From IMG/VR virus record IMGVR_UViG_3300040801_001224, positions 248,001 to 312,000 of that record: a DNA stretch of 64,000 nucleotides; one strand, written 5' to 3'. The DNA is from a virus. The notes below the pieces were generated by a model, which ran no database searches, was not told the origin of the DNA, and worked only from the letters and a program-made list of their open reading frames with translations. Of this stretch, positions 1 through 64,000 are shown piece by piece (the stretch's first letter is position 1; every line of letters begins with the position of its first letter). Both the position numbers and the translations under genes were made by a program.

Positions 1-2
1 TG

Positions 3-155
3 GCCACAGGTTTCAATGTTGGCATGAATTATGGCGAATCTGCTGGCCAGACTGTTCCATATCCACATATACACTTAATTCCACGTAGAGATGGTGATAC
101 TGAAAACCCACGTGGTGGGATCCGTAACTGTATTCCAGGCAAGGGAGATTATTAA
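3..155 (+). CDS. HIT-family (histidine triad) hydrolase, C-terminal part
   Basis: Only the last 50 codons lie in the window; the start is off the left edge. The end of the frame carries the histidine-triad signature, AGQTV followed by PHIHLIP (H-x-H form), then a PRGG-x-R segment, which is the usual C-terminal layout of HIT proteins that hydrolyse or transfer nucleoside monophosphates. The stop overlaps the next start codon (TAATG), so the two genes are probably translated together. Function in the phage is unknown; nucleotide metabolism is the obvious guess. Confidence 0.8.
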   Translation, partial: ATGFNVGMNYGESAGQTVPYPHIHLIPRRDGDTENPRGGIRNCIPGKGDY

Positions 156-334
156 TGTCAGAACCCAGGACATTTGACCATGAAGGTGGCACTGGTATTA
201 GTGCTTCTCCCATGTTAGCAAAGAAAGTTGCCGTATCTATTACGGAAGAACAAGCAAGGGAGTTGCTTGGGTTAGTTGATAGGGTAGCCGAATTAGAAAG
301 ACGAGTTAAGGAGCTATCTGATGAAAAGAGTTGA
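155..334 (+). CDS. Small hypothetical protein, 59 aa
   Basis: ATG overlaps the stop of the HIT gene and the end overlaps the next ORF, so it sits in a coupled run. The protein has a Gly/Ser-rich N-terminus and a charged C-terminal half (ITEEQARELLGLVDRVAEL...) with leucine spacing typical of a short coiled coil. No family recognised. Confidence 0.6.
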   Translation: MSEPRTFDHEGGTGISASPMLAKKVAVSITEEQARELLGLVDRVAELERRVKELSDEKS

Positions 335-560
335 GCGTTGGGCACCGGTATTTCTAATACTGCCTAAGAAAATATTAGGAGAATGGTATTGGCTCAGACG
401 TGTGATGCGTAAGGGTAATGTTTATATGACTGAAAAAGACTATTTGGGTATGGTTGAATCTCAAGAGCCAACTAAAGAGGATATATCAAAATTGTATCCG
501 TACACTGCGGATGACATATTAGAAATGGAGGACGATGATGAGTGTGAACAAAGACAATAG
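321..560 (+). CDS. Hypothetical protein, 79 aa
   Basis: Basic, aromatic N-terminal half (WAPVFLILPKKILGEWYWLRR) and a strongly acidic tail (DDILEMEDDDECEQ). It overlaps the upstream stop by 14 nt and the downstream start by 26 nt, which supports translation in an operon. No family recognised. Confidence 0.55.
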   Translation: MKRVERWAPVFLILPKKILGEWYWLRRVMRKGNVYMTEKDYLGMVESQEPTKEDISKLYPYTADDILEMEDDDECEQRQ

Positions 561-945
561 TCTTGAAGCTATCAGAAAGAAAATCAAAGATTTCAATAAG
601 AAGTATAGTGAAGAACGTACAACTTGGGCATCAAGCGGAACAAATACTGATCCATTTGGCCTAGGATCTGGCGGTAACGCTGGTTGGCCATATGGTAATG
701 ATCCTTATATAGGATATCCACAGTATCCAGGGAACAGTGGATGGGATAGTTCAGGAACCGGAACTGTTGATATGACTGCCCTTCAACTCACACAGATCAT
801 GGCACGCCTAGACGCTATTGAAAAACGTTTGAGGATTATGGAAGATGCTGATCCAGATCTAGTGGAAGCACTCAAGGAAGCTTATGACCATTATAAATTC
901 ATTGAAAAACTTTGTGAAGATTCCCTGGCGGGGAGGGAAGACTAA
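535..945 (+). CDS. Hypothetical Gly-rich protein, 136 aa
   Basis: Three parts can be seen: a charged N-terminal helix (1-25), a Gly/Tyr/Pro/Trp-rich low-complexity middle (about 35-80), and a C-terminal helical stretch (MTALQLTQIMARLDAIEKRLRIM) that looks like a coiled coil. The two adjacent ATGs (535, 538) are both possible starts. It could be a minor virion component, but nothing identifies it. Confidence 0.55.
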   Translation: MMSVNKDNSLEAIRKKIKDFNKKYSEERTTWASSGTNTDPFGLGSGGNAGWPYGNDPYIGYPQYPGNSGWDSSGTGTVDMTALQLTQIMARLDAIEKRLRIMEDADPDLVEALKEAYDHYKFIEKLCEDSLAGRED

Positions 946-946
946 C

Positions 947-1393
947 ATGTCAGCCAAGCAATCTAGATATACTGTATTGGGACAAAATACTTGGAATAGT
1001 AGCAATAGCGGCACTGTAACAATAAATACAGGAACAACTACACCAGCCGGAACTGTATCTATCGGCACTACTAGTCAAAGACATCTGGCGATAGAGCCAA
1101 AAGATGATGAAGATAAGTTTTTTGAAAAACTGGGTGGCGGAGAATTAGCCTTAGAGATTTTGTCCTTTGATTTTGATCTAGTTAATAAAACAGCTAGGAT
1201 GGTATGTAGCTCAGCTAATAATATCGATATTGAATTATTTGTTGAAAGACTGGAAGGTTACAATGTTATTATGGGTGGGAATGTGATGGGTATTGATAAA
1301 GTGACAAGCGCATCGGCTAGGACAACAACATCAATATACGATGAAATAGAATGGACAATTGAATTTAAATATAACATTGACAAGCCACGTTAA
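947..1393 (+). CDS. Hypothetical protein, 148 aa
   Basis: The start at 947 is preferred because GGGAGG lies about 10 nt upstream; a longer frame from 884 would overlap the previous gene by 62 nt. The N-terminus is Ser/Thr/Gly-rich (about residues 10-45) and the rest looks globular. A promoter for the next gene lies inside its 3' end. No family recognised. Confidence 0.55.
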   Translation: MSAKQSRYTVLGQNTWNSSNSGTVTINTGTTTPAGTVSIGTTSQRHLAIEPKDDEDKFFEKLGGGELALEILSFDFDLVNKTARMVCSSANNIDIELFVERLEGYNVIMGGNVMGIDKVTSASARTTTSIYDEIEWTIEFKYNIDKPR

Positions 1394-1406
1394 CATATGT
1401 TATAAT
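1377..1406 (+). promoter_or_regulatory. Sigma70-like promoter for queE
   Basis: TTGACA and TATAAT with an 18-bp spacer (others here have 17); the -35 box lies inside the end of the upstream gene and the spacer begins with the phage-typical AGCCAC block. It lies 21 nt before the queE start. Confidence 0.75.
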
Positions 1407-1426
1407 ACGCTATTAATGGAGAAAGT

Positions 1427-2344
1427 ATGAACAAGCATTATTATTCAGAAATATTTAGAAGTCTACAAGGCGAAGGCACATACACTGGTGCTAACAGCTT
1501 GTGGATTCGTTGGTTTCATTGTAACCTACAGTGTGACGGATTTGGACAAGATGATCCCACTAATCCAGACAGTTATGAACTACCCTACAAAGACTATGAT
1601 TTGATCAACACAAAGACAGTTGAAGATTTGCCAGTATTTGACAAAGGCTGTGATAGCTCATACACATGGAGTAAAAAGTACAAGCACTTAATGGCACACG
1701 AAGATGCGGTAACTATTGTTGACAAGCTAGAAGACACACTACGTGGCCCAGGTAATCCAAATGGCACGTTCCTACATCCAGTCAGTCATCAGGAAACCCA
1801 TATGTGTTTTACCGGTGGTGAGCCCATGCTTAAAAAGAATCAATTAGCTATTGTGGAAACAATGGAAGAGTTTGCTAAAAGACGCAATGCTCCACGTTTT
1901 GTGACTGTTGAAACTAATGGTACACAGAAACTTACAGATGATATGCTCAAACTTATAGGCGGGCATAACAGTTTATTTCCTTCAGGCACTACTAGTGAAT
2001 GGTTCTGGAGTGTTAGTCCTAAGTTATTTACAACATCGGGTGAAGAACGGAAGAAAGCAATTAAGCCAGAAGTTTTAGCTCAATATGCGGAGATAAGTAA
2101 TAGAGGACACTTAAAGTACGTTGTTAATGGTAGCAATGCTACGTGGCGTGAAGTGGATGAAGTAACGGCAATGTTTCGTGAAGTTGGCGTAACGTGGCCG
2201 GTATTCATTATGCCTGTTGGCGCAACTAAAGAATCGCAGGAAGGCAAGCATATTGCTGAGATATGTGATGAAGCACTGGCACGTGGGTTTAACGTTAGTG
2301 GTCGTCTCCACGCTTACATATACGGGAACGTTATCGGCACGTAA
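1427..2344 (+). CDS. queE: 7-carboxy-7-deazaguanine synthase-like radical SAM protein (QueE-like)
   Basis: QueE makes 7-carboxy-7-deazaguanine, the base precursor of queuosine and of the 7-deazaguanines that some phages put in DNA to resist restriction. The N-terminal EIFRSLQGEG and GANSLWIRW motifs, the FTGGEP motif, VETNGT and the WSVSPKL segment fit the family. The cluster-binding loop is odd: HCNLQC supplies only two cysteines of the expected C-x3-C-x2-C, and the next Cys (DKGC) comes about 50 residues later, after an insertion. Start has GGAG 7 nt upstream. QueC lies 25 kb downstream; QueD and a DNA transglycosylase are not in the window. Confidence 0.85.
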   Translation: MNKHYYSEIFRSLQGEGTYTGANSLWIRWFHCNLQCDGFGQDDPTNPDSYELPYKDYDLINTKTVEDLPVFDKGCDSSYTWSKKYKHLMAHEDAVTIVDKLEDTLRGPGNPNGTFLHPVSHQETHMCFTGGEPMLKKNQLAIVETMEEFAKRRNAPRFVTVETNGTQKLTDDMLKLIGGHNSLFPSGTTSEWFWSVSPKLFTTSGEERKKAIKPEVLAQYAEISNRGHLKYVVNGSNATWREVDEVTAMFREVGVTWPVFIMPVGATKESQEGKHIAEICDEALARGFNVSGRLHAYIYGNVIGT

Positions 2345-2355
2345 AATAAGGGAAT

Positions 2356-2604
2356 ATGATGGACGTACAAAAAATAAATATAGAGCTAGACGGTAGATTA
2401 GAAACAGGACCAATTAAGATTGGTGATGACTGGACTGGCATACATATACGTGGCGATGACGCTCTAGCAACGGCCATGTATTTACGTGAAGGATTACGTA
2501 ACAGTGAAGTAAGTGACCCAATACTTGAAAATATGATATTATCTCACATCAAGTTATTGGAGTCATGCGTAGAGGGAGAAAATTTTTATGAAGATTCCAT
2601 TTAA
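2356..2604 (+). CDS. Hypothetical protein, 82 aa
   Basis: Acidic small protein with a predicted beta N-terminal half (INIELDGRLETGPIKIG) and a helical C-terminal half. It overlaps the next ORF by 17 nt. Not recognised. Confidence 0.55.
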   Translation: MMDVQKINIELDGRLETGPIKIGDDWTGIHIRGDDALATAMYLREGLRNSEVSDPILENMILSHIKLLESCVEGENFYEDSI

Positions 2605-3199
2605 ATTATTACCTGCGGCATGGGGGCTTAAAGGTAAGTCACGTGAAATAGCAGAAGCAGAATATTACTATACTGGTGAAGAACTGGATCGCAAGTTAGC
2701 TGATATCAATAACAGCGAAGGACAACAACGTGATCTAGCACACCTAGCACTAGACCTAAAGTACGGGAAAATTGATCTATTGGATCATGATGAAAAGTAC
2801 ATTGAACTAACAGCAAGTCCAGAAAGCAAGGCTTATAAGTTGGAAATGGCACGTATAGCTCATGCTCGTGGTAAAACCACTGATAATGAATATGAAAAAG
2901 AAGTAGCGACAATCAATGAAAAAGGCTGGGTCAACACTAAAGTTGATTCTGAAAACTATGCGTTTGAATTCGATTGGAATGAATATTTTATCGCAGAGCT
3001 AGAAGAAGCTGGTTTTGGTCCTGCTCCTAAAGAAGAGCAGATTGTAGAAGAATGGTTTAACGCCCTATGTAAAGATATTGCGCTAGACGCATTCCAGGGT
3101 GACGGTTCTATTGAAGATTTAGAAGATCAAGAAAAGGACCGCAAAGCAAATTTAGTCAACGTCGATGACTTAGGCGACGGAAGGAAGTCAGTAAGTTGA
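2588..3199 (+). CDS. Hypothetical protein, 203 aa
   Basis: Highly charged, mostly helical acidic protein with no signal peptide or membrane segment. GGGAG lies 8 nt before the ATG. It overlaps its upstream neighbour and its stop overlaps the TTG of the next small gene. No family recognised. Confidence 0.6.
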   Translation: MKIPFKLLPAAWGLKGKSREIAEAEYYYTGEELDRKLADINNSEGQQRDLAHLALDLKYGKIDLLDHDEKYIELTASPESKAYKLEMARIAHARGKTTDNEYEKEVATINEKGWVNTKVDSENYAFEFDWNEYFIAELEEAGFGPAPKEEQIVEEWFNALCKDIALDAFQGDGSIEDLEDQEKDRKANLVNVDDLGDGRKSVS

Positions 3200-3330
3200 G
3201 TTTAAGTTTAATCGCACTTAAGGTCGTTATAGTGGCCTTATGTTGGTATAAATCTAGTAAACTTTTTAGAGAAAACGATTCACGCTGGTCTTGGTTTGCC
3301 TTGGCTGGCTTAGCGACATTAATCATATAA
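3196..3330 (+). CDS. Small two-helix membrane protein, 44 aa (TTG start)
   Basis: The TTG start overlaps the upstream stop by 3 nt and has GGAAG about 8 nt upstream. The product has two hydrophobic segments (SLIALKVVIVALCWY and WSWFALAGLATLII) separated by a short charged loop (KSSKLFRENDSR). It fills the gap before the exonuclease gene. Function unknown. Confidence 0.5.
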   Translation: MSLSLIALKVVIVALCWYKSSKLFRENDSRWSWFALAGLATLII

Positions 3331-3340
3331 AGGAAAACTA

Positions 3341-4369
3341 ATGAGTAACACATATTTAATAGTAGACGTCCATAATTTGTTTCACAGATCCAAGCATTCG
3401 ACACGTGGTGATGTTGATACTAAAATTGGCATGGCATTTCATATCATGTTCATGTCATTACGTAAGATGTGGAAAAAGTTTGACGCGACACACATTATTT
3501 TCGCTAACGAAGGCAAGAGTTGGCGTTACACTGAAAGTCCAGAGTACAAACTAAATCGTAAGGTGGATCGTGCCGCAAAGACTGAGTTAGAGCAAGAAGA
3601 AGACACAATTATGTTTGAAGCTCTAGACGATTTAATTAATTTCCTGGACACAAAGACAAACGCATCTGTAGTACGTTGCCCTACAGCAGAAGCAGATGAT
3701 GTTATCGCGGTATGGACACAAGCACACCCGGATGACAACCACGTTATCATTAGTAGTGACTCAGACTTTGTCCAATTACTTGCTGATAACGTTAGTATTT
3801 ATGATGGTGTTAACGGACGTCTACTAAAGAAAGATGGCGTTTACAATGACAAGGACAGCAAACTAGAATTTACAATTAAGAGTGATAGCAAGATTAAAGT
3901 TGGTAAAACTAATCCAAATTTTGTCCCTGAACGTCCTGATTGGTATGAGTTCTCACTGTTCATTAAGTGTATACGTGGTGATAAGTCAGATAACGTATTT
4001 CCAGCATATCCAGGCGCAAGACTAAAAGGTACAAAGAATAAAATTGGTATAACAGAAGCATATGAAGACCGCAAAGAGAAAGGCTGGAACTTTAATAATT
4101 TCATGCTACAGAAATGGGTCGATCACAACGGTAATGAAATTCGTGTTAAAGACAAGTTTGAGCAGAACCGAAAGCTAATTGACTTAACGCTACAGCCAGA
4201 CAACGTTAAAGTAGATATTGCTGAAAGTATTGTAGAAAGCACTACAAAGCCGGTAGTGGGCCAAGTGGGTATTCACTTCTTAAAGTTTTGTTCACGTTGG
4301 AATCTAGTGAAGCTTTCCGAGTATCCGGATGACTTTGCTAATATGCTTAATGCCAAGTATGTCGATTAA
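3341..4369 (+). CDS. 5'-3' exonuclease / flap endonuclease (T4 RNase H type)
   Basis: Belongs to the FEN-1/PIN-like nucleases that remove RNA primers and flaps during replication. The N-terminal strand LIVDVHNLFHR carries the first metal-binding Asp, the ADDVIA motif (about residue 114) and ISSDSDFVQLL (about 137) carry further acidic residues, and CIRGDKSDNVFP (about 210) is the helix-hairpin-helix entry with two more aspartates. At 342 aa it is close to T4 Rnh in size. AAGGAA lies before the start. It probably acts with the phage replisome elsewhere in the genome. Confidence 0.85.
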   Translation: MSNTYLIVDVHNLFHRSKHSTRGDVDTKIGMAFHIMFMSLRKMWKKFDATHIIFANEGKSWRYTESPEYKLNRKVDRAAKTELEQEEDTIMFEALDDLINFLDTKTNASVVRCPTAEADDVIAVWTQAHPDDNHVIISSDSDFVQLLADNVSIYDGVNGRLLKKDGVYNDKDSKLEFTIKSDSKIKVGKTNPNFVPERPDWYEFSLFIKCIRGDKSDNVFPAYPGARLKGTKNKIGITEAYEDRKEKGWNFNNFMLQKWVDHNGNEIRVKDKFEQNRKLIDLTLQPDNVKVDIAESIVESTTKPVVGQVGIHFLKFCSRWNLVKLSEYPDDFANMLNAKYVD

Positions 4370-4616
4370 GCTCAATACTTTCTACGATGACTTAACCGAA
4401 CAAGATGTAGCTTATCTGTTATTAAGATATGATACGTGTAAATACACAATTGATTATCACGACAGACTGGAAACGCTACTAATAAATTTTGATGAACCTA
4501 AGTCGTGGCCCGCACTATTTAGGTTTGATGATAACGGGCGCATCAGGTATGGTGTGTTTGAATCTAAAAAAGATATACAAATGGGATTTATCGAACGCAA
4601 TACAAGGAGAGATTAA
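4359..4616 (+). CDS. Small hypothetical protein of the C-terminal 'F-x-x-K-x-D' family
   Basis: The ATG at 4359 gives an 11-nt overlap with the exonuclease; an in-frame ATG at 4329 is possible but overlaps 41 nt. The last residues (RYGVFESKKDIQMGFIERN) fit a pattern seen in about ten small proteins of this window: a beta strand, a turn with K/D or E/D, then a helix with Phe and Leu/Met. Function unknown. Confidence 0.55.
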   Translation: MSIKLNTFYDDLTEQDVAYLLLRYDTCKYTIDYHDRLETLLINFDEPKSWPALFRFDDNGRIRYGVFESKKDIQMGFIERNTRRD

Positions 4617-5101
4617 TGTTTCGATTGAAGGAAGTAACTGACAATTCATGGTTGGTACAGGGTGACGATAGCAGTTACCTAGGTTTATTGTCTGAGTACA
4701 ACGACCAGTTAACGCTAATCATCCAGGATGCTGATCGCAATAGAGCTACGTTTGCTAGTCGCGAAGAAGCAGAACAGATGTTAGGTGAAGGTATTTTTGA
4801 TAATACCATCACAGTTCAAGAGCGCAACAAGGAAAGTTATGTGAACGGTTATCCGGTAAATTATGGCGAACCTCACCAGATTGATTCCGGTGATACAGAC
4901 TTGCCACTATACACTAAGACACCAACAAGTAAGGTGCCTTATTGTGCTGGACATTACATTATACATTTCCCTAAGAGCCCACTCACAGCATATTGCCCTA
5001 AACTAGCAACATTAGAAGAGCATGGTTTTGACGGCCCTTTTAAGACTGAGATGGAAATGAAGACATTCTTACGCCAATTAAAAATGAACTATCCAAATTA
5101 A
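4616..5101 (+). CDS. Hypothetical protein, 161 aa
   Basis: Starts on the last base of the upstream stop, so it is coupled to it. A soluble alpha/beta protein with an N-terminal segment (MFRLKEVTDNSWLVQ) and a central NGYPVNYGEPHQ turn. No motif recognised. A late-promoter motif follows it. Confidence 0.6.
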   Translation: MFRLKEVTDNSWLVQGDDSSYLGLLSEYNDQLTLIIQDADRNRATFASREEAEQMLGEGIFDNTITVQERNKESYVNGYPVNYGEPHQIDSGDTDLPLYTKTPTSKVPYCAGHYIIHFPKSPLTAYCPKLATLEEHGFDGPFKTEMEMKTFLRQLKMNYPN

Positions 5102-5122
5102 CGTGTGTTTTAATTTATTTAT

Positions 5123-5130
5123 GATAAATA
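5123..5130 (+). promoter_or_regulatory. Late promoter motif GATAAATA
   Basis: T4-like late -10 element 34 nt before the start of the next gene; that gene therefore has a short leader. Confidence 0.55.
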
Positions 5131-5163
5131 AATAATATACGTTGTTAATAAAGGCAGACACAC

Positions 5164-5466
5164 ATGGCAAGACCAAAACCGAATATTTTGCTTGAGAATC
5201 TTGATAAGAAGACTTATAAAGCAGAACAAATACTTGAAGCAGATGCTGTATATGCGGTATTCTATCAGGGTAAGGCAATTAACTTGCGATCGCTAAACAA
5301 GTTAGTGAGCTACCCTGGCCCTAAGTATAAGAAGGTAAGTTTTGCCAATAAAGGATCTGCCTTCAACCTTGCTGACAAATTAAACGCAATGTTTCAAACA
5401 GATGAGTTCGAAGTGTTTATGTTAGTCAAGGGGGATAAAATCGTAGAACATGAACAAGATTCGTGA
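5164..5466 (+). CDS. Hypothetical protein, 100 aa
   Basis: Basic alpha/beta protein with a late-promoter motif upstream. It carries an IVYRG-like strand (DAVYAVFYQGKAINLRSL) and a C-terminal DKIVEHEQDS tail. It overlaps the next ORF by 17 nt. Not recognised. Confidence 0.6.
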   Translation: MARPKPNILLENLDKKTYKAEQILEADAVYAVFYQGKAINLRSLNKLVSYPGPKYKKVSFANKGSAFNLADKLNAMFQTDEFEVFMLVKGDKIVEHEQDS

Positions 5467-5797
5467 AAAAATAGTTGACACTATATACGAGAACAACAAA
5501 GGTAAGTTTGATAGAAAGGACGTAGAAAACTTAGTATTCCTTAGACCGGACACAATACGTTTAAGGTATCATGGATTTATGTTACTGAAACGTTTGTTTG
5601 ATACATACACATTTCCTATAGATCCAGAACATCCAAAGCCGGCATTATATGCTAGAGACCTATTACACTTACACAGAGAGATGAAGTTTCCATATTACAT
5701 TTCTAAAACTGACATCCATTTGTTCAGTGAACAGGATGCTTTCATTATTAAAATATATGGGAACATAAGGACCTGGCTCGATAGTTTCGATAAATAG
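5450..5797 (+). CDS. Hypothetical protein, 115 aa
   Basis: Helical basic protein (KIREKIVDTIYENNKGK...) reminiscent of small phage proteins that lie beside structural genes, but no family is recognised. Its last codons contain the late-promoter motif for the histidine kinase. Confidence 0.6.
   Translation: MNKIREKIVDTIYENNKGKFDRKDVENLVFLRPDTIRLRYHGFMLLKRLFDTYTFPIDPEHPKPALYARDLLHLHREMKFPYYISKTDIHLFSEQDAFIIKIYGNIRTWLDSFDK
5789..5796 (+). promoter_or_regulatory. Late promoter motif GATAAATA before the histidine kinase
   Basis: Five bases after the motif is an ATG (5802) that opens a three-codon ORF (Met-Arg-Glu-stop). The AGGGAG of that mini-ORF doubles as the ribosome binding site for the kinase start at 5817, so the predicted mRNA leader is only about 15 nt. 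Confidence 0.6.
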
Positions 5798-5816
5798 GTT
5801 TATGAGGGAGTAACTA

Positions 5817-7694
5817 ATGATTAAAACAGACATAAATGAGGCAGTTAACCTGCACTGTTTATTGAGTGTTACAGATGAGAATGGCATTATTATTGACGCC
5901 AATCGGAAGTTCTGCGAAACCACAGGTTACTCTCTCGAAGAAATCAAAGGCCAGAAGCATTCGATGTTTAAATCGAACCAGCATCCCAAAGCGTTTTACG
6001 AGGATTTATGGAAAACAATATCCACCGGCAACATATGGCAATCTGAGATATGTGACCTAAATAAAGCTGGTGAAGAATGGTGGGCTGAGACTACAATCCT
6101 CCCTCAAATGGATGAGCATGGCAAAATATATCAATATGTGTCAGTTAAAACTCATATAAGAAAACCAACCGCAGAATCTCCTCATCTGCCCAGAAATATC
6201 ATTCGTGATGTTTCAAATGAAATAGTATTATTCAATGAAGATACACTTAGAATCGTTGACGTTAATGCTAAGGTTTGCTGTAACACTGGTTACGTTGAAG
6301 ATGGTGAATTTGAAAAGTTAACACTCCTGGATATCCTTAGCGAGTATGACAACGATGGCATACAAGAAATAGTTTCAAAAGCAAAGTATAGAAATGAAAC
6401 AGTGGAATTTGAGACTGTCGTAGAAAGGAAAGACGGTACATATTATGATGCTCTTGTGAGAGTTCAAAACTACCAAAAAGAAGATAACAATACGTTTGTC
6501 GCTTCTATTAAAGACCTAACACAACAAAAAAAGCATGAAATGGAAATAAGCCAAGCTAAGAAGATGGAAGTACTCAGTGAGGTAACAAGCAACATTGCTC
6601 ATGACTTCAACAATCTTCTTGCCACTATACTTGGTTTTAATAAGCTAATTGAGATGCAGAGTATCAGTGGTGAGTTTGACCGCAATAAAATATTAAATTA
6701 TTCAAAGAATATTGTTGACGCAGGAAATAAATCAAAAGAACTAGTTGCTAGTATGGTTGAGTTCTCTAAGAAAGCTGACAGAGACATGACCAAATACAAA
6801 CTATACGAACTGTCTGGACTAGTTGAAGAATCACTTGATCTGTTGAGTGCTGTACTGCCTAGCGATATCACGCTATCAAAGAAACTTGATTCTAACTTAC
6901 ACGTAAAAACCAATAACATCAAATTACACCAGATTATCATGAATCTATGCTTGAACGCCAAAGACGCTATTGATCAAACTGATGGCACAATTGAAGTTGG
7001 CGTTAGAATATATACTGATGAAATAGACAAATGTACCTCATGTAGAGAAAACTTACAGGGATCTTACATTGAGTTATATGTCAAAGACAACGGCAAGGGG
7101 ATAAGTCAAGAAAAACTAAAAGATATATTCAAGCCATATTATACAACAAAGTCTGATTTGAATGGTACTGGGACAGGCCTTTCTACTGTACATAAAATTA
7201 TGCACGAACATGAAGGACACATAGTAGTTAAGTCTATTCCTCAGGTAGGAAGTGTGTTCAGCATGTTATTCCCGTTTGTCGAACAGCCAGCACATGAAAA
7301 TGATGAAGAGACTGAATATAAACCAATGCCAGGCGGTGGTCGACAACTTCTCATTGTTGATGATCAACCAGCATTAGGACTATTCCTGCAAGATCTCACA
7401 AAGGAACATGGTTATGAGCCAATATATTTTCAGGACGGCAACCAAGCCTATGATTACTATGTTGGCCACCATAACGAAATTTCAGCAGTTATTACTGACA
7501 TGGGTATGCCAGGTATGAATGGCGTCGAGCTCGTAAAGAAAATATTTGAAATTACATCAGACCCGAAGGTTATTGTATGTTCAGGCAATGTTGCTCAGAT
7601 TGACTTCAATGAATTGCCTAAAACCTGTGCTGTGCTACCAAAGCCCATTAACATCAGTGACTTCTTCCAGGAACTTGACAGTTTAATCTATTGA
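5817..7694 (+). CDS. PAS-PAS hybrid sensor histidine kinase with receiver domain
   Basis: A complete 625-aa hybrid sensor kinase. Two PAS domains come first (about 10-120 and 130-235; the first has ITDANRKFCETTGYSLEEI-type residues), with no membrane segment, so it should be cytoplasmic. The phospho-acceptor His262 is in the IAHDFNNLL box. The ATPase domain has the N box (MNLCLNAKDAID), G1 (VKDNGKGI) and G2 (GTGTGLSTV). The C-terminal receiver has LLIVDDQP, acceptor Asp561 (ITDMGMPGMNG) and the conserved CSG and KP residues. All catalytic residues look intact. Such kinases are rare in phages; partner output proteins are not evident, although CheW- and SpoIIAA-like genes lie downstream. Confidence 0.93.
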   Translation: MIKTDINEAVNLHCLLSVTDENGIIIDANRKFCETTGYSLEEIKGQKHSMFKSNQHPKAFYEDLWKTISTGNIWQSEICDLNKAGEEWWAETTILPQMDEHGKIYQYVSVKTHIRKPTAESPHLPRNIIRDVSNEIVLFNEDTLRIVDVNAKVCCNTGYVEDGEFEKLTLLDILSEYDNDGIQEIVSKAKYRNETVEFETVVERKDGTYYDALVRVQNYQKEDNNTFVASIKDLTQQKKHEMEISQAKKMEVLSEVTSNIAHDFNNLLATILGFNKLIEMQSISGEFDRNKILNYSKNIVDAGNKSKELVASMVEFSKKADRDMTKYKLYELSGLVEESLDLLSAVLPSDITLSKKLDSNLHVKTNNIKLHQIIMNLCLNAKDAIDQTDGTIEVGVRIYTDEIDKCTSCRENLQGSYIELYVKDNGKGISQEKLKDIFKPYYTTKSDLNGTGTGLSTVHKIMHEHEGHIVVKSIPQVGSVFSMLFPFVEQPAHENDEETEYKPMPGGGRQLLIVDDQPALGLFLQDLTKEHGYEPIYFQDGNQAYDYYVGHHNEISAVITDMGMPGMNGVELVKKIFEITSDPKVIVCSGNVAQIDFNELPKTCAVLPKPINISDFFQELDSLIY

Positions 7695-7719
7695 CACCAC
7701 CACTTTTCTTTGTTATAAT
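7691..7719 (+). promoter_or_regulatory. Sigma70-like phage promoter (leaderless type)
   Basis: TTGACA-17-TATAAT with the ACCACTTT spacer block; the ATG of the next gene follows the -10 box after exactly six bases. Confidence 0.9.
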
Positions 7720-7725
7720 GTACGT

Positions 7726-7950
7726 ATGAATTATGATACGTTTGTAACAGAAGTTAAGAAGCTTGGTGTTAAAAAACTCCTAAAAGAGGTCACTGAGTAT
7801 GTCGGTATATCCCCCACACAACAACGCTACGCCGAGTACAAAGGACAGCTCGTGGGCGCATACAGTCCAGCACAAGGCGGGGTCATATTTAAAAAGCCAC
7901 CTAACCGTTGGTCAAAGAGTGGCCGCAAATTTGAGGATGTTGATATCTAA
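7726..7950 (+). CDS. Hypothetical protein, 74 aa, predicted leaderless
   Basis: Start codon coincides with the expected transcription start of the promoter at 7691-7719 and there is no ribosome binding site. Small basic protein with a C-terminal PPNRWSKSGRKFEDVDI tail. The stop overlaps the next ATG (TAATG). Unknown function. Confidence 0.65.
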   Translation: MNYDTFVTEVKKLGVKKLLKEVTEYVGISPTQQRYAEYKGQLVGAYSPAQGGVIFKKPPNRWSKSGRKFEDVDI

Positions 7951-8300
7951 TGCTAGTCTCTAAAAAAGATACAATGAAAAAAATCACTGCTCGGTGGCCT
8001 AAAGAACCAACCAATAAAATTCGAGCCATCAAAGCCGTGCGGTCTATAGCCGATGTTAACTTAAAGGACGCAAAGAATTGGATTGAAAACAATCGTGTCG
8101 ACTCAGTATCAGGTTGGGTTGAATCACATCGAGTAGAAGACATTAAAAATTTAGTGTTAAGTAGTGGCGGTGATTGCGTATCAAACTCACAATTTGACAA
8201 ATATCGGGACGACATCAAAGAAATAGCTATGGCCGCCATGCTTGCCGACGATACTGAAGTAGCTGAAGAAATACTTAATTTTATAAATAAGTTCAGTTAA
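7950..8300 (+). CDS. Ribosomal protein L7/L12 C-terminal-domain-like protein
   Basis: Residues about 22-50 (NKIRAIKAVRSIADVNLKDA and following WIE) match the helix pair that forms the factor-binding face of bacterial L7/L12 (typically KIxVIKxVRxxTGLGLKEAK). The usual L12 N-terminal dimerisation domain and hinge are missing; the C-terminal half is a different helical region. It could bind translation factors or compete with host L12, in keeping with the many phage tRNAs, or the fold may be reused. It is convergent with pilX with no spacer. Confidence 0.6.
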   Translation: MLVSKKDTMKKITARWPKEPTNKIRAIKAVRSIADVNLKDAKNWIENNRVDSVSGWVESHRVEDIKNLVLSSGGDCVSNSQFDKYRDDIKEIAMAAMLADDTEVAEEILNFINKFS

Positions 8301-8759
8301 CTATTGCTTGATAATAGTCTTTACCACGCCTTGGTTAATCTCTGTATTACCTTTGGACTGTACGAAATGTTGCGCTCTAACACGATAGAACTCGCAGTTT
8401 AAAACACCAGCACTAAAACCTTCAATGCTACGTGGACACTGGGTTGCCGGAGAAGTTATTGTAATGTCTATATCAACTGACTCAGCACCATCACGCAATG
8501 ATGCCAATGGATTGGGTTCATCGTCAGGTAATAGATCAAAAGGTTCAGCAACATTCTTTCCGGTGAACGCTTCGTCAATAGTTAGTACTGCGGCCACACC
8601 AGCTTCGGCAGAGTTAAAGCTGATAAAATCATCCTGCATATTACCCGCCATCTTTAATTCTAATGTCGCATTAGTTGCCGCAAATACGCTAATGATTGTT
8701 AAAATAAGTAAGAATAATAGAGCAACTACTAGAGTCGCCCCTTGTTGATTTTGTTTCAT
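8301..8759 (-). CDS. pilX: PilX-like type IV minor pilin
   Basis: Minor pilins of the PilX type sit at the type IV pilus tip with PilY1. The 152-aa product has a class-III signal: short basic leader (MKQNQQG), cleavage before the hydrophobic helix ATLVVALLFLLILTIISVFA, then ATLELKMAGN-x-x-D and the FNSAEAG motif typical of PilX N-termini. Two cysteines in the C-terminal half (TQCPRS and LNCEFY) could form the usual disulfide. The Met start is chosen because GATAAATA lies exactly five bases upstream on this strand; a longer GTG frame would include the promoter. No other pilus machinery is present, so it would need the host pilus system. A PilY1-like gene lies 22 kb away. Confidence 0.87.
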   Translation of the reverse strand: MKQNQQGATLVVALLFLLILTIISVFAATNATLELKMAGNMQDDFISFNSAEAGVAAVLTIDEAFTGKNVAEPFDLLPDDEPNPLASLRDGAESVDIDITITSPATQCPRSIEGFSAGVLNCEFYRVRAQHFVQSKGNTEINQGVVKTIIKQ

Positions 8760-8764
8760 AGTAG

Positions 8765-8772
8765 TATTTATC
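8765..8772 (-). promoter_or_regulatory. Late promoter motif GATAAATA for pilX (leaderless type)
   Basis: On the minus strand; five bases separate it from the pilX ATG. It is divergent from, and 9 bp from, the early promoter at 8781. Confidence 0.75.
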
Positions 8773-8780
8773 ACGCATAC

Positions 8781-8809
8781 TTGACAAGGCCATACTTTTT
8801 TGCTATAAT
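8781..8809 (+). promoter_or_regulatory. Sigma70-like phage promoter
   Basis: TTGACA-17-TATAAT; drives the hydrolase gene with a leader of about 27 nt. Confidence 0.88.
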
Positions 8810-8842
8810 ATATGCTAACAAAAATAAGTGAGTGATTAGTTT

Positions 8843-9469
8843 ATGGATAGAACAGTTATAGGACTCCACGGTTGGGGTAGTACTGGTGAGGGGTCAGCTA
8901 CCCTACAACGTGCGAGAAAATATTTCGATAAAATCGGAGTTGAATTTATCACTCCCACCTACGATTGTACCGATCCAGATGGTACAGCAAAATTACTCTT
9001 GGAAACATTGAAAGACTGTAAGACTATTGATCCATTTATAATGGGTATTAGCTATGGTGGTTTCTGGGCTCGTTGGTTGGCTAACCAAGCCGAAGCGGCT
9101 TCCCTGTTCATGTTGAATCCTGCCCTTGATGCTTATGCTCAAACTAAAAAATATTTAGGCGAGAATAAACATTACGTCACTGGGCTCTCATACTGGTTCA
9201 TCCAGGCACGTAGATTCCAATTAAGAAAATATCAGATAACCGTAGACAAACCATGTATTCCAATGACAGCTATTATTGCGATGGATGATGACATTGTGCC
9301 ACCATTTGTCACAGAAAATATGATAGGTCCGGATCGATGTAACATAGAATACGTTACCGGCGGTCACCGATTAGAAAAACCAGAACTGTGGCTTCCAAAG
9401 TTAGCAGAAGCATTTAACGGATCTAATCCAACAATGAAAAAGTCAGGTGTTTGTCGGAATACAGCTTGA
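8843..9469 (+). CDS. Alpha/beta-hydrolase (YqiA/esterase-like)
   Basis: A 208-aa serine hydrolase of the alpha/beta fold. GLHGWGST is the oxyanion-hole turn, GISYGGFWA is the nucleophile elbow (Ser about 73), MDDDIVPP holds the likely acid and GGHRLEKPE the catalytic His. The lack of a lid domain and small size fit the YqiA/RBBP9-like esterases. Substrate unknown. Its stop codon overlaps the -35 box of the next promoter. Confidence 0.8.
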   Translation: MDRTVIGLHGWGSTGEGSATLQRARKYFDKIGVEFITPTYDCTDPDGTAKLLLETLKDCKTIDPFIMGISYGGFWARWLANQAEAASLFMLNPALDAYAQTKKYLGENKHYVTGLSYWFIQARRFQLRKYQITVDKPCIPMTAIIAMDDDIVPPFVTENMIGPDRCNIEYVTGGHRLEKPELWLPKLAEAFNGSNPTMKKSGVCRNTA

Positions 9470-9494
9470 CAAGACCACATTTTCTTGCTATAAT
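9466..9494 (+). promoter_or_regulatory. Sigma70-like phage promoter
   Basis: TTGACA-17-TATAAT with ACCACATTTT in the spacer; overlaps the end of the hydrolase gene. Confidence 0.9.
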
Positions 9495-9526
9495 ATGGTT
9501 TTACAACACACTATTGGGAGATAGTT

Positions 9527-9736
9527 ATGGAAGAGTTTAAAACTCTAGTTTTACGTATATTCAGAACTGGCAGTTTAAGTCGTGTATTTAGTGTCACACG
9601 TTTCTTATTCTTGTTAGTTGGTTTTTCAATTGCGGCCGTTTGGTTTGCCTTTGAGAACGTATTCATTTCAATTTTATTCGTATTGGTTGCGTTCGTATTC
9701 TACCGTTATGGACAAATCAAAGGTTACATTAAGTAA
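9527..9736 (+). CDS. Small membrane protein, 69 aa, two helices
   Basis: GGGAGAT precedes the start. Two hydrophobic segments (FLFLLVGFSIAAVWFAF and VFISILFVLVAFVFY) with a basic N-terminus and C-terminus (YRYGQIKGYIK), so both ends are probably cytoplasmic. The stop overlaps the next ATG. Function unknown; a membrane-modifying role is possible. Confidence 0.7.
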   Translation: MEEFKTLVLRIFRTGSLSRVFSVTRFLFLLVGFSIAAVWFAFENVFISILFVLVAFVFYRYGQIKGYIK

Positions 9737-9915
9737 TGACCAATTGGAATGGCGTAAGAGTGTATTCAAGAAAAAACCCTGATCAATATTTAGTAAACGC
9801 ACACGATCGCTGGTACTACTATGATTGGGGTTATAAATTGAACGGACCTTACGAATCACAAGAAGAAGCTATTGAAGCACTTCGCAAAGAGTGGGAGTGT
9901 CACAAGGGTGAGTAA
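9736..9915 (+). CDS. Small hypothetical protein, 59 aa
   Basis: ATG overlaps the upstream TAA. The sequence (MTNWNGVRVYSRKNPDQYLV, then a Trp/Tyr-rich RWYYYDWGYK) and a helical EEAIEALRKEW end look like a folded domain. It overlaps the next start (GTGAGTAA). Coupled translation supports it. Confidence 0.6.
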   Translation: MTNWNGVRVYSRKNPDQYLVNAHDRWYYYDWGYKLNGPYESQEEAIEALRKEWECHKGE

Positions 9916-10165
9916 GGTTGTACATCACGACATCTTTGGTTATGAAATACCATTGAATGAAACTGTGTTAGTATCAGCACCTAGAATTGCCTTCAGAGAA
10001 ATCACAATATCCTACTTCACAGAAAAGTCTTGTGTTCAAGTTAAAAAGTACAAGACCCGCAAAGACAAAAAGATTTACCACAATCCAGACAGCATCATTG
10101 TTATGAACGATGAGCAACGAGAACGATATCAACAGAAAAAGTTCTGGTCACGTCTGAGTAAATAG
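9908..10165 (+). CDS. Hypothetical basic protein, 85 aa (GTG start)
   Basis: GTG at 9908 overlaps the stop of the previous gene and has GGGAG nearby; the longer frame from 9872 would overlap 44 nt. Lysine-rich C-terminal half (VKKYKTRKDKKIYH). No family recognised. Confidence 0.55.
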   Translation: MSKVVHHDIFGYEIPLNETVLVSAPRIAFREITISYFTEKSCVQVKKYKTRKDKKIYHNPDSIIVMNDEQRERYQQKKFWSRLSK

Positions 10166-10204
10166 CTCAAATTAACAGCCCAGTTATCAAAAATGTCTAA
10201 AACA

Positions 10205-10212
10205 GATAAATA
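10205..10212 (+). promoter_or_regulatory. Late promoter motif GATAAATA for tail protein
   Basis: 34 nt before the tail-protein start, which also has GGGAG; so a normal leader. Confidence 0.6.
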
Positions 10213-10245
10213 CATACAATAATGTAATAGTTGGGAGACTTTTAA

Positions 10246-11709
10246 ATGATTCGAGCAAATAATTGGTACGTGCCTCAAGGCCAGGTAATAATACGCAATG
10301 TTAGCGATTTTATTACGACATCAGGCGGCACTCTTGGCACTGACGTGAGAACGACACTGTGGACAGATCCAATCACACACGGGATGAACATATCATTTGG
10401 GGGATTGGTTAATGCTCAGGCTTTCTTTACTAACGGTGGGCAGATTCGCTTTAGCGCGGATCGTGTTGGCGGTAGCACCAATGACCAGAATACGTCAATC
10501 ACTAACATGCTTGCTAACATCGGCACAGTTATTCTTGATGCCAACGAAACGACTAAGACCGGTGTCCTGGGTTCCGGAACTACGATTGGCTATAACGACC
10601 TAACTAATACATACCAAACAATTTTTACCGCTAATAGCACAACGTCAAACTACACTCTTGATGAGTACAAAATTGAAGCAAAAATTTTCCCAGCATCAGG
10701 TGTTCTTGACGTACTGATTACGATTACTGATGACAGTGACAATGTTGTAGATGAGTCAGTAGATGGCACACTTACTTCCTACATTGACTATCGACGTAGC
10801 GTAAATGATGCTAATCCATCGTATGCTGTGACTGATCCGTTAGAAGGCCAGGAAGGCGGCGAAGGTGGTGAAGGCGGCCCAACTAGTTTCGACGAGGCAA
10901 TGGTTGCCGCAAGTCCTATTAACTGGTGGAGATTAGACGAAACTACAGGCACAGTGGCAGTTGATAGTCAGGGCAACTCCAACTTATCAACAGTTAATAC
11001 TGATTTCACAGATAGTTTCGACGGTTTCGTTGTTTCAACTTCGAGTACTAGAGCAGATGGTGTGGGTAAATCATTTACTCTTGCTAATGCTGATAATGTT
11101 GACAACGCAAGATTCGATATTGTAGGCACTCAAGTTCCGGTGACTGCGACCACAACATTACAAGATGGTGACTTCACGTTTACGTTAGCGGCAGAGAAAC
11201 ATAACTCTGCTGATTCGGGAGTATCTAACGCATCGCTAATCTCTCTTGTTAATACAACGATAAATGACTACCAATTTAGAATTTACTATCATGGCGGTAC
11301 GGATCAGTTACGAATTGAATCAAGAGCTGATAGTGTTTTAAGAACTGGTGTTCTAGTGTCAAACTGTAGCACGTGGCAGTCTCCAGTTAATTATGATGGC
11401 GATGTAGCAAAATTCATAACTATTGAATGTGATACTACAAATAACCAAATTCAAACATGGTTTGATTCAACACTTGCAGGCACACTAGATATCACTGGTT
11501 GGAGTTCTAATTGGAGATCGGACGATACAAATGAAATTGTGGTAACCGGCTTAAATATAGGTAATGATGACATACTGGGGTCAACCTGGTGGGGAGCAGT
11601 TGACGAAATTGCTTACTTCAACAAGACAATGACAGGCGGTATTGGAACTGGCACTGGCGGTGAATGGGAGTATATATATTCGTACTGGGCATCTAATACA
11701 GCGCCATAG
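10246..11709 (+). CDS. Putative tail fibre/adhesin with concanavalin-like (LamG) domain
   Basis: A 487-aa protein of two parts. Residues 1-195 share a clear pattern with the 200-aa protein at 47579-48181 (for example GGQ-x-R-x-S, SI-x-x-ML-x-x-IG, DLT-x-x-YQTIF, VDGTL and D-x-RR), so this is a paralogous virion module, probably for attachment. A Gly/Glu linker (EGQEGGEGGEGG) follows. Residues about 215-487 begin with INWWRLDETTG-x-x-A-x-DS-x-GN, the hallmark start of LamG/concanavalin lectin domains, and end in a beta-rich domain with WWGAVDEIAYFN, also typical. Expected role: host glycan binding. Late expression is indicated upstream and a terminator follows. Confidence 0.7.
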   Translation: MIRANNWYVPQGQVIIRNVSDFITTSGGTLGTDVRTTLWTDPITHGMNISFGGLVNAQAFFTNGGQIRFSADRVGGSTNDQNTSITNMLANIGTVILDANETTKTGVLGSGTTIGYNDLTNTYQTIFTANSTTSNYTLDEYKIEAKIFPASGVLDVLITITDDSDNVVDESVDGTLTSYIDYRRSVNDANPSYAVTDPLEGQEGGEGGEGGPTSFDEAMVAASPINWWRLDETTGTVAVDSQGNSNLSTVNTDFTDSFDGFVVSTSSTRADGVGKSFTLANADNVDNARFDIVGTQVPVTATTTLQDGDFTFTLAAEKHNSADSGVSNASLISLVNTTINDYQFRIYYHGGTDQLRIESRADSVLRTGVLVSNCSTWQSPVNYDGDVAKFITIECDTTNNQIQTWFDSTLAGTLDITGWSSNWRSDDTNEIVVTGLNIGNDDILGSTWWGAVDEIAYFNKTMTGGIGTGTGGEWEYIYSYWASNTAP

Positions 11710-11735
11710 CTGTTACTACACAGTGTAAGATAAAG

Positions 11736-11759
11736 AGCCGGCTATAAGTCGGCTTTTTT
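11736..11759 (+). terminator. Rho-independent terminator
   Basis: AGCCG/CGGCT stem with a nine-base loop followed by TTTTTT, just after the tail-protein gene. Confidence 0.75.
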
Positions 11760-11771
11760 ATTGATGAAAGG

Positions 11772-11800
11772 TTGACAGGACCACTTTTTTAGCATATAAT
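11772..11800 (+). promoter_or_regulatory. Sigma70-like phage promoter (first of a tandem pair)
   Basis: TTGACA-17-TATAAT with GGACCACTTTTTT; 65 bp before a second promoter. Confidence 0.88.
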
Positions 11801-11864
11801 ACACGAAATTAACGTTTTTACCGTTATTAGATAGAAAAAAATTCGATAAAGGTAAATAAAAGTG

Positions 11865-11893
11865 TTGACAAGCACTATTTGTGGTGCTATAAT
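11865..11893 (+). promoter_or_regulatory. Sigma70-like phage promoter (second of the pair)
   Basis: TTGACA-17-TATAAT; spacer block AGCACTATTT is weaker than in the others. Confidence 0.85.
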
Positions 11894-11930
11894 ACAACAC
11901 ATAAACTTAATGAAGGAATTGGTAAATTCA

Positions 11931-12089
11931 ATGAAAACTACAGCGATACAACATAACTTATTTAGACATTCGAATCAGGGATGGGCTATCGCTACGGTAC
12001 AACTTCGCGGCTCAGAGTGTGAGATGATTAGTCCGAAGTATGATGATACCAGAGCTTCTTTAATATGTGTGAGGGACATTAGAAAATAA
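11931..12089 (+). CDS. Small hypothetical protein, 52 aa
   Basis: ATG at 11931 is favoured; an in-frame ATG at 11910 is also possible. Frames starting further upstream run through the promoter. Soluble protein ending DDTRASLICVRDIRK. Followed by a strong terminator, so it is a monocistronic unit behind two promoters. Unknown. Confidence 0.5.
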   Translation: MKTTAIQHNLFRHSNQGWAIATVQLRGSECEMISPKYDDTRASLICVRDIRK

Positions 12090-12123
12090 ACCTCAAAGTC
12101 AACAAGAGAACATATATTAAAGA

Positions 12124-12147
12124 AGCAACCAGAAGGTTGCTTTTTTT
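12124..12147 (+). terminator. Rho-independent terminator
   Basis: Perfect AGCAACC/GGTTGCT stem, AGAA loop and seven T's. Confidence 0.92.
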
Positions 12148-12372
12148 ATGTCTACAGAAAAGTAGTAAAAATCCAGAGACCTAGGTCTGTAAGCTAGGGA
12201 GCATTAGAAGAGACATCTTCTATTCGGGGAGGGCAACAAGACTCTTGTGTCGGACACCAATCCTGCTATATTTTACATATTATTCTAAAATAGTGATAAA
12301 TAGGAATAAGCGTAAGATAAGGTGCTACCAACACCTTACCCTACTAAACATAACAATAATTGGAGTATTATT
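12148..12372 (+). other. Intergenic stretch with hairpins and a late-promoter motif
   Basis: No convincing ORF. It contains AGAGACATCTTCT and CCTAGGTCTG...AGCTAGGG inverted segments and a GATAAATA motif at 12295-12302, 78 nt before the GIY-YIG endonuclease. A small transcript is possible but not proven. Confidence 0.35.
12295..12302 (+). promoter_or_regulatory. Late promoter motif GATAAATA
   Basis: Upstream of the GIY-YIG endonuclease gene; leader about 65 nt. Confidence 0.5.
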
Positions 12373-13242
12373 ATGCCTACTACTATTTATCAAGACTGGA
12401 ATCCACGTCACTATTATATTATAAGAAATAAAACCTCTGGAAAACTATACATTGGCCAAACTATAAGAATAATTTTAGAAGAATATTTAGGATCTGGAGA
12501 ATATTGGAAATCACACTGTGAACGCAATGGTGGCTATAATAAAGAAAATATTGAGGTATTATACAACAAATACTACGAAGATAAAAATAAAGCACAGCAG
12601 TTTTTAGACGAAGTATATGAGAAAGAAGGAAGATATTGGGATAAAGGAAACACTAAATGGGCAAATTTGATGCCTGAAACTACATCTGCATATGACCCAT
12701 TGGTTATGTCTGAGATACAAAAAAGAAGAATTGAAAATGGAACACATCATTTATTGAAAGAAAATCGCAAGGTTCTACATACTTCGACTGAATTAACTCC
12801 CGAGCAAGCAAGAAGTATGGCGTCAAAAAGAATTGAAGGCGGAACACATAACATTGGATGCGGGAAAGTATATTGTGTGACCAGAACTGGAGAAATTGTC
12901 AATATTGATGTAGATGTATACGAAGCACAGCAAGGAGAAATGTGCGATTGGGATTATGTTAGGCCTAACTCTAATGAGGGTAGAAACCGTACTGGAAAGG
13001 TAAAACCAGAAATATCTGATGAAACAAAGAACAAATTAAGGCACGTTCAAATGAAACAAATTGAGTCAGGTAACCACAACTTAAAAGGTAGTGTCACTTG
13101 CCGCAATAAAAAGGGAAAAGTAGTCCAGGTTCCAAAAGAAATATATTATGCCCAAGTTGGGACATATTGTGATAGAGAATATGTCACAATAGGATCTATT
13201 GAGGGTAGAAGAAGAGCAGGAAAACCTCCGCGCTATCAATAA
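12373..13242 (+). CDS. GIY-YIG homing endonuclease with repeated DNA-binding modules
   Basis: N-terminal GIY-YIG nuclease: HYYIIRN...GKLYIGQT forms the two-strand core, then a YLGSGEYW-x-x-H segment as in T4 Seg-type enzymes, with Glu (EKEGRYWD) downstream as the metal ligand. The C-terminal half has three related segments (each with ...RIE-x-G-x-H-x-x-G... and a basic Cys/Arg strand), which look like repeated NUMOD-type DNA-binding modules. The ATG at 12373 has TGGAG 8 nt upstream; the longer frame from 12322 lacks one. A free-standing mobile gene at the border of the tRNA region. Confidence 0.8.
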   Translation: MPTTIYQDWNPRHYYIIRNKTSGKLYIGQTIRIILEEYLGSGEYWKSHCERNGGYNKENIEVLYNKYYEDKNKAQQFLDEVYEKEGRYWDKGNTKWANLMPETTSAYDPLVMSEIQKRRIENGTHHLLKENRKVLHTSTELTPEQARSMASKRIEGGTHNIGCGKVYCVTRTGEIVNIDVDVYEAQQGEMCDWDYVRPNSNEGRNRTGKVKPEISDETKNKLRHVQMKQIESGNHNLKGSVTCRNKKGKVVQVPKEIYYAQVGTYCDREYVTIGSIEGRRRAGKPPRYQ

Positions 13243-13340
13243 AAACTCGTGTAGTGATCCTGAAGAGTTGAATGCTGCCTGGTTAGTCAGCCAGGAATAA
13301 GGAGTAGTTGTAAAACTAAATTTAACTTTTTTATTTTATA

Positions 13341-13539
13341 AAGAGTTTATTTAAATATACTAAGTAGCAAACATCGTTTATATTAAAACCTTGGGTAAGA
13401 TGTTGGACATTAGTTTAATTGGCAGAACGCTTGCTGGCTGGATAAGACCTTAGGAGTCATGACCTATCGTTGCTCCGATAGCTGGCTTGAAGTGGGGTTC
13501 GAGTCCCCGTGCCCACTTAGTATATTTAAATAAACTTTT
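13341..13539 (+). ncRNA. Structured RNA element closed by a 24-bp stem, containing a tRNA-like core
   Basis: Positions 13341-13364 and 13516-13539 form a 24-bp inverted repeat with a single G-U pair. Inside are AACATC/GATGTT and CTATCG/CGATAG hairpins and an expanded tRNA-like core (about 13404-13515): acceptor-like TGGACAT/GTGCCCA with one mismatch, a D-arm-like GTTTAATTGGCAGAAC, and a perfect T-arm (GGGG-TTCGAGT-CCCC). No standard anticodon arm can be placed. It may be a decayed or specialised tRNA processed from a long hairpin. Confidence 0.5.
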
Positions 13540-13542
13540 AAT

Positions 13543-13621
13543 GGCGGCTATAGCTTAACAGGTTTAAAGCCCCTCTCTGTGAAAGAGGAAGATGTCGGGT
13601 CGGATCCGACTAGTCGCCCCA
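13543..13621 (+). tRNA. tRNA-His (GTG)
   Basis: Acceptor GGCGGCT/AGTCGCC, anticodon stem CCTCT/AGAGG with loop CTGTGAA (anticodon GTG), T-arm GTCGG-GTCGGAT-CCGAC, discriminator C. T-loop lacks the usual TTC. Confidence 0.85.
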
Positions 13622-13627
13622 AACAAC

Positions 13628-13703
13628 GGTAATGTAGCTCAGTGGTAGTAGCACATGATTCATACTCATGCGGTCGTTGGTTCAAATCCAACCATTACCA
13701 CCA
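13628..13703 (+). tRNA. tRNA-Met (CAT)
   Basis: Acceptor GGTAATG/CATTACC with encoded ACCA; anticodon stem CATGA/TCATG, loop TTCATAC. The CAT tRNA with a normal Watson-Crick first pair, so likely elongator Met. Confidence 0.9.
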
Positions 13704-13710
13704 AATTTAT

Positions 13711-13785
13711 ACTCTGTTGGAGAAACCGGTTATCTCGTCAGACTTTCAATCTGGAATTACGGGTTCGAGCCCCGTACAGAGTGCA
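13711..13785 (+). tRNA. tRNA-Glu (TTC)
   Basis: Acceptor ACTCTGT/ACAGAGT, anticodon loop CTTTCAA (TTC), T-arm ACGGG-TTCGAGC-CCCGT. Confidence 0.87.
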
Positions 13786-13794
13786 AACTATTAC

Positions 13795-13823
13795 TTGACA
13801 TTACCACTTTTTAATAGTATAAT
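13795..13823 (+). promoter_or_regulatory. Sigma70-like phage promoter for ncRNA/tRNA cluster
   Basis: TTGACA-17-TATAAT with TTACCACTTTTT; the expected start is about 13 nt before the first stem of the next RNA. No protein gene follows for 1.7 kb. Confidence 0.9.
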
Positions 13824-13842
13824 GTCAATATTAAGAAGTAAG

Positions 13843-14003
13843 TGTGTTTACAGGGTGTGAAGGCATGGGAAACGACATGCCGACAAATTCTCGAATGTCA
13901 GAGATAGGCACTGGTGTTTGAGAATGGATAAAGCCTCACCGCCTAAGAGCCATGAGCTCTATTGAGGTTGCTGGTTAGATTCCAGCCGCACCCTGTAAAC
14001 ACA
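13843..14003 (+). ncRNA. Promoter-driven multi-helix RNA with tRNA-like 3' end
   Basis: Closed by a 17-bp stem (13843-13859 with 13987-14003, one G-U pair). Inside, in order: GGCATG/CATGCC hairpin, a 9-bp stem ATTCTCGAA/TTTGAGAAT, a CCTCA/TGAGG stem capped by AGAGC/GCTCT, and a T-arm-like GCTGG-TTAGATT-CCAGC directly before the closing strand. The inner acceptor-like GGGTGTG/CGCACCC makes it look like a five-arm tRNA mimic. No known family recognised. Confidence 0.6.
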
Positions 14004-14210
14004 TTAAGATAATGGTCTAAGCTGACCGTCGCGACAACCGATATGCTAAGTAACTGATTTAGCGGTTAGTGAAACACATAGAGGACAATGCTTCAAGGAG
14101 GATTTCCACTGCCTTGTAAAACAAAACGGTGGAGCCAAATTCAATGGGACCTCCCTGGTGATATATTACGCAAACGTCATAGTTTGTTAGCGCAACCATA
14201 GGCCCGCCAA
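14004..14210 (+). ncRNA. Structured spacer RNA ending in CCA
   Basis: Between the previous RNA and tRNA-Asp. Contains GGTC/GACC and AACC-x5-GCTAA/TTAGC-GGTT helices, CAAGG/CCTTG, a hairpin around CGCAAAC/GTTTG, and a terminal pairing GGG(A)CCT/AGGCCC followed by GCCA and AAATTT, the same 3' context as the real tRNAs. A tRNA-like or processed spacer RNA is inferred. Confidence 0.4.
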
Positions 14211-14216
14211 ATTTAA

Positions 14217-14293
14217 GGGGATGTAGCATAGTTGGTTAATGCGCCGGCCTGTCACGTCGGAGACCGCGAGTTCAAGTCTCGTCATTCCCGCCA
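14217..14293 (+). tRNA. tRNA-Asp (GTC), copy 1
   Basis: Acceptor GGGGATG/CATTCCC, GCCA end; anticodon stem CCGGC/GTCGG, loop CTGTCAC (GTC). A second Asp tRNA lies at 23496. Confidence 0.9.
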
Positions 14294-14300
14294 ATTTTAA

Positions 14301-14391
14301 GGAAGGTACCGCTAAGTGGCTGGCAACCTGGTTTGAACCCAGGGGCGTTGATTGAGAGTCGGCGGGGGTTCGATTCCTCTACCTTCCTCCA
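14301..14391 (+). tRNA. tRNA-Ser (TGA)
   Basis: Class II: acceptor GGAAGGT/ACCTTCC, anticodon stem CCTGG/CCAGG with loop TTTGAAC (TGA), long variable arm, TCCA end. Confidence 0.88.
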
Positions 14392-14552
14392 AACCGGTAA
14401 CCGTTAGTATCTAGACTATGTGAGGCACCACAGACGTGGCGAACGGTTAGCATAGTTGACCAATAGGTGGTGGAGAATGCCACTGGGACGGTTTAATGCT
14501 GTCGCAAGACCGCTATAGGGGAGCAACGATACTGAGAGTGCGAACCCCACCA
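14392..14552 (+). ncRNA. Structured spacer RNA ending in CCA
   Basis: TAACCGT/ACGGTTA closes a first domain with a CCAC/GTGG hairpin; then GTGG/CCAC, an ACGGT/GACCGC-type helix and GGGG/CCCC close to the ACCA end and ATTTT. Not a tRNA cloverleaf. The CCA-AATTTT end matches neighbouring tRNAs. Confidence 0.4.
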
Positions 14553-14559
14553 ATTTTAT

Positions 14560-14650
14560 AGTAGGTTGCCAGAGTTGGTCTATTGGCGCGGACTGCTAAT
14601 CCGTTGGGTTCTAACGAGCCACGTGGGTTCGAATCCCACACCTACTGCCA
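14560..14650 (+). tRNA. tRNA-Ser (GCT)
   Basis: Class II: acceptor AGTAGGT/ACCTACT, GCCA end; anticodon stem GCGGA/TCCGT, loop CTGCTAA (GCT), long variable arm, T-arm GTGGG-TTCGAAT-CCCAC. Confidence 0.88.
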
Positions 14651-14656
14651 AATAAT

Positions 14657-14743
14657 GTATGTGCGTCAGAGTTGGAGAGCTGAAGCGGACTGTAAACCCG
14701 TTGCCAAAGTGCTGAATAGGTTCGATTCCTATCACATACACCA
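14657..14743 (+). tRNA. tRNA-Tyr (GTA)
   Basis: Acceptor GTATGTG/CACATAC, ACCA end; loop CTGTAAA (GTA); long variable arm as in bacterial Tyr; one A-C mismatch at the base of the anticodon loop. Confidence 0.87.
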
Positions 14744-14820
14744 AATTTCGTTTACGTAGGCTTTCGATATAAGCCCGGGGGGAAGCATGAAACCCCCTCA
14801 AGAACATGCTTATCTTTAAT
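14744..14820 (+). ncRNA. Hairpin plus H-type pseudoknot in a tRNA spacer
   Basis: GGCTT/AAGCC hairpin, then GGGGG/CCCCC whose loop holds AAGCATG, which pairs with CATGCTT downstream. That is a textbook H-type pseudoknot layout. No gene follows that it could control other than tRNA-Gly. Confidence 0.5.
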
Positions 14821-14898
14821 GCGTCTATAGTGTTCAACGGCTCAGCACGTTAGGCTTCCACCCTGAAAGTTTCGGTTCGAATCCGAATAGACGCTCCA
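14821..14898 (+). tRNA. tRNA-Gly (TCC)
   Basis: Acceptor GCGTCTA/TAGACGC, TCCA end; anticodon stem TTAGG/CCTGA, loop CTTCCAC (TCC). Confidence 0.88.
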
Positions 14899-14903
14899 AT
14901 TTT

Positions 14904-14972
14904 TCTTGCCGATGTGGTGTACAACACATCATTAAATAATGCCATACACGTAAAGTCACTGTGGGGGCAAGA
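14904..14972 (+). ncRNA. Small three-helix RNA in a tRNA spacer
   Basis: CTTGCC/GGCAAG closes the element; inside are GATGTG/CACATC and CCATA/TGTGG hairpins. tRNA-sized but with no T-loop or encoded CCA. Confidence 0.4.
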
Positions 14973-14983
14973 ACATTTTATAT

Positions 14984-15058
14984 GGGTCACGGTCTGGGTA
15001 ACCGGGTTGGTCTCCAAAACCGACTGTCTGCCAATTTCGATTATTGGGTGGCCCGCCA
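14984..15058 (+). tRNA. tRNA-Trp (CCA)
   Basis: Acceptor GGGTCAC/GTGGCCC, GCCA end; anticodon stem TTGGT/ACCGA, loop CTCCAAA (CCA); T-arm CCAAT-TTCGATT-ATTGG. Confidence 0.87.
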
Positions 15059-15101
15059 ATTTTAATGAGAGGAAACAAAGGATGAAACCTGGTAAGATCT
15101 A

Positions 15102-15123
15102 GGCGGACAACATACAGTCCGCC
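15102..15123 (+). other. Perfect 7-bp hairpin between tRNAs
   Basis: GGCGGAC/GTCCGCC with an eight-base loop and no T tract; possible processing or RNA-stability element. Confidence 0.4.
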
Positions 15124-15143
15124 ATATAAATTAAATATATGAC

Positions 15144-15220
15144 GGACTCATAGCTCAATTTGGTAGAGCCCCGGTCTTTTAAATCGGTTGTTCCAGGTTC
15201 GAGGCCTGGTGGGTCCACCA
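15144..15220 (+). tRNA. tRNA-Lys (TTT)
   Basis: Acceptor GGACTCA/TGGGTCC, ACCA end; anticodon stem CCGGT/ATCGG, loop CTTTTAA (TTT). Confidence 0.9.
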
Positions 15221-15336
15221 ATTTTTATCTTCGCAGACCTGTAACCATATTCTGCCTCCGCCGTCGACGAAAACAGGATGGGCTGTCGGCGCAAGGTTTG
15301 TAGTTATCCTGACCCAAAACTACATCCATTTTCTGT
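15221..15336 (+). ncRNA. Structured spacer RNA upstream of the initiator tRNA
   Basis: CAGACC/GGTTTG encloses GCCG/CGGC with an inner CAG/CTG, followed by a GTAGTT/AACTAC hairpin. A second GCAG-AC strand here could also pair with the initiator tRNA 3' strand. No ORF. Confidence 0.4.
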
Positions 15337-15419
15337 CGCAGGCGAGTGGAACGGATATATAAACCATACCGGGCTCATAACCCGTGTGATACTGGGTTCG
15401 ACTCCCAGGTCTGCTACCA
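15337..15419 (+). tRNA. Probable initiator tRNA-fMet (CAT)
   Basis: Position 1 (C) faces T72, an unpaired first position as in bacterial initiators, while 2-7 pair (GCAGGC/GTCTGC). The anticodon stem ends in three G-C pairs (GGG-CTCATAA-CCC), the other hallmark. The D-stem has T11-A24 instead of the usual A11-U24 and the D-loop is long, so this is probable, not certain. ACCA is encoded. Confidence 0.75.
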
Positions 15420-15421
15420 AT

Positions 15422-15497
15422 GGAGAGTTAGCTTTGTAGGTCAAAGCGTCCGGTTGAAGCCCGGAAGAACCTGGTTCGAATCCTGGACTCTCCACCA
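15422..15497 (+). tRNA. tRNA-Phe (GAA)
   Basis: Acceptor GGAGAGT/ACTCTCC, ACCA end; loop TTGAAGC (GAA) on a TCCGG/CCGGA stem. Confidence 0.9.
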
Positions 15498-15503
15498 AAT
15501 TTA

Positions 15504-15511
15504 GATAAATA
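15504..15511 (+). promoter_or_regulatory. Late promoter motif GATAAATA (leaderless type)
   Basis: Five bases before the acetyltransferase ATG. Confidence 0.75.
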
Positions 15512-15516
15512 GTGTT

Positions 15517-15993
15517 ATGCGATTAGATGAGATACTAAAAGAAGAAACACAGATACAATTCGGATCAGCATTTATGAATCCAGTGACTAAAGATAAGACG
15601 AAATTATTTTTAGACAGCGAATTGTATATAGACCAGGAAGGCAAAGAATTCAAAAGTTGGTGGAGCAATCCAGAACAACATTTTAAGAATGGCGGTGTTT
15701 TTGCTGTGGCATATGCAGATGGAGAACCAGTAGGCGTTGGTGTCATAAAACTACCTGACGAAGTGCTTAGTGGTGAAGTAGATGGCAAGGAAATCGCGTA
15801 TATAGGAGTAGTCGGATTCTTAGTAAAAGAAGAATTTAGAAACTATGGGTTAGCAACACGGTTGGCTTATCTACTCGAAAACAAAATACTTAGTGTATAC
15901 AATCTTCCAGACAATACTACGCCAATTGTAGTTTGTACTGGCAAAGCCTGTGAAGTAGCACAGAATTTCAAAAGAATACAAATCGAAAAATAA
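15517..15993 (+). CDS. GNAT-family N-acetyltransferase with capsid-targeting-like N-terminus
   Basis: The acetyl-CoA-binding core is visible: beta4 IGVVGFLV followed by the R/Q-x-x-G-x-A-like FRNYGLATRL turn and helix (about residues 90-118). The substrate (protein, antibiotic, tRNA or small molecule) cannot be read from sequence. The first nine residues (MRLDEILKE) match those of other proteins here (MKVNDIIKE, MRLNDILLE) and end in an L-x-E site like that cut by the T4 prohead protease, so it may be packaged in the capsid. No ribosome binding site; late, probably leaderless. Confidence 0.75.
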   Translation: MRLDEILKEETQIQFGSAFMNPVTKDKTKLFLDSELYIDQEGKEFKSWWSNPEQHFKNGGVFAVAYADGEPVGVGVIKLPDEVLSGEVDGKEIAYIGVVGFLVKEEFRNYGLATRLAYLLENKILSVYNLPDNTTPIVVCTGKACEVAQNFKRIQIEK

Positions 15994-16000
15994 CAATATA

Positions 16001-16029
16001 TTGACAACGCCACTTACTTGTGTTATTAT
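16001..16029 (+). promoter_or_regulatory. Sigma70-like phage promoter
   Basis: TTGACA-17-TATTAT with CGCCACTTA in the spacer; followed by AAGGAGAAG and the next ATG. Confidence 0.82.
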
Positions 16030-16051
16030 AATAATATAAGGAGAAGATGTT

Positions 16052-16249
16052 ATGATATATGAAAGCTCAAAAGACTACGGTACCGGTGAAGTCACCCTAC
16101 TGTTTGATAATCGAACACCATCCTATACGGAAATATCAGAGCATGTTGAGGAGAACTATTCAATGACGTCCTTCTCATACATGATTGAGGAACCTACCGA
16201 ATATAATGGTCTGGTAAATCCTGGTATAGTGAGGGTAATTCAACAATGA
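16052..16249 (+). CDS. Hypothetical protein, 65 aa
   Basis: Strong AAGGAG site and own promoter. Small alpha/beta protein (VTLLFDNRTPSYTEISEHV...). It overlaps the next ATG by 4 nt. Unknown. Confidence 0.65.
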   Translation: MIYESSKDYGTGEVTLLFDNRTPSYTEISEHVEENYSMTSFSYMIEEPTEYNGLVNPGIVRVIQQ

Positions 16250-16428
16250 AATTCCAAGTTACTGTAATAGAAAGCGAACGTGGCTGGGGTCAAAAGATTG
16301 ACGAAGTCCGTGAGTTCAACAGTGCTGACAAAGCATGGAAATTTTACGATGAAGTAAACAGCAGAAATACAGAACGTACTGCTCCAGACATATACTGGCA
16401 AGCACAGCCGCCAGTAAGAATAGAATAA
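16246..16428 (+). CDS. Hypothetical protein, 60 aa
   Basis: Coupled to the upstream gene (ATGA overlap). Reads as beta-strand, DEVREFNSADKAWKFYDEV helix, then a short tail; similar in style to small phage modulators. Unknown. Confidence 0.6.
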   Translation: MKFQVTVIESERGWGQKIDEVREFNSADKAWKFYDEVNSRNTERTAPDIYWQAQPPVRIE

Positions 16429-16429
16429 T

Positions 16430-16505
16430 AGTCCCGTAGCTCAGTCAGGAGAGCGCAGAGCTGATAACTCTGAGGTCGCAGGAGCAAAGCCTGCCGGGAC
16501 TACCA
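16430..16505 (+). tRNA. tRNA-Ile (GAT)
   Basis: Acceptor AGTCCCG/CGGGACT, ACCA end; anticodon stem CAGAG/CTCTG, loop CTGATAA (GAT). The T-loop is AGCAAAG instead of TTC-x-A-x-x, unusual. Confidence 0.85.
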
Positions 16506-16512
16506 ATTTAAC

Positions 16513-16587
16513 GCCGAGTGGTCTGGATGTTTAGGTGCTGGTCTGCAAAACCATGTTAACAGGGTTAGATTCCCTGACTCGGCTCCA
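16513..16587 (+). tRNA. tRNA-Cys (GCA)
   Basis: Acceptor GCCGAGT/ACTCGGC, TCCA end; loop CTGCAAA (GCA) on CTGGT/ACCAT; T-arm CAGGG-TTAGATT-CCCTG. Confidence 0.87.
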
Positions 16588-16588
16588 A

Positions 16589-16665
16589 GCCCCTATAGCT
16601 TAACTGGTTAAAGCGTCGAGCTCATAACTCGGGGAGTCCTTGTTCGAATCAAGGTGGGGGCACCA
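16589..16665 (+). tRNA. tRNA with CAT anticodon (Ile2 or Met)
   Basis: Acceptor GCCCCTA/TGGGGGC, ACCA end; stem TCGAG/CTCGG, loop CTCATAA. As a third CAT tRNA next to Ile-GAT it may be the lysidine-modified Ile2 species; sequence alone does not settle it. Confidence 0.85.
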
Positions 16666-16672
16666 ATTTTTT

Positions 16673-16829
16673 TAACTTGTGCCGGAACTGGTATACGGGG
16701 GTGTGGTCTCAGTCAATATGAATAGGGTTGTGAATAAAGAATAGCAACTCTTGTACCCAGGGCGAAAACCACCAGGCGGTAAGCAGTACAACGCAAAACG
16801 CCATTGTAGGTTCAAATCCTACCAAGTTA
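16673..16829 (+). ncRNA. Expanded 157-nt tRNA-like RNA
   Basis: Perfect acceptor-like stem TAACTTG/CAAGTTA and a perfect T-arm (GTAGG-TTCAAAT-CCTAC) at the 3' end; a Leu-type D-arm (CCGGAACTGGTATACGG) at the 5' end. Between them are about 100 nt with AGGGTTG/CAACTCT and TTGTAC/GTACAA helices and no clear anticodon arm. No CCA encoded. It looks like a tRNA carrying a structured insert. Confidence 0.5.
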
Positions 16830-16895
16830 ATTATGCGCGGTCCACGTTCCTCGCTGTAACTTTTGTTACATAGGTTGTGATTATGGCGGCGCACC
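16830..16895 (+). ncRNA. Small CCA-ended spacer RNA
   Basis: GCGC/GCGC ends around a TGTAAC/GTTACA hairpin with a TTTT loop; ends ACCA then TTTT like the neighbouring tRNAs. tRNA-sized but not a cloverleaf. Confidence 0.3.
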
Positions 16896-16902
16896 ATTTT
16901 AT

Positions 16903-16976
16903 AGGGTCATAGTGTAATGGTAACACCCGAGATTTTGATTCTCGTATTCCAGATTCGAGTTCTGGTGACCCTGCCA
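16903..16976 (+). tRNA. tRNA-Gln (TTG)
   Basis: Acceptor AGGGTCA/TGACCCT, GCCA end; stem CGAGA/TCTCG, loop TTTTGAT (TTG). Confidence 0.9.
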
Positions 16977-16992
16977 ATTTTACGCAGTTCGT

Positions 16993-17000
16993 GGTAAATA
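16993..17000 (+). promoter_or_regulatory. Late promoter motif GGTAAATA (leaderless type)
   Basis: One mismatch to GATAAATA; five bases before the ATG at 17006. Confidence 0.6.
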
Positions 17001-17005
17001 CAGTT

Positions 17006-17392
17006 ATGTGTACCCTGACGAACTTTTGTGTATTAGATGACATCGACGGCATCACAATCATATGTTTAACAGACGATATGAGTCAACAAGATGCCATGCT
17101 TCTTATCGATCACTTGAGGGAACACGAACTGTACCATTATCGTCTGTTGGATTTTAATCAGTATCCATGTCAGATGTCTTCAAAAGACATTGAAGCACTT
17201 GCTGAATACGACAAGAAGTTTCCAGAAAAAAACTATGGTGCTCTGATTGCTAAAGACAACCTAACATATGGTTTAATGAGAAAATATGCGGCCCATCGTG
17301 AAATGGATGATCTAGCAACTATACGTGTATTTAGGACCATGCGTGAAGGCATAGCGTGGTTAAAAAAGAAAAGACACGATCAAGATAAATAA
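17006..17392 (+). CDS. SpoIIAA/STAS-like protein, paralogue 1
   Basis: Paralogue of the next gene: both share HYRLLDFNQ/YRYRLFDFNG, an AEYDKKFPEKNYGALIA-type segment (AD-x-D...P-E-x-x-Y-x-A-I-I-A) and a final IRVFRTMREGIAWL. That strand-helix order and the VRVF...WL ending resemble SpoIIAA-like/STAS-Sec14 proteins found with signalling systems. The start at 17006 is chosen from the promoter spacing; the GTG at 16991 would be upstream of the predicted transcript. Function is inferred only. Confidence 0.55.
   Translation: MCTLTNFCVLDDIDGITIICLTDDMSQQDAMLLIDHLREHELYHYRLLDFNQYPCQMSSKDIEALAEYDKKFPEKNYGALIAKDNLTYGLMRKYAAHREMDDLATIRVFRTMREGIAWLKKKRHDQDK
17384..17391 (+). promoter_or_regulatory. Late promoter motif GATAAATA (leaderless type)
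   Basis: Lies in the last codons of the upstream paralogue; five bases before the ATG at 17397. Confidence 0.7.
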
Positions 17393-17396
17393 TACT

Positions 17397-17780
17397 ATGC
17401 TAATACATGACTTATACGACTTTAACTATGTCGATGGTATTCTTATGACTACCCTTAAACATAGCCCGACACTTGAGACAATCAGACAATTGGTTGATTA
17501 TCAGATCAAGACAGACCGTTATCGTTATCGTTTATTTGATTTTAATGGTTTTACTCCTGCTGAAATGAGGGCAAGTGAAGTCAGAAGATTAGCAGACTAT
17601 GATCGAGCATATCCAGAAGAAAGTTACTCAGCTATCATAGCTGATGACGCACTATTGTTTGGCATTGAACGCATGTTTGAAACCTACAGAGACCGCAGTG
17701 GTTATTCTCGAGTAAGAGTATTCAACGATAAAGAAAATGGTCTAACCTGGCTTAAATTACTACAAGCCAATAATTCTTAA
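17397..17780 (+). CDS. SpoIIAA/STAS-like protein, paralogue 2
   Basis: 127 aa, aligned with paralogue 1 over its length (RYRLFDFNG, SAIIADDALLFGIERMFETY, RVRVFNDKENGLTWL). RMFE followed by VRVF and WL is the part most like SpoIIAA-like proteins. A duplicated pair, each with its own late promoter, suggests separate doses rather than an operon. Could interact with host anti-sigma or signalling proteins; not shown. Confidence 0.58.
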   Translation: MLIHDLYDFNYVDGILMTTLKHSPTLETIRQLVDYQIKTDRYRYRLFDFNGFTPAEMRASEVRRLADYDRAYPEESYSAIIADDALLFGIERMFETYRDRSGYSRVRVFNDKENGLTWLKLLQANNS

Positions 17781-17798
17781 AATCTTTTGAAAAAAAGG

Positions 17799-17827
17799 TT
17801 GACAAACCCATTATACTCTAGTATAAT
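17799..17827 (+). promoter_or_regulatory. Sigma70-like phage promoter for giant RNA
   Basis: TTGACA-17-TATAAT; no ORF of note follows for about 1.4 kb, only structured RNA and tRNAs. Confidence 0.9.
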
Positions 17828-17833
17828 ACAATT

Positions 17834-18700
17834 CAAAGTTAAGCAATGTCGCATATCGACGATAAGGCACTGAAAGGTGTCGAAGGATGGGAATCCAACA
17901 GCCCATCACCAGCAATGGTAGAGGTATGCAAGCCGAGACTCCAATAAGATATCAGTCATGCTGGTATTAGGAGACAAAGGCTCTCTTAGGGAAGTACCCC
18001 CAGGCCAACGGTGAGGGGCGAAAGTAACAGGTGAAGCTGACTACCTAGGGTTCAAAGAGCTAAGTTGACAGAGTCAAAGGGTAGTGTTACTTGTACAAGA
18101 CTTAGCGGTCGAGTGCTGTGACGCAGTCTTATAGGTAGTGTCCACAACCAGGGCATAATATCTAGAAAGACAACTGAAAAGTAACCTTAGCGGGTGAAAC
18201 AGTATTCGGTGTAGCGTATTCTGTACTCCAAAAGAGTATGGACCGTTTTAGAGGCGCACATCGAGGTTGGTTTAAGTTAGCTCAATTGGTTAGAGCAACG
18301 GCATTTTGGAGCCGTGGGTTCTTGGTTCAATTCCAAGACTTACATACAAAAACGCAAAGACGCCTCTACGTAGTAGTAACGATTAAATGACTTAATTGTC
18401 CGTACACTCCGGTGAATACGGAATAGGTTGAACTCGCAAGGTGACGCCTAGTTTGTTTGAAGTCGCACATTGGATTTAGCGATCCTTAACTGCTCGCAAG
18501 GCAGATGGAACACTGACAGCAGAAACGACTACTATAAAAGTGTAAACGCCAGCACTATAAAATGGGCAGTCATGCTTGATACCGAAAGACGAGACCACGG
18601 TCTGTCCAAGGGGAGTAGGGCTTAACTAGCAAGGTCGCACTTGTTAGGTACGAGTTCCGAATGATCAAGTGTAATACGTCCTAACTCTCAGACGTATCTA
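17834..18700 (+). ncRNA. Giant structured non-coding RNA (~870 nt) with embedded tRNA; GOLLD/ROOL-like candidate
   Basis: Promoter-driven and free of ORFs. Many strong local helices: GTCG/CGAC, GATGGG/CCCATC, CTCC-AATA/TATTAGGAG, AAGACT/AGTCTT, TACTC/GAGTA, AGAGGCG/CGCCTCT (18250-18256 with 18361-18367, enclosing a tRNA), TCCGTA-CAC/GTG-x2-TACGGA (18399-18422, UCCG loop), CTGC/GCAG, GACC/GGTC, CTAGCAAG/CTTGTTAG and TACGTC/GACGTA at the 3' end. Size, phage setting beside tRNAs and an internal tRNA match what is known of GOLLD RNAs. The 3' end is an estimate; no T-tract terminator is seen. Confidence 0.6.
18271..18345 (+). tRNA. tRNA-like domain embedded in the giant RNA (Gln TTG or Pro TGG)
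   Basis: D-arm GCTC/GAGC, T-arm CTTGG-TTCAATT-CCAAG and acceptor TTTAAGT/ACTTACA with one mismatch. The anticodon stem ACGGC/GCCGT leaves an eight-base loop (ATTTTGGA), so the anticodon register is uncertain. No CCA is encoded, unlike nearly all other tRNAs here. Confidence 0.6.
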
Positions 18701-18754
18701 ATTTATCATTTAGGCAAAAGTATTCATAAAGTTTTCAGTGTTAAATTTAAGATA

Positions 18755-18762
18755 GATAAATA
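18755..18762 (+). promoter_or_regulatory. Late promoter motif GATAAATA before tRNA-Leu
   Basis: 21 nt before the tRNA-Leu(TAG) 5' end; suggests late expression of part of the tRNA set. Confidence 0.5.
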
Positions 18763-18782
18763 ACACTGTACTTAATAAGTAA

Positions 18783-18870
18783 TGCCGAGGTGGAGGAACT
18801 GGTAGACTCGCGGTCTTTAGGTGTCCGTTCCATATTTGGAGTGTGGGTTCGACTCCCACCCTCGGCACCA
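18783..18870 (+). tRNA. tRNA-Leu (TAG)
   Basis: Class II: acceptor GCCGAGG/CCTCGGC, ACCA end; loop TTTAGGT (TAG), one T-T mismatch in the anticodon stem; long variable arm. Confidence 0.85.
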
Positions 18871-18886
18871 ATTGAAAAGTTTTAAT

Positions 18887-18962
18887 GCCACTATAGCTCA
18901 GCTGGTAGAGCGCCACACTTGTAATGTGGATGTCCCGTGTTCGATTCATGGTGGTGGCACCA
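18887..18962 (+). tRNA. tRNA-Thr (TGT)
   Basis: Acceptor GCCACTA/TGGTGGC, ACCA end; stem CCACA/TGTGG, loop CTTGTAA (TGT). Confidence 0.9.
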
Positions 18963-19090
18963 AACATAATGGTCCTGTTCCTATAATAGCAGGTATTGGT
19001 GGTAGAAATGTGTAAACGGTTTAAGGGCACCACCCTTCCTTAAACTCCGGACGATACGTAACCGGCCATAAATTTAAGGAGAATATTAAG
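18963..19090 (+). ncRNA. Structured tRNA spacer
   Basis: Perfect 8-bp GTTTAAGG/CCTTAAAC hairpin plus TCCTG/CAGGT and CCGG/CCGG pairings; ends GGCCATAAATTT, echoing the tRNA 3' context. No ORF. Confidence 0.35.
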
Positions 19091-19167
19091 GGGGCGGTAG
19101 CTCAATTTGGGAGAGCACCTGTTTTGCAGGCAGGCGGTTGCGGATTCAAGTTCCGCCCGCTCCACCA
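19091..19167 (+). tRNA. tRNA-Ala (TGC)
   Basis: Acceptor GGGGCGG/CCGCTCC, ACCA end; stem CCTGT/GCAGG, loop TTTGCAG (TGC). Confidence 0.9.
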
Positions 19168-19204
19168 GTCCGACTCAATAAAACTCCACCAAAATTCCTA
19201 TATA

Positions 19205-19212
19205 GATAAATA
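19205..19212 (+). promoter_or_regulatory. Late promoter motif GATAAATA (leaderless type)
   Basis: Five bases before the HNH endonuclease ATG. Confidence 0.7.
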
Positions 19213-19217
19213 CTAAT

Positions 19218-20048
19218 ATGATAGGAAAATGCTCATGTGTTATATGTAAAAAACAGTACTCTGGAAAGGGGATACACACCCATGCCGACAGAACTCATGG
19301 TGACGAAGAGACAAAAGCCAAATATAGTTCAGGATATAATGGCAGATACAATGATCCAGAACATATGAAAAACTTAAAAAAGTCATTAAAAAAGTTTTAC
19401 GACAAAGAGTTAGGCCCTAAAAAAACATATAATGTTTCTTGCCATAAGTGTGGTAAAGATTTCGATGTAACCGAAAGAGAAAATCAATTTCCGTCTAAAG
19501 AAAAATATTTCTGTTCTGCAACTTGTAGAAATACTAGGTCGCATACAGAAGCCACAAAACAGAAAATAAAAAAATCACTCAGAAAATATAATGGGCCTGA
19601 AAAAATATATGAAAAGACATGCCCTTGGTGTAGTAAAATTCACACTACTAAGGAAAAAAATAAAAAATTCTGCTCGCGAGATTGTGCCACAAAACATAAA
19701 TCGGCAGAAGCCAGGAAACATCGTTCGGCATATAAGAACTACAGGGCAGATTGCGAATTTAGGTTTAATCTAAAAGATTATCCAGAAGAATTTAATTTCG
19801 CACTTATTGAAGAGCATGGATGGTATAGTGCGGCCAATAGAGGAAATAATCTATATGGTGTGAGCCGAGATCACATAGTAAGTGTGAAATACGGCTTTGA
19901 GAATAATATAGATCCAGCTATTATATCTCATCCAGCAAATTGCCAGTTAATGATACATTCGGACAATGTATCAAAATATACGAATAACGATTTAACAATC
20001 GACCAGCTTTTAGAGAAGATCGAAATCTGGAATAATAAATACATTTAA
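19218..20048 (+). CDS. HNH homing endonuclease with zinc-finger modules
   Basis: Three Cys-pair modules (CSCVICKKQYSGKGIHTHADRTH; CHKCGKDF...FCSATCRN; CPWCSKIH...FCSRDC) alternate with NUMOD3-like helices (HTEATKQKIKKSLRK), followed by a C-terminal HNH-type nuclease (SRDHIVSVKYGF...ISHPANCQLMIHSDN). It sits between two tRNA genes and is expressed from its own late promoter with no ribosome binding site. Confidence 0.8.
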   Translation: MIGKCSCVICKKQYSGKGIHTHADRTHGDEETKAKYSSGYNGRYNDPEHMKNLKKSLKKFYDKELGPKKTYNVSCHKCGKDFDVTERENQFPSKEKYFCSATCRNTRSHTEATKQKIKKSLRKYNGPEKIYEKTCPWCSKIHTTKEKNKKFCSRDCATKHKSAEARKHRSAYKNYRADCEFRFNLKDYPEEFNFALIEEHGWYSAANRGNNLYGVSRDHIVSVKYGFENNIDPAIISHPANCQLMIHSDNVSKYTNNDLTIDQLLEKIEIWNNKYI

Positions 20049-20163
20049 CAACACCTTCTAAGCCTCTGTTTACATGCTCACCCCGGGAGGTTACTTAAAC
20101 GGCTCTCCAAGCCGCTCACGCTGAACAATTAGAGTTCATATGTCATGCTGTGGAGAGTTATTT
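20049..20163 (+). other. Non-coding spacer before tRNA-Gly
   Basis: CGGCT/AGCCG hairpin and a GTGGAGAGTTA string like the 5' end of tRNA-Phe; no gene seen. Confidence 0.3.
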
Positions 20164-20237
20164 GCGTCCATAGTTTAGTGGTAAAACGATAGCTTGCCAT
20201 GCTGTAGTCCCGAGTTCGACTCTCGGTGGACGCTCCA
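20164..20237 (+). tRNA. tRNA-Gly (GCC)
   Basis: Acceptor GCGTCCA/TGGACGC, TCCA end; stem ATAGC/GCTGT, loop TTGCCAT (GCC). Confidence 0.9.
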
Positions 20238-20371
20238 AACACGATGGTGGTCCGGGCTGATAAACTGGACGCCACCCAGTGTATTGTGGTGGATAGGCTG
20301 GAACCCTTTTGGAGCATGGTCCCAAAACTCTGAATAGAACGATCCTCTGCTCACATCACATAGTTTATATT
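20238..20371 (+). other. Non-coding spacer with a stem-loop
   Basis: GTGGTCC pairs with GGACGCCAC (one bulge) around 20250-20277. The lipoprotein gene follows without an obvious ribosome binding site. Confidence 0.3.
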
Positions 20372-21397
20372 ATGATAAAATACATTCTATTACTCTTATT
20401 ATTGGTTGGTTGCTCAGGTGATGATAACCCTGAGCCTGTTACTGAATTCGGCTTTACTATGCTTCAGCCCAATTCATACCAATTACAGTGGCCTGAAGAT
20501 CCAGATGCCACATATTACGTCATAGAAACAAACACAACGTCCAATATACTTAACATTGACTTATCAACTGTTGAATTGACTGATAACAAATATGTGTTTG
20601 AGTGGGATGTATTATTCAACGGCTCAGTACATCATAGGATAACGGCATGTACGATGAGTGGCTGTAAGGAGCCTGGAGAATGGTTATTAATATTTGAAGT
20701 GCCCCAATTTCCGGATACGCCATATCAGATAGACGTTCTAGCTGTATATGACAATAGAGCGTTTGATATAGACAACGGTATCGCAACTAAAATAAACAGG
20801 GACTTTGCTAAAATCAACGACATACTGCTCAATAACAATTTAGAGAGCTATGTAAAGTTTAACTTGGTGACAATGCGTCTGGACAGAACGTTTGATTGGC
20901 CACGTGACAACACAAGTGCTAATGAAGCGTTAATAAACGATCCTGAAATACAGGCATTGCGTGATGATGCTGGTGCAGATATAGTTATAGGTATAAACAC
21001 TGATCCGGGTTTCCCTGGTGGTGGTACCGGCAAAATGTATATGGATTCGGATAGAAAACAATTCTTCACGTTTTACACATACACCGAAATAGAACAACAG
21101 GCATACGCCACAGTAGCACAATATACGTTAGGTTCGGAAGATCACGTACTCTTACATGAGATGCTACACACATTTGGGTTACAGCATGACCTACAGACAG
21201 CGTTCATAGACTTCAATGTCAGTGCTGAATATTCTTATGCTCATGGTTTGCAGAGTGAACGGGAATGTACTATTATGGCAAGGGCGTGTCCACGTAATCT
21301 AATACTAGCAGATGAACCCACTAATACCGGTGGTTTTTCATCAAGTAACAAATTGCGTTTTATGGAAACAATTCCTGTTATAGCAGATTTTAGATAA
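20372..21397 (+). CDS. Lipoprotein metalloprotease, metzincin-like (HExxHxxGxxH)
   Basis: The start at 20372 gives a clean lipoprotein signal (MIKYILLLLLLVGC, lipobox LVGC); the longer frame adds an unlikely leader. The mature 327-aa chain has a fibronectin-like beta domain first (FTMLQPNSYQLQWPEDPDATYYVIE-type spacing) and then a zinc protease domain with HEMLHTFGLQHD: His262 and Glu263 catalytic, third His at 272. A downstream Met (CTIMARACP) may be the Met-turn. Expected to be anchored in the host outer membrane or periplasm. A surface protease from a phage could cleave receptors or pilus/envelope proteins. Substrate unknown. Confidence 0.75.
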   Translation: MIKYILLLLLLVGCSGDDNPEPVTEFGFTMLQPNSYQLQWPEDPDATYYVIETNTTSNILNIDLSTVELTDNKYVFEWDVLFNGSVHHRITACTMSGCKEPGEWLLIFEVPQFPDTPYQIDVLAVYDNRAFDIDNGIATKINRDFAKINDILLNNNLESYVKFNLVTMRLDRTFDWPRDNTSANEALINDPEIQALRDDAGADIVIGINTDPGFPGGGTGKMYMDSDRKQFFTFYTYTEIEQQAYATVAQYTLGSEDHVLLHEMLHTFGLQHDLQTAFIDFNVSAEYSYAHGLQSERECTIMARACPRNLILADEPTNTGGFSSSNKLRFMETIPVIADFR

Positions 21398-21402
21398 AAC
21401 TA

Positions 21403-21431
21403 TTGACAATCCCACTATCCTGTAGTATAAT
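21403..21431 (+). promoter_or_regulatory. Sigma70-like phage promoter (leaderless type)
   Basis: TTGACA-17-TATAAT; six bases then ATG at 21438. Confidence 0.9.
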
Positions 21432-21437
21432 ACCTAT

Positions 21438-21773
21438 ATGAAAGTTACAGGAACGCAAACTAAAGAAGTTAAGATTGAAATTAGTGATTATCAGATTGAA
21501 AAGATCATTAGAAAATCCAACTTACCCATTAAAGAATACGCAAATATATTAGAATCTAAATATATTAGAGAAGTATTCAAGGAAGATGGTTACAGCGAAT
21601 CCAACTACCCAGTATATGATTATGAACGTAAAAAATGGGAAATATGGGTTGAAGCATATCATGGTAGTGATTGGACTAATCCTGTTCGTGATGCAACAGA
21701 GAATGAAATTGCTGTAATGAATGCTATTCAAGAAATTAGAAATGTGTTCCTCGCAGAAGAGTTAATTAAATAA
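21438..21773 (+). CDS. Hypothetical protein, 111 aa, predicted leaderless
   Basis: Start codon at the predicted +1 and no ribosome binding site. Soluble helical/beta protein with a WEIWVEAYHGSDW aromatic centre. First gene of a three-gene coupled run. Unknown. Confidence 0.65.
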   Translation: MKVTGTQTKEVKIEISDYQIEKIIRKSNLPIKEYANILESKYIREVFKEDGYSESNYPVYDYERKKWEIWVEAYHGSDWTNPVRDATENEIAVMNAIQEIRNVFLAEELIK

Positions 21774-21976
21774 TGGATAGAATACCAACCATAAATCATA
21801 CGGACCGTCCGGTTGGCCATGATAAATATGATGACATGCTATTCCGTACTCTAGATGAATTTATGGAAATGCATGATCAAGACTATCTCACAATATCTAG
21901 ATTTGATGGTGAGCTAGTTGCTCGTGTAGGTATTGAAGATTTATTTAAGTACATGAAAGAGTACATGGATCGGTAA
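21773..21976 (+). CDS. Hypothetical protein, 67 aa
   Basis: Overlaps the upstream stop by one base and the downstream start by one base. Acidic, helical; no motif. Confidence 0.6.
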   Translation: MDRIPTINHTDRPVGHDKYDDMLFRTLDEFMEMHDQDYLTISRFDGELVARVGIEDLFKYMKEYMDR

Positions 21977-22161
21977 TGTTCTTTTTAGAGTTACCTAGAC
22001 CATGGTACACCTATACAGTCAAAGATCTAGGAGTGGTTGAAAGTACTGTTAAAAGGAATAGAAAGATTGTTTTTACGGCCATGATGGAGAGTGATAATCC
22101 TGAATGGTTGAGAAAGTTAAAGCAACAGGAAAGGTTGCTTGAAAGATTAAAGGGTGCGTAA
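21976..22161 (+). CDS. Hypothetical protein, 61 aa, overlapping tRNA-Asn
   Basis: Coupled to the upstream gene. Basic C-terminal half rich in Lys/Arg/Leu. Its last three codons and stop lie in the acceptor and D-arm of tRNA-Asn, so tRNA processing would cut the mRNA at its very end. Confidence 0.5.
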   Translation: MFFLELPRPWYTYTVKDLGVVESTVKRNRKIVFTAMMESDNPEWLRKLKQQERLLERLKGA

Positions 22162-22226
22162 CTCAGTGGTAGAGTAGTCGGCTGTTAACCGATAGGTCGG
22201 ATGTTCGAATCATCCCGTGCCCGCCA
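22152..22226 (+). tRNA. tRNA-Asn (GTT)
   Basis: Acceptor GGGTGCG/CGTGCCC, GCCA end; stem GTCGG/CCGAT, loop CTGTTAA (GTT). Overlaps the 3' end of a small ORF. Confidence 0.88.
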
Positions 22227-22230
22227 AATT

Positions 22231-22309
22231 TTGAAGTACCCTAGAAGCAAGGGAAACCAAGTCGGAGACATTTTATATGTTGGTCAGGCGACAGGCGAGG
22301 GTACTTCAA
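22231..22309 (+). ncRNA. Structured RNA closed by an 11-bp stem, upstream of the CheW-like gene
   Basis: TTGAAGTACCC (22231-22241) pairs perfectly with GGGTACTTCAA (22299-22309). Inside, ACCAA/TTGGT forms a second helix and the rest is purine-rich. It ends 19 nt before the CheW-like start, so it may be a cis-regulatory leader or a small RNA released by tRNA processing. Confidence 0.5.
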
Positions 22310-22328
22310 TTTTATATTAAGGTAGAAC

Positions 22329-22751
22329 ATGCAGATATTAACATTCATAGAAGACAGGGAAGCGTATGCCATTGACATAATGCAGGTCAAAGAAATTATA
22401 CGTTTAGATGAAAGTGCTGTGCGTCCTGTGCCTGGTGAAGGACCAGAGCATTATGGTTTAATGTATTTGCGTGAGACACCAATCAGTGTATTTAATGCCA
22501 ACATTGTGTTAGGATTAGCCGACACTGAAATAACAGATGAAACCCGTATTATTATATTGGAAGACGACGGACAGTTATATGGATTTTCATGTGACTCAAT
22601 ACGTGAAATATATCGGGTAGATGAAGGGGATATACAGAACCCTGTGGAACGTAGTAGATTTATACGTGGGGTTATATACTGTAAGGAACGTGATGAAACA
22701 GTCGTAATACTGGATCACGAAAACTTATTTGAATCCTTTTCAGAAAGATAA
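22329..22751 (+). CDS. CheW-like domain protein
   Basis: CheW links chemoreceptors to the kinase CheA. This 140-aa protein has the whole fold: ILTFIEDREAYAIDIMQVKEII (strand with the I-x-x-V-x-E-I-I motif), RPVPGEGPEHYGLMYLRETPISVFN (the P-G-x-x-x-G-x-x-x-x-R-x-x-x-x-P-V/I-x-D/N turn), then RIIILEDDGQLYGF and a C-terminal FIRGVIYCKE-x-x-x-VVILD repeat of the motif. Family length is normally 150-170 aa, so it is compact but complete. No receptor or CheA is nearby; it would have to join host arrays, possibly to bias motility. TAAGG lies before the start. Confidence 0.83.
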   Translation: MQILTFIEDREAYAIDIMQVKEIIRLDESAVRPVPGEGPEHYGLMYLRETPISVFNANIVLGLADTEITDETRIIILEDDGQLYGFSCDSIREIYRVDEGDIQNPVERSRFIRGVIYCKERDETVVILDHENLFESFSER

Positions 22752-22752
22752 T

Positions 22753-22809
22753 CGGGGTGTAGCTCAGTCTGGTAGTGTTCACTATTTGAGCAAATTTTTA
22801 CTCCGACCA
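22753..22809 (+). pseudogene. 57-nt tRNA-Pro remnant
   Basis: Keeps the 5' acceptor and D-arm start (CGGGGTG-TAGCTCAGTCTGGTAG) and a complementary 3' strand with ACCA (TACTCCG-ACCA), but the anticodon arm and T-arm are lost. The HNH endonuclease promoter abuts its CCA end. An intact tRNA-Pro follows the endonuclease. Confidence 0.6.
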
Positions 22810-22817
22810 GATAAATA
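22810..22817 (+). promoter_or_regulatory. Late promoter motif GATAAATA (leaderless type)
   Basis: Starts directly after the CCA of the tRNA-Pro remnant; five bases before the HNH ATG. Confidence 0.7.
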
Positions 22818-22822
22818 TATGT

Positions 22823-23422
22823 ATGGATTATAACGAATACATAAATGAAGATGGCACGTATACCTCTCCGAAAAACGGAAAAGTATATAAGTCAAAAAAA
22901 GCGTTAATATCGCATTTAAACTTTAAGAAATCTAAAACTACTGGATTCGCGGTAGTGAATAACACTAAAGTAAAATGTCAATATTGTGAGAAAGAAACTA
23001 CGCCACCGAATATTAAGAAGCATGAAGAATCATGTTATATGAATCCAAAAAATATTCGAGAATGTGTAGTTTGTGGGACGATCATTAAGAACAAGGAAAG
23101 TAAAGGAACTTGTTCACATGCTTGTTCAAACACGTATTACCGCCATGGTAAAGAAGGTGGAACGCAATATAAAACAGATGAAGAGCTTATATCAAGGAAT
23201 AGATATCAAGACCTTTGTTTTAGGCACCATGGTAAAGAATGTATCGTGTGTGGTGAAAAAAAGATTGTAGCGGCACACCATATAAACCACGACCACAATG
23301 ATAATCGTGTAGAAAATTTAGTTCCTCTATGTCCGACGCATCATCAGTACATACACAGTAGGTACGCAGATGAAGTACAACCATACATAGATGAATTTTT
23401 AGAAAAGTTAAACTCTCTGTAG
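22823..23422 (+). CDS. HNH homing endonuclease, 200 aa
   Basis: C-terminal HNH nuclease: CIVCGEKKIVAAHHINHDHNDNRVENL and CPTHHQYIHSRY supply the zinc ligands and the His-Asn-His residues. Upstream are two Cys-pair zinc modules (CQYCEK; CVVCGTIIK...CSHAC) for DNA binding. Its stop codon lies inside the acceptor of tRNA-Pro, and a tRNA-Pro remnant lies upstream, so it appears to have inserted at a tRNA-Pro locus. Confidence 0.83.
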   Translation: MDYNEYINEDGTYTSPKNGKVYKSKKALISHLNFKKSKTTGFAVVNNTKVKCQYCEKETTPPNIKKHEESCYMNPKNIRECVVCGTIIKNKESKGTCSHACSNTYYRHGKEGGTQYKTDEELISRNRYQDLCFRHHGKECIVCGEKKIVAAHHINHDHNDNRVENLVPLCPTHHQYIHSRYADEVQPYIDEFLEKLNSL

Positions 23423-23488
23423 TGTAGTCTGGTAACACCCATGCTTTGGGAGCATGTATCTCAAGTTCGAATCTTGACAGAGAGACCA
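23413..23488 (+). tRNA. tRNA-Pro (TGG)
   Basis: Acceptor CTCTCTG/CAGAGAG, ACCA end; stem CATGC/GCATG, loop TTTGGGA (TGG). The 5' ten bases overlap the HNH gene. Confidence 0.9.
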
Positions 23489-23495
23489 AAATTTA

Positions 23496-23572
23496 GGAAC
23501 GGTAGTTCAGTTGGTTAGAATACCGGCCTGTCACGCCGGGGGTCGCGGGTTCGAATCCCGTCCGTTCCGCCA
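23496..23572 (+). tRNA. tRNA-Asp (GTC), copy 2
   Basis: Acceptor GGAACGG/CCGTTCC, GCCA end; stem CCGGC/GCCGG, loop CTGTCAC (GTC). Differs in sequence from copy 1, so not a recent duplicate. Confidence 0.9.
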
Positions 23573-23599
23573 AATTTAACAACATAAGGAAATGAAACA

Positions 23600-23932
23600 A
23601 TGAAATAGACTAAACCAACATTACGTTTGTGGAAATGGGGAGAAGATAGATTTTCCCATCTTGGATACAAAATATTCACAGTGTTTTACTGTAAGTACTT
23701 TGACTTTTATATATTTAAATATCAACCAGGTGCCTATATACCAAAACACAAAGATCCAGGAAAATGGCATTACAGATTAAATTTTATATTTGGTGGTGAT
23801 GGCAAGTTTATATGTAAAGGTGCGTTAATAAACACCAAGTACATAACACTGTTTAGAGCGGACAAGTATTACCATAAGACAACACCAACTTCCACGACAC
23901 GTTATGTTGTAAGTTTTGGTCTAAAGTTTTGA
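23600..23932 (+). CDS. 2OG-Fe(II) oxygenase-like protein with in-frame amber at codon 3
   Basis: The double-stranded beta-helix core is visible: PKHKDPGKWHYRLNFIFGG (H-x-D iron ligands), then FICKG, LFRADKYYHKTTPTSTTRYVVSFG with the distal His and an Arg for 2-oxoglutarate. The best-placed ATG (23600, AAGGAA upstream) is followed by AAA and TAG before an otherwise open frame. Either TAG is a mutated CAG, translation starts at TTG 23627, or the amber is read through. At about 100-110 aa it is short for the family. Its stop overlaps the following tRNA-like gene. Confidence 0.6.
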
Positions 23933-23999
23933 GCCATTGAGGCCAGCCTAAGGATTCTAAACCCAGAAGGCGCCGGTTCAAGTCCGGCATGGCTCACCA
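23931..23999 (+). tRNA. Aberrant tRNA-like gene (TCT or CTA anticodon), 69 nt
   Basis: Acceptor GAGCCAT/ATGGCTC, T-arm GCCGG-TTCAAGT-CCGGC and ACCA end are perfect. The D-arm is reduced to AGG-CCAG-CCT and the anticodon stem is weak; the loop region ATTCTAAA reads either TCT (Arg) or CTA (amber) depending on register. Decayed or specialised. Confidence 0.55.
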
Positions 24000-24018
24000 A
24001 ATTGTATAAGGAATGATA

Positions 24019-24288
24019 ATGGATAAATCATACGATATTTTAATTTATGGGCGACCGGGTTGTCCTTTTTGTACCCGAGCAGTTCAATTTGCAGAAGGTA
24101 CATCAGAGTCAAATCCAAAGTTTAACTTTGAATACACTGATATCTGGAAAGAAGGCATCACAATGGAACACTTGAGTGAATGTGCAGGCAAAGATGTTAG
24201 AACAGTGCCACAGATATTTGCTAATGAAAAGCATGTTGGTGGCTGTGATGATTTTGAACGTTTCCTTATACAGGAAGATTTAATATAG
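24019..24288 (+). CDS. Glutaredoxin
   Basis: 89-aa thioredoxin-fold protein: GRPGCPFCTRAVQFA gives the CPFC active site, TVPQIF the cis-Pro loop and GGCDDF the glutathione-binding GG motif. Supplies electrons for ribonucleotide reductase or protein repair. ATG at 24019 has AAGGA 7 nt upstream. A second glutaredoxin is at 37875. Confidence 0.9.
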   Translation: MDKSYDILIYGRPGCPFCTRAVQFAEGTSESNPKFNFEYTDIWKEGITMEHLSECAGKDVRTVPQIFANEKHVGGCDDFERFLIQEDLI

Positions 24289-24297
24289 AATATTTGC

Positions 24298-24360
24298 TCC
24301 TCGTTAAACACTAAGGTACCTGATGCGAGGCGAAGGGTTCAATTCCCGGGTGAGGACGTT
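24298..24360 (+). ncRNA. Degenerate tRNA-like sequence
   Basis: T-arm-like GGG-TTCAATT-CCC and a short acceptor-like TCCTC/GAGGA, but the middle cannot form D and anticodon arms (CCTCG/CGAGG pairs instead). No CCA. Confidence 0.35.
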
Positions 24361-24399
24361 GCACAACTATCCTTGCCTAGTACCAGAGCAAATTTTTTG

Positions 24400-24626
24400 A
24401 TACTGAGATGTAAAAACATGCGTGACGAGAATCGCCCCTTAAATGGGCTTGGAGAGAGCGATTTCCCTTTCAGTATTAACTTTTTAATGCGTACAGACCT
24501 CAAAGGTGTACCGCTGAAGCTTGGTCCAAGTAGACACGTAGAGCTTCATGTTGACTGGGTGAGAGGCCCTTTGCGTTGTAGGTAGGGATGCGGCCACCGG
24601 CTTTGAGGAAACCTTCTACGCATTAA
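24400..24626 (+). ncRNA. Two-domain structured RNA (~230 nt)
   Basis: Domain 1: ATACTGA/TCAGTAT (24400-24406 with 24470-24476) around AATCGC/GCGATT and GCCC/GGGC. Domain 2: perfect 10-bp stem at 24484-24493 with 24617-24626, nested 8-bp CCTCAAAG/CTTTGAGG (24498-24505 with 24601-24608) and TGAAGCT/AGCTTCA. The long nested perfect stems argue for selection on structure. A 70-codon frame crosses it but looks incidental. Confidence 0.6.
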
Positions 24627-24637
24627 TTTATTTTATT

Positions 24638-24901
24638 ATGAAAGAAATATACTTAGTTATAGCAGGCGTTGACCATGGACACTCATTCCTCATGGGTGCC
24701 TTCCCGGACCGGGATGAAGCACAGCGTTTACTCAATGAATTGGAATTTCACCAGAAAGTGGGCGTGGCACCTTCTGACATGCCTTACAGAGCTAAGTATT
24801 TCGATTATGTCTATATACACGAAACAACGTTATATGACAATCGCAAGCAATTGGAAGATTCGGCACAAGAGTTCGAACCAATTCCACCTTTTAGAAAATA
24901 A
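24638..24901 (+). CDS. Hypothetical protein, 87 aa
   Basis: Begins 11 nt after the structured RNA with no clear ribosome binding site. Alpha/beta protein (IYLVIAGVDHGHSFLMGAF, then a DRDEAQRLLNEL helix) resembling small phage proteins of unknown function. Confidence 0.6.
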   Translation: MKEIYLVIAGVDHGHSFLMGAFPDRDEAQRLLNELEFHQKVGVAPSDMPYRAKYFDYVYIHETTLYDNRKQLEDSAQEFEPIPPFRK

Positions 24902-24906
24902 TTATT

Positions 24907-24984
24907 ACCCCTGTAGCTCAGTGGAATTAGAGCAAGCGGCTTCTACCCGCTCGGTCGGGAGTTCGAATCTCTCCGGGGGTGCCA
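24907..24984 (+). tRNA. tRNA-Arg (TCT)
   Basis: Acceptor ACCCCTG/CGGGGGT, GCCA end; stem AGCGG/CCGCT, loop CTTCTAC (TCT). Confidence 0.9.
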
Positions 24985-24992
24985 AACATTCA

Positions 24993-25000
24993 GATAAATA
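24993..25000 (+). promoter_or_regulatory. Late promoter motif GATAAATA
   Basis: Upstream of the lipoprotein gene, which has its own AAGGAGAA site, so a leadered late transcript. Confidence 0.6.
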
Positions 25001-25022
25001 TTAAAAACACAAGGAGAACGGC

Positions 25023-25928
25023 ATGAAACTAATCGTAATTTTATTCCTATCCTTATTCGTTGTATCCTGTGGGGGTGGAGGGAATAAGAGAGATGATACC
25101 AGACAGCCTCCAGTAATACCACCGCAGAAACCCTTTGTGGAAATATTTCCTGAATACAGGACTTATTTAAAAATGTATGGAACCCAGGATCAAATAAACA
25201 AAAACTCATGGGTATTCACAAGTCATAAAATCGACTATGAAGAATGTGAACGAAACGACACATCTCCCTGTCGGAAGACCAAAAAGCTATATTACTATGA
25301 CGCAAACCATGTTCCTGGTCGTGAAACAAAATGGACTTTTAACTTAACTGTTAATAAGTATAACATAATTGATCCACCTTACTGGATTATCATATTCCAA
25401 GATTGGTTCGATTATGATCCGAATGATTTTACTCCATCAGGCGCACAAGGCGGTAATCCACCATTTCAGACATTGAAGCTAAAAGAGTTTAGGGGTGCCT
25501 TACATTTAGGTGTGTTCAACAACAGGTGGCAATGGAACTATGACTATAACAATCCATATAATCCAACCGACCCAAGTGCCAATGACATTGACAAGCGACC
25601 AGTAAATGAACTAACAGGTTCCATACCGTTAGTCGTTGGAAGAACGTATCCAGTTGAAATAATCATTAGAGATGGCATAACACTTGAGCGTGGCAGTGTA
25701 CAGGTCAAGGTAAACGGTCGTCAGGTGAGCAACCAGTTTTACCGAACAAAGCCAGACAGATCTCCCCGCCCTGGTGCTGTTCAATTTGGACAATACTGGG
25801 ATAGAGAATACAATGGAAGAATTAATGGTTGTGTTGAAGCAACAGGCGAGTTAGAAAAGGACTGTAAGAGCAACACAGTAACTATAGAAAACTTCAGAGT
25901 ATTTGAGCGGAACGCTTTAACACAATAA
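25023..25928 (+). CDS. Lipoprotein with polysaccharide-lyase-like beta-jelly-roll
   Basis: Signal peptide II (MKLIVILFLSLFVVSCGGGG, lipobox VVSC) with a Gly run after the Cys, so an anchored surface or periplasmic protein. The rest is rich in Trp/Tyr and beta strands, with WIIIFQDWFDY, HLGVFNNRWQWNYDY and a C-terminal VQVKVNGRQ...GAVQFGQYWDREY...ITIENFRVF-type ending, reminiscent of alginate/glucuronan-lyase or concanavalin-like folds. Enzyme activity is a guess. Late-promoter driven with a strong AAGGAGAA site. Confidence 0.6.
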   Translation: MKLIVILFLSLFVVSCGGGGNKRDDTRQPPVIPPQKPFVEIFPEYRTYLKMYGTQDQINKNSWVFTSHKIDYEECERNDTSPCRKTKKLYYYDANHVPGRETKWTFNLTVNKYNIIDPPYWIIIFQDWFDYDPNDFTPSGAQGGNPPFQTLKLKEFRGALHLGVFNNRWQWNYDYNNPYNPTDPSANDIDKRPVNELTGSIPLVVGRTYPVEIIIRDGITLERGSVQVKVNGRQVSNQFYRTKPDRSPRPGAVQFGQYWDREYNGRINGCVEATGELEKDCKSNTVTIENFRVFERNALTQ

Positions 25929-25948
25929 AAAAACATAAGGAGAACGTG

Positions 25949-26398
25949 ATGTTCGACGAAAGCAAATTAGCCGAACTTAAAGAAGCTATTCAAAACTCAA
26001 GTAAGACTACAAAAGTTTATGTCGGTTCAGACAGCAAAAGAAACAAAGCAGGTAGAGTACGTTTCGCAACAATCGCAATTTTACATATAGATGGCAATAA
26101 GGGTGGACAAGTGTTTAGCTTTATTGATCATGAAATGGATTATTCTCCAAATAAAAATCCACGCTTACGTCTTGTTATGGAAGCTTACAGAGCGGCTGAT
26201 TTAGCGGCGGCTATCCTTCCTGAAGTTGGAGATCGTGACTTCGAAATACATCTTGACCTTAACTCTAATCCAGACTATAAGTCAAATACGGCTATACGTG
26301 AAGCGGCTGGTTATGTATTAGGTATGACTGGCATCAAACCAAAAATGAAGCCCCAGGCTTGGGCAGCCAGCCATTGTGCTGACGTATACACCAAATAA
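25949..26398 (+). CDS. YkuK/DUF458-like RNase-H-fold protein
   Basis: The pattern VYVGSDSKR...RFATIAILHID, IHLDLN, then AAGYVLGMTG and KPQAWAASHCAD-x-x-TK fits the YkuK (DUF458) family, which has an RNase H-like fold; Asp in GSDS, Asp in HLDL and Asp in the last helix could bind metal. Biochemical role unproven. Start at 25949 with AAGGAG 8 nt upstream; coupled in expression to the lipoprotein. Confidence 0.75.
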   Translation: MFDESKLAELKEAIQNSSKTTKVYVGSDSKRNKAGRVRFATIAILHIDGNKGGQVFSFIDHEMDYSPNKNPRLRLVMEAYRAADLAAAILPEVGDRDFEIHLDLNSNPDYKSNTAIREAAGYVLGMTGIKPKMKPQAWAASHCADVYTK

Positions 26399-26420
26399 TT
26401 GTTTGTATTGAAGTCTAAGT

Positions 26421-26428
26421 GATAAATA
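26421..26428 (+). promoter_or_regulatory. Late promoter motif GATAAATA (leaderless type)
   Basis: Five bases before ATG 26434 of the GIY-YIG gene. Confidence 0.7.
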
Positions 26429-26433
26429 AAAGT

Positions 26434-27186
26434 ATGGACAAACCATATCACTACGTTTATCGCATCACAAATCTCCTGGAGTCAAAACATTATTATGGCT
26501 CCAGGAGTTCGATAAATAAACCACATGAAGATCTTGGAGTTGTGTATTTTTCGTCAAGTAGTGACGAGCAGTTCAAGAAGCTTCAGGTGTCACAGCCAGA
26601 AATATTTAAATATAAGGTAATAAAATCATTTAGTAGCAGAGAGGATGCGATTTTATTTGAAATAAAGTTACATAAAAGATTCAATGTCAGTAGTGAAGAC
26701 AAGTTCTATAACAAAGCAATTCAGTTGACTTCTGGTTTCAGTAACTACGGAAATAAAGAGATAGGAGACAAAATTTCCGACAAAGCCATCGGCCGTTTTA
26801 AGGGGCAAACTTATGAAGAAATTTACGGTGAAAACAAAGCAACAGAACTAAGGAAATTGCGTTCTGAAAACATGAAAAGTCATTTGAAACAAAATCCAGG
26901 AATCAGAGACGGTGAAAAAAATCCAAATTATGGAAAAAAATGGAATGATGAAAAACGAAAAAAAATGTCTAAAAGACAACAGGGTGAAAACCACACTCAA
27001 TATGGTTACTTTTGGGTTACAGATGGCAAAATAAATAAAAAATTACCGCCGAACTCTGAAATACCCAACGGCTTCACAAAGGGAAGAACTTGGCCTATTA
27101 CACAATGTCCTCACTGTGGTTACGAAGGCCGTGGACCAAATATGAAAAGAATACACTTTGATAGATGTGAAGACAAAAATAAATAA
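26434..27186 (+). CDS. GIY-YIG-like homing endonuclease with NUMOD3 and zinc finger
   Basis: N-terminal HYVYRITNLLESKHYYGSRSS is the GIY-YIG core (here VYR...YYG), followed by a VYFSSSSDEQ turn and ILFEIKLHKRFN with the metal-binding Glu. NUMOD3-like repeats (GEKNPNYGKKWNDEKRKKMS) come next and a C-terminal CPHCGYEGRGPNMKRIHFDRC zinc finger. The GTG at 26419 is rejected because it overlaps the promoter. Confidence 0.75.
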   Translation: MDKPYHYVYRITNLLESKHYYGSRSSINKPHEDLGVVYFSSSSDEQFKKLQVSQPEIFKYKVIKSFSSREDAILFEIKLHKRFNVSSEDKFYNKAIQLTSGFSNYGNKEIGDKISDKAIGRFKGQTYEEIYGENKATELRKLRSENMKSHLKQNPGIRDGEKNPNYGKKWNDEKRKKMSKRQQGENHTQYGYFWVTDGKINKKLPPNSEIPNGFTKGRTWPITQCPHCGYEGRGPNMKRIHFDRCEDKNK

Positions 27187-27284
27187 TTGCCCAATTAAGG
27201 GCGGGGGTCGTTTACACCAAACACCTTGAATGGTGACGGCCGGGGCATTGAAGGGGTGTCTGTACAAAGCCCTTCGCACTTTCT
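27187..27284 (+). ncRNA. Structured spacer before tRNA-Val
   Basis: GCCC/GGGC hairpin, GGTCGT/ACGGCC around an ACC/GGT core, and GAAGGG/CCCTTC: three stems in 95 nt and no ORF. Confidence 0.4.
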
Positions 27285-27359
27285 AGTCCGGTAGCTCAGA
27301 GGCAGAGCACCTCGTTTACACCGAGGGGGTCGGGATCTCGGAATTCCCCCGGACTACCA
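27285..27359 (+). tRNA. tRNA-Val (TAC)
   Basis: Acceptor AGTCCGG/CCGGACT, ACCA end; stem CCTCG/CGAGG, loop TTTACAC (TAC). The T-loop (CTCGGAA) departs from TTC-x-A. Confidence 0.87.
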
Positions 27360-27367
27360 ATTTTTAC

Positions 27368-27375
27368 GATAAATA
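27368..27375 (+). promoter_or_regulatory. Late promoter motif GATAAATA (leaderless type)
   Basis: Five bases before ATG 27381; the alternative ATG at 27375 overlaps the motif itself. Confidence 0.7.
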
Positions 27376-27380
27376 TGAGC

Positions 27381-27977
27381 ATGAATACTCCTAACACCAT
27401 ACTGTGTATGTTTTCCGGTGGATTAGATTCCACTGGCATGCTCTACCGTCTATTAACAGATCCAGAGTATGGTGAGTATAATATACATGTTCACCACGTC
27501 AAGATGTGTAATAGAGAAAACCGCCAACAAGCAGAGTCGATTGCTGTTGAAAACATTATTGGATGGTTTCACAATAACGGCATGTCTAATTTTAGATATA
27601 CTGAAAACACCATTGATTTTGAATTCCTTAAACATGGAAACTTTCCCTGGGATTCGGATGTTACTAATTTTGTTGCCGGTAATATCGTTAAGAATAAGAA
27701 AAATACTTATAAGTATATCGCTTTTGGTAGAACTAAAAACGATACAAACAGGACTATTACGTCATTATCAAATGACATATTAGAAGGCGTCCTGAGAGGC
27801 CGTCCTGTTGAAAAAATATATCCTATAACTGACCTAACAAAGGAAGAGTTATGGGATTACCTTCCTGAGGAATTGCGGGAATACACGTGGTCATGCCGAC
27901 GCCCCAAATATATTGACGGTGTCCCTACAGCATGTGGTCGCTGTGTTCCCTGCAAAGATCTAAAACATATCAAATAA
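27381..27977 (+). CDS. queC: QueC-like 7-cyano-7-deazaguanine (preQ0) synthase
   Basis: QueC turns carboxy-deazaguanine into preQ0 using ATP and ammonia. The PP-loop SGGLDSTGML is at the N-terminus, AFGRTKND is the second nucleotide motif, and the C-terminal SC...CGRCVPC gives four zinc-ligand cysteines. At 198 aa it is slightly short for QueC. Together with QueE it makes preQ0 for phage DNA or tRNA modification. Late leaderless expression of this gene, versus sigma70-type expression of queE, is unexpected for one pathway. Confidence 0.8.
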   Translation: MNTPNTILCMFSGGLDSTGMLYRLLTDPEYGEYNIHVHHVKMCNRENRQQAESIAVENIIGWFHNNGMSNFRYTENTIDFEFLKHGNFPWDSDVTNFVAGNIVKNKKNTYKYIAFGRTKNDTNRTITSLSNDILEGVLRGRPVEKIYPITDLTKEELWDYLPEELREYTWSCRRPKYIDGVPTACGRCVPCKDLKHIK

Positions 27978-27982
27978 ATTAT

Positions 27983-28056
27983 CCCCCGGCCAACTGGATG
28001 GAGCTCTGGCTACGAACTAGATGTGCGTGTAGGTTCGAATCCTACCTGGGGGGCCA
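27983..28056 (+). tRNA. tRNA-Arg (ACG)
   Basis: Acceptor CCCCCGG/CTGGGGG, GCCA end; stem TCTGG/CTAGA, loop CTACGAA (ACG, needs A34 deamination to read CGN broadly). Confidence 0.88.
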
Positions 28057-28062
28057 AACAAT

Positions 28063-28139
28063 GCTGTCGTAGCCCAATTGGCAGAGGCGTGGGATTCAAA
28101 ATCCCAATGTTGTGAGTTCGACTCTCACCGACAGTACCA
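28063..28139 (+). tRNA. tRNA-Leu-like (CAA) with short variable arm
   Basis: Acceptor GCTGTCG/CGACAGT, ACCA end; stem TGGGA/TCCCA, loop TTCAAAA (CAA). The variable region is only about 5 nt, so this is a class I body with a Leu anticodon, contrary to the class II form expected for bacterial Leu. Confidence 0.8.
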
Positions 28140-28145
28140 AACAAT

Positions 28146-28235
28146 GCCTAGGTGGTGGAATTCTGGTATACACATCGGGTTTAAATTTCGACGGCTGTAA
28201 TGGCCATGAGGGTTCGAGTCCCTCCCTAGGCACCA
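28146..28235 (+). tRNA. tRNA-Leu (TAA), copy 1
   Basis: Class II: acceptor GCCTAGG/CCTAGGC, ACCA end; loop TTTAAAT (TAA), long variable arm, T-arm GAGGG-TTCGAGT-CCCTC. Confidence 0.87.
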
Positions 28236-28238
28236 ATC

Positions 28239-28267
28239 TTGACACAACCACTCTTTTCCTGTACAAT
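28239..28267 (+). promoter_or_regulatory. Sigma70-like phage promoter
   Basis: TTGACA-17-TACAAT with CAACCACTCTTTT; immediately after tRNA-Leu. Confidence 0.88.
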
Positions 28268-28296
28268 ATAAACACAGTAAAAATATAGGTGAAACT

Positions 28297-28584
28297 ATGA
28301 AACTTAATATCCCACATTGTGGGCAAAAATTAGAATTAATAAACGGGAGGGATGTATTAATGGAAATAATAGAAAAGTCCTGGTTCAAGAGGCGTAAACC
28401 AACACAGGAGCCCAGGCCAGTAGACATAAGATTAGATGAATTTGAACAGGTACACAACCACTTGTGTATGATGTATGTTAAATTTGATAACGGTGCTGAA
28501 GCAGAATTTGTAGCACGAGTCATATACAATGACATGCAGGATGAGTGGATTGTGGATGCTGGGCATGTGGCAGTGAGATTATGA
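28297..28584 (+). CDS. Hypothetical protein, 95 aa
   Basis: AGGTGAA site before the start. Small mixed alpha/beta protein (MMYVKFDNGAEAEFVARVIYND near the C-terminus). Unknown. Confidence 0.6.
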   Translation: MKLNIPHCGQKLELINGRDVLMEIIEKSWFKRRKPTQEPRPVDIRLDEFEQVHNHLCMMYVKFDNGAEAEFVARVIYNDMQDEWIVDAGHVAVRL

Positions 28585-28644
28585 GGACACAAATGAATGA
28601 GACACAAGGAATATGTATTAGGTGCCCTAACCCACGCATTATTA

Positions 28645-28652
28645 GATAAATA
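28645..28652 (+). promoter_or_regulatory. Late promoter motif GATAAATA (leaderless type)
   Basis: Five bases before ATG 28658. Confidence 0.75.
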
Positions 28653-28657
28653 GTATT

Positions 28658-29065
28658 ATGAAAGTCAACGATATAATTAAAGAAGGTACTGAAATATTCA
28701 TCAACGGTGAAGACAATGCGTTTGCCAAGCGTATGTATGGTGGTCCGGAAAAAGGCGCCATTGTTAAAATGTTTGTCACACAGGATGAATGGGAAGATAT
28801 CCGAAAGAAACAAGCCAATGATGAAATTGGTTCTTATGATATTGCCAGTGCTGAAACGATTATATCTGATTTAGAGAATCAGGGCTATGGCATCGAGTGG
28901 CCAACATCAGCAAGCCTAAACCAATCAGCCCGAGACCTAGAACGTCTATCACAGGATCCACGTTACAAAGGCAACCAATATGGCCTTGGCATGGAAGACG
29001 AAGTAGCACAGCTACGTGATAGAGCCCGCAAGTTAGCCCGCCAGTCAATTAAACCGGTTGACTAA
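28658..29065 (+). CDS. Putative internal virion protein with capsid-targeting-like N-terminus, 135 aa
   Basis: N-terminus MKVNDIIKE ends in I-K-E, a T4 gp21-type cleavage site, and matches the start of five other proteins here. The rest is charged and helical (C-terminal VAQLRDRARKLARQSIKP is basic, as in DNA-binding internal proteins). Late, leaderless. Function unknown. Confidence 0.6.
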   Translation: MKVNDIIKEGTEIFINGEDNAFAKRMYGGPEKGAIVKMFVTQDEWEDIRKKQANDEIGSYDIASAETIISDLENQGYGIEWPTSASLNQSARDLERLSQDPRYKGNQYGLGMEDEVAQLRDRARKLARQSIKPVD

Positions 29066-29086
29066 ACCACCTTTCTTTGTTATAAT
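29058..29086 (+). promoter_or_regulatory. Sigma70-like phage promoter
   Basis: TTGACT-17-TATAAT with AAACCACCTTTC; overlaps the end of the previous gene. Confidence 0.87.
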
Positions 29087-29117
29087 ATACTTAACTTAAA
29101 TTAACTGTGAGTTGAAA

Positions 29118-29345
29118 ATGAAAGTATTTGATGACATGATTCGCAATAAGGTAAACTACCATATCGTTGATCCCTGGGTTAACGGGCAAGATGCTTACTT
29201 TGAAGAATTGGAAAAAAGTGATGTAAGCGGCAAGCTGGAATACGGTGGTGAAGTTTTCCATGTAGAATATCAATCTGGCGGTGGCCGTGGGATGGGAGAA
29301 TACCCAGCCACATACACTATCGCAATGTTACGCAAATTTTACTAA
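29118..29345 (+). CDS. Hypothetical protein, 75 aa
   Basis: ATG at 29118 is preferred to the TTG at 29112. Contains a Gly-rich loop (YQSGGGRGMGEYPATYT). Unknown. Confidence 0.6.
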   Translation: MKVFDDMIRNKVNYHIVDPWVNGQDAYFEELEKSDVSGKLEYGGEVFHVEYQSGGGRGMGEYPATYTIAMLRKFY

Positions 29346-29365
29346 ATAAGTTTTATTCGCATTTA

Positions 29366-29373
29366 GGTAAATA
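29366..29373 (+). promoter_or_regulatory. Late promoter motif GGTAAATA (leaderless type)
   Basis: One mismatch; five bases before ATG 29379. Confidence 0.6.
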
Positions 29374-29378
29374 ATAGC

Positions 29379-29561
29379 ATGATAGTCTGTGTTTGCGCTA
29401 ATAAACGTGAAAGAGAAATAATTGATTTTATTAGAGATGGCTCTACGTTTGAAGATCTACAGAAAGAACTGGGCGTATGCTGTAATTGTTGTTGCTGTAA
29501 AGAAGTACTAACTGAGATGATTGAAAAACATGGAAATATCGTCAACGGGCTACGAAGTTAA
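29379..29561 (+). CDS. Bfd-like [2Fe-2S] ferredoxin domain protein
   Basis: 60 aa, the size of bacterioferritin-associated ferredoxin. MIVCVCAN gives the C-x-C pair, ERE-x-x-DFI-x-x-G-x-x-x-FEDLQKELGV the helices, and CCNCCCCKEVL contains the C-x2-C pair; extra cysteines make it unusually Cys-rich. Bfd mobilises iron from bacterioferritin, so a phage copy could free host iron, or the cluster may serve another enzyme. Leaderless late gene. Confidence 0.75.
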   Translation: MIVCVCANKREREIIDFIRDGSTFEDLQKELGVCCNCCCCKEVLTEMIEKHGNIVNGLRS

Positions 29562-29718
29562 ATTCAACACTGATTGGGGCATTGACAAAGATCAGGCATT
29601 CATCCTCCTTGAAGACTATCAGGATGACATTAAAAGCATAAGAGAATGCTCTGGTAATCTATATGTTAGGTTCAAGGATAACGAAACCAAATTGGCATTC
29701 CTATTAGCACACCTCTAA
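29530..29718 (+). CDS. Small protein of the C-terminal 'F-x-x-x-E/D' family, 62 aa
   Basis: Overlaps the Bfd-like gene by 32 nt. Ends NLYVRFKDNETKLAFLLAHL, matching the recurrent strand-turn-helix ending of small proteins in this window. Unknown. Confidence 0.5.
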   Translation: MEISSTGYEVKFNTDWGIDKDQAFILLEDYQDDIKSIRECSGNLYVRFKDNETKLAFLLAHL

Positions 29719-29725
29719 AATTATC

Positions 29726-29754
29726 TTGACAGAATTCACAAAATAGCGTATAAT
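29726..29754 (+). promoter_or_regulatory. Sigma70-like phage promoter (leaderless type)
   Basis: TTGACA-17-TATAAT; six bases then ATG 29761. The spacer block is not conserved here. Confidence 0.85.
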
Positions 29755-29760
29755 AGACAT

Positions 29761-30561
29761 ATGAAAGTAGCAATTGTGGGCTATGGCTTTGTCGGGAGAG
29801 CTGTGGATGCCGCGTACATAAATACCGACGTTGAAATGCTTATTGTGGATCCCCACAGTTCTGACGCCACCCACACATTAGAACAAGCTTGTGCTGAAGC
29901 AGATGTGTTCTTTGTTTGTGTTCCTACCCCACCTAAAGAAGATGGTAGTTGTGATGCTAGTATAGTTGACGGAGTTTTACGCAAATTGAGCGCATGTAAG
30001 TGCCAGAAAAAACTGGTTATCCTAAAAAGCACATTAACGCCTGACTACCTGGAAGTAATGAAAGAGTACAAGCTTAAGCTCGTATATAATCCAGAGTTCT
30101 TGCGTGAAAGCCATTATGTTGAAGATTATTTGAATACAGAAGTACACATAATGGGTGGTCTCAAAGAACATGTTGACGAAGCAAAACAAATACTGGCACT
30201 GTCTAACTGTAGGAGCAACCGGGTATTCTGGTGCCACCAGGGAAACGCAAGTTTAGCAAAGTATGCGATAAACAGTTTTTTAGCTATGAAAACTGTGTTT
30301 ATGAATGAGATGTACGAACTACAAAAAAATATTGAAACAAAAGGTTCTTATGAAGAGTTCATACAACTCATGAGCCTAGATTCCAGAATCGGAGACAGTC
30401 ACATGAATGTGCCGGGACCAGATGGTTATTATGGCTTTGGGGGCAAGTGTTTCCCAAAAGACACGAAGGCATTGATTGAATATGCCAAGAAGTTAGGCTG
30501 TGAAGTACAGACCATTGAGCAAGCATGTATTAAAAACGAAAAAATTAGAAAGAAAGCGTGA
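29761..30561 (+). CDS. UDP-glucose/GDP-mannose dehydrogenase-like protein, short form
   Basis: NAD-binding Rossmann start VAIVGYGFVGRA, then FVCVPTPPKEDGSCD, STLTPDY, NPEFLRE and YGFGGKCFPKDTKAL with the catalytic Cys; these are all family hallmarks. Only 266 aa: the C-terminal UDP-binding domain of the usual ~400 aa enzyme is missing, so it may be a reduced enzyme or use another sugar nucleotide. Could supply uronic acid for surface or DNA glycosylation. Leaderless sigma70-type gene. Confidence 0.8.
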   Translation: MKVAIVGYGFVGRAVDAAYINTDVEMLIVDPHSSDATHTLEQACAEADVFFVCVPTPPKEDGSCDASIVDGVLRKLSACKCQKKLVILKSTLTPDYLEVMKEYKLKLVYNPEFLRESHYVEDYLNTEVHIMGGLKEHVDEAKQILALSNCRSNRVFWCHQGNASLAKYAINSFLAMKTVFMNEMYELQKNIETKGSYEEFIQLMSLDSRIGDSHMNVPGPDGYYGFGGKCFPKDTKALIEYAKKLGCEVQTIEQACIKNEKIRKKA

Positions 30562-30592
30562 CATAGTTCACATTAAATTACACGGTATTATG

Positions 30593-30600
30593 GATAAATA
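30593..30600 (+). promoter_or_regulatory. Late promoter motif GATAAATA for pilY1
   Basis: 27 nt before the pilY1 ATG; leadered, with AGGGAA. Confidence 0.65.
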
Positions 30601-30626
30601 CGGGAAAGGTAACCAGGGAATTGGCA

Positions 30627-33600
30627 ATGAACAAGTTAAAACTACTGTTATTAACAGCATTTCTTACACTATCATTGGGTGCTGATGATACAGAAATATA
30701 TCAATCAAATGTAAATAATAATTCTGGCGAGAAACCAAAGGTCTTAATTATATTTGATAATTCATCAAGTATGGTGACTAACAACGTAACACAGCAAGCA
30801 GTTGCGTATAATCCAAGCATAGATTACAATGGCAGTTTTCGTGATGACCGAATATATTGGTCCACAACAGGGACACCATCTGGCAATAACTATTTTAATG
30901 CTGGCCGTAACCGTTGTGCTGAATCATACGGACCATTAGCGGCTGAAGGCTTCTTTCAGACCAGGGCGCAACGTTGGCGTAGTAGTGGGCGTTTTGGTGG
31001 GTCATGGCGAAACCTAAGTCGCCGGGTAACAACACCGGTTCACGTTGATTGTGAAGCAGATGTGATCGCTGGCAATGTTGGCAATGGCAGTGGACAGAGT
31101 GATGGTCTTCCCTCACCAACTGGTCCTTACGGCGGCACTGGTAACGTCAACTGGGGTGGCAACTCTTATACATTCTATACAGGCAACTACCTAAACTGGT
31201 TCTTTAACGCCAGCACAGTTGAATCGACACGTTTAGCAGTAGCACAAGACGTAATACGTGACCTGGTATCTGCTAATACTGGCATTGATTTTGGCCTGAT
31301 GATATTCAACAATAACTCTGACTCACGTTGGGACGGTGGTCGAATCGTTAACTCCATTGTAGAAGGTGACGACGGAACACAGAGACAGTCCATATTAAAC
31401 AACATTGGACTGATAAATCCAAAAACCGGATCGCCATCTACCTTCACCCCACTATGTGAAACAACGTATGAAGCGTATCGTTATATGAGTGGACAGAGTG
31501 TTGTATTTGCCAATGAGATAAGATTAGGTGAAGACACTATACCCAAGGACCCTAAGGCTGAAAGCCCACTAGGTGTATACGATTCACCTGCTACGGACTG
31601 TGCTTTTACGTATATCATTCTAATGACAGACGGACAGCCAACTCGCGATGAGTCAGCAAATCAGTTCATACGTGATCTGACAGGCAAGGATTGTCTAACA
31701 TATGGTAATACCACAAGTTGTCTACCAATAATCGCAGAATACATGGCTAATACTGATCTAGACAATGACACAACTAATGGTAACCAGTATGCTATTACGT
31801 ATACCATTGGATTTACTACTGACCAGGAACTTTTACAGGATACAGCACGTTTGGGCAAGGGACAATACTTTACTGCTAATGATACAGCAAGTCTAACGGC
31901 GGCTTTCCAGGGTGCTATTACAGCCATCCTATCCACTAATTCAGCATTCACTTCACCAGCAGTAGCAGTGGACACGTTCAGCCGAACAGAGTCACGTGAC
32001 GATATATTCTTTGCTATGTTTGAGCCAAGTGACACAACTAACTGGCCAGGCAACATCAAACGTCTACGATTAGCAGATAGTTCTGGTGATAAAATACTAG
32101 TGGATGTCAATGGAGATCCTGCCCTCGATCCTTCTACCGGACGTATCAGAGACACGGCACAGACGTACTGGTCACCAAACATAGATGGCAATCAGGTAAC
32201 TGAGGGTGGTGTGGGTGAGCTATTAGCTAGGCGTGATCCTGATACTCGTGAGATTTACACTAACACTGGAACCGGTGGTTCATTAGAAGACTTTGATGAT
32301 GTTGCGTTCGATGTTGGTGCGTTTGGTGTCACAGATATAAATCAAGTGTATGATGAATTTAACGTAACTAACGCCATACAACTAACAGATTTGATCCTTT
32401 GGTCAGCTGGTTATGATGTTGATGACGAAAATAACAATGGTGACCGAACTGATGCGAGACCCTGGATACTTGCCGACATGCTACACTCAAAGCCTCTAGC
32501 TATCAACTATGGCGCAACAGGCGGTGTGTACGATAAAGACAACCCAAATATCAAGCTAGTAGTAGGCACTAATGGCGGTTTCTTCCACATGTTCAGCACT
32601 GACACCGGTGTAGAAGATTGGGCATTCTTCCCTAAAGAACTCAGCAGTATGTTGTTGGAAAGACGTGCTGAACGTGTGACTGCTGATAACGTATATGGCA
32701 TTGATGCTTCACCAGTTGTTTATATACTGGACAAAGAGCTTGACGGCACTATTGACGCCAGTGACGGTGACCGAGTTTATGTGTACTTTGGGTTACGTAG
32801 AGGAGGTAGCATACTATACGCTTTAGATATCACTGACCCAGGTAGCCCAGAGTTCTTATTTAAAATCGACAGGAACACAACTGGTTTTAGTCTATTAGGA
32901 CAAACTTGGAGTGAGCCATTGGTGACTACAATATCAGGACACGATGGTCCAGTGCTAATCTTTGGTGCTGGCTACGACACAAATAAGGACGCAACTGGCG
33001 TTGGTACGCCAGACAGTGTGGGCTTGGGTGTCTATGTCGTTGACGCAATCACCGGTCAACTGTTACGCAGTGTGACGCCAGCCGCTACAACTAACACCAA
33101 CCTACAAGCACCTATACAGCACAGTGTACCAAGTAATATTGCTGGCATAGATTCAAATGGTGGTGGTAATACCGACAGACTATACTTTGGTGACACTGGC
33201 GGTAACTTATGGCGTGTGGATATGCTTGGTGACCTTGACGAACAGAAATGGCGTGTCACTAAACTGGCTGATGTTAATGACGGAACGACGGCTGGTGATA
33301 GACGTTTCTTCAACGAACCGGATGTTGTTAGAACTAAGAGTACGCTATGTTTAGACGACGAGTGTACCCAAGTCGCTAATGTAAACTATGATGCGGTATT
33401 GATCGGTAGTGGTGACAGGACAAATCCTAACGCCACTGATGTAGCCAACGAGTTCTATATGTTCCGTGACTTCCAAACTGGAGCTTACAGTACTGACATA
33501 GCGGATTGCGATGATGACACAATCGTTGAATACAGATGCGACCTACCAATCACACCTGATGATTTGTATGACGCAACCACTGACATTGTTGGCACTGACG

Positions 33601-34013
33601 AAATAGCAGAAAAGAAACTACGTAAGTCTATGGGATGGCGTATTGGATTGAATGCTGTTGGTGAAAAAGCATTGTCCGAAAGTATAACGTTAGGCGGCAC
33701 AGTGTTCTTCACAACGTTCTCACCAGACCCACAGTTAGTGAGTGTTTGTGTGCCATTGCCAGGACAGGGTCGCTTATATGCTGTTCGGGTTTCCGATGCA
33801 TCTGCAACCAAAGACTTCAACAATGACGGTAACTTGGATAGAGAGTCATTACTGGGTAGCTTAATACCAGATGCACCCAGCTTACACTTTGGTGATGATG
33901 GGTTTATCCGTTTATTATTCCCGAGTGGCGGTGGTTTATCAGACACCAACCCTGTTAACAGTGGGGAGAGTTTGCCTGGCTTATATAGCATATACTGGTG
34001 GAGAGCTGAATGA
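30627..34013 (+). CDS. pilY1: PilY1-like type IV pilus tip adhesin
   Basis: PilY1 is the large tip adhesin and mechanosensor of type IV pili. This 1128-aa protein has a Sec signal (MNKLKLLLLTAFLTLSLGA), an N-terminal von Willebrand A domain with the MIDAS motif DNSSSM (Asp44) and YIILMTDGQPTRDE, and a C-terminal seven-bladed PilY1 propeller: ADMLHSKPLAINYG, VGTNGGFFHMF, YFGLRRGGSILYALDI, FGAGYDTNKDA (calcium-loop region), YFGDTGGNLWRVDM and the terminal GLYSIYWWRAE. Domain order and length are those of bacterial PilY1. Start at ATG 30627 with AGGGAA upstream; the TTG at 30621 is less likely. Pairs functionally with PilX at 8301-8759. Confidence 0.93.
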   Translation: MNKLKLLLLTAFLTLSLGADDTEIYQSNVNNNSGEKPKVLIIFDNSSSMVTNNVTQQAVAYNPSIDYNGSFRDDRIYWSTTGTPSGNNYFNAGRNRCAESYGPLAAEGFFQTRAQRWRSSGRFGGSWRNLSRRVTTPVHVDCEADVIAGNVGNGSGQSDGLPSPTGPYGGTGNVNWGGNSYTFYTGNYLNWFFNASTVESTRLAVAQDVIRDLVSANTGIDFGLMIFNNNSDSRWDGGRIVNSIVEGDDGTQRQSILNNIGLINPKTGSPSTFTPLCETTYEAYRYMSGQSVVFANEIRLGEDTIPKDPKAESPLGVYDSPATDCAFTYIILMTDGQPTRDESANQFIRDLTGKDCLTYGNTTSCLPIIAEYMANTDLDNDTTNGNQYAITYTIGFTTDQELLQDTARLGKGQYFTANDTASLTAAFQGAITAILSTNSAFTSPAVAVDTFSRTESRDDIFFAMFEPSDTTNWPGNIKRLRLADSSGDKILVDVNGDPALDPSTGRIRDTAQTYWSPNIDGNQVTEGGVGELLARRDPDTREIYTNTGTGGSLEDFDDVAFDVGAFGVTDINQVYDEFNVTNAIQLTDLILWSAGYDVDDENNNGDRTDARPWILADMLHSKPLAINYGATGGVYDKDNPNIKLVVGTNGGFFHMFSTDTGVEDWAFFPKELSSMLLERRAERVTADNVYGIDASPVVYILDKELDGTIDASDGDRVYVYFGLRRGGSILYALDITDPGSPEFLFKIDRNTTGFSLLGQTWSEPLVTTISGHDGPVLIFGAGYDTNKDATGVGTPDSVGLGVYVVDAITGQLLRSVTPAATTNTNLQAPIQHSVPSNIAGIDSNGGGNTDRLYFGDTGGNLWRVDMLGDLDEQKWRVTKLADVNDGTTAGDRRFFNEPDVVRTKSTLCLDDECTQVANVNYDAVLIGSGDRTNPNATDVANEFYMFRDFQTGAYSTDIADCDDDTIVEYRCDLPITPDDLYDATTDIVGTDEIAEKKLRKSMGWRIGLNAVGEKALSESITLGGTVFFTTFSPDPQLVSVCVPLPGQGRLYAVRVSDASATKDFNNDGNLDRESLLGSLIPDAPSLHFGDDGFIRLLFPSGGGLSDTNPVNSGESLPGLYSIYWWRAE

Positions 34014-34210
34014 TAACACTTAAATTCTGTAAAAATGTAGATATGTGTTTTTCTGAATATACTGCTTTTGTCAAACATTACAATATAGATGAGACATGTG
34101 GCATTGACGAGGATGACCAGTATATACTCGTCACTGTTGATAAAGAATTCGCAGACGAAGATCTACTGGCTATGGCTCTAGTTCATGGAGTCATAGCTAC
34201 AAGGGATTGA
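34010..34210 (+). CDS. Small hypothetical protein, 66 aa
   Basis: ATGA overlap with pilY1, so co-translated. Contains a DDQYILVTVDKEFADEDLLAMAL ending, a looser version of the recurrent small-protein pattern. Unknown. Confidence 0.55.
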   Translation: MITLKFCKNVDMCFSEYTAFVKHYNIDETCGIDEDDQYILVTVDKEFADEDLLAMALVHGVIATRD

Positions 34211-34235
34211 CACAACCACTATAATGCTGTATAAT
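34207..34235 (+). promoter_or_regulatory. Sigma70-like phage promoter
   Basis: TTGACA-17-TATAAT with CAACCACTATAA. Confidence 0.9.
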
Positions 34236-34264
34236 GTACTTATTGTATATTATGGAGTATTATA

Positions 34265-35299
34265 TTGACAACTAAACGTATCGGCTTTGCTTGTAAGTAT
34301 ATGGTTGAAGACCAGACGCAAACAAAGAAACTATTAGAAGAACAGCAACGTCCACTCAACACTCGCTCTACGACCAACACGTGGTTACAGAAGCAATCAT
34401 ATGGTGATGCTATAGAACGTTTATACAGCATTGTTAACCATAACTTAGACAGTGTTAAACGCCAGTTAGAATACGTTGATTCTCTGGGCAACGATAACCT
34501 ACGCATGATGCGTATTAGCAGTGACTTACTGCCATTCTATACACACGCTGATTGGCGTGATTTGTACAAGAATCGCACTTTTTTAGACGTTATTGAGCGC
34601 AAATTTGCCGACATTGGTAAATATTCACGTGACAAAGACATACGCCTCAGTTTCCACCCAGGACAATTCACATGCCTTGCCAGTGACAGACCCGAAGTTG
34701 TTGAACGCTCTATTGAAGAGTTTGAATACCATGTTGACATGGTGCGCTGGATGGGTTATGGTCAACGATTCCAAGACTTTAAGTGTAACGTACATATCGG
34801 CGGCCGTTTAGGTCCTGACGGTATTCGTGCCGTTTACCCACGTTTGAGTACAGAGGCTAAGAATGTCATCACGCTCGAGAATGACGAGATGTCATGGGGC
34901 TTAAACAGTGTCCTGTCACTGAGCGATATTATACCGGTGGTTATGGATCTACATCATCATTGGGTACGCAATGGTGAATATATACAGCCAGACGATGACC
35001 GGGTAAAGCAGGTTATAGATTCGTGGCGTGGTGTACGTCCTACGATGCACTATAGTTATAGTAGAGACGAAGCATTGCCCGAAGGTTTTGACCATACCAC
35101 ACTACCGGACATGGCCCAGTTACTTGAGCAAGGACATAAGAAGCAGAAGCTTAGAGCTCACAGTGATTTTTATCCGAACGAGTTGGCTAACCGGTGGGCG
35201 TTGAGCTTCTGGCCTTACTTTGACATTATGTGTGAGTCAAAGTGTAAGAACTTAGCAAGCATTAAATTGTATGAGTTCTGGGAAAATAACATAAAATAA
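34265..35299 (+). CDS. UV damage endonuclease (UvdE-like)
   Basis: TIM-barrel AP-endonuclease-2-fold enzyme that nicks beside UV photoproducts. RIGFACKYM, MRISSDLLPFYTHA, SFHPGQF (metal His), KCNVHIGGR, LENDE, VVMDLHHHW and RAHSDFY line up with the conserved UvdE blocks. 344 aa is near normal. TTG start with GGAG 8 nt upstream. Light-independent repair suits a surface-ocean phage. Confidence 0.88.
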   Translation: MTTKRIGFACKYMVEDQTQTKKLLEEQQRPLNTRSTTNTWLQKQSYGDAIERLYSIVNHNLDSVKRQLEYVDSLGNDNLRMMRISSDLLPFYTHADWRDLYKNRTFLDVIERKFADIGKYSRDKDIRLSFHPGQFTCLASDRPEVVERSIEEFEYHVDMVRWMGYGQRFQDFKCNVHIGGRLGPDGIRAVYPRLSTEAKNVITLENDEMSWGLNSVLSLSDIIPVVMDLHHHWVRNGEYIQPDDDRVKQVIDSWRGVRPTMHYSYSRDEALPEGFDHTTLPDMAQLLEQGHKKQKLRAHSDFYPNELANRWALSFWPYFDIMCESKCKNLASIKLYEFWENNIK

Positions 35300-35302
35300 G
35301 TA

Positions 35303-35331
35303 TTGACAAAACGTTATACTTGTAGTATAAT
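35303..35331 (+). promoter_or_regulatory. Sigma70-like phage promoter
   Basis: TTGACA-17-TATAAT; spacer block diverged. Confidence 0.86.
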
Positions 35332-35356
35332 AGAATATAGAATTAAGGAGTGATAA

Positions 35357-35914
35357 ATGAAGATATCATTACGTAAGGCGAATGCCCTTCAGCATTCAAT
35401 TAACGAGGTCATCCGTGACCTAGATTTTAACGCTGGTGTCAGCATTAACGAGTTCGAAGATTTTCGTACTCAAATTAACACTGCTAATGAGCAGTATTCC
35501 ACGAACTTTGATCGTCGTGAATCACTGTTAAATGTTTTATTTGGCATTCGCAAGCTGGTTGCGAGAGCAAACGTTGAAGCTGGAATTTCAGACAAGCTGG
35601 CGGATGTCGCTCTATTGGAGAAGCGCATCCAGAACAGCAATGAAGTCGCTACAAAGAACGCACGTTTAAGTGATGCTGTAATCGAGGGTAAAGTTGAAAA
35701 ACTAAAGGCCAGTGAAGATCGTTACAGCTTCCGTGAAGGGGTTGACACCACTGTCTTTACAGACATTAACATATCGGATGCTCGTGACCGTGTGCGTAAG
35801 TTCAAGCGTCAGAAGCAACGATTACAGGACGAGCTATTAGAGCTCAATGTCCGAACTGAGATCGTTTTAGACGATGATTCAGTCAAAGTTTTAGAAGGCG
35901 AAAGCTTAATCTAA
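35357..35914 (+). CDS. Hypothetical coiled-coil protein, 185 aa
   Basis: Strong AAGGAG site. Almost wholly helical and charged (for example DRVRKFKRQKQRLQDELLEL); no membrane segment or motif. Monocistronic behind its own promoter and followed by a hairpin. Could be a structural or DNA-associated protein. Confidence 0.65.
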   Translation: MKISLRKANALQHSINEVIRDLDFNAGVSINEFEDFRTQINTANEQYSTNFDRRESLLNVLFGIRKLVARANVEAGISDKLADVALLEKRIQNSNEVATKNARLSDAVIEGKVEKLKASEDRYSFREGVDTTVFTDINISDARDRVRKFKRQKQRLQDELLELNVRTEIVLDDDSVKVLEGESLI

Positions 35915-35918
35915 AAAC

Positions 35919-35932
35919 GGCTCTGCGGAGCC
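35919..35932 (+). terminator. GC-rich hairpin, possible terminator
   Basis: GGCTC/GAGCC with TGCG loop five bases after the stop; no T tract, so weak. Confidence 0.4.
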
Positions 35933-36207
35933 ACCCGAGTCAGGCAAGAAACGAGGATAGACAACCGTGTAGTTACGGAGAGTGTTTACACTCTATTAAC
36001 TAATACATATGATGAGATCGAGCCTGTATGTATGTGTGCTTAGATGAATGAAGACTTGCACATTGCTACACACGAATAGGCAGGCCCCTGCACATTGCGT
36101 TTTGTGTATTGCGCGAACAGTTTTTGAAGCCGAGTGCCTTAAACTGCCGATTGCACCTTGCTTTGTCTATTACTCACTTGCCTTGACTCTTTTTATTATG
36201 GTGTTGT
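35933..36207 (+). ncRNA. Possible structured RNA with three TGCAC-x-TTGC repeats
   Basis: No ORF. Hairpins CCGT/ACGG and AGAGTGT/ACACTCT, and direct repeats at 36057-36066, 36089-36098 and 36152-36161 (TGCACATTGC twice, TGCACCTTGC once). Could be transcribed from the upstream gene. Confidence 0.35.
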
Positions 36208-36477
36208 ATGTTATACGTTTATGAATGGCAGTTTATTTTTGATGATCCCTTACATCTATTTAAACCAGGATATATCGAAGAACTAAGCAAAACTGCCAGC
36301 AAATATCATGGTCAGTTAGTTCTCGCAAGAGACGAAGACTATGCCCTTGTGGAATTTGAGACTAAACAAGATGTTATGGCATTTATAATGTCTACTGACG
36401 CAAAAGGGACGGCTGAACGTAATCCACATTACGACACAATACTTGAATATCAGAAAACACATAGGGTAGTTAAATGA
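36208..36477 (+). CDS. Small protein of the recurrent C-terminal family, 89 aa
   Basis: Contains DYALVEFETKQDVMAFIMS, the strand-(K/E)-x-D-helix pattern shared with other small proteins, followed by a short tail. Overlaps the next start by 4 nt. Unknown. Confidence 0.55.
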   Translation: MLYVYEWQFIFDDPLHLFKPGYIEELSKTASKYHGQLVLARDEDYALVEFETKQDVMAFIMSTDAKGTAERNPHYDTILEYQKTHRVVK

Positions 36478-36800
36478 GTGATTGGACACCAGATAGTTGG
36501 GTAGTAGTCAAACTACCAGATAGTATTGCGCCAGGAGCTTTCAAAGTAATAGGCGGTTGGTCTGGTGGCTATTTATATGGTGATAGTTGGCGTGTAAACA
36601 GTGGCATCAGCAAAGTTAAGCATGAAGGTGATTACTGGCTGTTTGAAGGATTTAGCGGTTCCACATATCGTTGCCACAAAGGCGCTTGCCGGGTGACAAT
36701 GGCAATGGGTGAACCAATTGCTACCTTTGAAAAACATGGTTCAGAAATAATGGAAGACCGGGATAATTGGTTAAGCCTTAATAAAGAAATTATAGCATGA
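36474..36800 (+). CDS. Hypothetical protein, 108 aa
   Basis: Coupled (ATGA). Rich in Trp/Gly with SWVVVKLPDSIAPGAFKVIGGWSGGYLYG, beta-type, possibly a small SH3-like or barrel domain. Unknown. Confidence 0.6.
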   Translation: MSDWTPDSWVVVKLPDSIAPGAFKVIGGWSGGYLYGDSWRVNSGISKVKHEGDYWLFEGFSGSTYRCHKGACRVTMAMGEPIATFEKHGSEIMEDRDNWLSLNKEIIA

Positions 36801-36889
36801 GCAAACATGGCACAGAATTTTATAAACTTGCGACTAAGATATTAGTTGTGTTTATTGTCTGTGTCGTTATTATGGAGAGCTTGTTTTGA
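36797..36889 (+). CDS. Single-helix membrane peptide, 30 aa
   Basis: ATGA overlap with the upstream stop and overlap with the next TTG start. Sequence has a basic N-terminus (MSKHGTEFYKLATK) and one membrane helix (ILVVFIVCVVIM). Position in a coupled run supports it. Confidence 0.45.
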   Translation: MSKHGTEFYKLATKILVVFIVCVVIMESLF

Positions 36890-37086
36890 ACGTAAAAGAC
36901 GCCATTAAAATACTTGAAAAGTTAGATCCAGAATCCCAGTTACGCATAAAGACAAACGAGCCATCACTTGGTAGGCTATCTTCAACAGAAGTGTGTGGGA
37001 TTGTCAATGGCATAGATTGGGATGCTGGCAAAGTTTTCTTTTATCCTGCCACACCATTGTATAAGGAGAAACCAGAATGCGAGTAA
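36886..37086 (+). CDS. Hypothetical protein, 66 aa (TTG start)
   Basis: TTG overlaps the previous stop. MNVKDAIKILEKLDPESQLRI is a common opening of small phage proteins (helix then strand). Unknown. Confidence 0.55.
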   Translation: MNVKDAIKILEKLDPESQLRIKTNEPSLGRLSSTEVCGIVNGIDWDAGKVFFYPATPLYKEKPECE

Positions 37087-37289
37087 GGAGCTCAATTGGA
37101 GAGGCTGAGAACCCCACAGTTACAAAATACAAGAAGATGTTAGAAGCGATGCATTCTGAAAATAAGTTACTGAAAGCTAAACTTGCTATTGCTGAGGATT
37201 TATGTCGTGGTGAAGGTGGCGATCTACATAAGAGATTCCGCTCACGCACTAGCAATAAACATTTCATTAAAAAACACCTTAAGGGATGA
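37077..37289 (+). CDS. Hypothetical coiled-coil protein, 70 aa
   Basis: KKMLEAMHSENKLLKAKLAIAEDL is a clear leucine-zipper-like helix; basic C-terminus. Overlaps both neighbours. Confidence 0.55.
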   Translation: MRVRSSIGEAENPTVTKYKKMLEAMHSENKLLKAKLAIAEDLCRGEGGDLHKRFRSRTSNKHFIKKHLKG

Positions 37290-37759
37290 TTATGAGAGTA
37301 ATAGACGAGGATGCCCGAACATTAGAAGATATTTTCACAAACTACACATCAGTGCCACTGCCCAATCAGATGACGCTTGGTGACATGATTAGAAAGTGTT
37401 ACTATATTGGCGAAAAGCTAATGGAGAAAAAGTTGTCTGGTGAACCTTTCTGGGATAAGGTCAGCTTTGATTTCGGAAACTATTCTCCTTCCGGTCTATG
37501 TAGTTGGCGAGGTTCTTACGAAGAACTGTCAATTGAACATTCAAATGATAGAATCACTTTTATTGAATTTCAGAAGATGATTGAAAACGCCAAGGGGCAA
37601 TCGTTCGAAGGATGGAAGGGCGGTGAGTATACAATGGATGAAAATACTCCGGTCTGGGTCGCTGAAGCAGGAACAATGGGACATACTGTGGTACATGATA
37701 TCATTCTAACTGAAAACAATGGTGTTATCATTGAGACTCGGTTTGGAGAATACTCATAG
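37286..37759 (+). CDS. Hypothetical protein, 157 aa
   Basis: Overlaps the upstream stop; an internal ATG at 37292 is an equal candidate. Contains aromatic stretches (FWDKVSFDFGNYSPSG, SWRGSYEELS) and a FGEYS end. Unknown; last gene before a promoter-like region. Confidence 0.6.
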   Translation: MIMRVIDEDARTLEDIFTNYTSVPLPNQMTLGDMIRKCYYIGEKLMEKKLSGEPFWDKVSFDFGNYSPSGLCSWRGSYEELSIEHSNDRITFIEFQKMIENAKGQSFEGWKGGEYTMDENTPVWVAEAGTMGHTVVHDIILTENNGVIIETRFGEYS

Positions 37760-37823
37760 GTTTTGCCTATAGTCGCAATAGGAACAAACAGTTAAAAAAC
37801 CCCTTTTAATAGGTTTTATTTAT

Positions 37824-37831
37824 TATAAATA
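37824..37831 (+). promoter_or_regulatory. Late promoter motif TATAAATA (exact T4 consensus)
   Basis: 44 nt before the glutaredoxin start; a TATAAT follows at 37837-37842 without a good -35. Confidence 0.6.
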
Positions 37832-37874
37832 TGTGTTATAATACACACATAATTTATTAAAGGAGAAACTTATT

Positions 37875-38135
37875 ATGATCAGCCATAATTTAGACTTTAA
37901 CCGAGGAACATATGTGATAGGACACTACAAGTATCCTAAATGCCCGAGCTGTGATGACGCTAAACAATTATTATTGGATAACGATATCCAATACACTTTT
38001 GTTCAAGCAGACAAGCAATTGTTTGGTAAAGTGATAGGCGCAACAAAGTCACAAACAGTTCCGCAAATCTTCATGGACGGCGAGTTCATTGGAGGGTATG
38101 AAAACTTACAAGCTAAAATAGGAGAAAAGCAATGA
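37875..38135 (+). CDS. Glutaredoxin
   Basis: 86 aa with KYPKCPSCDDAKQLL (CPSC site), TVPQIFMDG and FIGGYE. AAGGAGAAA site. Overlaps the peroxiredoxin start (ATGA), so it probably reduces that enzyme directly, as in hybrid Prx5-glutaredoxin proteins. Confidence 0.9.
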   Translation: MISHNLDFNRGTYVIGHYKYPKCPSCDDAKQLLLDNDIQYTFVQADKQLFGKVIGATKSQTVPQIFMDGEFIGGYENLQAKIGEKQ

Positions 38136-38644
38136 AACAAGTACCATCAGTAACATTTAAAACTCGTGTTCGTGACGAGTCAATTGGGGGTGATAACCCA
38201 TTCCGTTGGCAGGACGTAACTTCAGAAGACTACTTCGCAGGTAAGCGTTCTATTGTATTCGCACTACCAGGTGCTTATACTCCGACGTGTAGCAATTTTC
38301 AATTGCCTAACTTTGAAAAGCTATATGAAGACTTTAAGGCTAAGGGCATTGACGAGATCTACTGCCTATCAGTCAATGACGCTTTCGTCATGTATCAGTG
38401 GGGTAAACAGCAGGGTGTTGAAAACATTAAACTAATCCCGGACGGCAACGGTGAATTCACTCGCAAGATGGGCATGTTAGTAGACAAGTCTAACCTAGGC
38501 TTTGGTATGCGCTCATGGCGTTATGCTATGGTTGTTAACGATATGGAAATTGAAAAGATCTTCTGTGAAGAAGGCTTTTGTGATCTAGCGCAAGACGATC
38601 CATATGAGTTAAGCTCACCGGAAAATATCTTAGAAAACTTATAA
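38132..38644 (+). CDS. Peroxiredoxin (Prx5-like)
   Basis: 170 aa: FALPGAYTPTCSNFQLP has the peroxidatic Cys in PGAYTPTC, LSVNDAFVMYQW follows, and MRSWRYAMVVND holds the conserved Arg. Removes peroxide made during infection. Coupled to the glutaredoxin gene. A resolving Cys may be one of those in IFCEEGFCDL, or glutaredoxin may resolve it. Confidence 0.9.
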   Translation: MKQVPSVTFKTRVRDESIGGDNPFRWQDVTSEDYFAGKRSIVFALPGAYTPTCSNFQLPNFEKLYEDFKAKGIDEIYCLSVNDAFVMYQWGKQQGVENIKLIPDGNGEFTRKMGMLVDKSNLGFGMRSWRYAMVVNDMEIEKIFCEEGFCDLAQDDPYELSSPENILENL

Positions 38645-38661
38645 AAAAGTGGTCTAAAAGG

Positions 38662-38690
38662 TTGACATAGTGGTCAACATTGTGTATAAT
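38662..38690 (+). promoter_or_regulatory. Sigma70-like phage promoter
   Basis: TTGACA-17-TATAAT; the spacer has TGGTCAACAT, not the usual block. Confidence 0.85.
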
Positions 38691-38730
38691 GTATTTATAA
38701 ATTAATAAAACAGTACACGAAGGAACCACT

Positions 38731-39474
38731 ATGTCACTTAACTGGTATAACGAAGACGACAAAGACATCTTCATGTCCCTCAAGGGCCTTGTTAATAACA
38801 ACAACGGCTTCTGGAAATCTATTAAGCAACGTTCCTTCCTCATCGAAAAGAAAATGGGTGGCAAAATCCGAGAGCCACACTCATTCATCAAAGAAAACTT
38901 TGGCATGGATTATCGTGATGGTCACCGTTATGTGATTGTTGACGCCATTGCTCAATGGTCCACGTATGGTTCACGTGGTCAAGTGCCAGTGTACTGGGGT
39001 TTCGAACTTGACGACTATGGTATCACTCGTCATTATAAGATTGGCAACAAGGGTAACCTACGTCAGGGGGCTCGTCCAGATGCTGGCAAAACAAAATTGT
39101 TATGGGAACGTCCTGAAGAAGCCGTTTCAGAACTTAAAACTGAAATCGACGAAGCTGTTGAAGAGGCTCGTCTAGCAGAATTCAATCACCTAATGGGCAT
39201 TCGTTATGGTGATCACATTGGTAACATTGGTGATAAGAAATACGAGTTCGGAACAGTAACACTTGTTGCTAAAAGCCAGACAACTAACTTCCGCGGTGAA
39301 TACGTTACTTGGCAACGTTTCAAGGATTCTGACGGCAACCTTATCGACTACACAGGCAAAAGTCTGGGTCTTGAACGTGGTGACCAGGCCAACCTCATTG
39401 GTAACATCAAAGCACATTTCGAATCAAAGAAAGACGAGTGTATCACACGCATTATCTATCCTAAAGTAGCGTAA
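38731..39474 (+). CDS. Hypothetical protein, 247 aa, possible OB-fold C-terminus
   Basis: AAGGAA site, long leader. The C-terminal third (YEFGTVTLVAKSQTTNFRGEY, DGNLIDYTGKSLGL, GNIKAHFESKKDE) reads as five strands like an OB or SH3 barrel; the N-terminal part is mixed. Might be a nucleic-acid-binding protein; not recognised. Confidence 0.6.
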   Translation: MSLNWYNEDDKDIFMSLKGLVNNNNGFWKSIKQRSFLIEKKMGGKIREPHSFIKENFGMDYRDGHRYVIVDAIAQWSTYGSRGQVPVYWGFELDDYGITRHYKIGNKGNLRQGARPDAGKTKLLWERPEEAVSELKTEIDEAVEEARLAEFNHLMGIRYGDHIGNIGDKKYEFGTVTLVAKSQTTNFRGEYVTWQRFKDSDGNLIDYTGKSLGLERGDQANLIGNIKAHFESKKDECITRIIYPKVA

Positions 39475-39490
39475 CTTTCGCAGTAACATA

Positions 39491-39498
39491 GATAAATA
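39491..39498 (+). promoter_or_regulatory. Late promoter motif GATAAATA
   Basis: Leads the block of putative internal virion proteins (39527-42788). Confidence 0.65.
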
Positions 39499-39526
39499 CA
39501 ACTATAATAACTATAGGGTATTTACT

Positions 39527-39784
39527 ATGAATGACATGAGAAAATTAATGGAAGCAGTAGAATTAGACGAAGTCTATCACAAATCTATTGGCTACGAACA
39601 AGTTGAAAATTCAATCTACAAATTAAGAAAGGCTCTACGTCCCGACAGTGTTCTGTGTAGAAAAATTTCAGAAAATGCTGATAACGTTGAAGCTGAATTT
39701 GCCGAAATGAGTCAAGCGATTGAACGAATCGCTGAGATATGGGATGAAGTAGATTATATCATTGGCATAAATGGAGAAGAGTGA
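39527..39784 (+). CDS. Putative internal virion protein A, 85 aa
   Basis: N-terminus MNDMRKLMEAVELDE is nearly identical to the next protein's; ends in L-D-E, a T4-type prohead protease site. The rest is a charged helical protein. Likely packaged; function unknown. Confidence 0.62.
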   Translation: MNDMRKLMEAVELDEVYHKSIGYEQVENSIYKLRKALRPDSVLCRKISENADNVEAEFAEMSQAIERIAEIWDEVDYIIGINGEE

Positions 39785-39785
39785 T

Positions 39786-40091
39786 ATGTCTGACATGAGA
39801 AAACTAATGGAAGCAGTTGAACTTAATGAGTTCGATATGGAAGCTTCAGAAGCCGTACATGAGCTTGAAGACATCAAGCAACAAATCGCAAATCTACTAG
39901 ACGAAGCAAAGCAGGTTCTACGCAGTGTGGGTAACGAAGGTGTTTCAGAACGTGCGAGACGTACCTGGTTAGCGCATATGACTACCGCATTATCTAATGA
40001 TCATGAATGGATGGGTAGGGATATGAACACAATGCAGGATACTATCGAAGAACTCTACCAGATGAACGATGAGTCAGGTGAGGAATACTAG
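39786..40091 (+). CDS. Putative internal virion protein B, 101 aa
   Basis: Start at 39786 gives MSDMRKLMEAVELNE, the twin of protein A's N-terminus, while the bodies differ. That is the picture of a shared targeting peptide on unrelated cargo. Helical C-terminal part. Confidence 0.62.
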   Translation: MSDMRKLMEAVELNEFDMEASEAVHELEDIKQQIANLLDEAKQVLRSVGNEGVSERARRTWLAHMTTALSNDHEWMGRDMNTMQDTIEELYQMNDESGEEY

Positions 40092-40523
40092 ATGCGTATA
40101 TTTGAAATGACAGACTATGAGTTGGTTGAGGTAACACTAACTGAGTCAGCAGTTGTAGAAGACATCCCGGAGCCAGATGACCCGAATGCTATGGGCAAAC
40201 ATGAATTCTTCATTAAGCGTCCAAGTGGTGAGTCATCATATTACACAACAAAGGGTGACATGCCCTTCGCCAAAGCCAAAGAACTTGCCAAAAAATTATC
40301 ACAGGGTGGCGAAGTACAATACAGCTCAATGAATGCTGGCGGCTATGCTGATCCAATGGCTGATCAGTTCAGCATGAACCCACGTGATATAGAACCAGAA
40401 TTTGAGAATCCAAAACCATCTGGCATGTTAGACCGAACTGGCATAAAGACTAAGAAAGTCCCAGCATCAACTAAAGCAGGACTGTTAGATCGTTTACGTG
40501 CCGCAAAAAAGGAGATTGAATGA
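40092..40523 (+). CDS. Putative internal virion protein C, 143 aa
   Basis: Starts directly after the previous TAG. N-terminal MRIFEMTDYELVEVTLTE ends L-T-E. Pro/Asp-rich then a basic C-terminus (TKAGLLDRLRAAKKEIE). Part of the same block. Confidence 0.58.
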   Translation: MRIFEMTDYELVEVTLTESAVVEDIPEPDDPNAMGKHEFFIKRPSGESSYYTTKGDMPFAKAKELAKKLSQGGEVQYSSMNAGGYADPMADQFSMNPRDIEPEFENPKPSGMLDRTGIKTKKVPASTKAGLLDRLRAAKKEIE

Positions 40524-40756
40524 TGAGTGAACTACCAGGAAAAGATTTATCCGAAAAAGAATATAGCATTTGGAAAAAACTACAATCAAGACGATTCACA
40601 ATGGCAATGCTTGTTATCATCGTTTCATCTCTAATGCTATACAAGGGACTTATACAGCCAGAAAACTATGAAACACTAATGATATGGATTAGTGGCATCT
40701 ACATTATTGGCAAACCATTCGGTGATATGATTGGTGAAATATTAGCAAAGAAATAA
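40523..40756 (+). CDS. Small membrane protein, two helices (holin-like in layout)
   Basis: 77 aa with an acidic N-terminus, helix FTMAMLVIIVSSLMLY, short loop, helix LMIWISGIYIIGK and a Lys-rich end. The topology could suit a holin, but it lies among virion genes and no lysis enzyme is adjacent, so it may instead be a structural membrane protein. Confidence 0.55.
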   Translation: MSELPGKDLSEKEYSIWKKLQSRRFTMAMLVIIVSSLMLYKGLIQPENYETLMIWISGIYIIGKPFGDMIGEILAKK

Positions 40757-40757
40757 C

Positions 40758-42788
40758 ATGCGCCTAAACGACATCCTATTAGAACTAAACTTTAACAAGA
40801 GTGATGTTCGCCAACTAGCACTTAACAGTAAAGTTGATTGCGGCTTTGAAGCTGAGTTAGTCTGGCCTATAGACGATGGCGGCATGGATTCATCAACTAT
40901 TCAAGATATGGACTGGGATGATCTGCAAAACGCCATATATAACCAGGAAGGGCAACGGGGTGTTGATTCAGTCAGACAAGTGTATGACCAATGGGTCATG
41001 GACTATGCGTATGATGAAGTATACTCTAGTCACCTTGAATCTATAATAGAGAATAATACCGAAAGCTGGCACTGGACCGAGTTCGTAGAAGAAGACGAGG
41101 ACAAGTTCAGGGACTGGTGCGAAGATAACGATAAAGAGTTTGACGTACAGGATCAGGCAACTATCGAAGAGTGGATAGAAGATGATGTCGTAGCAAATGA
41201 TGAATGGCGTGAATGGATTCGTGAAAAGCTAGACTATGATGGCACGTTATCGGATGCCATATTTGAAATCGTAAATGAAGAATACGATATAGACTACTGG
41301 CTATCAAGAAATAATGTATATGATATTTTAAGCGATGCTGAAGTTTATGTGGACGAGTTTGATGAAGATGTTTATATAGAACAAATAGCAGAAGAAATAG
41401 GCCCTATACTAGAACGCTATAGTCAGTTTGACAGTTACGTGTATGGTGGTTACCACAGCAACACGGGCTCAACAGCTATGTGGCGTATTGAAACTGATAG
41501 CTCAATTGAATCGAACACGTATAGTGACGGTGAATTTGTCGGTGTAGAAATAATTAGTCCTGTATTTGAAACGCCTGGCGACATGTTGGAGGAAATGGAA
41601 ATGCTATTCAACAATCTGCCAGCCACAGTTGGAACAAATTCAAGCACAGGTTTACACGTTACAATGAGTATGCCACGTAAGACAGACTCTAAACCAAATA
41701 AACTAAAGATGGCCTTACTGTTGGGTGAGAAGTTTATCCTAGATATATTCAGCCGTCGTGGCAATTCATACACACTACCACATGGTGACAAAATCTTACA
41801 AAAACTACTACAAATGGATCCAGCTGAAATTAATGACTTGCGCTTTGAAAAGCTAGAAAAATTAGTTACAAGCCAAATGGAACAAGCCAAGTATAGCACT
41901 ATTAACTTCAAGAGTGAAGAGAACGAATATGGCAATCAGCTTATTGAATTCCGTGTTGCGGGCGGAACAGACTACGAAGTATACATGGATAAAATTGAAA
42001 AGACTGTGGTGCGTTATGCGACTGTTATGCGAGCTGGCTATTCGGACTTTTACAAAGAAGATTACGCAAAGGCACTCACACGTTTTGTACACAAGATATC
42101 AAAAGTTACCAAACAAGCTACTGGTGACGATCCTATCCTAAAGGCATTCGTTGCCATGGGCAGTCCAAATAATGCTAAATCTATTGACCAACAGTATAAA
42201 GATGCTAAGGCAAACGAAATGGAAGGCTTCATGACTGAAGCTGAAGAAAGGCTGTATAACATGGTACGTGTGGCCCTGGAAAATGTTGATGTGCAGAAGT
42301 TTAAAAAGGACGTTAACCCTAGTGTGTCACGTGGTGTGAAAATGGCGTTTAAGCGTTTCAACGGCCATCCAAAGAGATTTTTAGAAAGGCACCCCAGAGC
42401 TCTAAAAGAATACTATGCCCTACAACGTGTATTCAGACAGCCAGATCAGATAGAAGCTTTCGTTGATAAGCCCTGGGAAAAAGTATTCATACTAACTAAC
42501 AATGCCCTGGAAAACTTAAAGCAGGGCAAGCCTGTTGGTTATGATCAGATCCATGTGGGACACAAGTCACTCATGTATTCCTGGGATGATGCCGTTAAGT
42601 TTAGACAGCACAATTCAGAAGACAAGGTAGAAAAATCTAAAAAAGAACTCACAGATAAATTCAATGTAGACTATGATTGGGATTTAACCGGTGAACCGAA
42701 CAAATGGGTAGTCATTGACGGTGGCCGTATAGACTCGAAGTTCATGCAGGCACTATTCATGATGAAAATATTAGTACTGAGTACTTGA
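40758..42788 (+). CDS. Amidoligase-like (COOH-NH2 ligase) protein with capsid-targeting-like N-terminus
   Basis: 676 aa. MRLNDILLE is the recurrent N-terminal peptide (L-L-E). Then CGFEAELVWP, WRIETDSSIE, VGVEIISPVFETPGDMLEEM and STGLHVTMSMP follow the glutamine-synthetase-fold amidoligase pattern (E-x-E, D-x-S, E-I-x-S-P, GLH-V-x). A very acidic insert (about 60-220) is unusual. Such ligases form amide bonds between peptides or modify cell-wall components. Packaged in the head, it could act at entry; this is inference. Confidence 0.65.
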   Translation: MRLNDILLELNFNKSDVRQLALNSKVDCGFEAELVWPIDDGGMDSSTIQDMDWDDLQNAIYNQEGQRGVDSVRQVYDQWVMDYAYDEVYSSHLESIIENNTESWHWTEFVEEDEDKFRDWCEDNDKEFDVQDQATIEEWIEDDVVANDEWREWIREKLDYDGTLSDAIFEIVNEEYDIDYWLSRNNVYDILSDAEVYVDEFDEDVYIEQIAEEIGPILERYSQFDSYVYGGYHSNTGSTAMWRIETDSSIESNTYSDGEFVGVEIISPVFETPGDMLEEMEMLFNNLPATVGTNSSTGLHVTMSMPRKTDSKPNKLKMALLLGEKFILDIFSRRGNSYTLPHGDKILQKLLQMDPAEINDLRFEKLEKLVTSQMEQAKYSTINFKSEENEYGNQLIEFRVAGGTDYEVYMDKIEKTVVRYATVMRAGYSDFYKEDYAKALTRFVHKISKVTKQATGDDPILKAFVAMGSPNNAKSIDQQYKDAKANEMEGFMTEAEERLYNMVRVALENVDVQKFKKDVNPSVSRGVKMAFKRFNGHPKRFLERHPRALKEYYALQRVFRQPDQIEAFVDKPWEKVFILTNNALENLKQGKPVGYDQIHVGHKSLMYSWDDAVKFRQHNSEDKVEKSKKELTDKFNVDYDWDLTGEPNKWVVIDGGRIDSKFMQALFMMKILVLST

Positions 42789-42813
42789 CAAACCACTTCT
42801 ACTATAGTATAAT
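42785..42813 (+). promoter_or_regulatory. Sigma70-like phage promoter for tRNA-Leu and giant RNA
   Basis: TTGACA-17-TATAAT with AACCACTTC; overlaps the stop of the upstream gene. Confidence 0.9.
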
Positions 42814-42823
42814 ACTTCTATTA

Positions 42824-42831
42824 AATAAATA
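42824..42831 (+). promoter_or_regulatory. Late-type motif AATAAATA before tRNA-Leu
   Basis: Predicted start two bases before the tRNA 5' end; a weak match, but both promoter types seem stacked here. Confidence 0.4.
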
Positions 42832-42838
42832 AACGTAT

Positions 42839-42925
42839 GCCGTCATGGAGAAATTGGTAGACTCAGGAGACTTAAAATCTCCCGCTGTTAAAGGCGTCCT
42901 GGTTCGAGTCCAGGTGGCGGCACCA
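42839..42925 (+). tRNA. tRNA-Leu (TAA), copy 2
   Basis: Class II: acceptor GCCGTCA/TGGCGGC, ACCA end; stem GGAGA/TCTCC, loop CTTAAAA (TAA), variable arm, T-arm CCTGG-TTCGAGT-CCAGG. The only tRNA far from the main cluster. Confidence 0.9.
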
Positions 42926-43700
42926 AGAATTTAACAATGCGTCACAATTAGGACCAGGTAAGACTGGCGAGGAGCCGAACCCTTAATCTAGTAATAGGCA
43001 AGGCACACAAATCATAGGAACTTGACAGGTTCCCGTTGTTAAACAATTTAGCAGGGTTACATCAGTCGACGGGTGGCCTTTCGGTGGAGGAGATTTACCT
43101 TTATGGGGAAAAACCGAACCTGCTAAAACTTATTTAAGTCCACATCCTTTAAATAGGACACGTCCGGCTGGTAGCGTTGAGAGTGGCATAAGTCTGTAAG
43201 GACAAGCCCGGTCGCTTTTTATTTTTGCTTATGTTGAGGTAGTTTAAGTGCGTAGTAACTGACTACGTATGTCGACTACAAAGTAGGTAAGGCAGGGAGG
43301 ACCGTATCCTATATGTATCCAAAGGCCACGGAATACGCTAGGACTAATCTTGCTCATCAGAGTCGAAAAGTGAGCCAGAAGTAACATAGCAGTATGTTGC
43401 GAATATAAGCAAATATTTTTTTATTGAGTAGTAGTCGTGCTATGATCCGCCGGTCTTAAAGACGTGTAGATGGGGAGTATGTTAAATGGTTCATGGTAGC
43501 CAACGAGTTGACTTAGAGTCACCAGAAGCTAACCTATTAGTGGTTTAGAAGGTTACACGCCCGCTGAACATACTATTCAATAACTTATACTACAATGGCG
43601 GTAGACCGCTGGGTTCACCAGAGCCGACTACAATGCTGGTACCGAAAGGGAAGATGCCATGATCAAATAAAATCGCCGGACTAGTTCCGGCGTCATCTTT
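42926..43700 (+). ncRNA. Second giant structured RNA (~770 nt)
   Basis: No ORF for 790 nt. Three domains can be drawn. First: CCAG/CTGG, GGAAC/GTTCC and a perfect 9-bp TTTAGCAGG/CCTGCTAAA (43047-43055 with 43119-43127). Second: TTTGCTTAT/ATAAGCAAA (43224-43232 with 43405-43413) around CGTAGT/ACTACG, ending in a seven-T run. Third: AGTATGTT/AACATACT (43476-43483 with 43567-43574), GCGGT/ACCGC and a terminal CGCCGGA/TCCGGCG hairpin (43674-43692). Co-transcribed with tRNA-Leu. Family unknown; giant phage RNAs are the nearest analogy. Confidence 0.6.
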
Positions 43701-43701
43701 C

Positions 43702-43709
43702 GATAAATA
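43702..43709 (+). promoter_or_regulatory. Late promoter motif GATAAATA (leaderless type)
   Basis: Directly after the terminal hairpin of the giant RNA; five bases before ATG 43715. Confidence 0.72.
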
Positions 43710-43714
43710 TAGCT

Positions 43715-43975
43715 ATGGCTATGAGAAACAATCACTGGTTAAATAAAATAAGCATGGAGCTGATGCACAAGCTTGATGAGATCCCGTATTCAGAGGATAT
43801 GGATCAAATTAAGTCCGAGCTTATTAAAGAATATATGACTAAGGTTCCAGAATATATATTAGGCGGAGCATACGAGAATATTAAATTTCCGGAACCCGAG
43901 CCTGAACCAGAAAAACCCAAACCTTTTGATATATCCAAATTAAGTAGCAGTATCCTACGTCCAGTCAAAGATTGA
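43715..43975 (+). CDS. Hypothetical protein, 86 aa, predicted leaderless
   Basis: Helical N-terminal half, then a Pro/Glu repeat (PEPEPEPEKPKP) that looks like a stiff linker, and a short tail. Late. Unknown; maybe a virion protein. Confidence 0.6.
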   Translation: MAMRNNHWLNKISMELMHKLDEIPYSEDMDQIKSELIKEYMTKVPEYILGGAYENIKFPEPEPEPEKPKPFDISKLSSSILRPVKD

Positions 43976-44000
43976 CTCAACCACTTATTCATAGTATAAT
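43972..44000 (+). promoter_or_regulatory. Sigma70-like phage promoter (leaderless type)
   Basis: TTGACT-17-TATAAT with CAACCACTTAT; six bases then ATG 44007. Confidence 0.9.
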
Positions 44001-44006
44001 GTCACT

Positions 44007-44342
44007 ATGATTTTAAAAATACACAAAGACGAAAACACTTTGCTGATAGACCAGGAAAGACGTATTCTGATTACTAAGAACGACCGTCCGCCGCCTTACA
44101 ATGGGCGTGGCTTACTTTCTTTTCATTCTAAGTCAGTTGCTAACATTATACTTGAATATAAGACGGGTGATTTGGCAAACTATTTTCAAGTACTCAAGAA
44201 CAGAGACGAATACCCGCAGTACTTAATTGATTCCATATTTAATGCTTTTGGTTTTAAATTAAAGTGTAGTGCTGGTCCAAGTGAGAAATACTTTTTTGAA
44301 TCCAAAGAAGATGAATTACTATTTAATTTAATGAAAGGTTGA
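44007..44342 (+). CDS. Hypothetical protein, 111 aa, recurrent C-terminal family, leaderless
   Basis: Ends EKYFFESKEDELLFNLMKG, a clear case of the F-x-S/T-K-E-D-x-x-L-F-x-L motif. N-terminal part beta-rich. The -35 box of the next promoter overlaps its stop. Unknown. Confidence 0.62.
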   Translation: MILKIHKDENTLLIDQERRILITKNDRPPPYNGRGLLSFHSKSVANIILEYKTGDLANYFQVLKNRDEYPQYLIDSIFNAFGFKLKCSAGPSEKYFFESKEDELLFNLMKG

Positions 44343-44367
44343 CAGGACCACTTTTTTATAATATAAT
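44339..44367 (+). promoter_or_regulatory. Sigma70-like phage promoter for moxR
   Basis: TTGACA-17-TATAAT with GGACCACTTTTTT, almost the same as at 11772. Confidence 0.9.
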
Positions 44368-44414
44368 ACATACACTAACTAAACAAACAGACATTAACAA
44401 AGAGGACAAAAACT

Positions 44415-45575
44415 ATGTCAGAACGAGAACGTTTCGTAAGACCTTCAGTAGCAAAGACACTTATATCTGTTGCTATGCGAGCCCGCCGCCCAGTTTTCCT
44501 ATGGGGACCTCCTGGTATCGGTAAGTCAGACCTAATCGAACAGATTGGTCGTTCATTCCAACGCTTCAACGAGAATGGTGATGAGATTTCTAAGCCACGT
44601 CCAATCGTTGACATGCGCTTACTCCTAATGGATCCTACAGACATCAAGGGTATTCCTTATTACAACCCTGAGTCTAAGACTATGATCTGGGCACAGCCTG
44701 GTGAACTTCCTACTGAGGAAAATGGCTTAGAGAACGCTATCTTGTTCCTGGACGAGATGAATGCGGCTCCACCAAGTGTACAGGCCGCGGCTTACCAGCT
44801 GATCCTGAACCGTCGTGTTGGTGAGTACGTTCTGCCAGAAGGCGTTGACATTGTTGCCGCTGGTAACCGTGAGTCGGATCGTGGTGTTACTTACCGTATG
44901 CCTAGCCCACTGGCTAACCGTTTTGTTCACTTAGATATGGAATCTAACTTTGAAGATTGGCAGTTATGGGCAATTGAAAACGGTGTTCATGAGGACGTTG
45001 TTGGTTTCTTGAGTAAGCATACACAGAAACTGTTTACGTTTGACGCCAAGTCACCTGACAAGGCATTTGCTACTCCACGTTCATGGGTATTCGCAAGTGA
45101 ACTGTTATTCGAAGCTATTGAAAGTGGCTTAGGTAATCAGGAGCAGACTACCCTGGTAGCCGGTACTGTTGGTGAAGGCTTAGCTATTGAGTTTAACCAA
45201 CACCGTAAGTTTGCGGCGCAACTGCCTGACCCAATCGACGTATTGGAAGGCAAGGTTAAGAACCTTAACGTTGAGGAAGTATCTGCACACTACTCACTGG
45301 TTATTAGCTTATGCTACCGTTTGAAAGAGCTGGCTGGTATTGCTGGTGAGACTGAGGAAAACCGTCCGGAGAACCGTAAGGACCTGGATATGGACAAGTG
45401 GCATGAACTGGTTGACAACTTCCTGAAGTATATGTTGGACAACCTACAGCCAGAAATGGTTATCCTGGGTGCTCGTACAGCACTGAAAGACTTCAAACTT
45501 CCGGTCAAGCACCGTAAGCTGAAGCACTTCACAACCCTGTTTAAAGAATATGGTGACATGGTCCTCGGTCACTAG
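44415..45575 (+). CDS. MoxR-type AAA+ ATPase
   Basis: 386 aa. Walker A GPPGIGKSD, Walker B AILFLDEMN, sensor 1 VAAGNRE and the arginine-finger region SPLANRFVHL fit the MoxR/RavA branch that works with VWA proteins as metal-insertion or remodelling chaperones. A VWA protein with an N-terminal peptidase-like domain is encoded 10 kb downstream (55525). Ends at a strong terminator; GAGGAC site; own promoter. Confidence 0.88.
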   Translation: MSERERFVRPSVAKTLISVAMRARRPVFLWGPPGIGKSDLIEQIGRSFQRFNENGDEISKPRPIVDMRLLLMDPTDIKGIPYYNPESKTMIWAQPGELPTEENGLENAILFLDEMNAAPPSVQAAAYQLILNRRVGEYVLPEGVDIVAAGNRESDRGVTYRMPSPLANRFVHLDMESNFEDWQLWAIENGVHEDVVGFLSKHTQKLFTFDAKSPDKAFATPRSWVFASELLFEAIESGLGNQEQTTLVAGTVGEGLAIEFNQHRKFAAQLPDPIDVLEGKVKNLNVEEVSAHYSLVISLCYRLKELAGIAGETEENRPENRKDLDMDKWHELVDNFLKYMLDNLQPEMVILGARTALKDFKLPVKHRKLKHFTTLFKEYGDMVLGH

Positions 45576-45590
45576 TAGGGGGAGACAGAA

Positions 45591-45614
45591 AAGCCCGGGC
45601 AACCGGGCTTTTTT
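45591..45614. terminator. Rho-independent terminator, probably bidirectional
   Basis: AAGCCCGG/CCGGGCTT with GCAA loop and six T's on +; A's on the other side serve the convergent minus-strand block. Confidence 0.9.
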
Positions 45615-45630
45615 GTGGTTATCGGAAAGA

Positions 45631-46023
45631 TTAGTCTTTATCAATCATGTACCAGGGTTCACCGGACTCATAACCTGAAACAGCTACGAACTCATAACCC
45701 TCATCTGTAAGCCAATCGTTACTAACAACTTGCTCATATCTATTATCTAATATCCAGCCTTCCACTTCTAATACAGCGTGGCCTTCACCTTCTTCTGTAT
45801 AACAAAATACTAGGCGTGAATCCAAACCGGCGTCACGTACTAATTTACGACAAGCTAGAGCAAAGTCTTCGCAGTCACCAACAATACGTGATGATCCGTC
45901 ATAATCAGCGTCTGGCATTACCCAATACTCATCCATGCCATATTGCTTCTCATCAAGCTTGTATGTAAATCTACGAAATACTTTGCGGTGTATTTTATCC
46001 AGGGTGTCCAATAAGTCGCTCAT
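45631..46023 (-). CDS. Transglutaminase-like cysteine protease (BTLCP family)
   Basis: 130 aa. The catalytic triad is visible: Cys in GDCEDFALACRKL, His in GHAVLEV and Asp in WILDNRYEQV, matching bacterial transglutaminase-like cysteine proteinases, which in bacteria cleave adhesins such as LapA-type proteins. In a phage tail block it may process or detach surface proteins. Last gene of a four-gene minus-strand operon. Confidence 0.82.
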   Translation of the reverse strand: MSDLLDTLDKIHRKVFRRFTYKLDEKQYGMDEYWVMPDADYDGSSRIVGDCEDFALACRKLVRDAGLDSRLVFCYTEEGEGHAVLEVEGWILDNRYEQVVSNDWLTDEGYEFVAVSGYESGEPWYMIDKD

Positions 46024-46032
46024 ATGATTCCC

Positions 46033-46560
46033 TTATAAAGTAACAACTACGTCTTCAAAGGCACTGGCTGGAGTTAATGGACCGATGTCAGTCCAGGATA
46101 CTCCGTCATCTGAGTATTGTACTTGCCAACCTGATCCAGCAGGTTTGTCTGCCGGCCAACCTGGTGGTCTCCAACCATTAATTAAGTTCACACGTTTAAT
46201 GTTTTTCTCATTACCAGCACCAAAATCTTGACCAACCCAACCTTGACCATCATTTCTTAATGAACTCCAGCGATTGCCACTTGCAACGACATTGCTTTTA
46301 TCGATTACATCATTAAACGCATTTTCTTTTAAGAATCTACTATCTAATTCACTGTCAGCAATAGCAAATGAAGTGCCAGTTACATCTGAGCCACCCGTAG
46401 TCTGTTCAAACATCTCAATCTCAATGATATCTAAGTCATTACTGCCTGCGTCAGGTATCCCATTAATTCTCCAATAACGGTGAGCACCACCTGATGATCC
46501 CTCTGCTATTGACTTTGTTTGGCCGCTCTGTTTAATCTGCCCTGCTATTTTTATACTCAT
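46033..46560 (-). CDS. F5/8-type C (discoidin-like) tail adhesin
   Basis: 175 aa. After a short N-terminal tag (MSIKIAGQIKQSGQTKSIA), the body reads HRYWRINGI...LDIIEIEMFE, NRWSSLRNDGQGWVGQDFG, IKRVNLING and WQVQYSDDGVSWTDIG, the strand order of discoidin carbohydrate-binding domains. Probably binds host glycans. The N-terminal tag resembles that of the SPRY protein upstream, suggesting a common attachment site. Confidence 0.78.
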   Translation of the reverse strand: MSIKIAGQIKQSGQTKSIAEGSSGGAHRYWRINGIPDAGSNDLDIIEIEMFEQTTGGSDVTGTSFAIADSELDSRFLKENAFNDVIDKSNVVASGNRWSSLRNDGQGWVGQDFGAGNEKNIKRVNLINGWRPPGWPADKPAGSGWQVQYSDDGVSWTDIGPLTPASAFEDVVVTL

Positions 46561-46573
46561 ATTTTATTTTTCC

Positions 46574-46774
46574 TTAGCAATCAGCTACCTTTGGTTTCTT
46601 ATCTGGATTCTTTTCATTCCATTCTTTTACACGTTTCTTTAGATCTTCACAACCCTGAAGCTTAATTGTTTCTTCTGTAGTCTGAAATTGTGTGGGTGTG
46701 GTTCGCTTCTTGCTCGGGTTAGTACCACAAGCTACGAGCGTGAATATTAATAATAGTGTAACCAGTATTTTCAT
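46574..46774 (-). CDS. Small lipoprotein, 66 aa
   Basis: Signal peptide II MKILVTLLLIFTLVAC, then a short charged chain with two more cysteines. Size and type fit an outer-membrane spanin (Rz1-like), but no inner partner is seen. It sits between two tail adhesin genes. Confidence 0.65.
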   Translation of the reverse strand: MKILVTLLLIFTLVACGTNPSKKRTTPTQFQTTEETIKLQGCEDLKKRVKEWNEKNPDKKPKVADC

Positions 46775-46787
46775 TATTTATTTTGTT

Positions 46788-47462
46788 CTAACTTGCAGGC
46801 CAACCCGCTGTAAAGCCTGATGGCACAGTATAAACAAAAGGCGAATCCCCAAAGTTTATAGTCTGTGTAAAACCGAGTGAGTTTGACGAAGTGTCTGACA
46901 GAGCAATATGATATGGAACATCCGCTACTGGGTTTGTCGTTGTTGTTTTGTTGGCAGTATTACCTGCTTCAATTTCAGATATAGTTGCGCCTTCCAAATA
47001 AACACCATTGCGTGATAGCCATATAGCATTATTGTCTAAGTCGATCGCCAATCCGAATACATCTCCTGCAACTGCCTGCAAGATAGAGTCGATATCTCTA
47101 CCCACGCCAGTGCCTAGGTCATGTATGCCAAAGGATGCCCAATTACTCTGTGTGCCTGAATACAGATACCCTGTGGTACGTACAAGACCAAACCACAGAC
47201 TGTTATCTGGGTTAGTGTCCAGCGTGAGCTCCACATAGTATTTGCCAGTTTCGTAAGTTGACACTGACCGAACTCCGCCGCGGCCGCCACCCACTTTGCT
47301 TGCCTGTAATCCTGACACAGACCAGTAGTCTGTTGGGCTGGGGAATGCTCCGGCTGGAGCTGGATAATCCCATGAATCTCCTGATGGTGGTGGTGGTGGC
47401 TGATCACCTGCTTTAAAGCTTCCCGATGGTACCTTGAAGCTTCCTGATAATTTTAAAGTCAT
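46788..47462 (-). CDS. SPRY-domain tail adhesin
   Basis: 224 aa. N-terminal tag MTLKLSGSFKVPSGSFKAG, a Pro run (PPPPPSGD), then a SPRY/concanavalin-like domain: GKYYVELTLD, SLWFGLV, FGLAIDLDNNAIWLSRNGVYLEGA and INFGDSPFVYTVPSGF. Likely lectin-type host recognition. First gene of the minus-strand operon behind a late promoter, with AGAGGAA site. Confidence 0.78.
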   Translation of the reverse strand: MTLKLSGSFKVPSGSFKAGDQPPPPPSGDSWDYPAPAGAFPSPTDYWSVSGLQASKVGGGRGGVRSVSTYETGKYYVELTLDTNPDNSLWFGLVRTTGYLYSGTQSNWASFGIHDLGTGVGRDIDSILQAVAGDVFGLAIDLDNNAIWLSRNGVYLEGATISEIEAGNTANKTTTTNPVADVPYHIALSDTSSNSLGFTQTINFGDSPFVYTVPSGFTAGWPAS

Positions 47463-47490
47463 AGTTTGTTCCTCTTGGTTATGTTACACT

Positions 47491-47498
47491 TATTTATC
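47491..47498 (-). promoter_or_regulatory. Late promoter motif GATAAATA for the tail block
   Basis: On the minus strand, 28 nt before the SPRY-gene ATG. Confidence 0.65.
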
Positions 47499-47543
47499 AT
47501 AAAAACGCATAACCCATCAGGAAAGCTATATTACAAGACTTTA

Positions 47544-47551
47544 GATAAATA
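47544..47551 (+). promoter_or_regulatory. Late promoter motif GATAAATA
   Basis: 27 nt before the tail-module gene at 47579; divergent from the tail block promoter. Confidence 0.6.
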
Positions 47552-47578
47552 CTACTATTATTAACGGGTTTTATTTAT

Positions 47579-48181
47579 ATGTTTAGATTTACTGGCCGTA
47601 ACAATGTTACAGGCGGACAAGTATTTGTCAAGTCACAACAATTTATAACTACATTCGATGGTGAGGTGCTGACATTCTCAACACCCAGCAACTGGACTGA
47701 ACCGGACGTGGTTGAATTTACTGTGTCATTTCCTGACGCAGTGGCCAGATCAGACTTCTATTCACTAGGCGGTCAAACTCGTGTCAGCTTATCGCAGACT
47801 GACGCCACGCCTAACCAACAAAACGCATCTATCGAATCGATGCTGGACTCAATTGGCCTAATTATATTTGGTGATGATGATACCATCAACTCTGGCGTAA
47901 ACGGTGTGAGTGCCGGGTTAGGGTTCATTGACTTAACGACAGCTTACCAGACTATCTTTAGCGCAACATCAATTGTTGGTGGTAACTATGTGAACGACAG
48001 CATCACAATTGACGCAAGACTCGACAATGACAACTTTGCTGTCGTATTCAGAATCACAATCGTTGATGGCTTTGATGGTGTTATTGACGAGCCAGTTGAC
48101 GGCACCTTAAACGTATTTGTTGATGAGCGTAGATTCTACGCACAGCCAAGCCCAACATATACTATTGGTCTACTCCCATAG
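47579..48181 (+). CDS. Virion/tail module protein, paralogue of the adhesin N-terminus
   Basis: 200 aa, aligned along its length with residues 1-195 of the 487-aa tail protein at 10246: both have a Q/SQQFITT opening, GGQTRVSLSQ, NASIESMLDSIG, DLTTAYQTIF and VDGTLNVFVDERRF. Here it stands alone with no lectin domain. Probably a tail or collar subunit. Confidence 0.7.
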   Translation: MFRFTGRNNVTGGQVFVKSQQFITTFDGEVLTFSTPSNWTEPDVVEFTVSFPDAVARSDFYSLGGQTRVSLSQTDATPNQQNASIESMLDSIGLIIFGDDDTINSGVNGVSAGLGFIDLTTAYQTIFSATSIVGGNYVNDSITIDARLDNDNFAVVFRITIVDGFDGVIDEPVDGTLNVFVDERRFYAQPSPTYTIGLLP

Positions 48182-48199
48182 ACACTCCTTGATTCCTAT

Positions 48200-48228
48200 T
48201 TGACATAACCACTTTATCGTGCTATAAT
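48200..48228 (+). promoter_or_regulatory. Sigma70-like phage promoter (leaderless type)
   Basis: TTGACA-17-TATAAT with TAACCACTTTA; six bases then ATG 48235. Confidence 0.9.
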
Positions 48229-48234
48229 ATGGCT

Positions 48235-48630
48235 ATGAGTATGATACATGGTGACAATAAATATCGTCCTAGGCGCAAGTCTAAAAAGATGAAAGCTAAA
48301 GAGCAAGAGCTTAAGGCCATACAGCGTCAACGAGCTCGTGAGCGTAAGGACGATATCAAGAATATGAAAACATGGACGCCATCTGCCGGCAACTATCGCC
48401 GTGATGCTGGAGTACATATCCCCTCGCACCAGAGGCGTGAAACAGCACAGCAGGATAAGCTAAAAACGGCACAACACAATACACTGGAAATGAGTCCGGA
48501 AATGATTGAACGTGAAGAAGCCGCGCAGGCTGAGATAGAACGTAAAAAGAAATGTGTTGCTCCGCTATATAACAAAGGAACATACCAACCTGTATGGACT
48601 GAAGATCAAGCTAAGGACGTAGGCCGGTGA
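48235..48630 (+). CDS. Hypothetical basic protein, 131 aa, predicted leaderless
   Basis: Several ATGs (48229, 48235, 48241); 48235 sits at the predicted +1. Very basic, Lys/Arg-rich N-terminal half (RPRRKSKKMKAKEQELKAIQ) and charged helical C-terminus; could bind nucleic acid. Unknown. Confidence 0.6.
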   Translation: MSMIHGDNKYRPRRKSKKMKAKEQELKAIQRQRARERKDDIKNMKTWTPSAGNYRRDAGVHIPSHQRRETAQQDKLKTAQHNTLEMSPEMIEREEAAQAEIERKKKCVAPLYNKGTYQPVWTEDQAKDVGR

Positions 48631-48836
48631 TTGACGATTACACAATATACTACAAGCCAGCACCAATAGGCTCGTCAACACATACGATACGAGACGGCTA
48701 CCTGGGTATGTTGGATTGGAGAGATGACAACAAGGTTGATATGAAAATATTCGCTCCAAACAAGCGCAAGGGTTATAGGTTAGTATTTAAGAATAAAGAA
48801 GACCTACTAGCATTCAAATTGACATTTAGTGTGTGA
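48627..48836 (+). CDS. Small protein of the recurrent C-terminal family, 69 aa
   Basis: GTG-type overlap start (M at 48627 from GTG-ATT context). Ends KGYRLVFKNKEDLLAFKLTFSV, a textbook member of the F-K-x-K-E-D-x-x-x-F-K-L group. Unknown. Confidence 0.6.
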   Translation: MIDDYTIYYKPAPIGSSTHTIRDGYLGMLDWRDDNKVDMKIFAPNKRKGYRLVFKNKEDLLAFKLTFSV

Positions 48837-48856
48837 AATAAATTAAAAGGTGAATA

Positions 48857-49939
48857 ATGGAAACTATATTACTGTTAGTATTTATACCAATCACTATTGC
48901 CATCATAGCAAAGGTGTGGCTTAAAGCTACTATTACATGGCAAGAGTTTGCTATACAAGCAGTGGCTTGTTTTGTGATTATTGCTGTCGTGTACGGCTTA
49001 GGACGTTTCGGACAAACGATGGACACACAATTAATTACAGGTGAAGTAGTGGATAAAGTGAGGCATCACGACTCCTATGTCCGATCTTATCGATGTAATT
49101 GTTATACGACATGCTCTGGCAGTGGTAATAACAGGACTTGTACTGAGACATGTAGCACTTGCTATGAAGACCGGTACACGGTGGACTGGTATTTGAAGAC
49201 TACCATTGGACGTATTAATATTGACTCACTTGATAGATCCAGCAGAAGCGTTTATAATAGGCCAGACCCATCAGCGTATACCAATGCTGTCATTGGTGAA
49301 GCGTGTTCAAAGACTGATATGTATACAAACTATATTAAGGCAGTGCCTGAAAGCTTGTTTAGTAAGGAATCTGCTATCGATGACTCACAGTTTTCACTAC
49401 CGGAATACCCACGGGTGCATTCAATCTATAAGGTAAATCGTGTTATTGGAGCTGGTTCAACTAAAGAGTTACGTGATCGCTTGGATGAACATATGAAAAC
49501 CATTGGCCCTAACAAGCAGGCCAACATAATTTTTGTGGGTACCAATAGTCCCGACCCAAGTTACCGATATGCTCTAGAGCGCAAGTGGGTTGGTGGTAAG
49601 AAAAATGACCTCATTGTTGTCGTTGGCTTAGATGATAAAAAAATAACCTGGGCAGATGTCATTACACTAGGCGGCAACGCGGGTAACGAATTAACCACTG
49701 TTAAAATACGTGATATCCTAACAGGCACAAACTATAGCACAAAATCTATTGACGATGTCGCTGATATCGTCACAAAGCATTTCGATAGGAAGCCAATGGC
49801 TGACTACGAATACCTAAAGGATGAGATTGAACCACCAACATGGGTATTGGTCTTAGCCTTTATATTAGGAACAATTGTTAGCATAGGCCTAACATATGTT
49901 TTCCATGTAAATGATATCAGAAACTACAGGAGATACTGA
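48857..49939 (+). CDS. Membrane protein with TPM-like domain
   Basis: 360 aa. Two N-terminal membrane helices, a Cys-rich loop (RCNCYTTCSGSGNNRTCTET, and CSTCYED; possible metal site), a central domain with IIFVGTNSPDPSYRYALERKWVGGKKNDLIVVVGLDDKKI that resembles TPM_phosphatase/YgcG domains, and a C-terminal membrane helix. It overlaps a LemA-like gene; TPM and LemA genes pair in many bacteria. Function of the pair is not established. Confidence 0.7.
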   Translation: METILLLVFIPITIAIIAKVWLKATITWQEFAIQAVACFVIIAVVYGLGRFGQTMDTQLITGEVVDKVRHHDSYVRSYRCNCYTTCSGSGNNRTCTETCSTCYEDRYTVDWYLKTTIGRINIDSLDRSSRSVYNRPDPSAYTNAVIGEACSKTDMYTNYIKAVPESLFSKESAIDDSQFSLPEYPRVHSIYKVNRVIGAGSTKELRDRLDEHMKTIGPNKQANIIFVGTNSPDPSYRYALERKWVGGKKNDLIVVVGLDDKKITWADVITLGGNAGNELTTVKIRDILTGTNYSTKSIDDVADIVTKHFDRKPMADYEYLKDEIEPPTWVLVLAFILGTIVSIGLTYVFHVNDIRNYRRY

Positions 49940-50496
49940 TGAAAACCGCACTATTTGGAGTTATTGGATTTATTGTATTACTTATTGGCGTTGTTGTGAC
50001 AAGCTACATTAGCAACTATAACTATGGTAATCGAATTGAAAAGCAAATTGAAGCTGAGTACGAGAATACACAGAACATCTTGTCACAGTATTCAAACAAA
50101 ATTGCTGAGATTGCCCAGGTACCAGGCATGGCACGTGACGACCTTAAAGAAGTTTACACTGAGGTAATGGGTGGACGTTATGGCGACAATGGTTCTAAGG
50201 CTATGATGCAATGGATCACTGAGCAGAACCCACAACTAGATGCGTCACTGTACACAAACATCCAGCAAGCTATGGAAGCTGGACGTACCAAATTTGAGAA
50301 CGCACAGACTAAATTGATTGATCACAAACGACAGTATGAAACTAACCTGGGTTACTTGTGGAAAGGTACTTGGTTACGTATTGCCGGTTATCCTAAACTT
50401 GATTTAGATGAGATTAAGATCATTAAGAGTGATTACTCAAACGAAGCATACGAGTCTGGTGTTGAAAACGGCATCCAGTTACGCAAGGAGCAGTAA
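49939..50496 (+). CDS. LemA-family membrane protein
   Basis: 185 aa. One N-terminal membrane helix (ALFGVIGFIVLLIGVVVTSY) followed by long helices with the LemA pattern (YNYGNRIEKQIEAEYENTQN, SQYSNKIAEIAQVPG) and a late Y-x-x-x-L-G segment. Starts on the last base of the TPM-like stop. LemA proteins have an extracytoplasmic helical bundle of unclear role; phage copies may affect the envelope. Confidence 0.75.
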   Translation: MKTALFGVIGFIVLLIGVVVTSYISNYNYGNRIEKQIEAEYENTQNILSQYSNKIAEIAQVPGMARDDLKEVYTEVMGGRYGDNGSKAMMQWITEQNPQLDASLYTNIQQAMEAGRTKFENAQTKLIDHKRQYETNLGYLWKGTWLRIAGYPKLDLDEIKIIKSDYSNEAYESGVENGIQLRKEQ

Positions 50497-50861
50497 TGGA
50501 CTTTGAGTCTGTCGGCGATGATATGCTGGACACCATATTAATTTTTATTGTGTATGGGTATCATCCTGGCAGTTGCGCTGAAGCTCTATTGCGTGAAGAT
50601 TTAGAAGGCGCCATGGCCAAGGCACATCCCTGGCTTAAGCATAGAGCAGACAAACACGATACTTATGTAGAATACTACCTTGATATTGTGAAAAGTTGTG
50701 TTCCAGACTATTGTAAGAAGGAAAACTTTGATACATGGCGTGGTTTTGATGGAAACAAATCTAAGGCGTTAGAAGAAGAAGTATTCGTTGAAATGTTAAA
50801 TGGTATGAGTAAATCAGAAGCAGTATTACACGTATTAATTGAAGAGGGTAGAATAGAATGA
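50496..50861 (+). CDS. Hypothetical protein, 121 aa
   Basis: Coupled to LemA (one-base overlap). Helical, acidic, with two Cys (CAEALL, CVPDYC). Overlaps the next start. Unknown. Confidence 0.62.
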   Translation: MDFESVGDDMLDTILIFIVYGYHPGSCAEALLREDLEGAMAKAHPWLKHRADKHDTYVEYYLDIVKSCVPDYCKKENFDTWRGFDGNKSKALEEEVFVEMLNGMSKSEAVLHVLIEEGRIE

Positions 50862-51307
50862 GATGTTATCATTTTGGTAATATGTATATGTCAAGTATAC
50901 AACAGGGCATACAAGCGGCCCACGCACAAATGGAGTTATTTGTGAAGTATAATCCTTGTGGTCAGTCTGAAGATCCGCATTTTGACCAGGCACTAAGTTC
51001 ATTGTATGATTGGGCTGAGAGCTACAAGACAATGATCTGTCTGAATGGTGGCATGGATTTGAATCTAAAGGAGATTAAGGAATATTTTGAACTTCCGGAA
51101 AATCCTTATCCTTGGGCATACTTTAATGAAAGCCACGACGCAATGGATGGCATGCTAACAAATGTTGCCATTGTTTTGCCTGAAGAGATTTATGAAGCCG
51201 CAAAAGAAGCCAAAAAGAATGGTGACGGTACGTTACTGTATAAGGGATTGAAATCTTATGATCTGGGGATCATAAGATTACTCAATGGTTGTGGGCTGGC
51301 TCGATAA
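50858..51307 (+). CDS. Hypothetical protein, 149 aa
   Basis: ATGA overlap with the upstream gene. Helical N-terminal half and a NPYPWAYFNESHDAMDG turn. Unknown. Confidence 0.62.
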   Translation: MRCYHFGNMYMSSIQQGIQAAHAQMELFVKYNPCGQSEDPHFDQALSSLYDWAESYKTMICLNGGMDLNLKEIKEYFELPENPYPWAYFNESHDAMDGMLTNVAIVLPEEIYEAAKEAKKNGDGTLLYKGLKSYDLGIIRLLNGCGLAR

Positions 51308-51337
51308 GCTTGGCTTTAAGTGAATATAGGAGATATC

Positions 51338-51970
51338 ATGAGACGTTTTAGAATAGATGGCGGGAAATATGGTGGCGAGATAGTGTTAGGCACTGTGTCT
51401 GCTGAGTTTGTGGAGTATTGGCAAGGTCGTGACCCAGAAGAATTAGTTGAGTACATCCAAACTGAGGGTGAATCAGATCCTGACAGCCCTGAACTAGATG
51501 GCTACATCTGGGACTGTGACGATTACGAGCATGTCAGCACAGTGTACGCAGATGGTGAATTGTTCGTCACTGAGGTTCCAGCAGATGGTTCAGACGATTG
51601 GGATTACGGTGAAGTACTAACCCGCTCAAATATGTTTGAATCACACTACTCACGTGAAGCATACCATTATGAAGAACCAGTGAACGACAGCGATGATCCA
51701 ATCGTGGCTTATCATAGTTCAGAAAAAGGTGACCACGTATCCTGGTTCCTAGACGCCGAGGATTTCGATCCAGAGTTGATCACGTTAGGTGTTGTCGAAA
51801 CTGAGTTTGGTGAATTCATCGAAGCATTATATTATGATGGCATAGAACTTGACATGAACTTGGATAATGCGGGAACTCACACCAACTATGTTGTTGCAGG
51901 TGTTGGTTACATGAATCGCGAAGATCATGAGTCACAAGAAGATGCGCTGGAGTGGTTGGAAGATGAGTGA
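51338..51970 (+). CDS. Hypothetical acidic protein, 210 aa
   Basis: ATG at 51338 has AGGAGA; the GTG at 51320 does not. Very acidic (Asp/Glu-rich throughout), which suggests a DNA mimic or ion-binding protein, though this is only a composition argument. Overlaps the next start by 8 nt. Confidence 0.62.
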   Translation: MRRFRIDGGKYGGEIVLGTVSAEFVEYWQGRDPEELVEYIQTEGESDPDSPELDGYIWDCDDYEHVSTVYADGELFVTEVPADGSDDWDYGEVLTRSNMFESHYSREAYHYEEPVNDSDDPIVAYHSSEKGDHVSWFLDAEDFDPELITLGVVETEFGEFIEALYYDGIELDMNLDNAGTHTNYVVAGVGYMNREDHESQEDALEWLEDE

Positions 51971-52199
51971 AACATTAATGAAGGCCAAGTTAGAAGGCGT
52001 CCGGCTCTGCGAAATTGTTATTGATGGCGACCTCATGACTATTGAAGAATATGATGACTGTTTGCGAGATGGGTGCATCATACCAAGTGATGGTGTCGGC
52101 ACTTATGTAATTGATAATATGGAATCCGATGTCTGGGCTTCATTTACTGTAGGTGACCATCCTGACTGGGCAACACATGTGTTATGGTTTAACACATAA
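51963..52199 (+). CDS. Hypothetical protein, 78 aa
   Basis: Start at 51963 overlaps the upstream stop (ATGAGTGA). Acidic alpha/beta protein ending WATHVLWFNT. Unknown. Confidence 0.58.
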   Translation: MSETLMKAKLEGVRLCEIVIDGDLMTIEEYDDCLRDGCIIPSDGVGTYVIDNMESDVWASFTVGDHPDWATHVLWFNT

Positions 52200-52519
52200 T
52201 GGTAGCATCTGATTGTAATCCAGCAGTTATTGAAACGATAACTCAGAACGTAGAAAAGCTCAAAAGGTTTCAGGTATATGAGCAGACCTTTGAATTTGAA
52301 AGATCAGATACCCTGGAAAAATATGTAACACTTGTGACACCGGGGTTGTATTGTGTAACAACTCACATGGATATCCTTCCACTTGTAACATTTTTACATG
52401 AATCGGCCATAAGCTTGTGGGCAGTAGGTGCTTATAAGGACTCAGATCCCTTGACGGCTGTATTCACTAATCCGGAAGATACGTTCTTATTTAAGATACT
52501 GGGGGGTGGCATTAAATGA
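52199..52519 (+). CDS. Hypothetical protein, 106 aa, recurrent C-terminal family
   Basis: One-base overlap with the upstream stop. Ends LTAVFTNPEDTFLFKILGGG, matching the shared F-x-N-P/K-E-D-x-x-L-F-K-I motif. Neighbour of another member. Confidence 0.6.
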   Translation: MVASDCNPAVIETITQNVEKLKRFQVYEQTFEFERSDTLEKYVTLVTPGLYCVTTHMDILPLVTFLHESAISLWAVGAYKDSDPLTAVFTNPEDTFLFKILGGGIK

Positions 52520-52719
52520 AACGCATTGTGTTTAACAGTAAATCACAAAAAGAATGTATGGGAGTAATAGAACATCTTGAAGAAGCAGGAATAGACTTTG
52601 CCCCCTACAACATGGATTATGTCGCAACGGGCAAGTGGGCATTAAAGCTTACATTTAGAACTAAAGAAGATGAATTCTTATTTAAGATGATGTATAAGTC
52701 TAAGTCACTCTTACCTTGA
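52516..52719 (+). CDS. Small protein of the recurrent C-terminal family, 67 aa
   Basis: ATGA overlap. Pattern: strand, ECMGVIEHLEEAGI helix, strand, then KLTFRTKEDEFLFKMMYKS. The beta-alpha-beta-beta-alpha order looks like half of a ferredoxin-like fold. Unknown. Confidence 0.6.
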   Translation: MKRIVFNSKSQKECMGVIEHLEEAGIDFAPYNMDYVATGKWALKLTFRTKEDEFLFKMMYKSKSLLP

Positions 52720-52744
52720 CAAGATCACTTTTCTATTGTATAAT
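52716..52744 (+). promoter_or_regulatory. Sigma70-like phage promoter for NAD genes
   Basis: TTGACA-17-TATAAT with AGATCACTTTT; overlaps the previous stop. Confidence 0.9.
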
Positions 52745-52754
52745 GTATACATTA

Positions 52755-52762
52755 GATAAATA
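52755..52762 (+). promoter_or_regulatory. Late promoter motif GATAAATA
   Basis: Follows the sigma70-type promoter; the NAD salvage genes may be expressed in both phases. Confidence 0.5.
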
Positions 52763-52820
52763 ATATTAGTAAAGGGATAGACCCATTACTAATCAAAACA
52801 TTAATTATAGGGAGTCTATA

Positions 52821-53867
52821 ATGTCTAAACAATACGATCTAATCGTCTTTATAGGGCGATGTGAGCCTAACCATATAGGTCACAATAAAATTATCCGCAA
52901 AGCTACAGAAATGTCCAACAGTGTTCTAGTACTGTTGGGAAGCGCAAATCGACCACGTTCAATTAAAAACCCATTTACTTTTGAAGAAAGAAAGAAGTTC
53001 ATCCAAAGAATATTTGGTTCTGCTAAAGTTGAAGGTATCATTGATTACGACTACCAGGATACACTGTGGACTGAGCAAGTCTACCAAGCAGTAGACAACA
53101 ACCTTAAGGACCGTGGGTTAAATCCACGTGATGCTAAAATTGCTGTCCTTGGTCATGAGAAAGATGAATCATCATACTACTTACAATTATTTCCTACCTG
53201 GAAGTTCTTAGACTTTGGAAAGTTTACTGGAGATGGTAATCAATTAATCGACGCCACCAAAATACGTGAACTTTACTTTGAAGGTCATTTAGAATATTTG
53301 CGTGGTGTACTTGATCGCACTACTTATAACGAAATGTCTGCTTTTATGATTACCAAAGAGTATAAGCAGTTGGTTAAAGAGTATGAGTTCATTAAAAAGT
53401 ATAAAGAGCAATGGGCCGATAGTCCTTATCCACCAACATTTATGACTGTGGATGCCATTGTTATTCAAGGCAGTCACGTACTACTCATCAAGCGTAAGTC
53501 AGAACCAGGCAAAGGGCTGTGGGCCATGCCAGGTGGTTTCATACAGCCTTATGAAGTATGTAAGGATGCTATGTTGCGTGAGCTTAAGGAAGAAACAAAG
53601 CTAAAAGTACCTACTCCAATATTAGAAAAGAGCATTGTACACCAGCAATTGTTTGATGATCCAGGCCGTTCAACGCGGGGGAGAACATTCACACAGGCGT
53701 TCTTAATTCATCTAACAGGCGGTAACGGTGAGTTACCAAAAGTCAAAGGTGCTGACGATGCTGAAGAAGCACGTTGGGTTCCACTACACGAATTTGAGAA
53801 CATGAGTGCAGAAATGTATGAGGATCATTACTCAATTGTACACTTAATGAAAGGTTTTATAAACTAA
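52821..53867 (+). CDS. nadM: Bifunctional NMN adenylyltransferase / Nudix hydrolase
   Basis: 348 aa. N-terminal nucleotidyltransferase: FIGRCEPNHIGHNK is the HxGH-type motif and ATKIRELYFEG the second signature; it joins NMN and ATP to NAD. From about residue 210 a Nudix domain: GGFIQPYEVCKDAMLRELKEE matches G-x5-E-x7-R-E-x-x-E-E, probably hydrolysing ADP-ribose-type compounds. Followed by the NAMPT gene, giving the two-step route from nicotinamide to NAD. GGGAG site. Confidence 0.92.
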   Translation: MSKQYDLIVFIGRCEPNHIGHNKIIRKATEMSNSVLVLLGSANRPRSIKNPFTFEERKKFIQRIFGSAKVEGIIDYDYQDTLWTEQVYQAVDNNLKDRGLNPRDAKIAVLGHEKDESSYYLQLFPTWKFLDFGKFTGDGNQLIDATKIRELYFEGHLEYLRGVLDRTTYNEMSAFMITKEYKQLVKEYEFIKKYKEQWADSPYPPTFMTVDAIVIQGSHVLLIKRKSEPGKGLWAMPGGFIQPYEVCKDAMLRELKEETKLKVPTPILEKSIVHQQLFDDPGRSTRGRTFTQAFLIHLTGGNGELPKVKGADDAEEARWVPLHEFENMSAEMYEDHYSIVHLMKGFIN

Positions 53868-53916
53868 AGTCCTAAGAATAGACTTGGGCAATCAACCAAT
53901 AAAGGGAGACTTTATT

Positions 53917-55413
53917 ATGAAAAACTTCGAAAACGGCCTACTGAGCCAAATCAGAAACACATATGGTATCGCAAGCGATACTGACTCTTACAAACTATCT
54001 CACCACGTCCAATACAAGTTGGGTGCTGACATGATGATTTCATATATTGAATCACGTGGCGGTGAGTTTGATGAAACTGTATGGTTTGGCCTACAGTTAA
54101 TCATTAAAGAATACTTGATGCAACCTATTACCAGCGAACAAGTTGATAACATGATTGCGTTTGAAAAAACACACCTTGGCGGTAACGTTACTGGTGACTT
54201 GGAAATTGCTCTACGCACTGTAGTCGAAGATTATGATGGCATGTTGCCAATTCGCATACGTGCTGTGGAAGAAGGTTCAATCATCCCAGTTAAAAATGTG
54301 CTGGCAACCATTGAAACCAGTGTTCCAGACCCACGCATCTTTAGCTTAGTTTCTTACTTTGAGACTAAGATCCTACGTGTTTGGGCACCAACTACTGTAG
54401 CCACTATGAGCTACAATATCCGCAAGCATATCCTTGCTGGCTTAGAACTAACGAGTGAAGATCCACAAGGACAAATTCCATTCAAGTTACACGACTTCGG
54501 TGCTCGAGGTGTGAGCTCATTGGAGACTGCGGCATTTGCTGGTGCTGGACACTTAGTTTCATTCCTGGGTAGTGATACAACCATTGCTATCATGGCCGCT
54601 AACTTGGGGTACAATGAAGAAATGAGTGCTTTTAGCATCCCAGCTTCAGAACACAGCACAACCACAATGTGGGGTCCTGATGGTGAGCAAGCGTTCGTAG
54701 ACAACATGTTTAAGAACTACGCTAAAGAAGGAGCTATCTTTGCTACAGTAGCAGACAGCTTTGATATTCTTAACTTCGTAGATCGGATTGCGCCTAAGAT
54801 GAAAGACCGTTTGATTGAGTCTGGTGCTACATGGGTTATACGCCCTGACAGTGGTGATCCAGTACTCACTCCGATTAACGTTGTTGAAAAGCTCGCCGAA
54901 CACTTTGGTTACGAAGTCAATGCTAAGGGCTTTAAAGTTCTTAACAATGTACGTGTTATCCAGGGTGACGGCATCAATATTGATGATGTACGTGACATTG
55001 TTGATATCATGATCCAGAAGGGTTGGAGTATTGACAACATTGCGTTTGGTATGGGCGGTGGCCTGTTACAAAAGAACAACCGTGATACACAGAAGTTCGC
55101 AATGAAATGCTGTGCCGCACGTATTGATGGCGAATGGGTTGATGTGTACAAAGACCCTAAGATCTACGATCCAAACACTTGGGGCGTAATCAACAAGCAG
55201 GGTGACAACGGCTTTAAAACATCCAAGAAAGGACGCTTAGAGCTTATGTACAACTCACAGACTGACACTTGGGAGACTATGCCTAAGAGTATTGCCAACG
55301 ATTACAATGGCAAGTTTGGGTGGACTAAGAAGCTGGAAACAGTATATGAAAACGGCAGATTAGTCAAAGACCTAACCCTGGCGCAGGTCCGTGCCAACGC
55401 CGGAACATTCTAA
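53917..55413 (+). CDS. nadV: Nicotinamide phosphoribosyltransferase (NAMPT)
   Basis: 498 aa, full length. SDTDSYKLSHHVQY, ISYIESRGGEFDETVWFGLQ, HDFGARGVSSLETAAFAGAGH, MWGPDGEQAF..., VIRPDSGDPV and IAFGMGGGLLQKNNRDTQKFAMKC are the family's substrate and PRPP-site blocks. Makes NMN from nicotinamide for the adjacent NadM-type enzyme. This pair is the known phage NAD-rebuilding pathway that defeats NAD-depleting immunity. Start at 53917 with GGGAGA; 49 nt after nadM, so one operon. Confidence 0.93.
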   Translation: MKNFENGLLSQIRNTYGIASDTDSYKLSHHVQYKLGADMMISYIESRGGEFDETVWFGLQLIIKEYLMQPITSEQVDNMIAFEKTHLGGNVTGDLEIALRTVVEDYDGMLPIRIRAVEEGSIIPVKNVLATIETSVPDPRIFSLVSYFETKILRVWAPTTVATMSYNIRKHILAGLELTSEDPQGQIPFKLHDFGARGVSSLETAAFAGAGHLVSFLGSDTTIAIMAANLGYNEEMSAFSIPASEHSTTTMWGPDGEQAFVDNMFKNYAKEGAIFATVADSFDILNFVDRIAPKMKDRLIESGATWVIRPDSGDPVLTPINVVEKLAEHFGYEVNAKGFKVLNNVRVIQGDGINIDDVRDIVDIMIQKGWSIDNIAFGMGGGLLQKNNRDTQKFAMKCCAARIDGEWVDVYKDPKIYDPNTWGVINKQGDNGFKTSKKGRLELMYNSQTDTWETMPKSIANDYNGKFGWTKKLETVYENGRLVKDLTLAQVRANAGTF

Positions 55414-55432
55414 ATCTCCGGTAACCACTCGA

Positions 55433-55459
55433 AATGGGAGGGTAATTTATCCTCCCATT
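55433..55459 (+). terminator. Stem-loop after nadV, possible terminator
   Basis: Perfect 9-bp AATGGGAGG/CCTCCCATT hairpin, no T tract; overlaps the approach to the next promoter. Confidence 0.5.
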
Positions 55460-55462
55460 CCC

Positions 55463-55491
55463 TTGACATAACCACTTTTCTGTAGTATAAT
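55463..55491 (+). promoter_or_regulatory. Sigma70-like phage promoter for VWA gene
   Basis: TTGACA-17-TATAAT with TAACCACTTTTC. Confidence 0.9.
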
Positions 55492-55494
55492 ATG

Positions 55495-55502
55495 TATAAA
55501 TA
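55495..55502 (+). promoter_or_regulatory. Late promoter motif TATAAATA (exact T4 consensus)
   Basis: Four bases after the -10 box of the sigma70-type promoter; stacked promoters. Confidence 0.55.
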
Positions 55503-55524
55503 ATATTAAAGAGGACTTTATTAT

Positions 55525-56754
55525 ATGGCAACTTACGGCAAATCAGGACTATCACCAGAGATGGAACGTACCATCATATCAGCTCGTGTACGTATGCTGA
55601 TTAGTGCTCCTTTCTTTGGTACCCTTGCCACACGCCTAATCATCAAGAAAGCTGGTGATTGGTGCCCTACATTTGCTACTGATGGCAAATATCTGTATGT
55701 TAATCCAGAGTTTATGAAAGAGCTCGACAAGCATGAATTAGAGTTTGTTGTTGGTCATGAGGTGATGCACTGTGTTTATGACCACATGGGCCGACGTGGT
55801 GGACGTGATCCCAAGCTATGGAATGCGGCCGCAGACTTTGTTATTAACCTTGAGCTTGTAGATCAGAACGTTGGCAAAATGCCCAAGATGGGTCTGCTGG
55901 ACGAGAAGTATCGTGGCTTAAGTTCAGACGAGGTTTACGAACTGCTTGAAGAAGAGCAAGACAAGAACGGCGACCAGGGTTATGAAACACTGGACGTTCA
56001 CATGGAGCCTAACAGTGGTGGTGGTGATGGTGATGGTGATGGTGATGCTACCAACGGTCCTATCTCAATCTCAGAAGAAGAGCGTAAAGCTTTAAGCGAT
56101 GAAATTAAACAGGCTGTGATGGAAGCCGCTAAGGCCGCCGGTGCTGGCAATGTTCCAGGTGGTGTCAAGCGTATGATTAAAGATTTGGTTGAGCCTGAAA
56201 TGGACTGGCGTGAGCTATTACAAGCTGAACTGCCAAGCATGTTTAAAGATGACTTTACTTTCTCACGTCCTTCACGTAAGAATAGTTCTTTAGGTGGTAT
56301 CTACTTGCCTGGACAGGACCAAGCTAATCGTGTAGAATGTGCTATTGCTATTGACACATCAGGTTCCATTGGTGAGTCAATGCTACGTGACTTTATTTCA
56401 GAAATTAAAGGCATCATGGACCAGTTCGATGACTTTGTTATCACCATGTGGTTCTTTGATACGCAGACATACACCGTACACAAGTTCAATCCAGATAACT
56501 TACATGACATTCTGGAAGTTGAAATTGAAGGTGGCGGTGGTACTGACTTCGTCTGTAACTTTGACTTAATGAAAGAAATGGATTTAGTTCCTGAGAAGTA
56601 TATTTGCTTTACAGATGGATTTCCGTGGGACAGTTGGGGTGATCCGGATTATTGCTCCACAATCTTTGTAGTACATGGGAGTCCAGATATCACTGCTCCT
56701 TTCGGACAGACCGTTTACTACGATCACAAGAAAGAAGGAACAACTAAGGGTTAA
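55525..56754 (+). CDS. VWA-domain protein with N-terminal peptidase-like domain (MoxR partner)
   Basis: 409 aa. N-terminal half: ELEFVVGHEVMHCVYDH is an HExxH zinc-protease-like motif as in DUF2201 N-terminal domains. A Gly/Asp repeat (GGGDGDGDGDA) separates it from a C-terminal VWA-like domain: AIAIDTSGSIG (MIDAS D-x-S-x-S), GGGGTDF and CFTDGFPWDSW. Together with the MoxR ATPase at 44415 it makes the MoxR/VWA pair known from bacteria and some phages. AAGAGGA site; terminator follows. Confidence 0.87.
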   Translation: MATYGKSGLSPEMERTIISARVRMLISAPFFGTLATRLIIKKAGDWCPTFATDGKYLYVNPEFMKELDKHELEFVVGHEVMHCVYDHMGRRGGRDPKLWNAAADFVINLELVDQNVGKMPKMGLLDEKYRGLSSDEVYELLEEEQDKNGDQGYETLDVHMEPNSGGGDGDGDGDATNGPISISEEERKALSDEIKQAVMEAAKAAGAGNVPGGVKRMIKDLVEPEMDWRELLQAELPSMFKDDFTFSRPSRKNSSLGGIYLPGQDQANRVECAIAIDTSGSIGESMLRDFISEIKGIMDQFDDFVITMWFFDTQTYTVHKFNPDNLHDILEVEIEGGGGTDFVCNFDLMKEMDLVPEKYICFTDGFPWDSWGDPDYCSTIFVVHGSPDITAPFGQTVYYDHKKEGTTKG

Positions 56755-56758
56755 AACC

Positions 56759-56779
56759 AAAGGGCCGTCAGGCCCTTTT
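56759..56779 (+). terminator. Rho-independent terminator
   Basis: AAGGGCC/GGCCCTT, GTCA loop, T run; inside the 3' end of the convergent HNH gene. Confidence 0.82.
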
Positions 56780-57763
56780 CCATCCTTTGTAATATTCTTG
56801 TTTTCCATTCCACACCAAACCTAATCCATTTGGTTTTAACTCGGGAAACTCACGTACTATATCTTTAATCATTCTGCCATATATCATATCGCCGTCATCA
56901 TTTATAAACTTGTATTTACTGTAACTACATTCTTCATAAGGGATACCGATCAACCTTTCGTCATATTTTCTCCAGCCTTTATATTCTAATCGGGCACCGG
57001 TATTAATTGAACTCAAAACGCTGAGACTCATAGGAAGTTTATTGGACAACTCAGTTAGATTGGCCACCACAACTACATTGCCTTCAGGATCAATGAACTT
57101 ATACTCATTGGTTTCTATACGACCAGGAACACATTTAGGTGGGCATGAAAATTCAATATAGTTCCTTTCGCCATCATTATACCATTTCTTGCCACTGTTT
57201 AGATCTCCTCCCGACCCATTTTCTTTGGATCGTATGCTACAGGCCTTTCTAAATTCTTCTGATCGCTTCAAATCCTTGTTTGCTTTGGAAATCTTTTGTT
57301 TGGTTTCTTCGGTGTGAGACCTTTTTGGATTTGATTCATTGTGTTTTTTAACTTTTTCAGATATCAAAGTCCTTGTTTCCTGACTATGTGACTTGCCATA
57401 CATTGGATTTCCTTTCCCTGAGAGTGTCTTAGAGCATTGCTCCCTAATGTAATCATATGTTCTACTGTTGGGAACATAACGGTTACCATTGTGTGTAATA
57501 CTACTTGATAGCATTTTAGAGATAGCCAATACCATTTTACTTCGGGCTTTTCCTTTTGTCATTTTAGTTAAAAGTCTATGACATATAAAATGTTCCCTGG
57601 CCGTTAGCAGGATCATGTTATCTTTAACATCCTCACCACCCAGTGATTTAGGTATAATATGGTGTCCCTCATAGTATCTTTCACCACGGGTACGGTTTTC
57701 TTGTTGAGCTTTTTGAATAATCGAATAATATGTTCGAGTGTATTTGTTTTGTATAAATAACAT
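56768..57763 (-). CDS. HNH homing endonuclease with NUMOD3 repeats
   Basis: 331 aa. N-terminal HNH: YYEGHHIIPKSLGGEDVKDN and LTAREHFICHRLL. Then NUMOD3-type GKGNPMYGKSHSQETR and HTEETKQKISKANK helices and two C-terminal repeats with YKFI-x-x-G-x...KGW (about 235-330), DNA-binding NUMOD1/IENR-like. AGGAG site on the minus strand. It overlaps the VWA terminator, consistent with later insertion in an intergenic gap. Confidence 0.83.
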   Translation of the reverse strand: MLFIQNKYTRTYYSIIQKAQQENRTRGERYYEGHHIIPKSLGGEDVKDNMILLTAREHFICHRLLTKMTKGKARSKMVLAISKMLSSSITHNGNRYVPNSRTYDYIREQCSKTLSGKGNPMYGKSHSQETRTLISEKVKKHNESNPKRSHTEETKQKISKANKDLKRSEEFRKACSIRSKENGSGGDLNSGKKWYNDGERNYIEFSCPPKCVPGRIETNEYKFIDPEGNVVVVANLTELSNKLPMSLSVLSSINTGARLEYKGWRKYDERLIGIPYEECSYSKYKFINDDGDMIYGRMIKDIVREFPELKPNGLGLVWNGKQEYYKGWKRA

Positions 57764-57838
57764 TGCTGATACTCCTGTTTAGTATTAGAGTAGTCGGAAC
57801 TGCCATTCGCGGACTACACTTCTATTTACCACTTCTAC

Positions 57839-57867
57839 TTGACATAACCACTATTTCCTGCTATAAT
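57839..57867 (+). promoter_or_regulatory. Sigma70-like phage promoter for small-gene run
   Basis: TTGACA-17-TATAAT with TAACCACTATTT. Confidence 0.9.
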
Positions 57868-57898
57868 ATACATAATATAAATTAACAGTGAGTATTCA

Positions 57899-58192
57899 AT
57901 GAGAACTCAATTCCAAATACAGAAAGACATTAATGCCGTTTCAAGACAGATCGGAGAGCTTGAAGCTGAACTTGAATCCCTAATGGATGAAATGAATCAG
58001 GTAAAATTAGCACAGCCATCGGCACCATTGAATGAATCAGAACAGCATTTATTCGATTGGCTTGAAGTAGAAGATAGTGAATTACTATTAGCATGTATGG
58101 CGATGCGAAAGCAACGAGATGGCTGGGATCTAATGGACTGCTGTGACGATCTTGACTCCCGAACTTATCATGAATACTGCGAGGGATGGTAG
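57899..58192 (+). CDS. Hypothetical protein, 97 aa
   Basis: Coiled-coil N-terminus (QKDINAVSRQIGELEAELES) and an acidic C-terminal half. First gene of an 11-gene coupled run. Unknown. Confidence 0.6.
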   Translation: MRTQFQIQKDINAVSRQIGELEAELESLMDEMNQVKLAQPSAPLNESEQHLFDWLEVEDSELLLACMAMRKQRDGWDLMDCCDDLDSRTYHEYCEGW

Positions 58193-58710
58193 AGACCATG
58201 GATTATCTTAGGAACCATTGCTGGTGCAGTAGTTCACACTGGGATAACAAAATGTTTGATTGCCAGATTATGGTCTCACTTTTTTCTTACAAACACGGGT
58301 ATAAAGAAGATTGGAATAACCTAACACGTGAAGTTGAGGCGTTTAGTCAGGATAGAGCAGACCTACATGCCCGAGCAGTAGAAGCTATGAGGGAACAAGG
58401 GTTTGATTGTCCAGATGATCCTAAAGCAGGATACGTTAGAATAAGAAAGCTCAAGCCTGAAGTGATCGAATGGTTAGAGAACAATGTTGAAGACTACGAG
58501 GGTGGCAAGGGTTGGTGTGTTGGTAGTGATGAATATATCGTAGGTGATTCCAGTACAAGCTTGTCAGTGTTCCTACAACGCAGGAAAGATGCTATGAACT
58601 TCATTAAAACGTGGAGCAAGTATAAGAAGCCTATTAACTACTGTCAGTATTTCACAGACGTTCGTAAGCGACTTAACTTGGAAACTCTAAAGTATGAGAT
58701 AATACAATGA
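58186..58710 (+). CDS. Hypothetical protein, 174 aa
   Basis: Overlaps the upstream stop by 7 nt (ATG 58198 is an alternative). Contains an aromatic C-terminal part (FIKTWSKYKKPINYCQYF). Unknown. Confidence 0.62.
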   Translation: MVETMDYLRNHCWCSSSHWDNKMFDCQIMVSLFSYKHGYKEDWNNLTREVEAFSQDRADLHARAVEAMREQGFDCPDDPKAGYVRIRKLKPEVIEWLENNVEDYEGGKGWCVGSDEYIVGDSSTSLSVFLQRRKDAMNFIKTWSKYKKPINYCQYFTDVRKRLNLETLKYEIIQ

Positions 58711-58916
58711 CCGAATTGGATATTGATAAAGTTAAAGACTACATGGATAAGCAACCTACCATTGATGAAATGGCGGCTGACTTTGCTGATGAGAGCAAGT
58801 GTTCTAATTGTGGTAGAGAGATTAAAGATCCAAGACAAGCACATAAGATTATGGGTGGTTTAGTTGTTATATGTAATCACCGTAAAGGTGCATTCAACAG
58901 AATGACAGGAGTTTAA
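58707..58916 (+). CDS. Small zinc-ribbon-like protein, 69 aa
   Basis: ATGA overlap. CSNCGREIKDPRQAHKIMGG, then a single later Cys (VVICNH); one C-x2-C knuckle plus Cys/His could bind zinc. Unknown target. Confidence 0.58.
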   Translation: MTELDIDKVKDYMDKQPTIDEMAADFADESKCSNCGREIKDPRQAHKIMGGLVVICNHRKGAFNRMTGV

Positions 58917-58918
58917 CA

Positions 58919-59089
58919 ATGAAAGAACTTATTGAAAGAATTAATACTCTCAAAGAAAATAGAGAGAATGGTGAACGAGGTTTGGATCCAGCGATTGAAT
59001 TTTATGAGCGTATCGCTACAGAGATTGCTGGTTTAGAATCTGAAATTGAAAGACTTAGAAATACATGCGAGGGTAGAGACAAAGAATGA
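58919..59089 (+). CDS. Small coiled-coil protein, 56 aa
   Basis: AGGAGTT lies before the ATG; overlaps the next start (ATGA). Almost all helix (KELIERINTLKENREN... TEIAGLESEIERL). Confidence 0.58.
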   Translation: MKELIERINTLKENRENGERGLDPAIEFYERIATEIAGLESEIERLRNTCEGRDKE

Positions 59090-59301
59090 TTACTATTACG
59101 CTATTTGAAGGCATTAAGCAATTTGAATGTGACCTTCCTGAATTGCCGGAAGCCGGTATTCCTATTCGGGTAAAAGCATATAGGCCTGGTGACGACGACA
59201 ATCCTGTGGTTATTGATGCGATAATCGAAACCTACCTTGGTGTAGACTATGTTGAAAACACAGCTATGGCCAAGTGTGGATTAATTAAAGCAGTGGGATA
59301 A
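59086..59301 (+). CDS. Hypothetical protein, 71 aa
   Basis: Coupled. Beta-rich (IRVKAYRPGDDDNPVVIDAI). Unknown. Confidence 0.58.
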   Translation: MITITLFEGIKQFECDLPELPEAGIPIRVKAYRPGDDDNPVVIDAIIETYLGVDYVENTAMAKCGLIKAVG

Positions 59302-59310
59302 TAACTTACA

Positions 59311-59487
59311 ATGAATGAATATCAAAAAATTGCTGGCAAGGTCGCCACTGTAAACAAGCCTGGAGCTGTTACTCACGGAAAGCAATGTGTTGTTGAAGCA
59401 TATGACAAAGAAGCAAAGAAATACAGGGTGGGATTTGATGAGTCGTGGCAGGGCTGGTACAAGAGAAGTGAGTTGGAGATAGAGTAA
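59311..59487 (+). CDS. Small hypothetical protein, 58 aa
   Basis: Beta-barrel-like small domain (GKVATVNKPGAVTHGKQCVV..., WYKRSELEIE end), similar in style to KOW/SH3-like domains. Its stop overlaps the next ATG. Confidence 0.57.
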   Translation: MNEYQKIAGKVATVNKPGAVTHGKQCVVEAYDKEAKKYRVGFDESWQGWYKRSELEIE

Positions 59488-59759
59488 TGAGTTTTCAACC
59501 TGTAGGCTATACGCCTGAAGTTAAAGAAGCCATTAAAAAGGCTCACGACCGTATCGCATCACTCAGAGGCGAGAGAAATACATTTCGTGGTCAGTGTAAG
59601 TCACTTGAAGCACAGCTTAAAGAAGCTAATGATCGCATTCAAATATTAAACTTAGCACTGGGTGAAGCAGTTAAAGATATGCCTTATGAAAGTGATACTT
59701 ATTGTGTATCACTTGATTGCAAGTATAGTGATATATTAATTAATGATGAAGACAAATGA
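59487..59759 (+). CDS. Hypothetical coiled-coil protein, 90 aa
   Basis: ASLRGERNTFRGQCKSLEAQ and LKEANDRIQILNLALGEAV form a long coiled coil. One-base overlap upstream, ATGA downstream. Confidence 0.6.
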   Translation: MSFQPVGYTPEVKEAIKKAHDRIASLRGERNTFRGQCKSLEAQLKEANDRIQILNLALGEAVKDMPYESDTYCVSLDCKYSDILINDEDK

Positions 59760-59956
59760 ACGAACCTCTAAAAATTGTTATTAGTGTAGACGAATATGAA
59801 CATTTCAAAAATCTTTTGAATGGGCACGGTATTGAGTTCAAAGCATACCAGGGTCCTAAGATTTCATTGATGGTGATAGAGATTGAAGATGAGCAGGATG
59901 CCGCATTTGTTAAACTTAAATATTTTGGAAAGAGTGACGGATTTTATGGTGGATGA
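59756..59956 (+). CDS. Small protein of the recurrent C-terminal family, 66 aa
   Basis: SLMVIEIEDEQDAAFVKLKYF fits the shared strand-E/D-helix ending; the front half is strand, HFKNLLNGHGIEF helix-turn, strand. Unknown. Confidence 0.58.
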   Translation: MNEPLKIVISVDEYEHFKNLLNGHGIEFKAYQGPKISLMVIEIEDEQDAAFVKLKYFGKSDGFYGG

Positions 59957-60176
59957 AGAATTATTATATAAAACGTTGGCTGGGTTCACAGCCATCGAAG
60001 ACGACGGTTACTTACTTGACAACGGTTATTTAAAACATATATCAAGTGATAACTTTTTTAGTGCCGGCAATTTCATAGAATACAAAGCCCTTAAAGACTT
60101 TACGTTTAATGGCATAACTGTATTGGAAGGTAACCGGGTCAACATATATTCAGATGGATCAATATTAGTAAAATGA
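59946..60176 (+). CDS. Hypothetical protein, 76 aa
   Basis: ATG 59946 overlaps the upstream stop by 11 nt; longer frames from 59883 are unlikely. Beta-rich ending GNRVNIYSDGSILVK. Unknown. Confidence 0.57.
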   Translation: MVDEELLYKTLAGFTAIEDDGYLLDNGYLKHISSDNFFSAGNFIEYKALKDFTFNGITVLEGNRVNIYSDGSILVK

Positions 60177-60400
60177 GAATGACAATAACAGTTGACGGAC
60201 ATAGAGTCCCAGCAATCTTAGACCAAATGCCATGTGGCGGGACACCAATATTTGACCATGAGTCAGGTACATATTCCTACAGATGTGATTCATGCTTTGC
60301 GGTGATCGGTAGCATAGGCCAGCCACAGTCCTGTAAAGACATAAATGAGTTTGCAGAGAAAATGGGTTTTGAAAATGCTAACAGTACCGCATGTGATTAG
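60173..60400 (+). CDS. Hypothetical protein, 75 aa
   Basis: ATGA overlap. One C-x2-C (CDSCFAVIG) and further Cys; possible metal site. Unknown. Confidence 0.57.
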   Translation: MRMTITVDGHRVPAILDQMPCGGTPIFDHESGTYSYRCDSCFAVIGSIGQPQSCKDINEFAEKMGFENANSTACD

Positions 60401-60464
60401 ATACCACATACACTTTGGTGATCAGTTGCCACTGTTTAGTATTTATGATTGGGAGTTTGATTGA
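60375..60464 (+). CDS. Possible 29-aa peptide
   Basis: Overlaps the previous gene by 26 nt and the next ATG by one base (TGATG-type). Only its position in the coupled run supports it. Confidence 0.35.
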   Translation: MLTVPHVIRYHIHFGDQLPLFSIYDWEFD

Positions 60465-60682
60465 TGGCAGTGATAATGGCCACAATACCAAGTGACCGAA
60501 GTCCCGGTTGCTGGGCTAGAGTTAAAGAAGCTCTTAAGGAGCAAGGGTATAATGTAGATCGATACTTCATTAACCACAGAAACATGATGGTATTCGATAC
60601 AGATCCTGAATCAGCACTGGCGTTTAAATTAACATACGGCAGTAACAGCACAGTTAACGCCGATGATATACTAGATAAATAG
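60464..60682 (+). CDS. Small protein of the recurrent C-terminal family, 72 aa
   Basis: ATG 60464 rather than TTG 60461. Ends MMVFDTDPESALAFKLTYG, again the shared motif. The late promoter of the next gene lies in its last codons. Confidence 0.6.
   Translation: MAVIMATIPSDRSPGCWARVKEALKEQGYNVDRYFINHRNMMVFDTDPESALAFKLTYGSNSTVNADDILDK
60674..60681 (+). promoter_or_regulatory. Late promoter motif GATAAATA (leaderless type)
   Basis: Five bases before ATG 60687. Confidence 0.7.
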
Positions 60683-60686
60683 AGTT

Positions 60687-60866
60687 ATGGAAGTACAACA
60701 AACTAATTCAACAGCTAATACTCCACCGCCAACAGCGTCGACTGACAATGTCCAGAAAGAAGCTGAGATTGCGGTCGATGTTCAGCGCAAGCGTGAACAG
60801 GTAGAAGAAGTGACTGAAGCCAGTTCTGACAGCCAACTCGGCACAAACATTGACGTATACGCCTAA
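60687..60866 (+). CDS. Small acidic protein, 59 aa, predicted leaderless
   Basis: Thr/Pro-rich N-terminus (NSTANTPPPTAST), a charged helix (KEAEIAVDVQRKREQVEEV) and a SQLGTNIDVYA tail. A full late promoter at the leaderless spacing supports it. Unknown. Confidence 0.6.
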   Translation: MEVQQTNSTANTPPPTASTDNVQKEAEIAVDVQRKREQVEEVTEASSDSQLGTNIDVYA

Positions 60867-60874
60867 TAATCTTC

Positions 60875-60903
60875 TTGACAATCCGTCCTTTGTATAGTAT
60901 AAT
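60875..60903 (+). promoter_or_regulatory. Sigma70-like phage promoter (leaderless type)
   Basis: TTGACA-17-TATAAT; ATG 60909 follows after five bases. Confidence 0.87.
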
Positions 60904-60908
60904 AACGT

Positions 60909-61589
60909 ATGACTTATTGGAATCATAGAGAACTGACAACCGAACAGCCCTGGGCCAACAATAGACGGGCATGGGTTCAGGCCATTTATGATGGTAACAC
61001 AACAATACTTGACTTGCTCCCAGAAGCTCTCCCAAAAATGAAAGTTTCATATTTAAACTTCATTATGGAATATGGGATTAATCGTAGACAATGGGCTCAA
61101 AGGAAACAGGAAATCTGCGATAAAGTCAAAATATTAATCTTTGACGAATATAAAAGACGTGACCATAGAGTGCCAGTTGTCTCTCAGGACCAAGCAGAAC
61201 TTATCATAACTCGAGGACTCAAGTGGGATCATTTCACAAACGTCAGTGGCATTGTTAATCTCTATTATAAGTTTAAGCAACTAGGGTTCAAGGACCAGGC
61301 TGATGAAGCGTTTAATATGATTATGAACTTTAAGCCTGGGCAGGTTAAGAAACTATTGAAAACGTGGCCAGACTTTGTACAGTATGCTGAAGAAGGCAAG
61401 TTCCATGAGAAGATGGATAACATTAAAATACTCAGCGTATACTATAGAAACCCAGAGTTACGCAAACATCTAAACAAAGAATACTACGAGCTACTCAAAT
61501 CAGGCACATTTGCTGAGGCTTTAACTGCTGATAAGAAACGAACATATAGAGAAATAAAGTTCTTTGATAAGGAGTTTGGTTGTGAGTGA
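60909..61589 (+). CDS. Hypothetical helical protein, 226 aa, predicted leaderless
   Basis: All-helical, Trp- and Lys-rich (MTYWNHRELTTEQPW..., FNMIMNFKPGQVKKLLKTWP). No motif. First gene of a run to 62197. Confidence 0.62.
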   Translation: MTYWNHRELTTEQPWANNRRAWVQAIYDGNTTILDLLPEALPKMKVSYLNFIMEYGINRRQWAQRKQEICDKVKILIFDEYKRRDHRVPVVSQDQAELIITRGLKWDHFTNVSGIVNLYYKFKQLGFKDQADEAFNMIMNFKPGQVKKLLKTWPDFVQYAEEGKFHEKMDNIKILSVYYRNPELRKHLNKEYYELLKSGTFAEALTADKKRTYREIKFFDKEFGCE

Positions 61590-61842
61590 TAACTTTATTA
61601 AAATTACGAAGCGTAACGCAATACACAGAAGCGACTTCCTGGGGCTCATAGAAGACCCGGCCACCCACGTCAGGTTCCTACGCTTCAGGATACTGATTGA
61701 GACTAACACTGATATACAGGACGTCTTAGAAGAGATTGAAGAGCTTTCAACAGATATATATTATGTAGACATGGTTAACGCAAACACTACTGCCTACGTT
61801 TATTTTTACAGCGAAAAAGACTTCGCACAATTCAGGAGATAA
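61582..61842 (+). CDS. Small protein of the recurrent C-terminal family, 86 aa (GTG start)
   Basis: GTG overlaps the upstream stop (GTGAGTGA) with AAGGAG 9 nt before. Ends NANTTAYVYFYSEKDFAQFRR, a member of the shared pattern. Confidence 0.57.
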   Translation: MSDNFIKITKRNAIHRSDFLGLIEDPATHVRFLRFRILIETNTDIQDVLEEIEELSTDIYYVDMVNANTTAYVYFYSEKDFAQFRR

Positions 61843-61843
61843 T

Positions 61844-62197
61844 ATGGATACCCTACAGAAATATGAGTTCTTTGCTATTATGGCCTTCACCAATGGCGTC
61901 ATGGGAATGCTTAACTTACTAGGCCAAGGCTTTAACGCTGAAGGGCTCATGGTCATATGTATTGCTATTGCGTGTCAGTTAGTGGCAGGCACAATGAAAG
62001 ACAAAGCCATGTTAATCCGTATCATCAAACGTGCTGGCAAAGTAGCAGAAAAATCCTGTGAACCAGGATTTACTAAAGCACAATACAGACAAGCATATCA
62101 AAATGAACTGGAAATTCTCCTAGAAGAGAAAGGTTATGAGAATCCCCGCCAATTGGCTAGGGAGTTAGTTCAAGGATCCAGCGAATCATCCGAATAA
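61844..62197 (+). CDS. Membrane protein, 117 aa
   Basis: Two hydrophobic segments (FFAIMAFTNGVMGMLNLL and GLMVICIAIACQLVAG) and a long charged cytoplasmic helix. AGGAGA site. Unknown. Confidence 0.6.
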   Translation: MDTLQKYEFFAIMAFTNGVMGMLNLLGQGFNAEGLMVICIAIACQLVAGTMKDKAMLIRIIKRAGKVAEKSCEPGFTKAQYRQAYQNELEILLEEKGYENPRQLARELVQGSSESSE

Positions 62198-62299
62198 TTT
62201 ACTCAGTTTTATCAGGCTTTCGTACAGGTATCTGGTAAATAATATTGAATCGGAGCAGAAATGCTCTGGAATGCCAACATACTACACAAGGAGAAGGAA

Positions 62300-62614
62300 A
62301 TGGCAAAGGAAAAAGCAAAAGTTGAAGAAACAGAAGTTGACGCAACTGAAACGGTAGAAGTAACTGACGCACCAGAAGTTGGCGCAGATGCTACTCTAGA
62401 GCCAGTTCAATTACAGATCGCAGACCTACAGGGTCTTGGTCAGATTATTGATCTAGCATTTAAGCGTGGCGCATTCGCGGCTAATGAAGCGGCAGTGATC
62501 GGTACAGCTTACAATAAACTAAATGCTTTCTTAGGCTACGTTGCGTCTCAGCAGTCACTTGCTAAAGGTGAAGAGAACGCTGACGGTGAAGAAGCAACTA
62601 CAGAGTCTGAGTAA
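62300..62614 (+). CDS. Hypothetical acidic protein, 104 aa
   Basis: ATG 62300 has AAGGAGAAGG. Lys/Glu N-terminus, a folded middle (LQIADLQGLGQIIDLAFKRG) and an acidic tail. Pairs with the next gene; looks like a minor structural or scaffold protein. Confidence 0.62.
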   Translation: MAKEKAKVEETEVDATETVEVTDAPEVGADATLEPVQLQIADLQGLGQIIDLAFKRGAFAANEAAVIGTAYNKLNAFLGYVASQQSLAKGEENADGEEATTESE

Positions 62615-62639
62615 GGGAAAATTCATAAGGAGGTGACTT

Positions 62640-63413
62640 ATGGCTAAGTTAACCAGACATGTAGGAAGATTAAGTAATAGTGGTGTACGCTGTGCGGTTG
62701 TATTTCGTTCACTACCTGACGAGCCAGATAACTGTTTAGTTATTGAGACTGACGCATTATCAGATATGCTACAGGACGATTTAATGAAGATAGTTGAAGG
62801 CAAAGTATCACAAGAAGAAGTTGATTTATATAAGGCTTTAGAGCGTTCACAATTAACAGGTGGCGCAAATGCTCTAACTTATATGCACCAGGCTGGACAC
62901 ATTAAGAAAGTGCCAATCTCTAACGTTGAGATGATACCTTTCCCAAATCGTCCAGTACCTTTAGCGGACATCAACGCACAGATTGATGGCACTACGCCAG
63001 TAGAAGAAGTGGTAACTGCTTCTACTCAAACTGAAGCTGATGTAACTGCCCAGGAAGCTCCGGCTAACGCTGGAACTGACGAAGGCAAGGCCCAAGCGGC
63101 AAGTCTTATTAGACAAGCTGAAATGATGGAAGATGATGCGGCTAAGAAGCGTGAAGCGGCTTACCAATTGGATCCTTCATTGAAGCCTACTAAGACTAAG
63201 ACTAAAGCTAAGACTAAAGCAGAAACTAAGACAACTCAAAAAAAAGATAAGCGTGTAAAAAGCGAAGCTGAAAAGCAAGCCACACGTGAAGCTCGTAATG
63301 AGCGTAGACGTCAAGCATATGCGGCTAAGAAAGCCTCAGAAACAGATGCTAAGATTGAAGCGCAAATTGCTGAAAAAGTTGTTCGTGATGCAGAGAGAGT
63401 AGACGCGGAATAA
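62640..63413 (+). CDS. Putative structural protein with Lys/Ala-rich tail, 257 aa
   Basis: AAGGAGG site. Globular N-terminal 110 residues (VRCAVVFRSLPDEPDNCLVI...), a Thr/Ala/Glu linker, a KTKTKAKTKAETKTT repeat and a charged helical end. Resembles phage virion proteins in layout. Ends at a strong terminator. Confidence 0.6.
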   Translation: MAKLTRHVGRLSNSGVRCAVVFRSLPDEPDNCLVIETDALSDMLQDDLMKIVEGKVSQEEVDLYKALERSQLTGGANALTYMHQAGHIKKVPISNVEMIPFPNRPVPLADINAQIDGTTPVEEVVTASTQTEADVTAQEAPANAGTDEGKAQAASLIRQAEMMEDDAAKKREAAYQLDPSLKPTKTKTKAKTKAETKTTQKKDKRVKSEAEKQATREARNERRRQAYAAKKASETDAKIEAQIAEKVVRDAERVDAE

Positions 63414-63433
63414 CATCCGTTTACTATTATATT

Positions 63434-63462
63434 GAAAAAACCCACTTCATGTGGGTTTTTTT
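63434..63462 (+). terminator. Rho-independent terminator
   Basis: AAAAACCCAC/GTGGGTTTTT with TTCAT loop and a seven-T run. Confidence 0.93.
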
Positions 63463-63464
63463 AT

Positions 63465-63472
63465 GATAAATA
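63465..63472 (+). promoter_or_regulatory. Late promoter motif GATAAATA
   Basis: Just after the terminator; leads a gene with a strong AGGAGG site. Confidence 0.62.
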
Positions 63473-63495
63473 TTAATAGCAGTTAGGAGGAATGT

Positions 63496-63825
63496 ATGTC
63501 CGAAAAAGGTCGCGTTGATCGTATGATGAAAAACATTGGCAAGCCTAACATATACAATGAGCTTATAAAGCAGATAACACCCACACAAATACCAGCAGAG
63601 CTTGTCCAATCCGTCATTATTTTTTATAAGAATGGCACAACATTTGAATTGAGTGGCACAGACTTAACGGAGCCTGTACCAGTTAAACACAAGCAGTCGC
63701 CTGAAGAAAGGGGACAGACACGTGAAAACATAGATGATATTAAAATATACGTTAATACAGAAATGTTAGCAGAAAAAATTGATCCTGTAATTAATGAATT
63801 ATTTGATGAATTAAATCTTCTTTAA
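63496..63825 (+). CDS. Hypothetical protein, 109 aa
   Basis: Late promoter and AGGAGG. N-terminal MSEKGRVDRMMKNIGKPNIY, then ITPTQIPAELVQSVIIFYKN and a C-terminal DDIKIYVNTEMLAEKI; looks like a conserved phage structural-region protein, not identified. Its end overlaps a convergent gene by 15 nt. Confidence 0.62.
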   Translation: MSEKGRVDRMMKNIGKPNIYNELIKQITPTQIPAELVQSVIIFYKNGTTFELSGTDLTEPVPVKHKQSPEERGQTRENIDDIKIYVNTEMLAEKIDPVINELFDELNLL

Positions 63826-64000
63826 AACATAGACATTCTGCCCAAAGGTATCCCTATACCAATCACTGACTATTTCAAATCCAAACTTTAGATAGGCATA
63901 GTGTGAACCTTTACGTGGGTAAGACCATATTCTATCACAGCCTTCTTCTCGAGCTTGCTCCTCTAATGCTTTGAATAATAGTTGAGCAATGCCTTGCTTG
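63811..64000 (-). CDS. GNAT-family acetyltransferase, C-terminal part
   Basis: Only the last 62 codons are in the window; the start lies off the right edge. KQGIAQLLFKALEEQA is the acetyl-CoA turn (Q-x-x-G-x-A), then CDRIWSYPRKGSHYAYLKFGFEIVSD has the late Tyr and FGF strand of GNAT enzymes. A second acetyltransferase besides the one at 15517. Confidence 0.75.
   Translation of the reverse strand, partial: KQGIAQLLFKALEEQAREEGCDRIWSYPRKGSHYAYLKFGFEIVSDWYRDTFGQNVYVLKKI

What the first reader, a model, noticed from the sequence alone, without database searches (positions are those of the whole stretch)
13795..14003. Promoter-driven five-helix RNA ending in a T-arm
A 17-bp closing stem starts about 13 nt after the predicted transcription start. 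Four internal helices precede a T-arm-like hairpin. It is a good candidate for an undescribed phage small RNA with tRNA mimicry.
Basis: seen in the sequence. Interest (0 to 1): 0.6.

Follow-up and report, generated by a model that had tools for sequence, protein, structure and literature searches.

The report
Over-built tRNA-like RNA in jumbo phage
A giant phage's tRNA gene cluster contains a strongly promoted, non-coding RNA that folds in the order of a tRNA's arms but with every arm except one lengthened and no working tRNA ends, and similarly clamped tRNAs or tRNA-like RNAs turn up in the tRNA clusters of several other large phages, so it is probably a real RNA whose job has not been shown.

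Summary
A consensus sigma-70 promoter (13795-13823) is followed about 13 nt after its expected start by a 161-nt RNA (13843-14003). It is closed by a 17-bp helix that ends on a canonical-size T-arm (fold z = -7.7; every closing pair has probability 0.96 or more). Of 75 perfect promoters on the phage's + strand, this one has the most structured downstream sequence and no ORF of at least 40 aa within 200 nt. The helix order is acceptor, D, anticodon, variable, T, but all arms except T are enlarged. There is no 7-nt anticodon loop and no CCA, and neither ARAGORN nor Rfam recognises it. A survey of other large-phage tRNA clusters found several more T-arms on acceptor helices of 17 bp or more, and none in reversed controls. 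Two of them (a 364-kb phage and Agrobacterium phage Atu_ph07) also follow a promoter-like sequence and have remodelled anticodon loops. Best reading: a non-decoding tRNA-derived RNA heading a tRNA operon, probably processed and stabilised in cis through its ~22-bp coaxial clamp. Function is inferred, not shown.

The parts
13795..13823 (+). sigma-70-type promoter TTGACA-17-TATAAT (12/12); expected transcription start ~13830
   Evidence: one of 75 perfect promoters on the + strand of the genome
13843..14003 (+). tRNA-like structured RNA (whole)
   Evidence: MFE z = -7.7; helices listed; no ORF of 40 aa or more starts in it on +
13843..13859 (+). 5' strand of the 17-bp acceptor-like closing helix
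   Evidence: pairs with 13987-14003, probabilities 0.96-1.0
13862..13881 (+). D-arm-like hairpin, 6 bp, 8-nt loop GGAAACGA; 2 nt from the acceptor helix as in tRNA positions 8-9
   Evidence: MFE
13887..13925 (+). anticodon-arm-like hairpin, 15 bp, 9-nt loop AGATAGGCA (no anticodon-loop signature)
   Evidence: MFE
13932..13969 (+). variable-arm-like hairpin, 7 bp + 5 bp
13970..13986 (+). T-arm, 5 bp, loop TTAGATT (U54-A58 and G53-C61 kept, C56 is A, as in this phage's own tRNA-Cys at 16513)
   Evidence: sequence
13987..14003 (+). 3' strand of the closing helix, directly abutting the T-arm; no CCA
14004..14216 (+). further structured spacer, with GGCCCGCCA near its 3' end, between the RNA and tRNA-Asp; identity unresolved
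   Evidence: fold; no Rfam match
14217..15497 (+). run of tRNAs (Asp, Ser, Ser, Tyr, Gly, Trp, Lys, Phe and others) probably read from the 13795 promoter
   Evidence: no strong + terminator between; co-transcription inferred
13341..13539 (+). second tRNA-like element of the same cluster: 25-bp outer stem (13341-13365/13515-13539) around a T-arm and tRNA-like core
   Evidence: MFE
17799..18700 (+). GOLLD RNA with its own perfect promoter and an embedded tRNA without CCA at 18270-18347 (comparison element; RNA ends approximate)
   Evidence: RF02032 81.8 bits, E 1.3e-20, below gathering score 150

Best explanation
It is a non-decoding RNA derived from a class II tRNA, made as the first product of an internal tRNA operon in a jumbo phage. 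Transcription starts at a strong sigma-70 promoter; the nascent RNA folds at once into a closed cloverleaf whose acceptor helix (17 bp) stacks on the T-stem (5 bp) to give about 22 bp of continuous duplex. I think this clamp works mainly in cis: it gives a double-strand-specific host RNase (RNase III type) a place to cut the head off the tRNA precursor, and leaves a compact, exonuclease-resistant RNA while the downstream tRNAs are matured in the usual way. Shown: promoter match, predicted fold beyond chance, T-arm, lack of ORF, anticodon loop and CCA, position at the head of a tRNA run, recurrence of clamped tRNAs or tRNA-like RNAs in other large phages. Inferred: descent from a tRNA, transcription, coaxial stacking, RNase III cleavage, stability, and any role in trans.
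For: Fold far beyond chance and unique among the phage's promoters. tRNA helix order with a 2-nt acceptor-D gap and a T-arm abutting the acceptor helix. Scan for a T-arm on a long acceptor helix: besides the window's, seven convincing and one doubtful example with 17 bp or more in tRNA clusters of large phages, 0 in reversed controls of 654 kb, 390 kb and 1.76 Mb (weaker forward hits of score 26-31 occur outside tRNA genes). In a separate test on 495 predicted phage tRNAs, five have strong leader-trailer pairing (scores 22-36; next best 6) against 0.07 expected at 18 or above when leaders are swapped. In nearly all of these T-stem plus acceptor makes about 22 bp or more. Two others with remodelled anticodon loops (364-kb phage L206 8330-8186; Atu_ph07 L218 2535-2394) also sit directly after a promoter-like sequence. 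In the 364-kb phage the clamp is preceded by a copy of a bacterial rRNA-operon leader: 31 nt, 90% identical to a site found a median of 7 times per E. coli genome, upstream of 16S rRNA in the one inspected; that region of rRNA transcripts carries boxA and the RNase III processing stalk (general knowledge).
Against: No homologue of this particular RNA was found, so no covariation supports its fold. No expression data. The other clamped elements share architecture, not sequence, and may be unrelated in origin; five of them are otherwise ordinary tRNAs in mid-cluster. Association of the clamp with loss of CCA is not significant (3 of 5 against 110 of 490, p = 0.08). RNase III cleavage is inferred from helix length alone; an acceptor-T helix in a folded tRNA may not be a good substrate.
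Confidence: 0.4

Rival explanations
1. It acts in trans as a stable tRNA-shaped decoy: its T-arm and long acceptor helix engage a host tRNA-binding factor or a tRNA-attacking defence nuclease and spare the phage's working tRNAs.
For: Canonical-size T-arm is the only arm kept at normal dimensions; no CCA and no anticodon, so not for translation; own promoter. Phage tRNAs that counter tRNA-cutting defences are documented (PMC10264068, PMC11555353, titles and abstracts).
Against: Those systems mostly recognise anticodon or variable loops, which are not tRNA-like here; position at the head of the operon suits a cis role equally well; no target identified.
Confidence: 0.22
2. It is a decayed tRNA gene whose flanks and arms carry chance or duplicated inverted repeats; the fold has no function.
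For: Phage tRNA clusters carry many odd tRNAs with large inserts (window 15228-15419, 16672-16830). No homologue shows conservation.
Against: 50-plus pairs with almost no mismatch, z = -7.7, a private consensus promoter placed 13 nt upstream, and recurrence of the clamp in other phages are not what decay leaves.
Confidence: 0.15
3. It is a structural or scaffolding RNA of the GOLLD/ROOL type that happens to contain a T-arm.
For: The same cluster has a GOLLD RNA with its own consensus promoter and an embedded tRNA without CCA.
Against: Far shorter (161 nt against 800 or so), no Rfam match to GOLLD, ROOL or any family at E <= 10 at this locus.
Confidence: 0.1
4. It is a working tRNA with long introns or with ends removed by unusual processing.
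For: Atu_ph07 and Mimasvirus-type phages have tRNAs with inserts in the anticodon arm; helix order is that of a tRNA.
Against: I could find no single insert whose removal gives a standard D-arm and 7-nt anticodon loop; ARAGORN and the Rfam tRNA model do not score it.
Confidence: 0.05
5. It is a phage Y RNA (YrlA-like), whose long end stem binds a Ro60 protein and whose other half imitates a tRNA.
For: Long terminal stem plus T-arm; jumbo phages with TROVE proteins are noted, with a tRNA-like partner known in cellular organisms (PMC7824862).
Against: No TROVE domain in the genome although a control genome rings (the record may be incomplete); no YrlA match at this locus at E <= 10; in Y RNAs the T-arm lies away from the end stem (general knowledge), here it abuts it.
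Confidence: 0.03

Closest known systems
Class II tRNA (Leu/Ser/Tyr type)
   Same: Five arms in the same order; 2-nt gap after the acceptor; 5-bp/7-nt T-arm abutting the acceptor helix
   Different: Acceptor 17 bp not 7, D 6 bp, anticodon arm 15 bp with a 9-nt loop, no CCA, not recognised by tRNA finders
Leader-trailer clamped phage tRNAs found here (tRNA-His of the 364-kb phage G002, tRNA-Pro of G037, two tRNA-Asn and one tRNA-Thr of Sinorhizobium phage Phosso)
   Same: T-arm on an acceptor helix of about 17-25 bp; some without CCA
   Different: Their cores are normal tRNAs with anticodons; no sequence similarity
Promoter-proximal tRNA-like RNAs of G002 (L206 8330-8186) and Agrobacterium phage Atu_ph07 (L218 2535-2394)
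   Same: Follow a promoter-like sequence, long acceptor helix without CCA, anticodon loop replaced or expanded, tRNA cluster
   Different: Both keep a tRNA-like D-arm; the Atu_ph07 one still scores as a tRNA (57 bits); no variable arm like the one here
GOLLD RNA (RF02032)
   Same: Non-coding RNA with own promoter in phage tRNA islands; may contain a tRNA without CCA
   Different: Several times larger, different structure, forms a multimeric cage (PMC12286853)
YrlA / bacterial Y RNA (RF02553)
   Same: Terminal stem plus tRNA-like features
   Different: No Ro60 gene here; different placement of the T-arm; no model match
tmRNA
   Same: T-arm next to an acceptor helix in an RNA longer than a tRNA
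   Different: No CCA, 17-bp acceptor; ARAGORN and Rfam tmRNA searches negative

Membership tests
tRNA | 7-bp acceptor stem with 3' CCA | tested here: not met
   17-bp helix, followed by TTAAG, no CCA
tRNA | 5-bp T-stem with 7-nt T-loop directly 5' of the 3' acceptor strand | tested here: met
   13970-13986, loop TTAGATT, abuts 13987
tRNA | 5-bp anticodon stem with 7-nt loop | tested here: not met
   15-bp stem, 9-nt loop
tRNA | recognised by tRNA gene finders | tested here: not met
   ARAGORN and Rfam RF00005 silent at this locus while finding 25-26 tRNAs in the window
Y RNA / YrlA | Ro60 (TROVE) partner gene in the genome | tested here: not met
   PF05731 absent in the 328-kb record; control positive; record possibly incomplete
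Y RNA / YrlA | match to RF02553 | tested here: not met
   no match at this locus at E <= 10
tmRNA | match to a tmRNA model | tested here: not met
   ARAGORN reports no tmRNA; no Rfam tmRNA match
GOLLD / ROOL | match to the family covariance model | tested here: not met
   GOLLD matches 18206-18694 instead; nothing at 13842-14003
Clamped phage tRNA-like RNA (proposed here) | T-arm abutting an acceptor helix of 17 bp or more | tested here: met
   score 44, 19 bp counted, 0 mismatches
Clamped phage tRNA-like RNA (proposed here) | conserved helices with compensatory changes among relatives | tested here: inconclusive
   no homologue of this RNA found; two Phosso tRNA-Asn copies keep the clamp with one restored, one wobble and one lost pair
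T4-type stable RNAs of the phage tRNA cluster (species 1 and 2) | sequence or structural relation | not tested
   literature search returned nothing; no sequence compared

The most novel reading that the evidence does not exclude
Large phages carry a recurrent, unrecognised kind of RNA: tRNA-derived cloverleaves clamped by a 10-18-bp extension of the acceptor helix, some placed at the head of tRNA operons with the anticodon arm rebuilt, that work as processing or stability modules or as tRNA-shaped effectors rather than in decoding. The window's RNA is the most elaborated example.
Probability: 0.35. Interest if true: 0.72.

Novelty: new variant of a known kind. Interest (0 to 1): 0.52.

Why it matters
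Phage tRNA clusters are usually read as lists of tRNAs for translation or for resisting tRNA-cutting defences. A promoter-driven tRNA-shaped RNA that cannot decode, together with clamped tRNAs in several other large phages, suggests that some of these loci make tRNA-like RNAs for another purpose. It also gives simple sequence-level markers (T-arm on a long acceptor helix, promoter directly upstream, rRNA-type boxA leader) that make the idea testable in phages that have been isolated, such as Atu_ph07, Phosso and Vibrio phages pv27 and Va1.

Tried and rejected
blastn of the RNA against 50,697 phage records, distant mode up to E = 10: no plausible homologue. Exact T-arm 17-mer in IMG/VR: three hits, about what chance would give (own estimate); two lie inside ordinary tRNA-Cys and tRNA-Arg, the third (L007) has no ARAGORN tRNA. 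Single-sequence covariance model R1 on about 98 other viral records: only the clamped tRNA-Asn of Phosso clearly above noise. Protein-anchored IMG/VR scans for a close relative with an intact cluster: closest TerL 80% but on a 63-kb fragment with one tRNA; cluster gene 17397 and the QueC-like gene gave nothing useful. Y RNA idea: no TROVE gene. Link between clamp and loss of CCA: suggestive, not significant. pv27/Va1 comparison: five differences and different inner folds, so no covariation test possible.

Full report
Setting. The window is bases 248001-312000 of a 328,096-base IMG/VR virus record. MoxR and TerL place it nearest the PA5oct-like Pseudomonas jumbo phages (MoxR 55%, TerL 62.5% identity) and Sinorhizobium phage Phosso. 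ARAGORN finds 26 tRNAs in the window, from 13544 to 28235 plus one at 42839; further odd tRNAs (Tyr at 14657, Trp-like at 14983) appear only with the Rfam models.

The observation. The promoter at 13795-13823 is TTGACA-17-TATAAT, 12 of 12. The RNA folds with MFE z = -7.7 over the stated interval. The closing helix is 17 bp (13843-13859 with 13987-14003), with pair probabilities of 0.96-1.0 even when folded with all sequence down to tRNA-Asp. Inside are a 6-bp hairpin 2 nt from the closing helix, a 15-bp hairpin with a 9-nt loop, a two-part hairpin of 7 + 5 bp, and a 5-bp/7-nt T-arm that abuts the closing helix with no spacer.

More than chance, and not a gene for a protein. I listed all perfect TTGACA-(16-18)-TATAAT sites in the genome: 75 on the + strand, two on the - strand. 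Seventy of the 75 have an ORF of at least 40 aa starting within 200 nt. The five that do not are this site, the site before the GOLLD RNA (17799), the site before tRNA-Leu (42785), and two sites outside the window (G000 4740 and 118690). The 200 nt after 13795 are the most structured of all 75 (z -7.7; next -3.8).

What it looks like. The order acceptor, D, anticodon, variable, T, the 2-nt gap after the acceptor and the T-arm abutting the acceptor strand are those of a class II tRNA. The T-loop UUAGAUU keeps U54, A58 and the G53-C61 pair; C56 is A, but the phage's own tRNA-Cys at 16513 has the same loop. All other arms are enlarged, the anticodon loop is gone, and the 3' strand continues into the extended helix instead of ending in CCA. 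ARAGORN and the Rfam tRNA model do not see it, and no Rfam family reaches E <= 10 there. It therefore resembles a tRNA in layout but fails tRNA membership.

Search for homologues. blastn against the phage collection gave nothing. A covariance model from the single sequence was run on whole records of about 98 other viruses including PA5oct, Phosso, Atu_ph07, Vibrio 2.275.O and six further jumbo phages; the only match clearly above noise was a stretch of Phosso (32.7 bits) that proved to be a tRNA-Asn with an extended acceptor helix. Covariation for the window's RNA therefore could not be tested. The large records were scored with stricter filters, so weak homologues may have been missed.

Survey of the architecture. 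I scanned for a T-arm abutting a long acceptor helix. In tRNA clusters of large phages this gave the window's RNA and: G002 (364-kb record) tRNA-His with 21 bp, and a tRNA-like RNA with 24 bp; G037 tRNA-Pro with 18 bp; Phosso tRNA-Asn with 18 bp and tRNA-Thr with 25 bp; Atu_ph07 with 18 bp; Vibrio phage pv27 with 21 bp, 97% identical in phage Va1. One more hit in L206 (+ strand, 6329-6503) has an A+T-rich T-arm on the strand opposite the tRNAs and is doubtful. Reversed sequence gave none. In an independent test on 495 ARAGORN tRNAs, leader-trailer pairing is sharply split: five tRNAs score 22-36, the next 6; 0.07 are expected at 18 or above when leaders are swapped. The fifth is a second Phosso tRNA-Asn that shares the clamp sequence but has a different acceptor stem; between the two copies one clamp pair is restored, one becomes G-U and one is lost.

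Operon heads. Three of these elements directly follow a promoter-like sequence: the window's, the G002 tRNA-like RNA (TTGACA-17-TACAAT) and the Atu_ph07 one (TTGACG-17-TATATT, after a terminator-like hairpin). The same three have rebuilt anticodon arms. In Atu_ph07 the anticodon loop holds a small acceptor-plus-T-arm helix, and a second Atu_ph07 tRNA at 68159-68280 has a similar insert. The G002 element is preceded by a leader that matches E. coli rRNA leaders: 31 nt at 90%, a median of 7 places per genome, 117 nt before 16S rRNA in the example inspected.

Mechanism. With the T-stem stacked on it, the closing helix gives about 22 bp of continuous duplex, and nearly all other examples reach that length or more. 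That, the head-of-operon position and the rRNA-like leader of the G002 example make processing of the precursor by a double-strand-specific RNase and protection of the product the explanation I favour, at 0.4. The alternative that the product works in trans as a tRNA-shaped decoy stands at 0.22. Neither transcription nor processing was observed. A decayed tRNA is possible (0.15) but sits badly with 50-odd nearly perfect pairs behind a private promoter.

Literature. Searches of the held papers for tRNA-like RNAs in jumbo phages, extended acceptor stems in phage tRNAs, and T4-type stable RNAs returned nothing that describes this kind of element; the library is partial, so this is weak evidence of novelty.

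Verdict. A strongly supported RNA fold behind a consensus promoter, tRNA-like and non-decoding, that does not belong to a known family and may be part of a recurrent kind of clamped tRNA-like RNA in large phages. The class rests on architecture only, and the function is open.

Noticed in passing
window 17799-18700: GOLLD RNA (Rfam 81.8 bits, below the gathering score) with its own perfect promoter and an embedded tRNA without CCA, given a four-base anticodon call (tttg) by ARAGORN. The G002 phage GOLLD also holds a CCA-less tRNA (tttc).
   Followed up: partly
window 8301-8774 (-) and 30621-34013 (+): The phage encodes proteins matching PilX_N (E 1.3e-12) and the PilY1 beta-propeller (E 1e-7), that is, type IV pilus minor-pilin and tip-adhesin homologues.
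   Followed up: partly
L101 4740-5180 (G000:4740-5180): A promoter without ORF drives a stretch with a short hairpin plus T-run and then about five repeats of a TCAAGGRYTTAGGNTC motif roughly 38 nt apart; possible non-coding repeat RNA.
   Followed up: no
window 15228-15419, 16672-16830, 13341-13539: tRNA-like genes with large inserts or an outer stem: a Met-type tRNA with a ~110-nt insert near the D-arm, a T-arm/acceptor pair enclosing 143 nt, and a 25-bp outer stem around a tRNA-like core.
   Followed up: partly
L225 (Atu_ph07 68159-68280), L218 (Atu_ph07 323894-324035): tRNAs whose anticodon loop contains an insert that itself folds as a small acceptor helix with a T-arm-like hairpin, followed by the shared tail AANAGTAANCAG.
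   Followed up: partly
L245, L248, L236, L233 (phages CBB, GAP32, SNUABM_12, Kaldavass): 117-123-nt tRNAs sharing an insert in the anticodon arm with a GATTC...GAATC hairpin and the motif ACAGCAA; looks like a conserved non-canonical tRNA of these jumbo phages.
   Followed up: no
L206 minus strand around 8344 and again just downstream of 8186: rRNA-operon-type leader (boxA-like TGTTCTTTAACA with an upstream hairpin) in a phage tRNA cluster, suggesting that the phage borrows rRNA antitermination.
   Followed up: partly
window 42930-43230: Long non-coding structured stretch after tRNA-Leu (42839), same transcription unit as the promoter at 42785; no Rfam match at gathering thresholds.
   Followed up: no
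G000 whole record: 75 perfect sigma-70 promoters on the + strand against 2 on the -, many sharing CCACTT after the -35 hexamer.
   Followed up: partly
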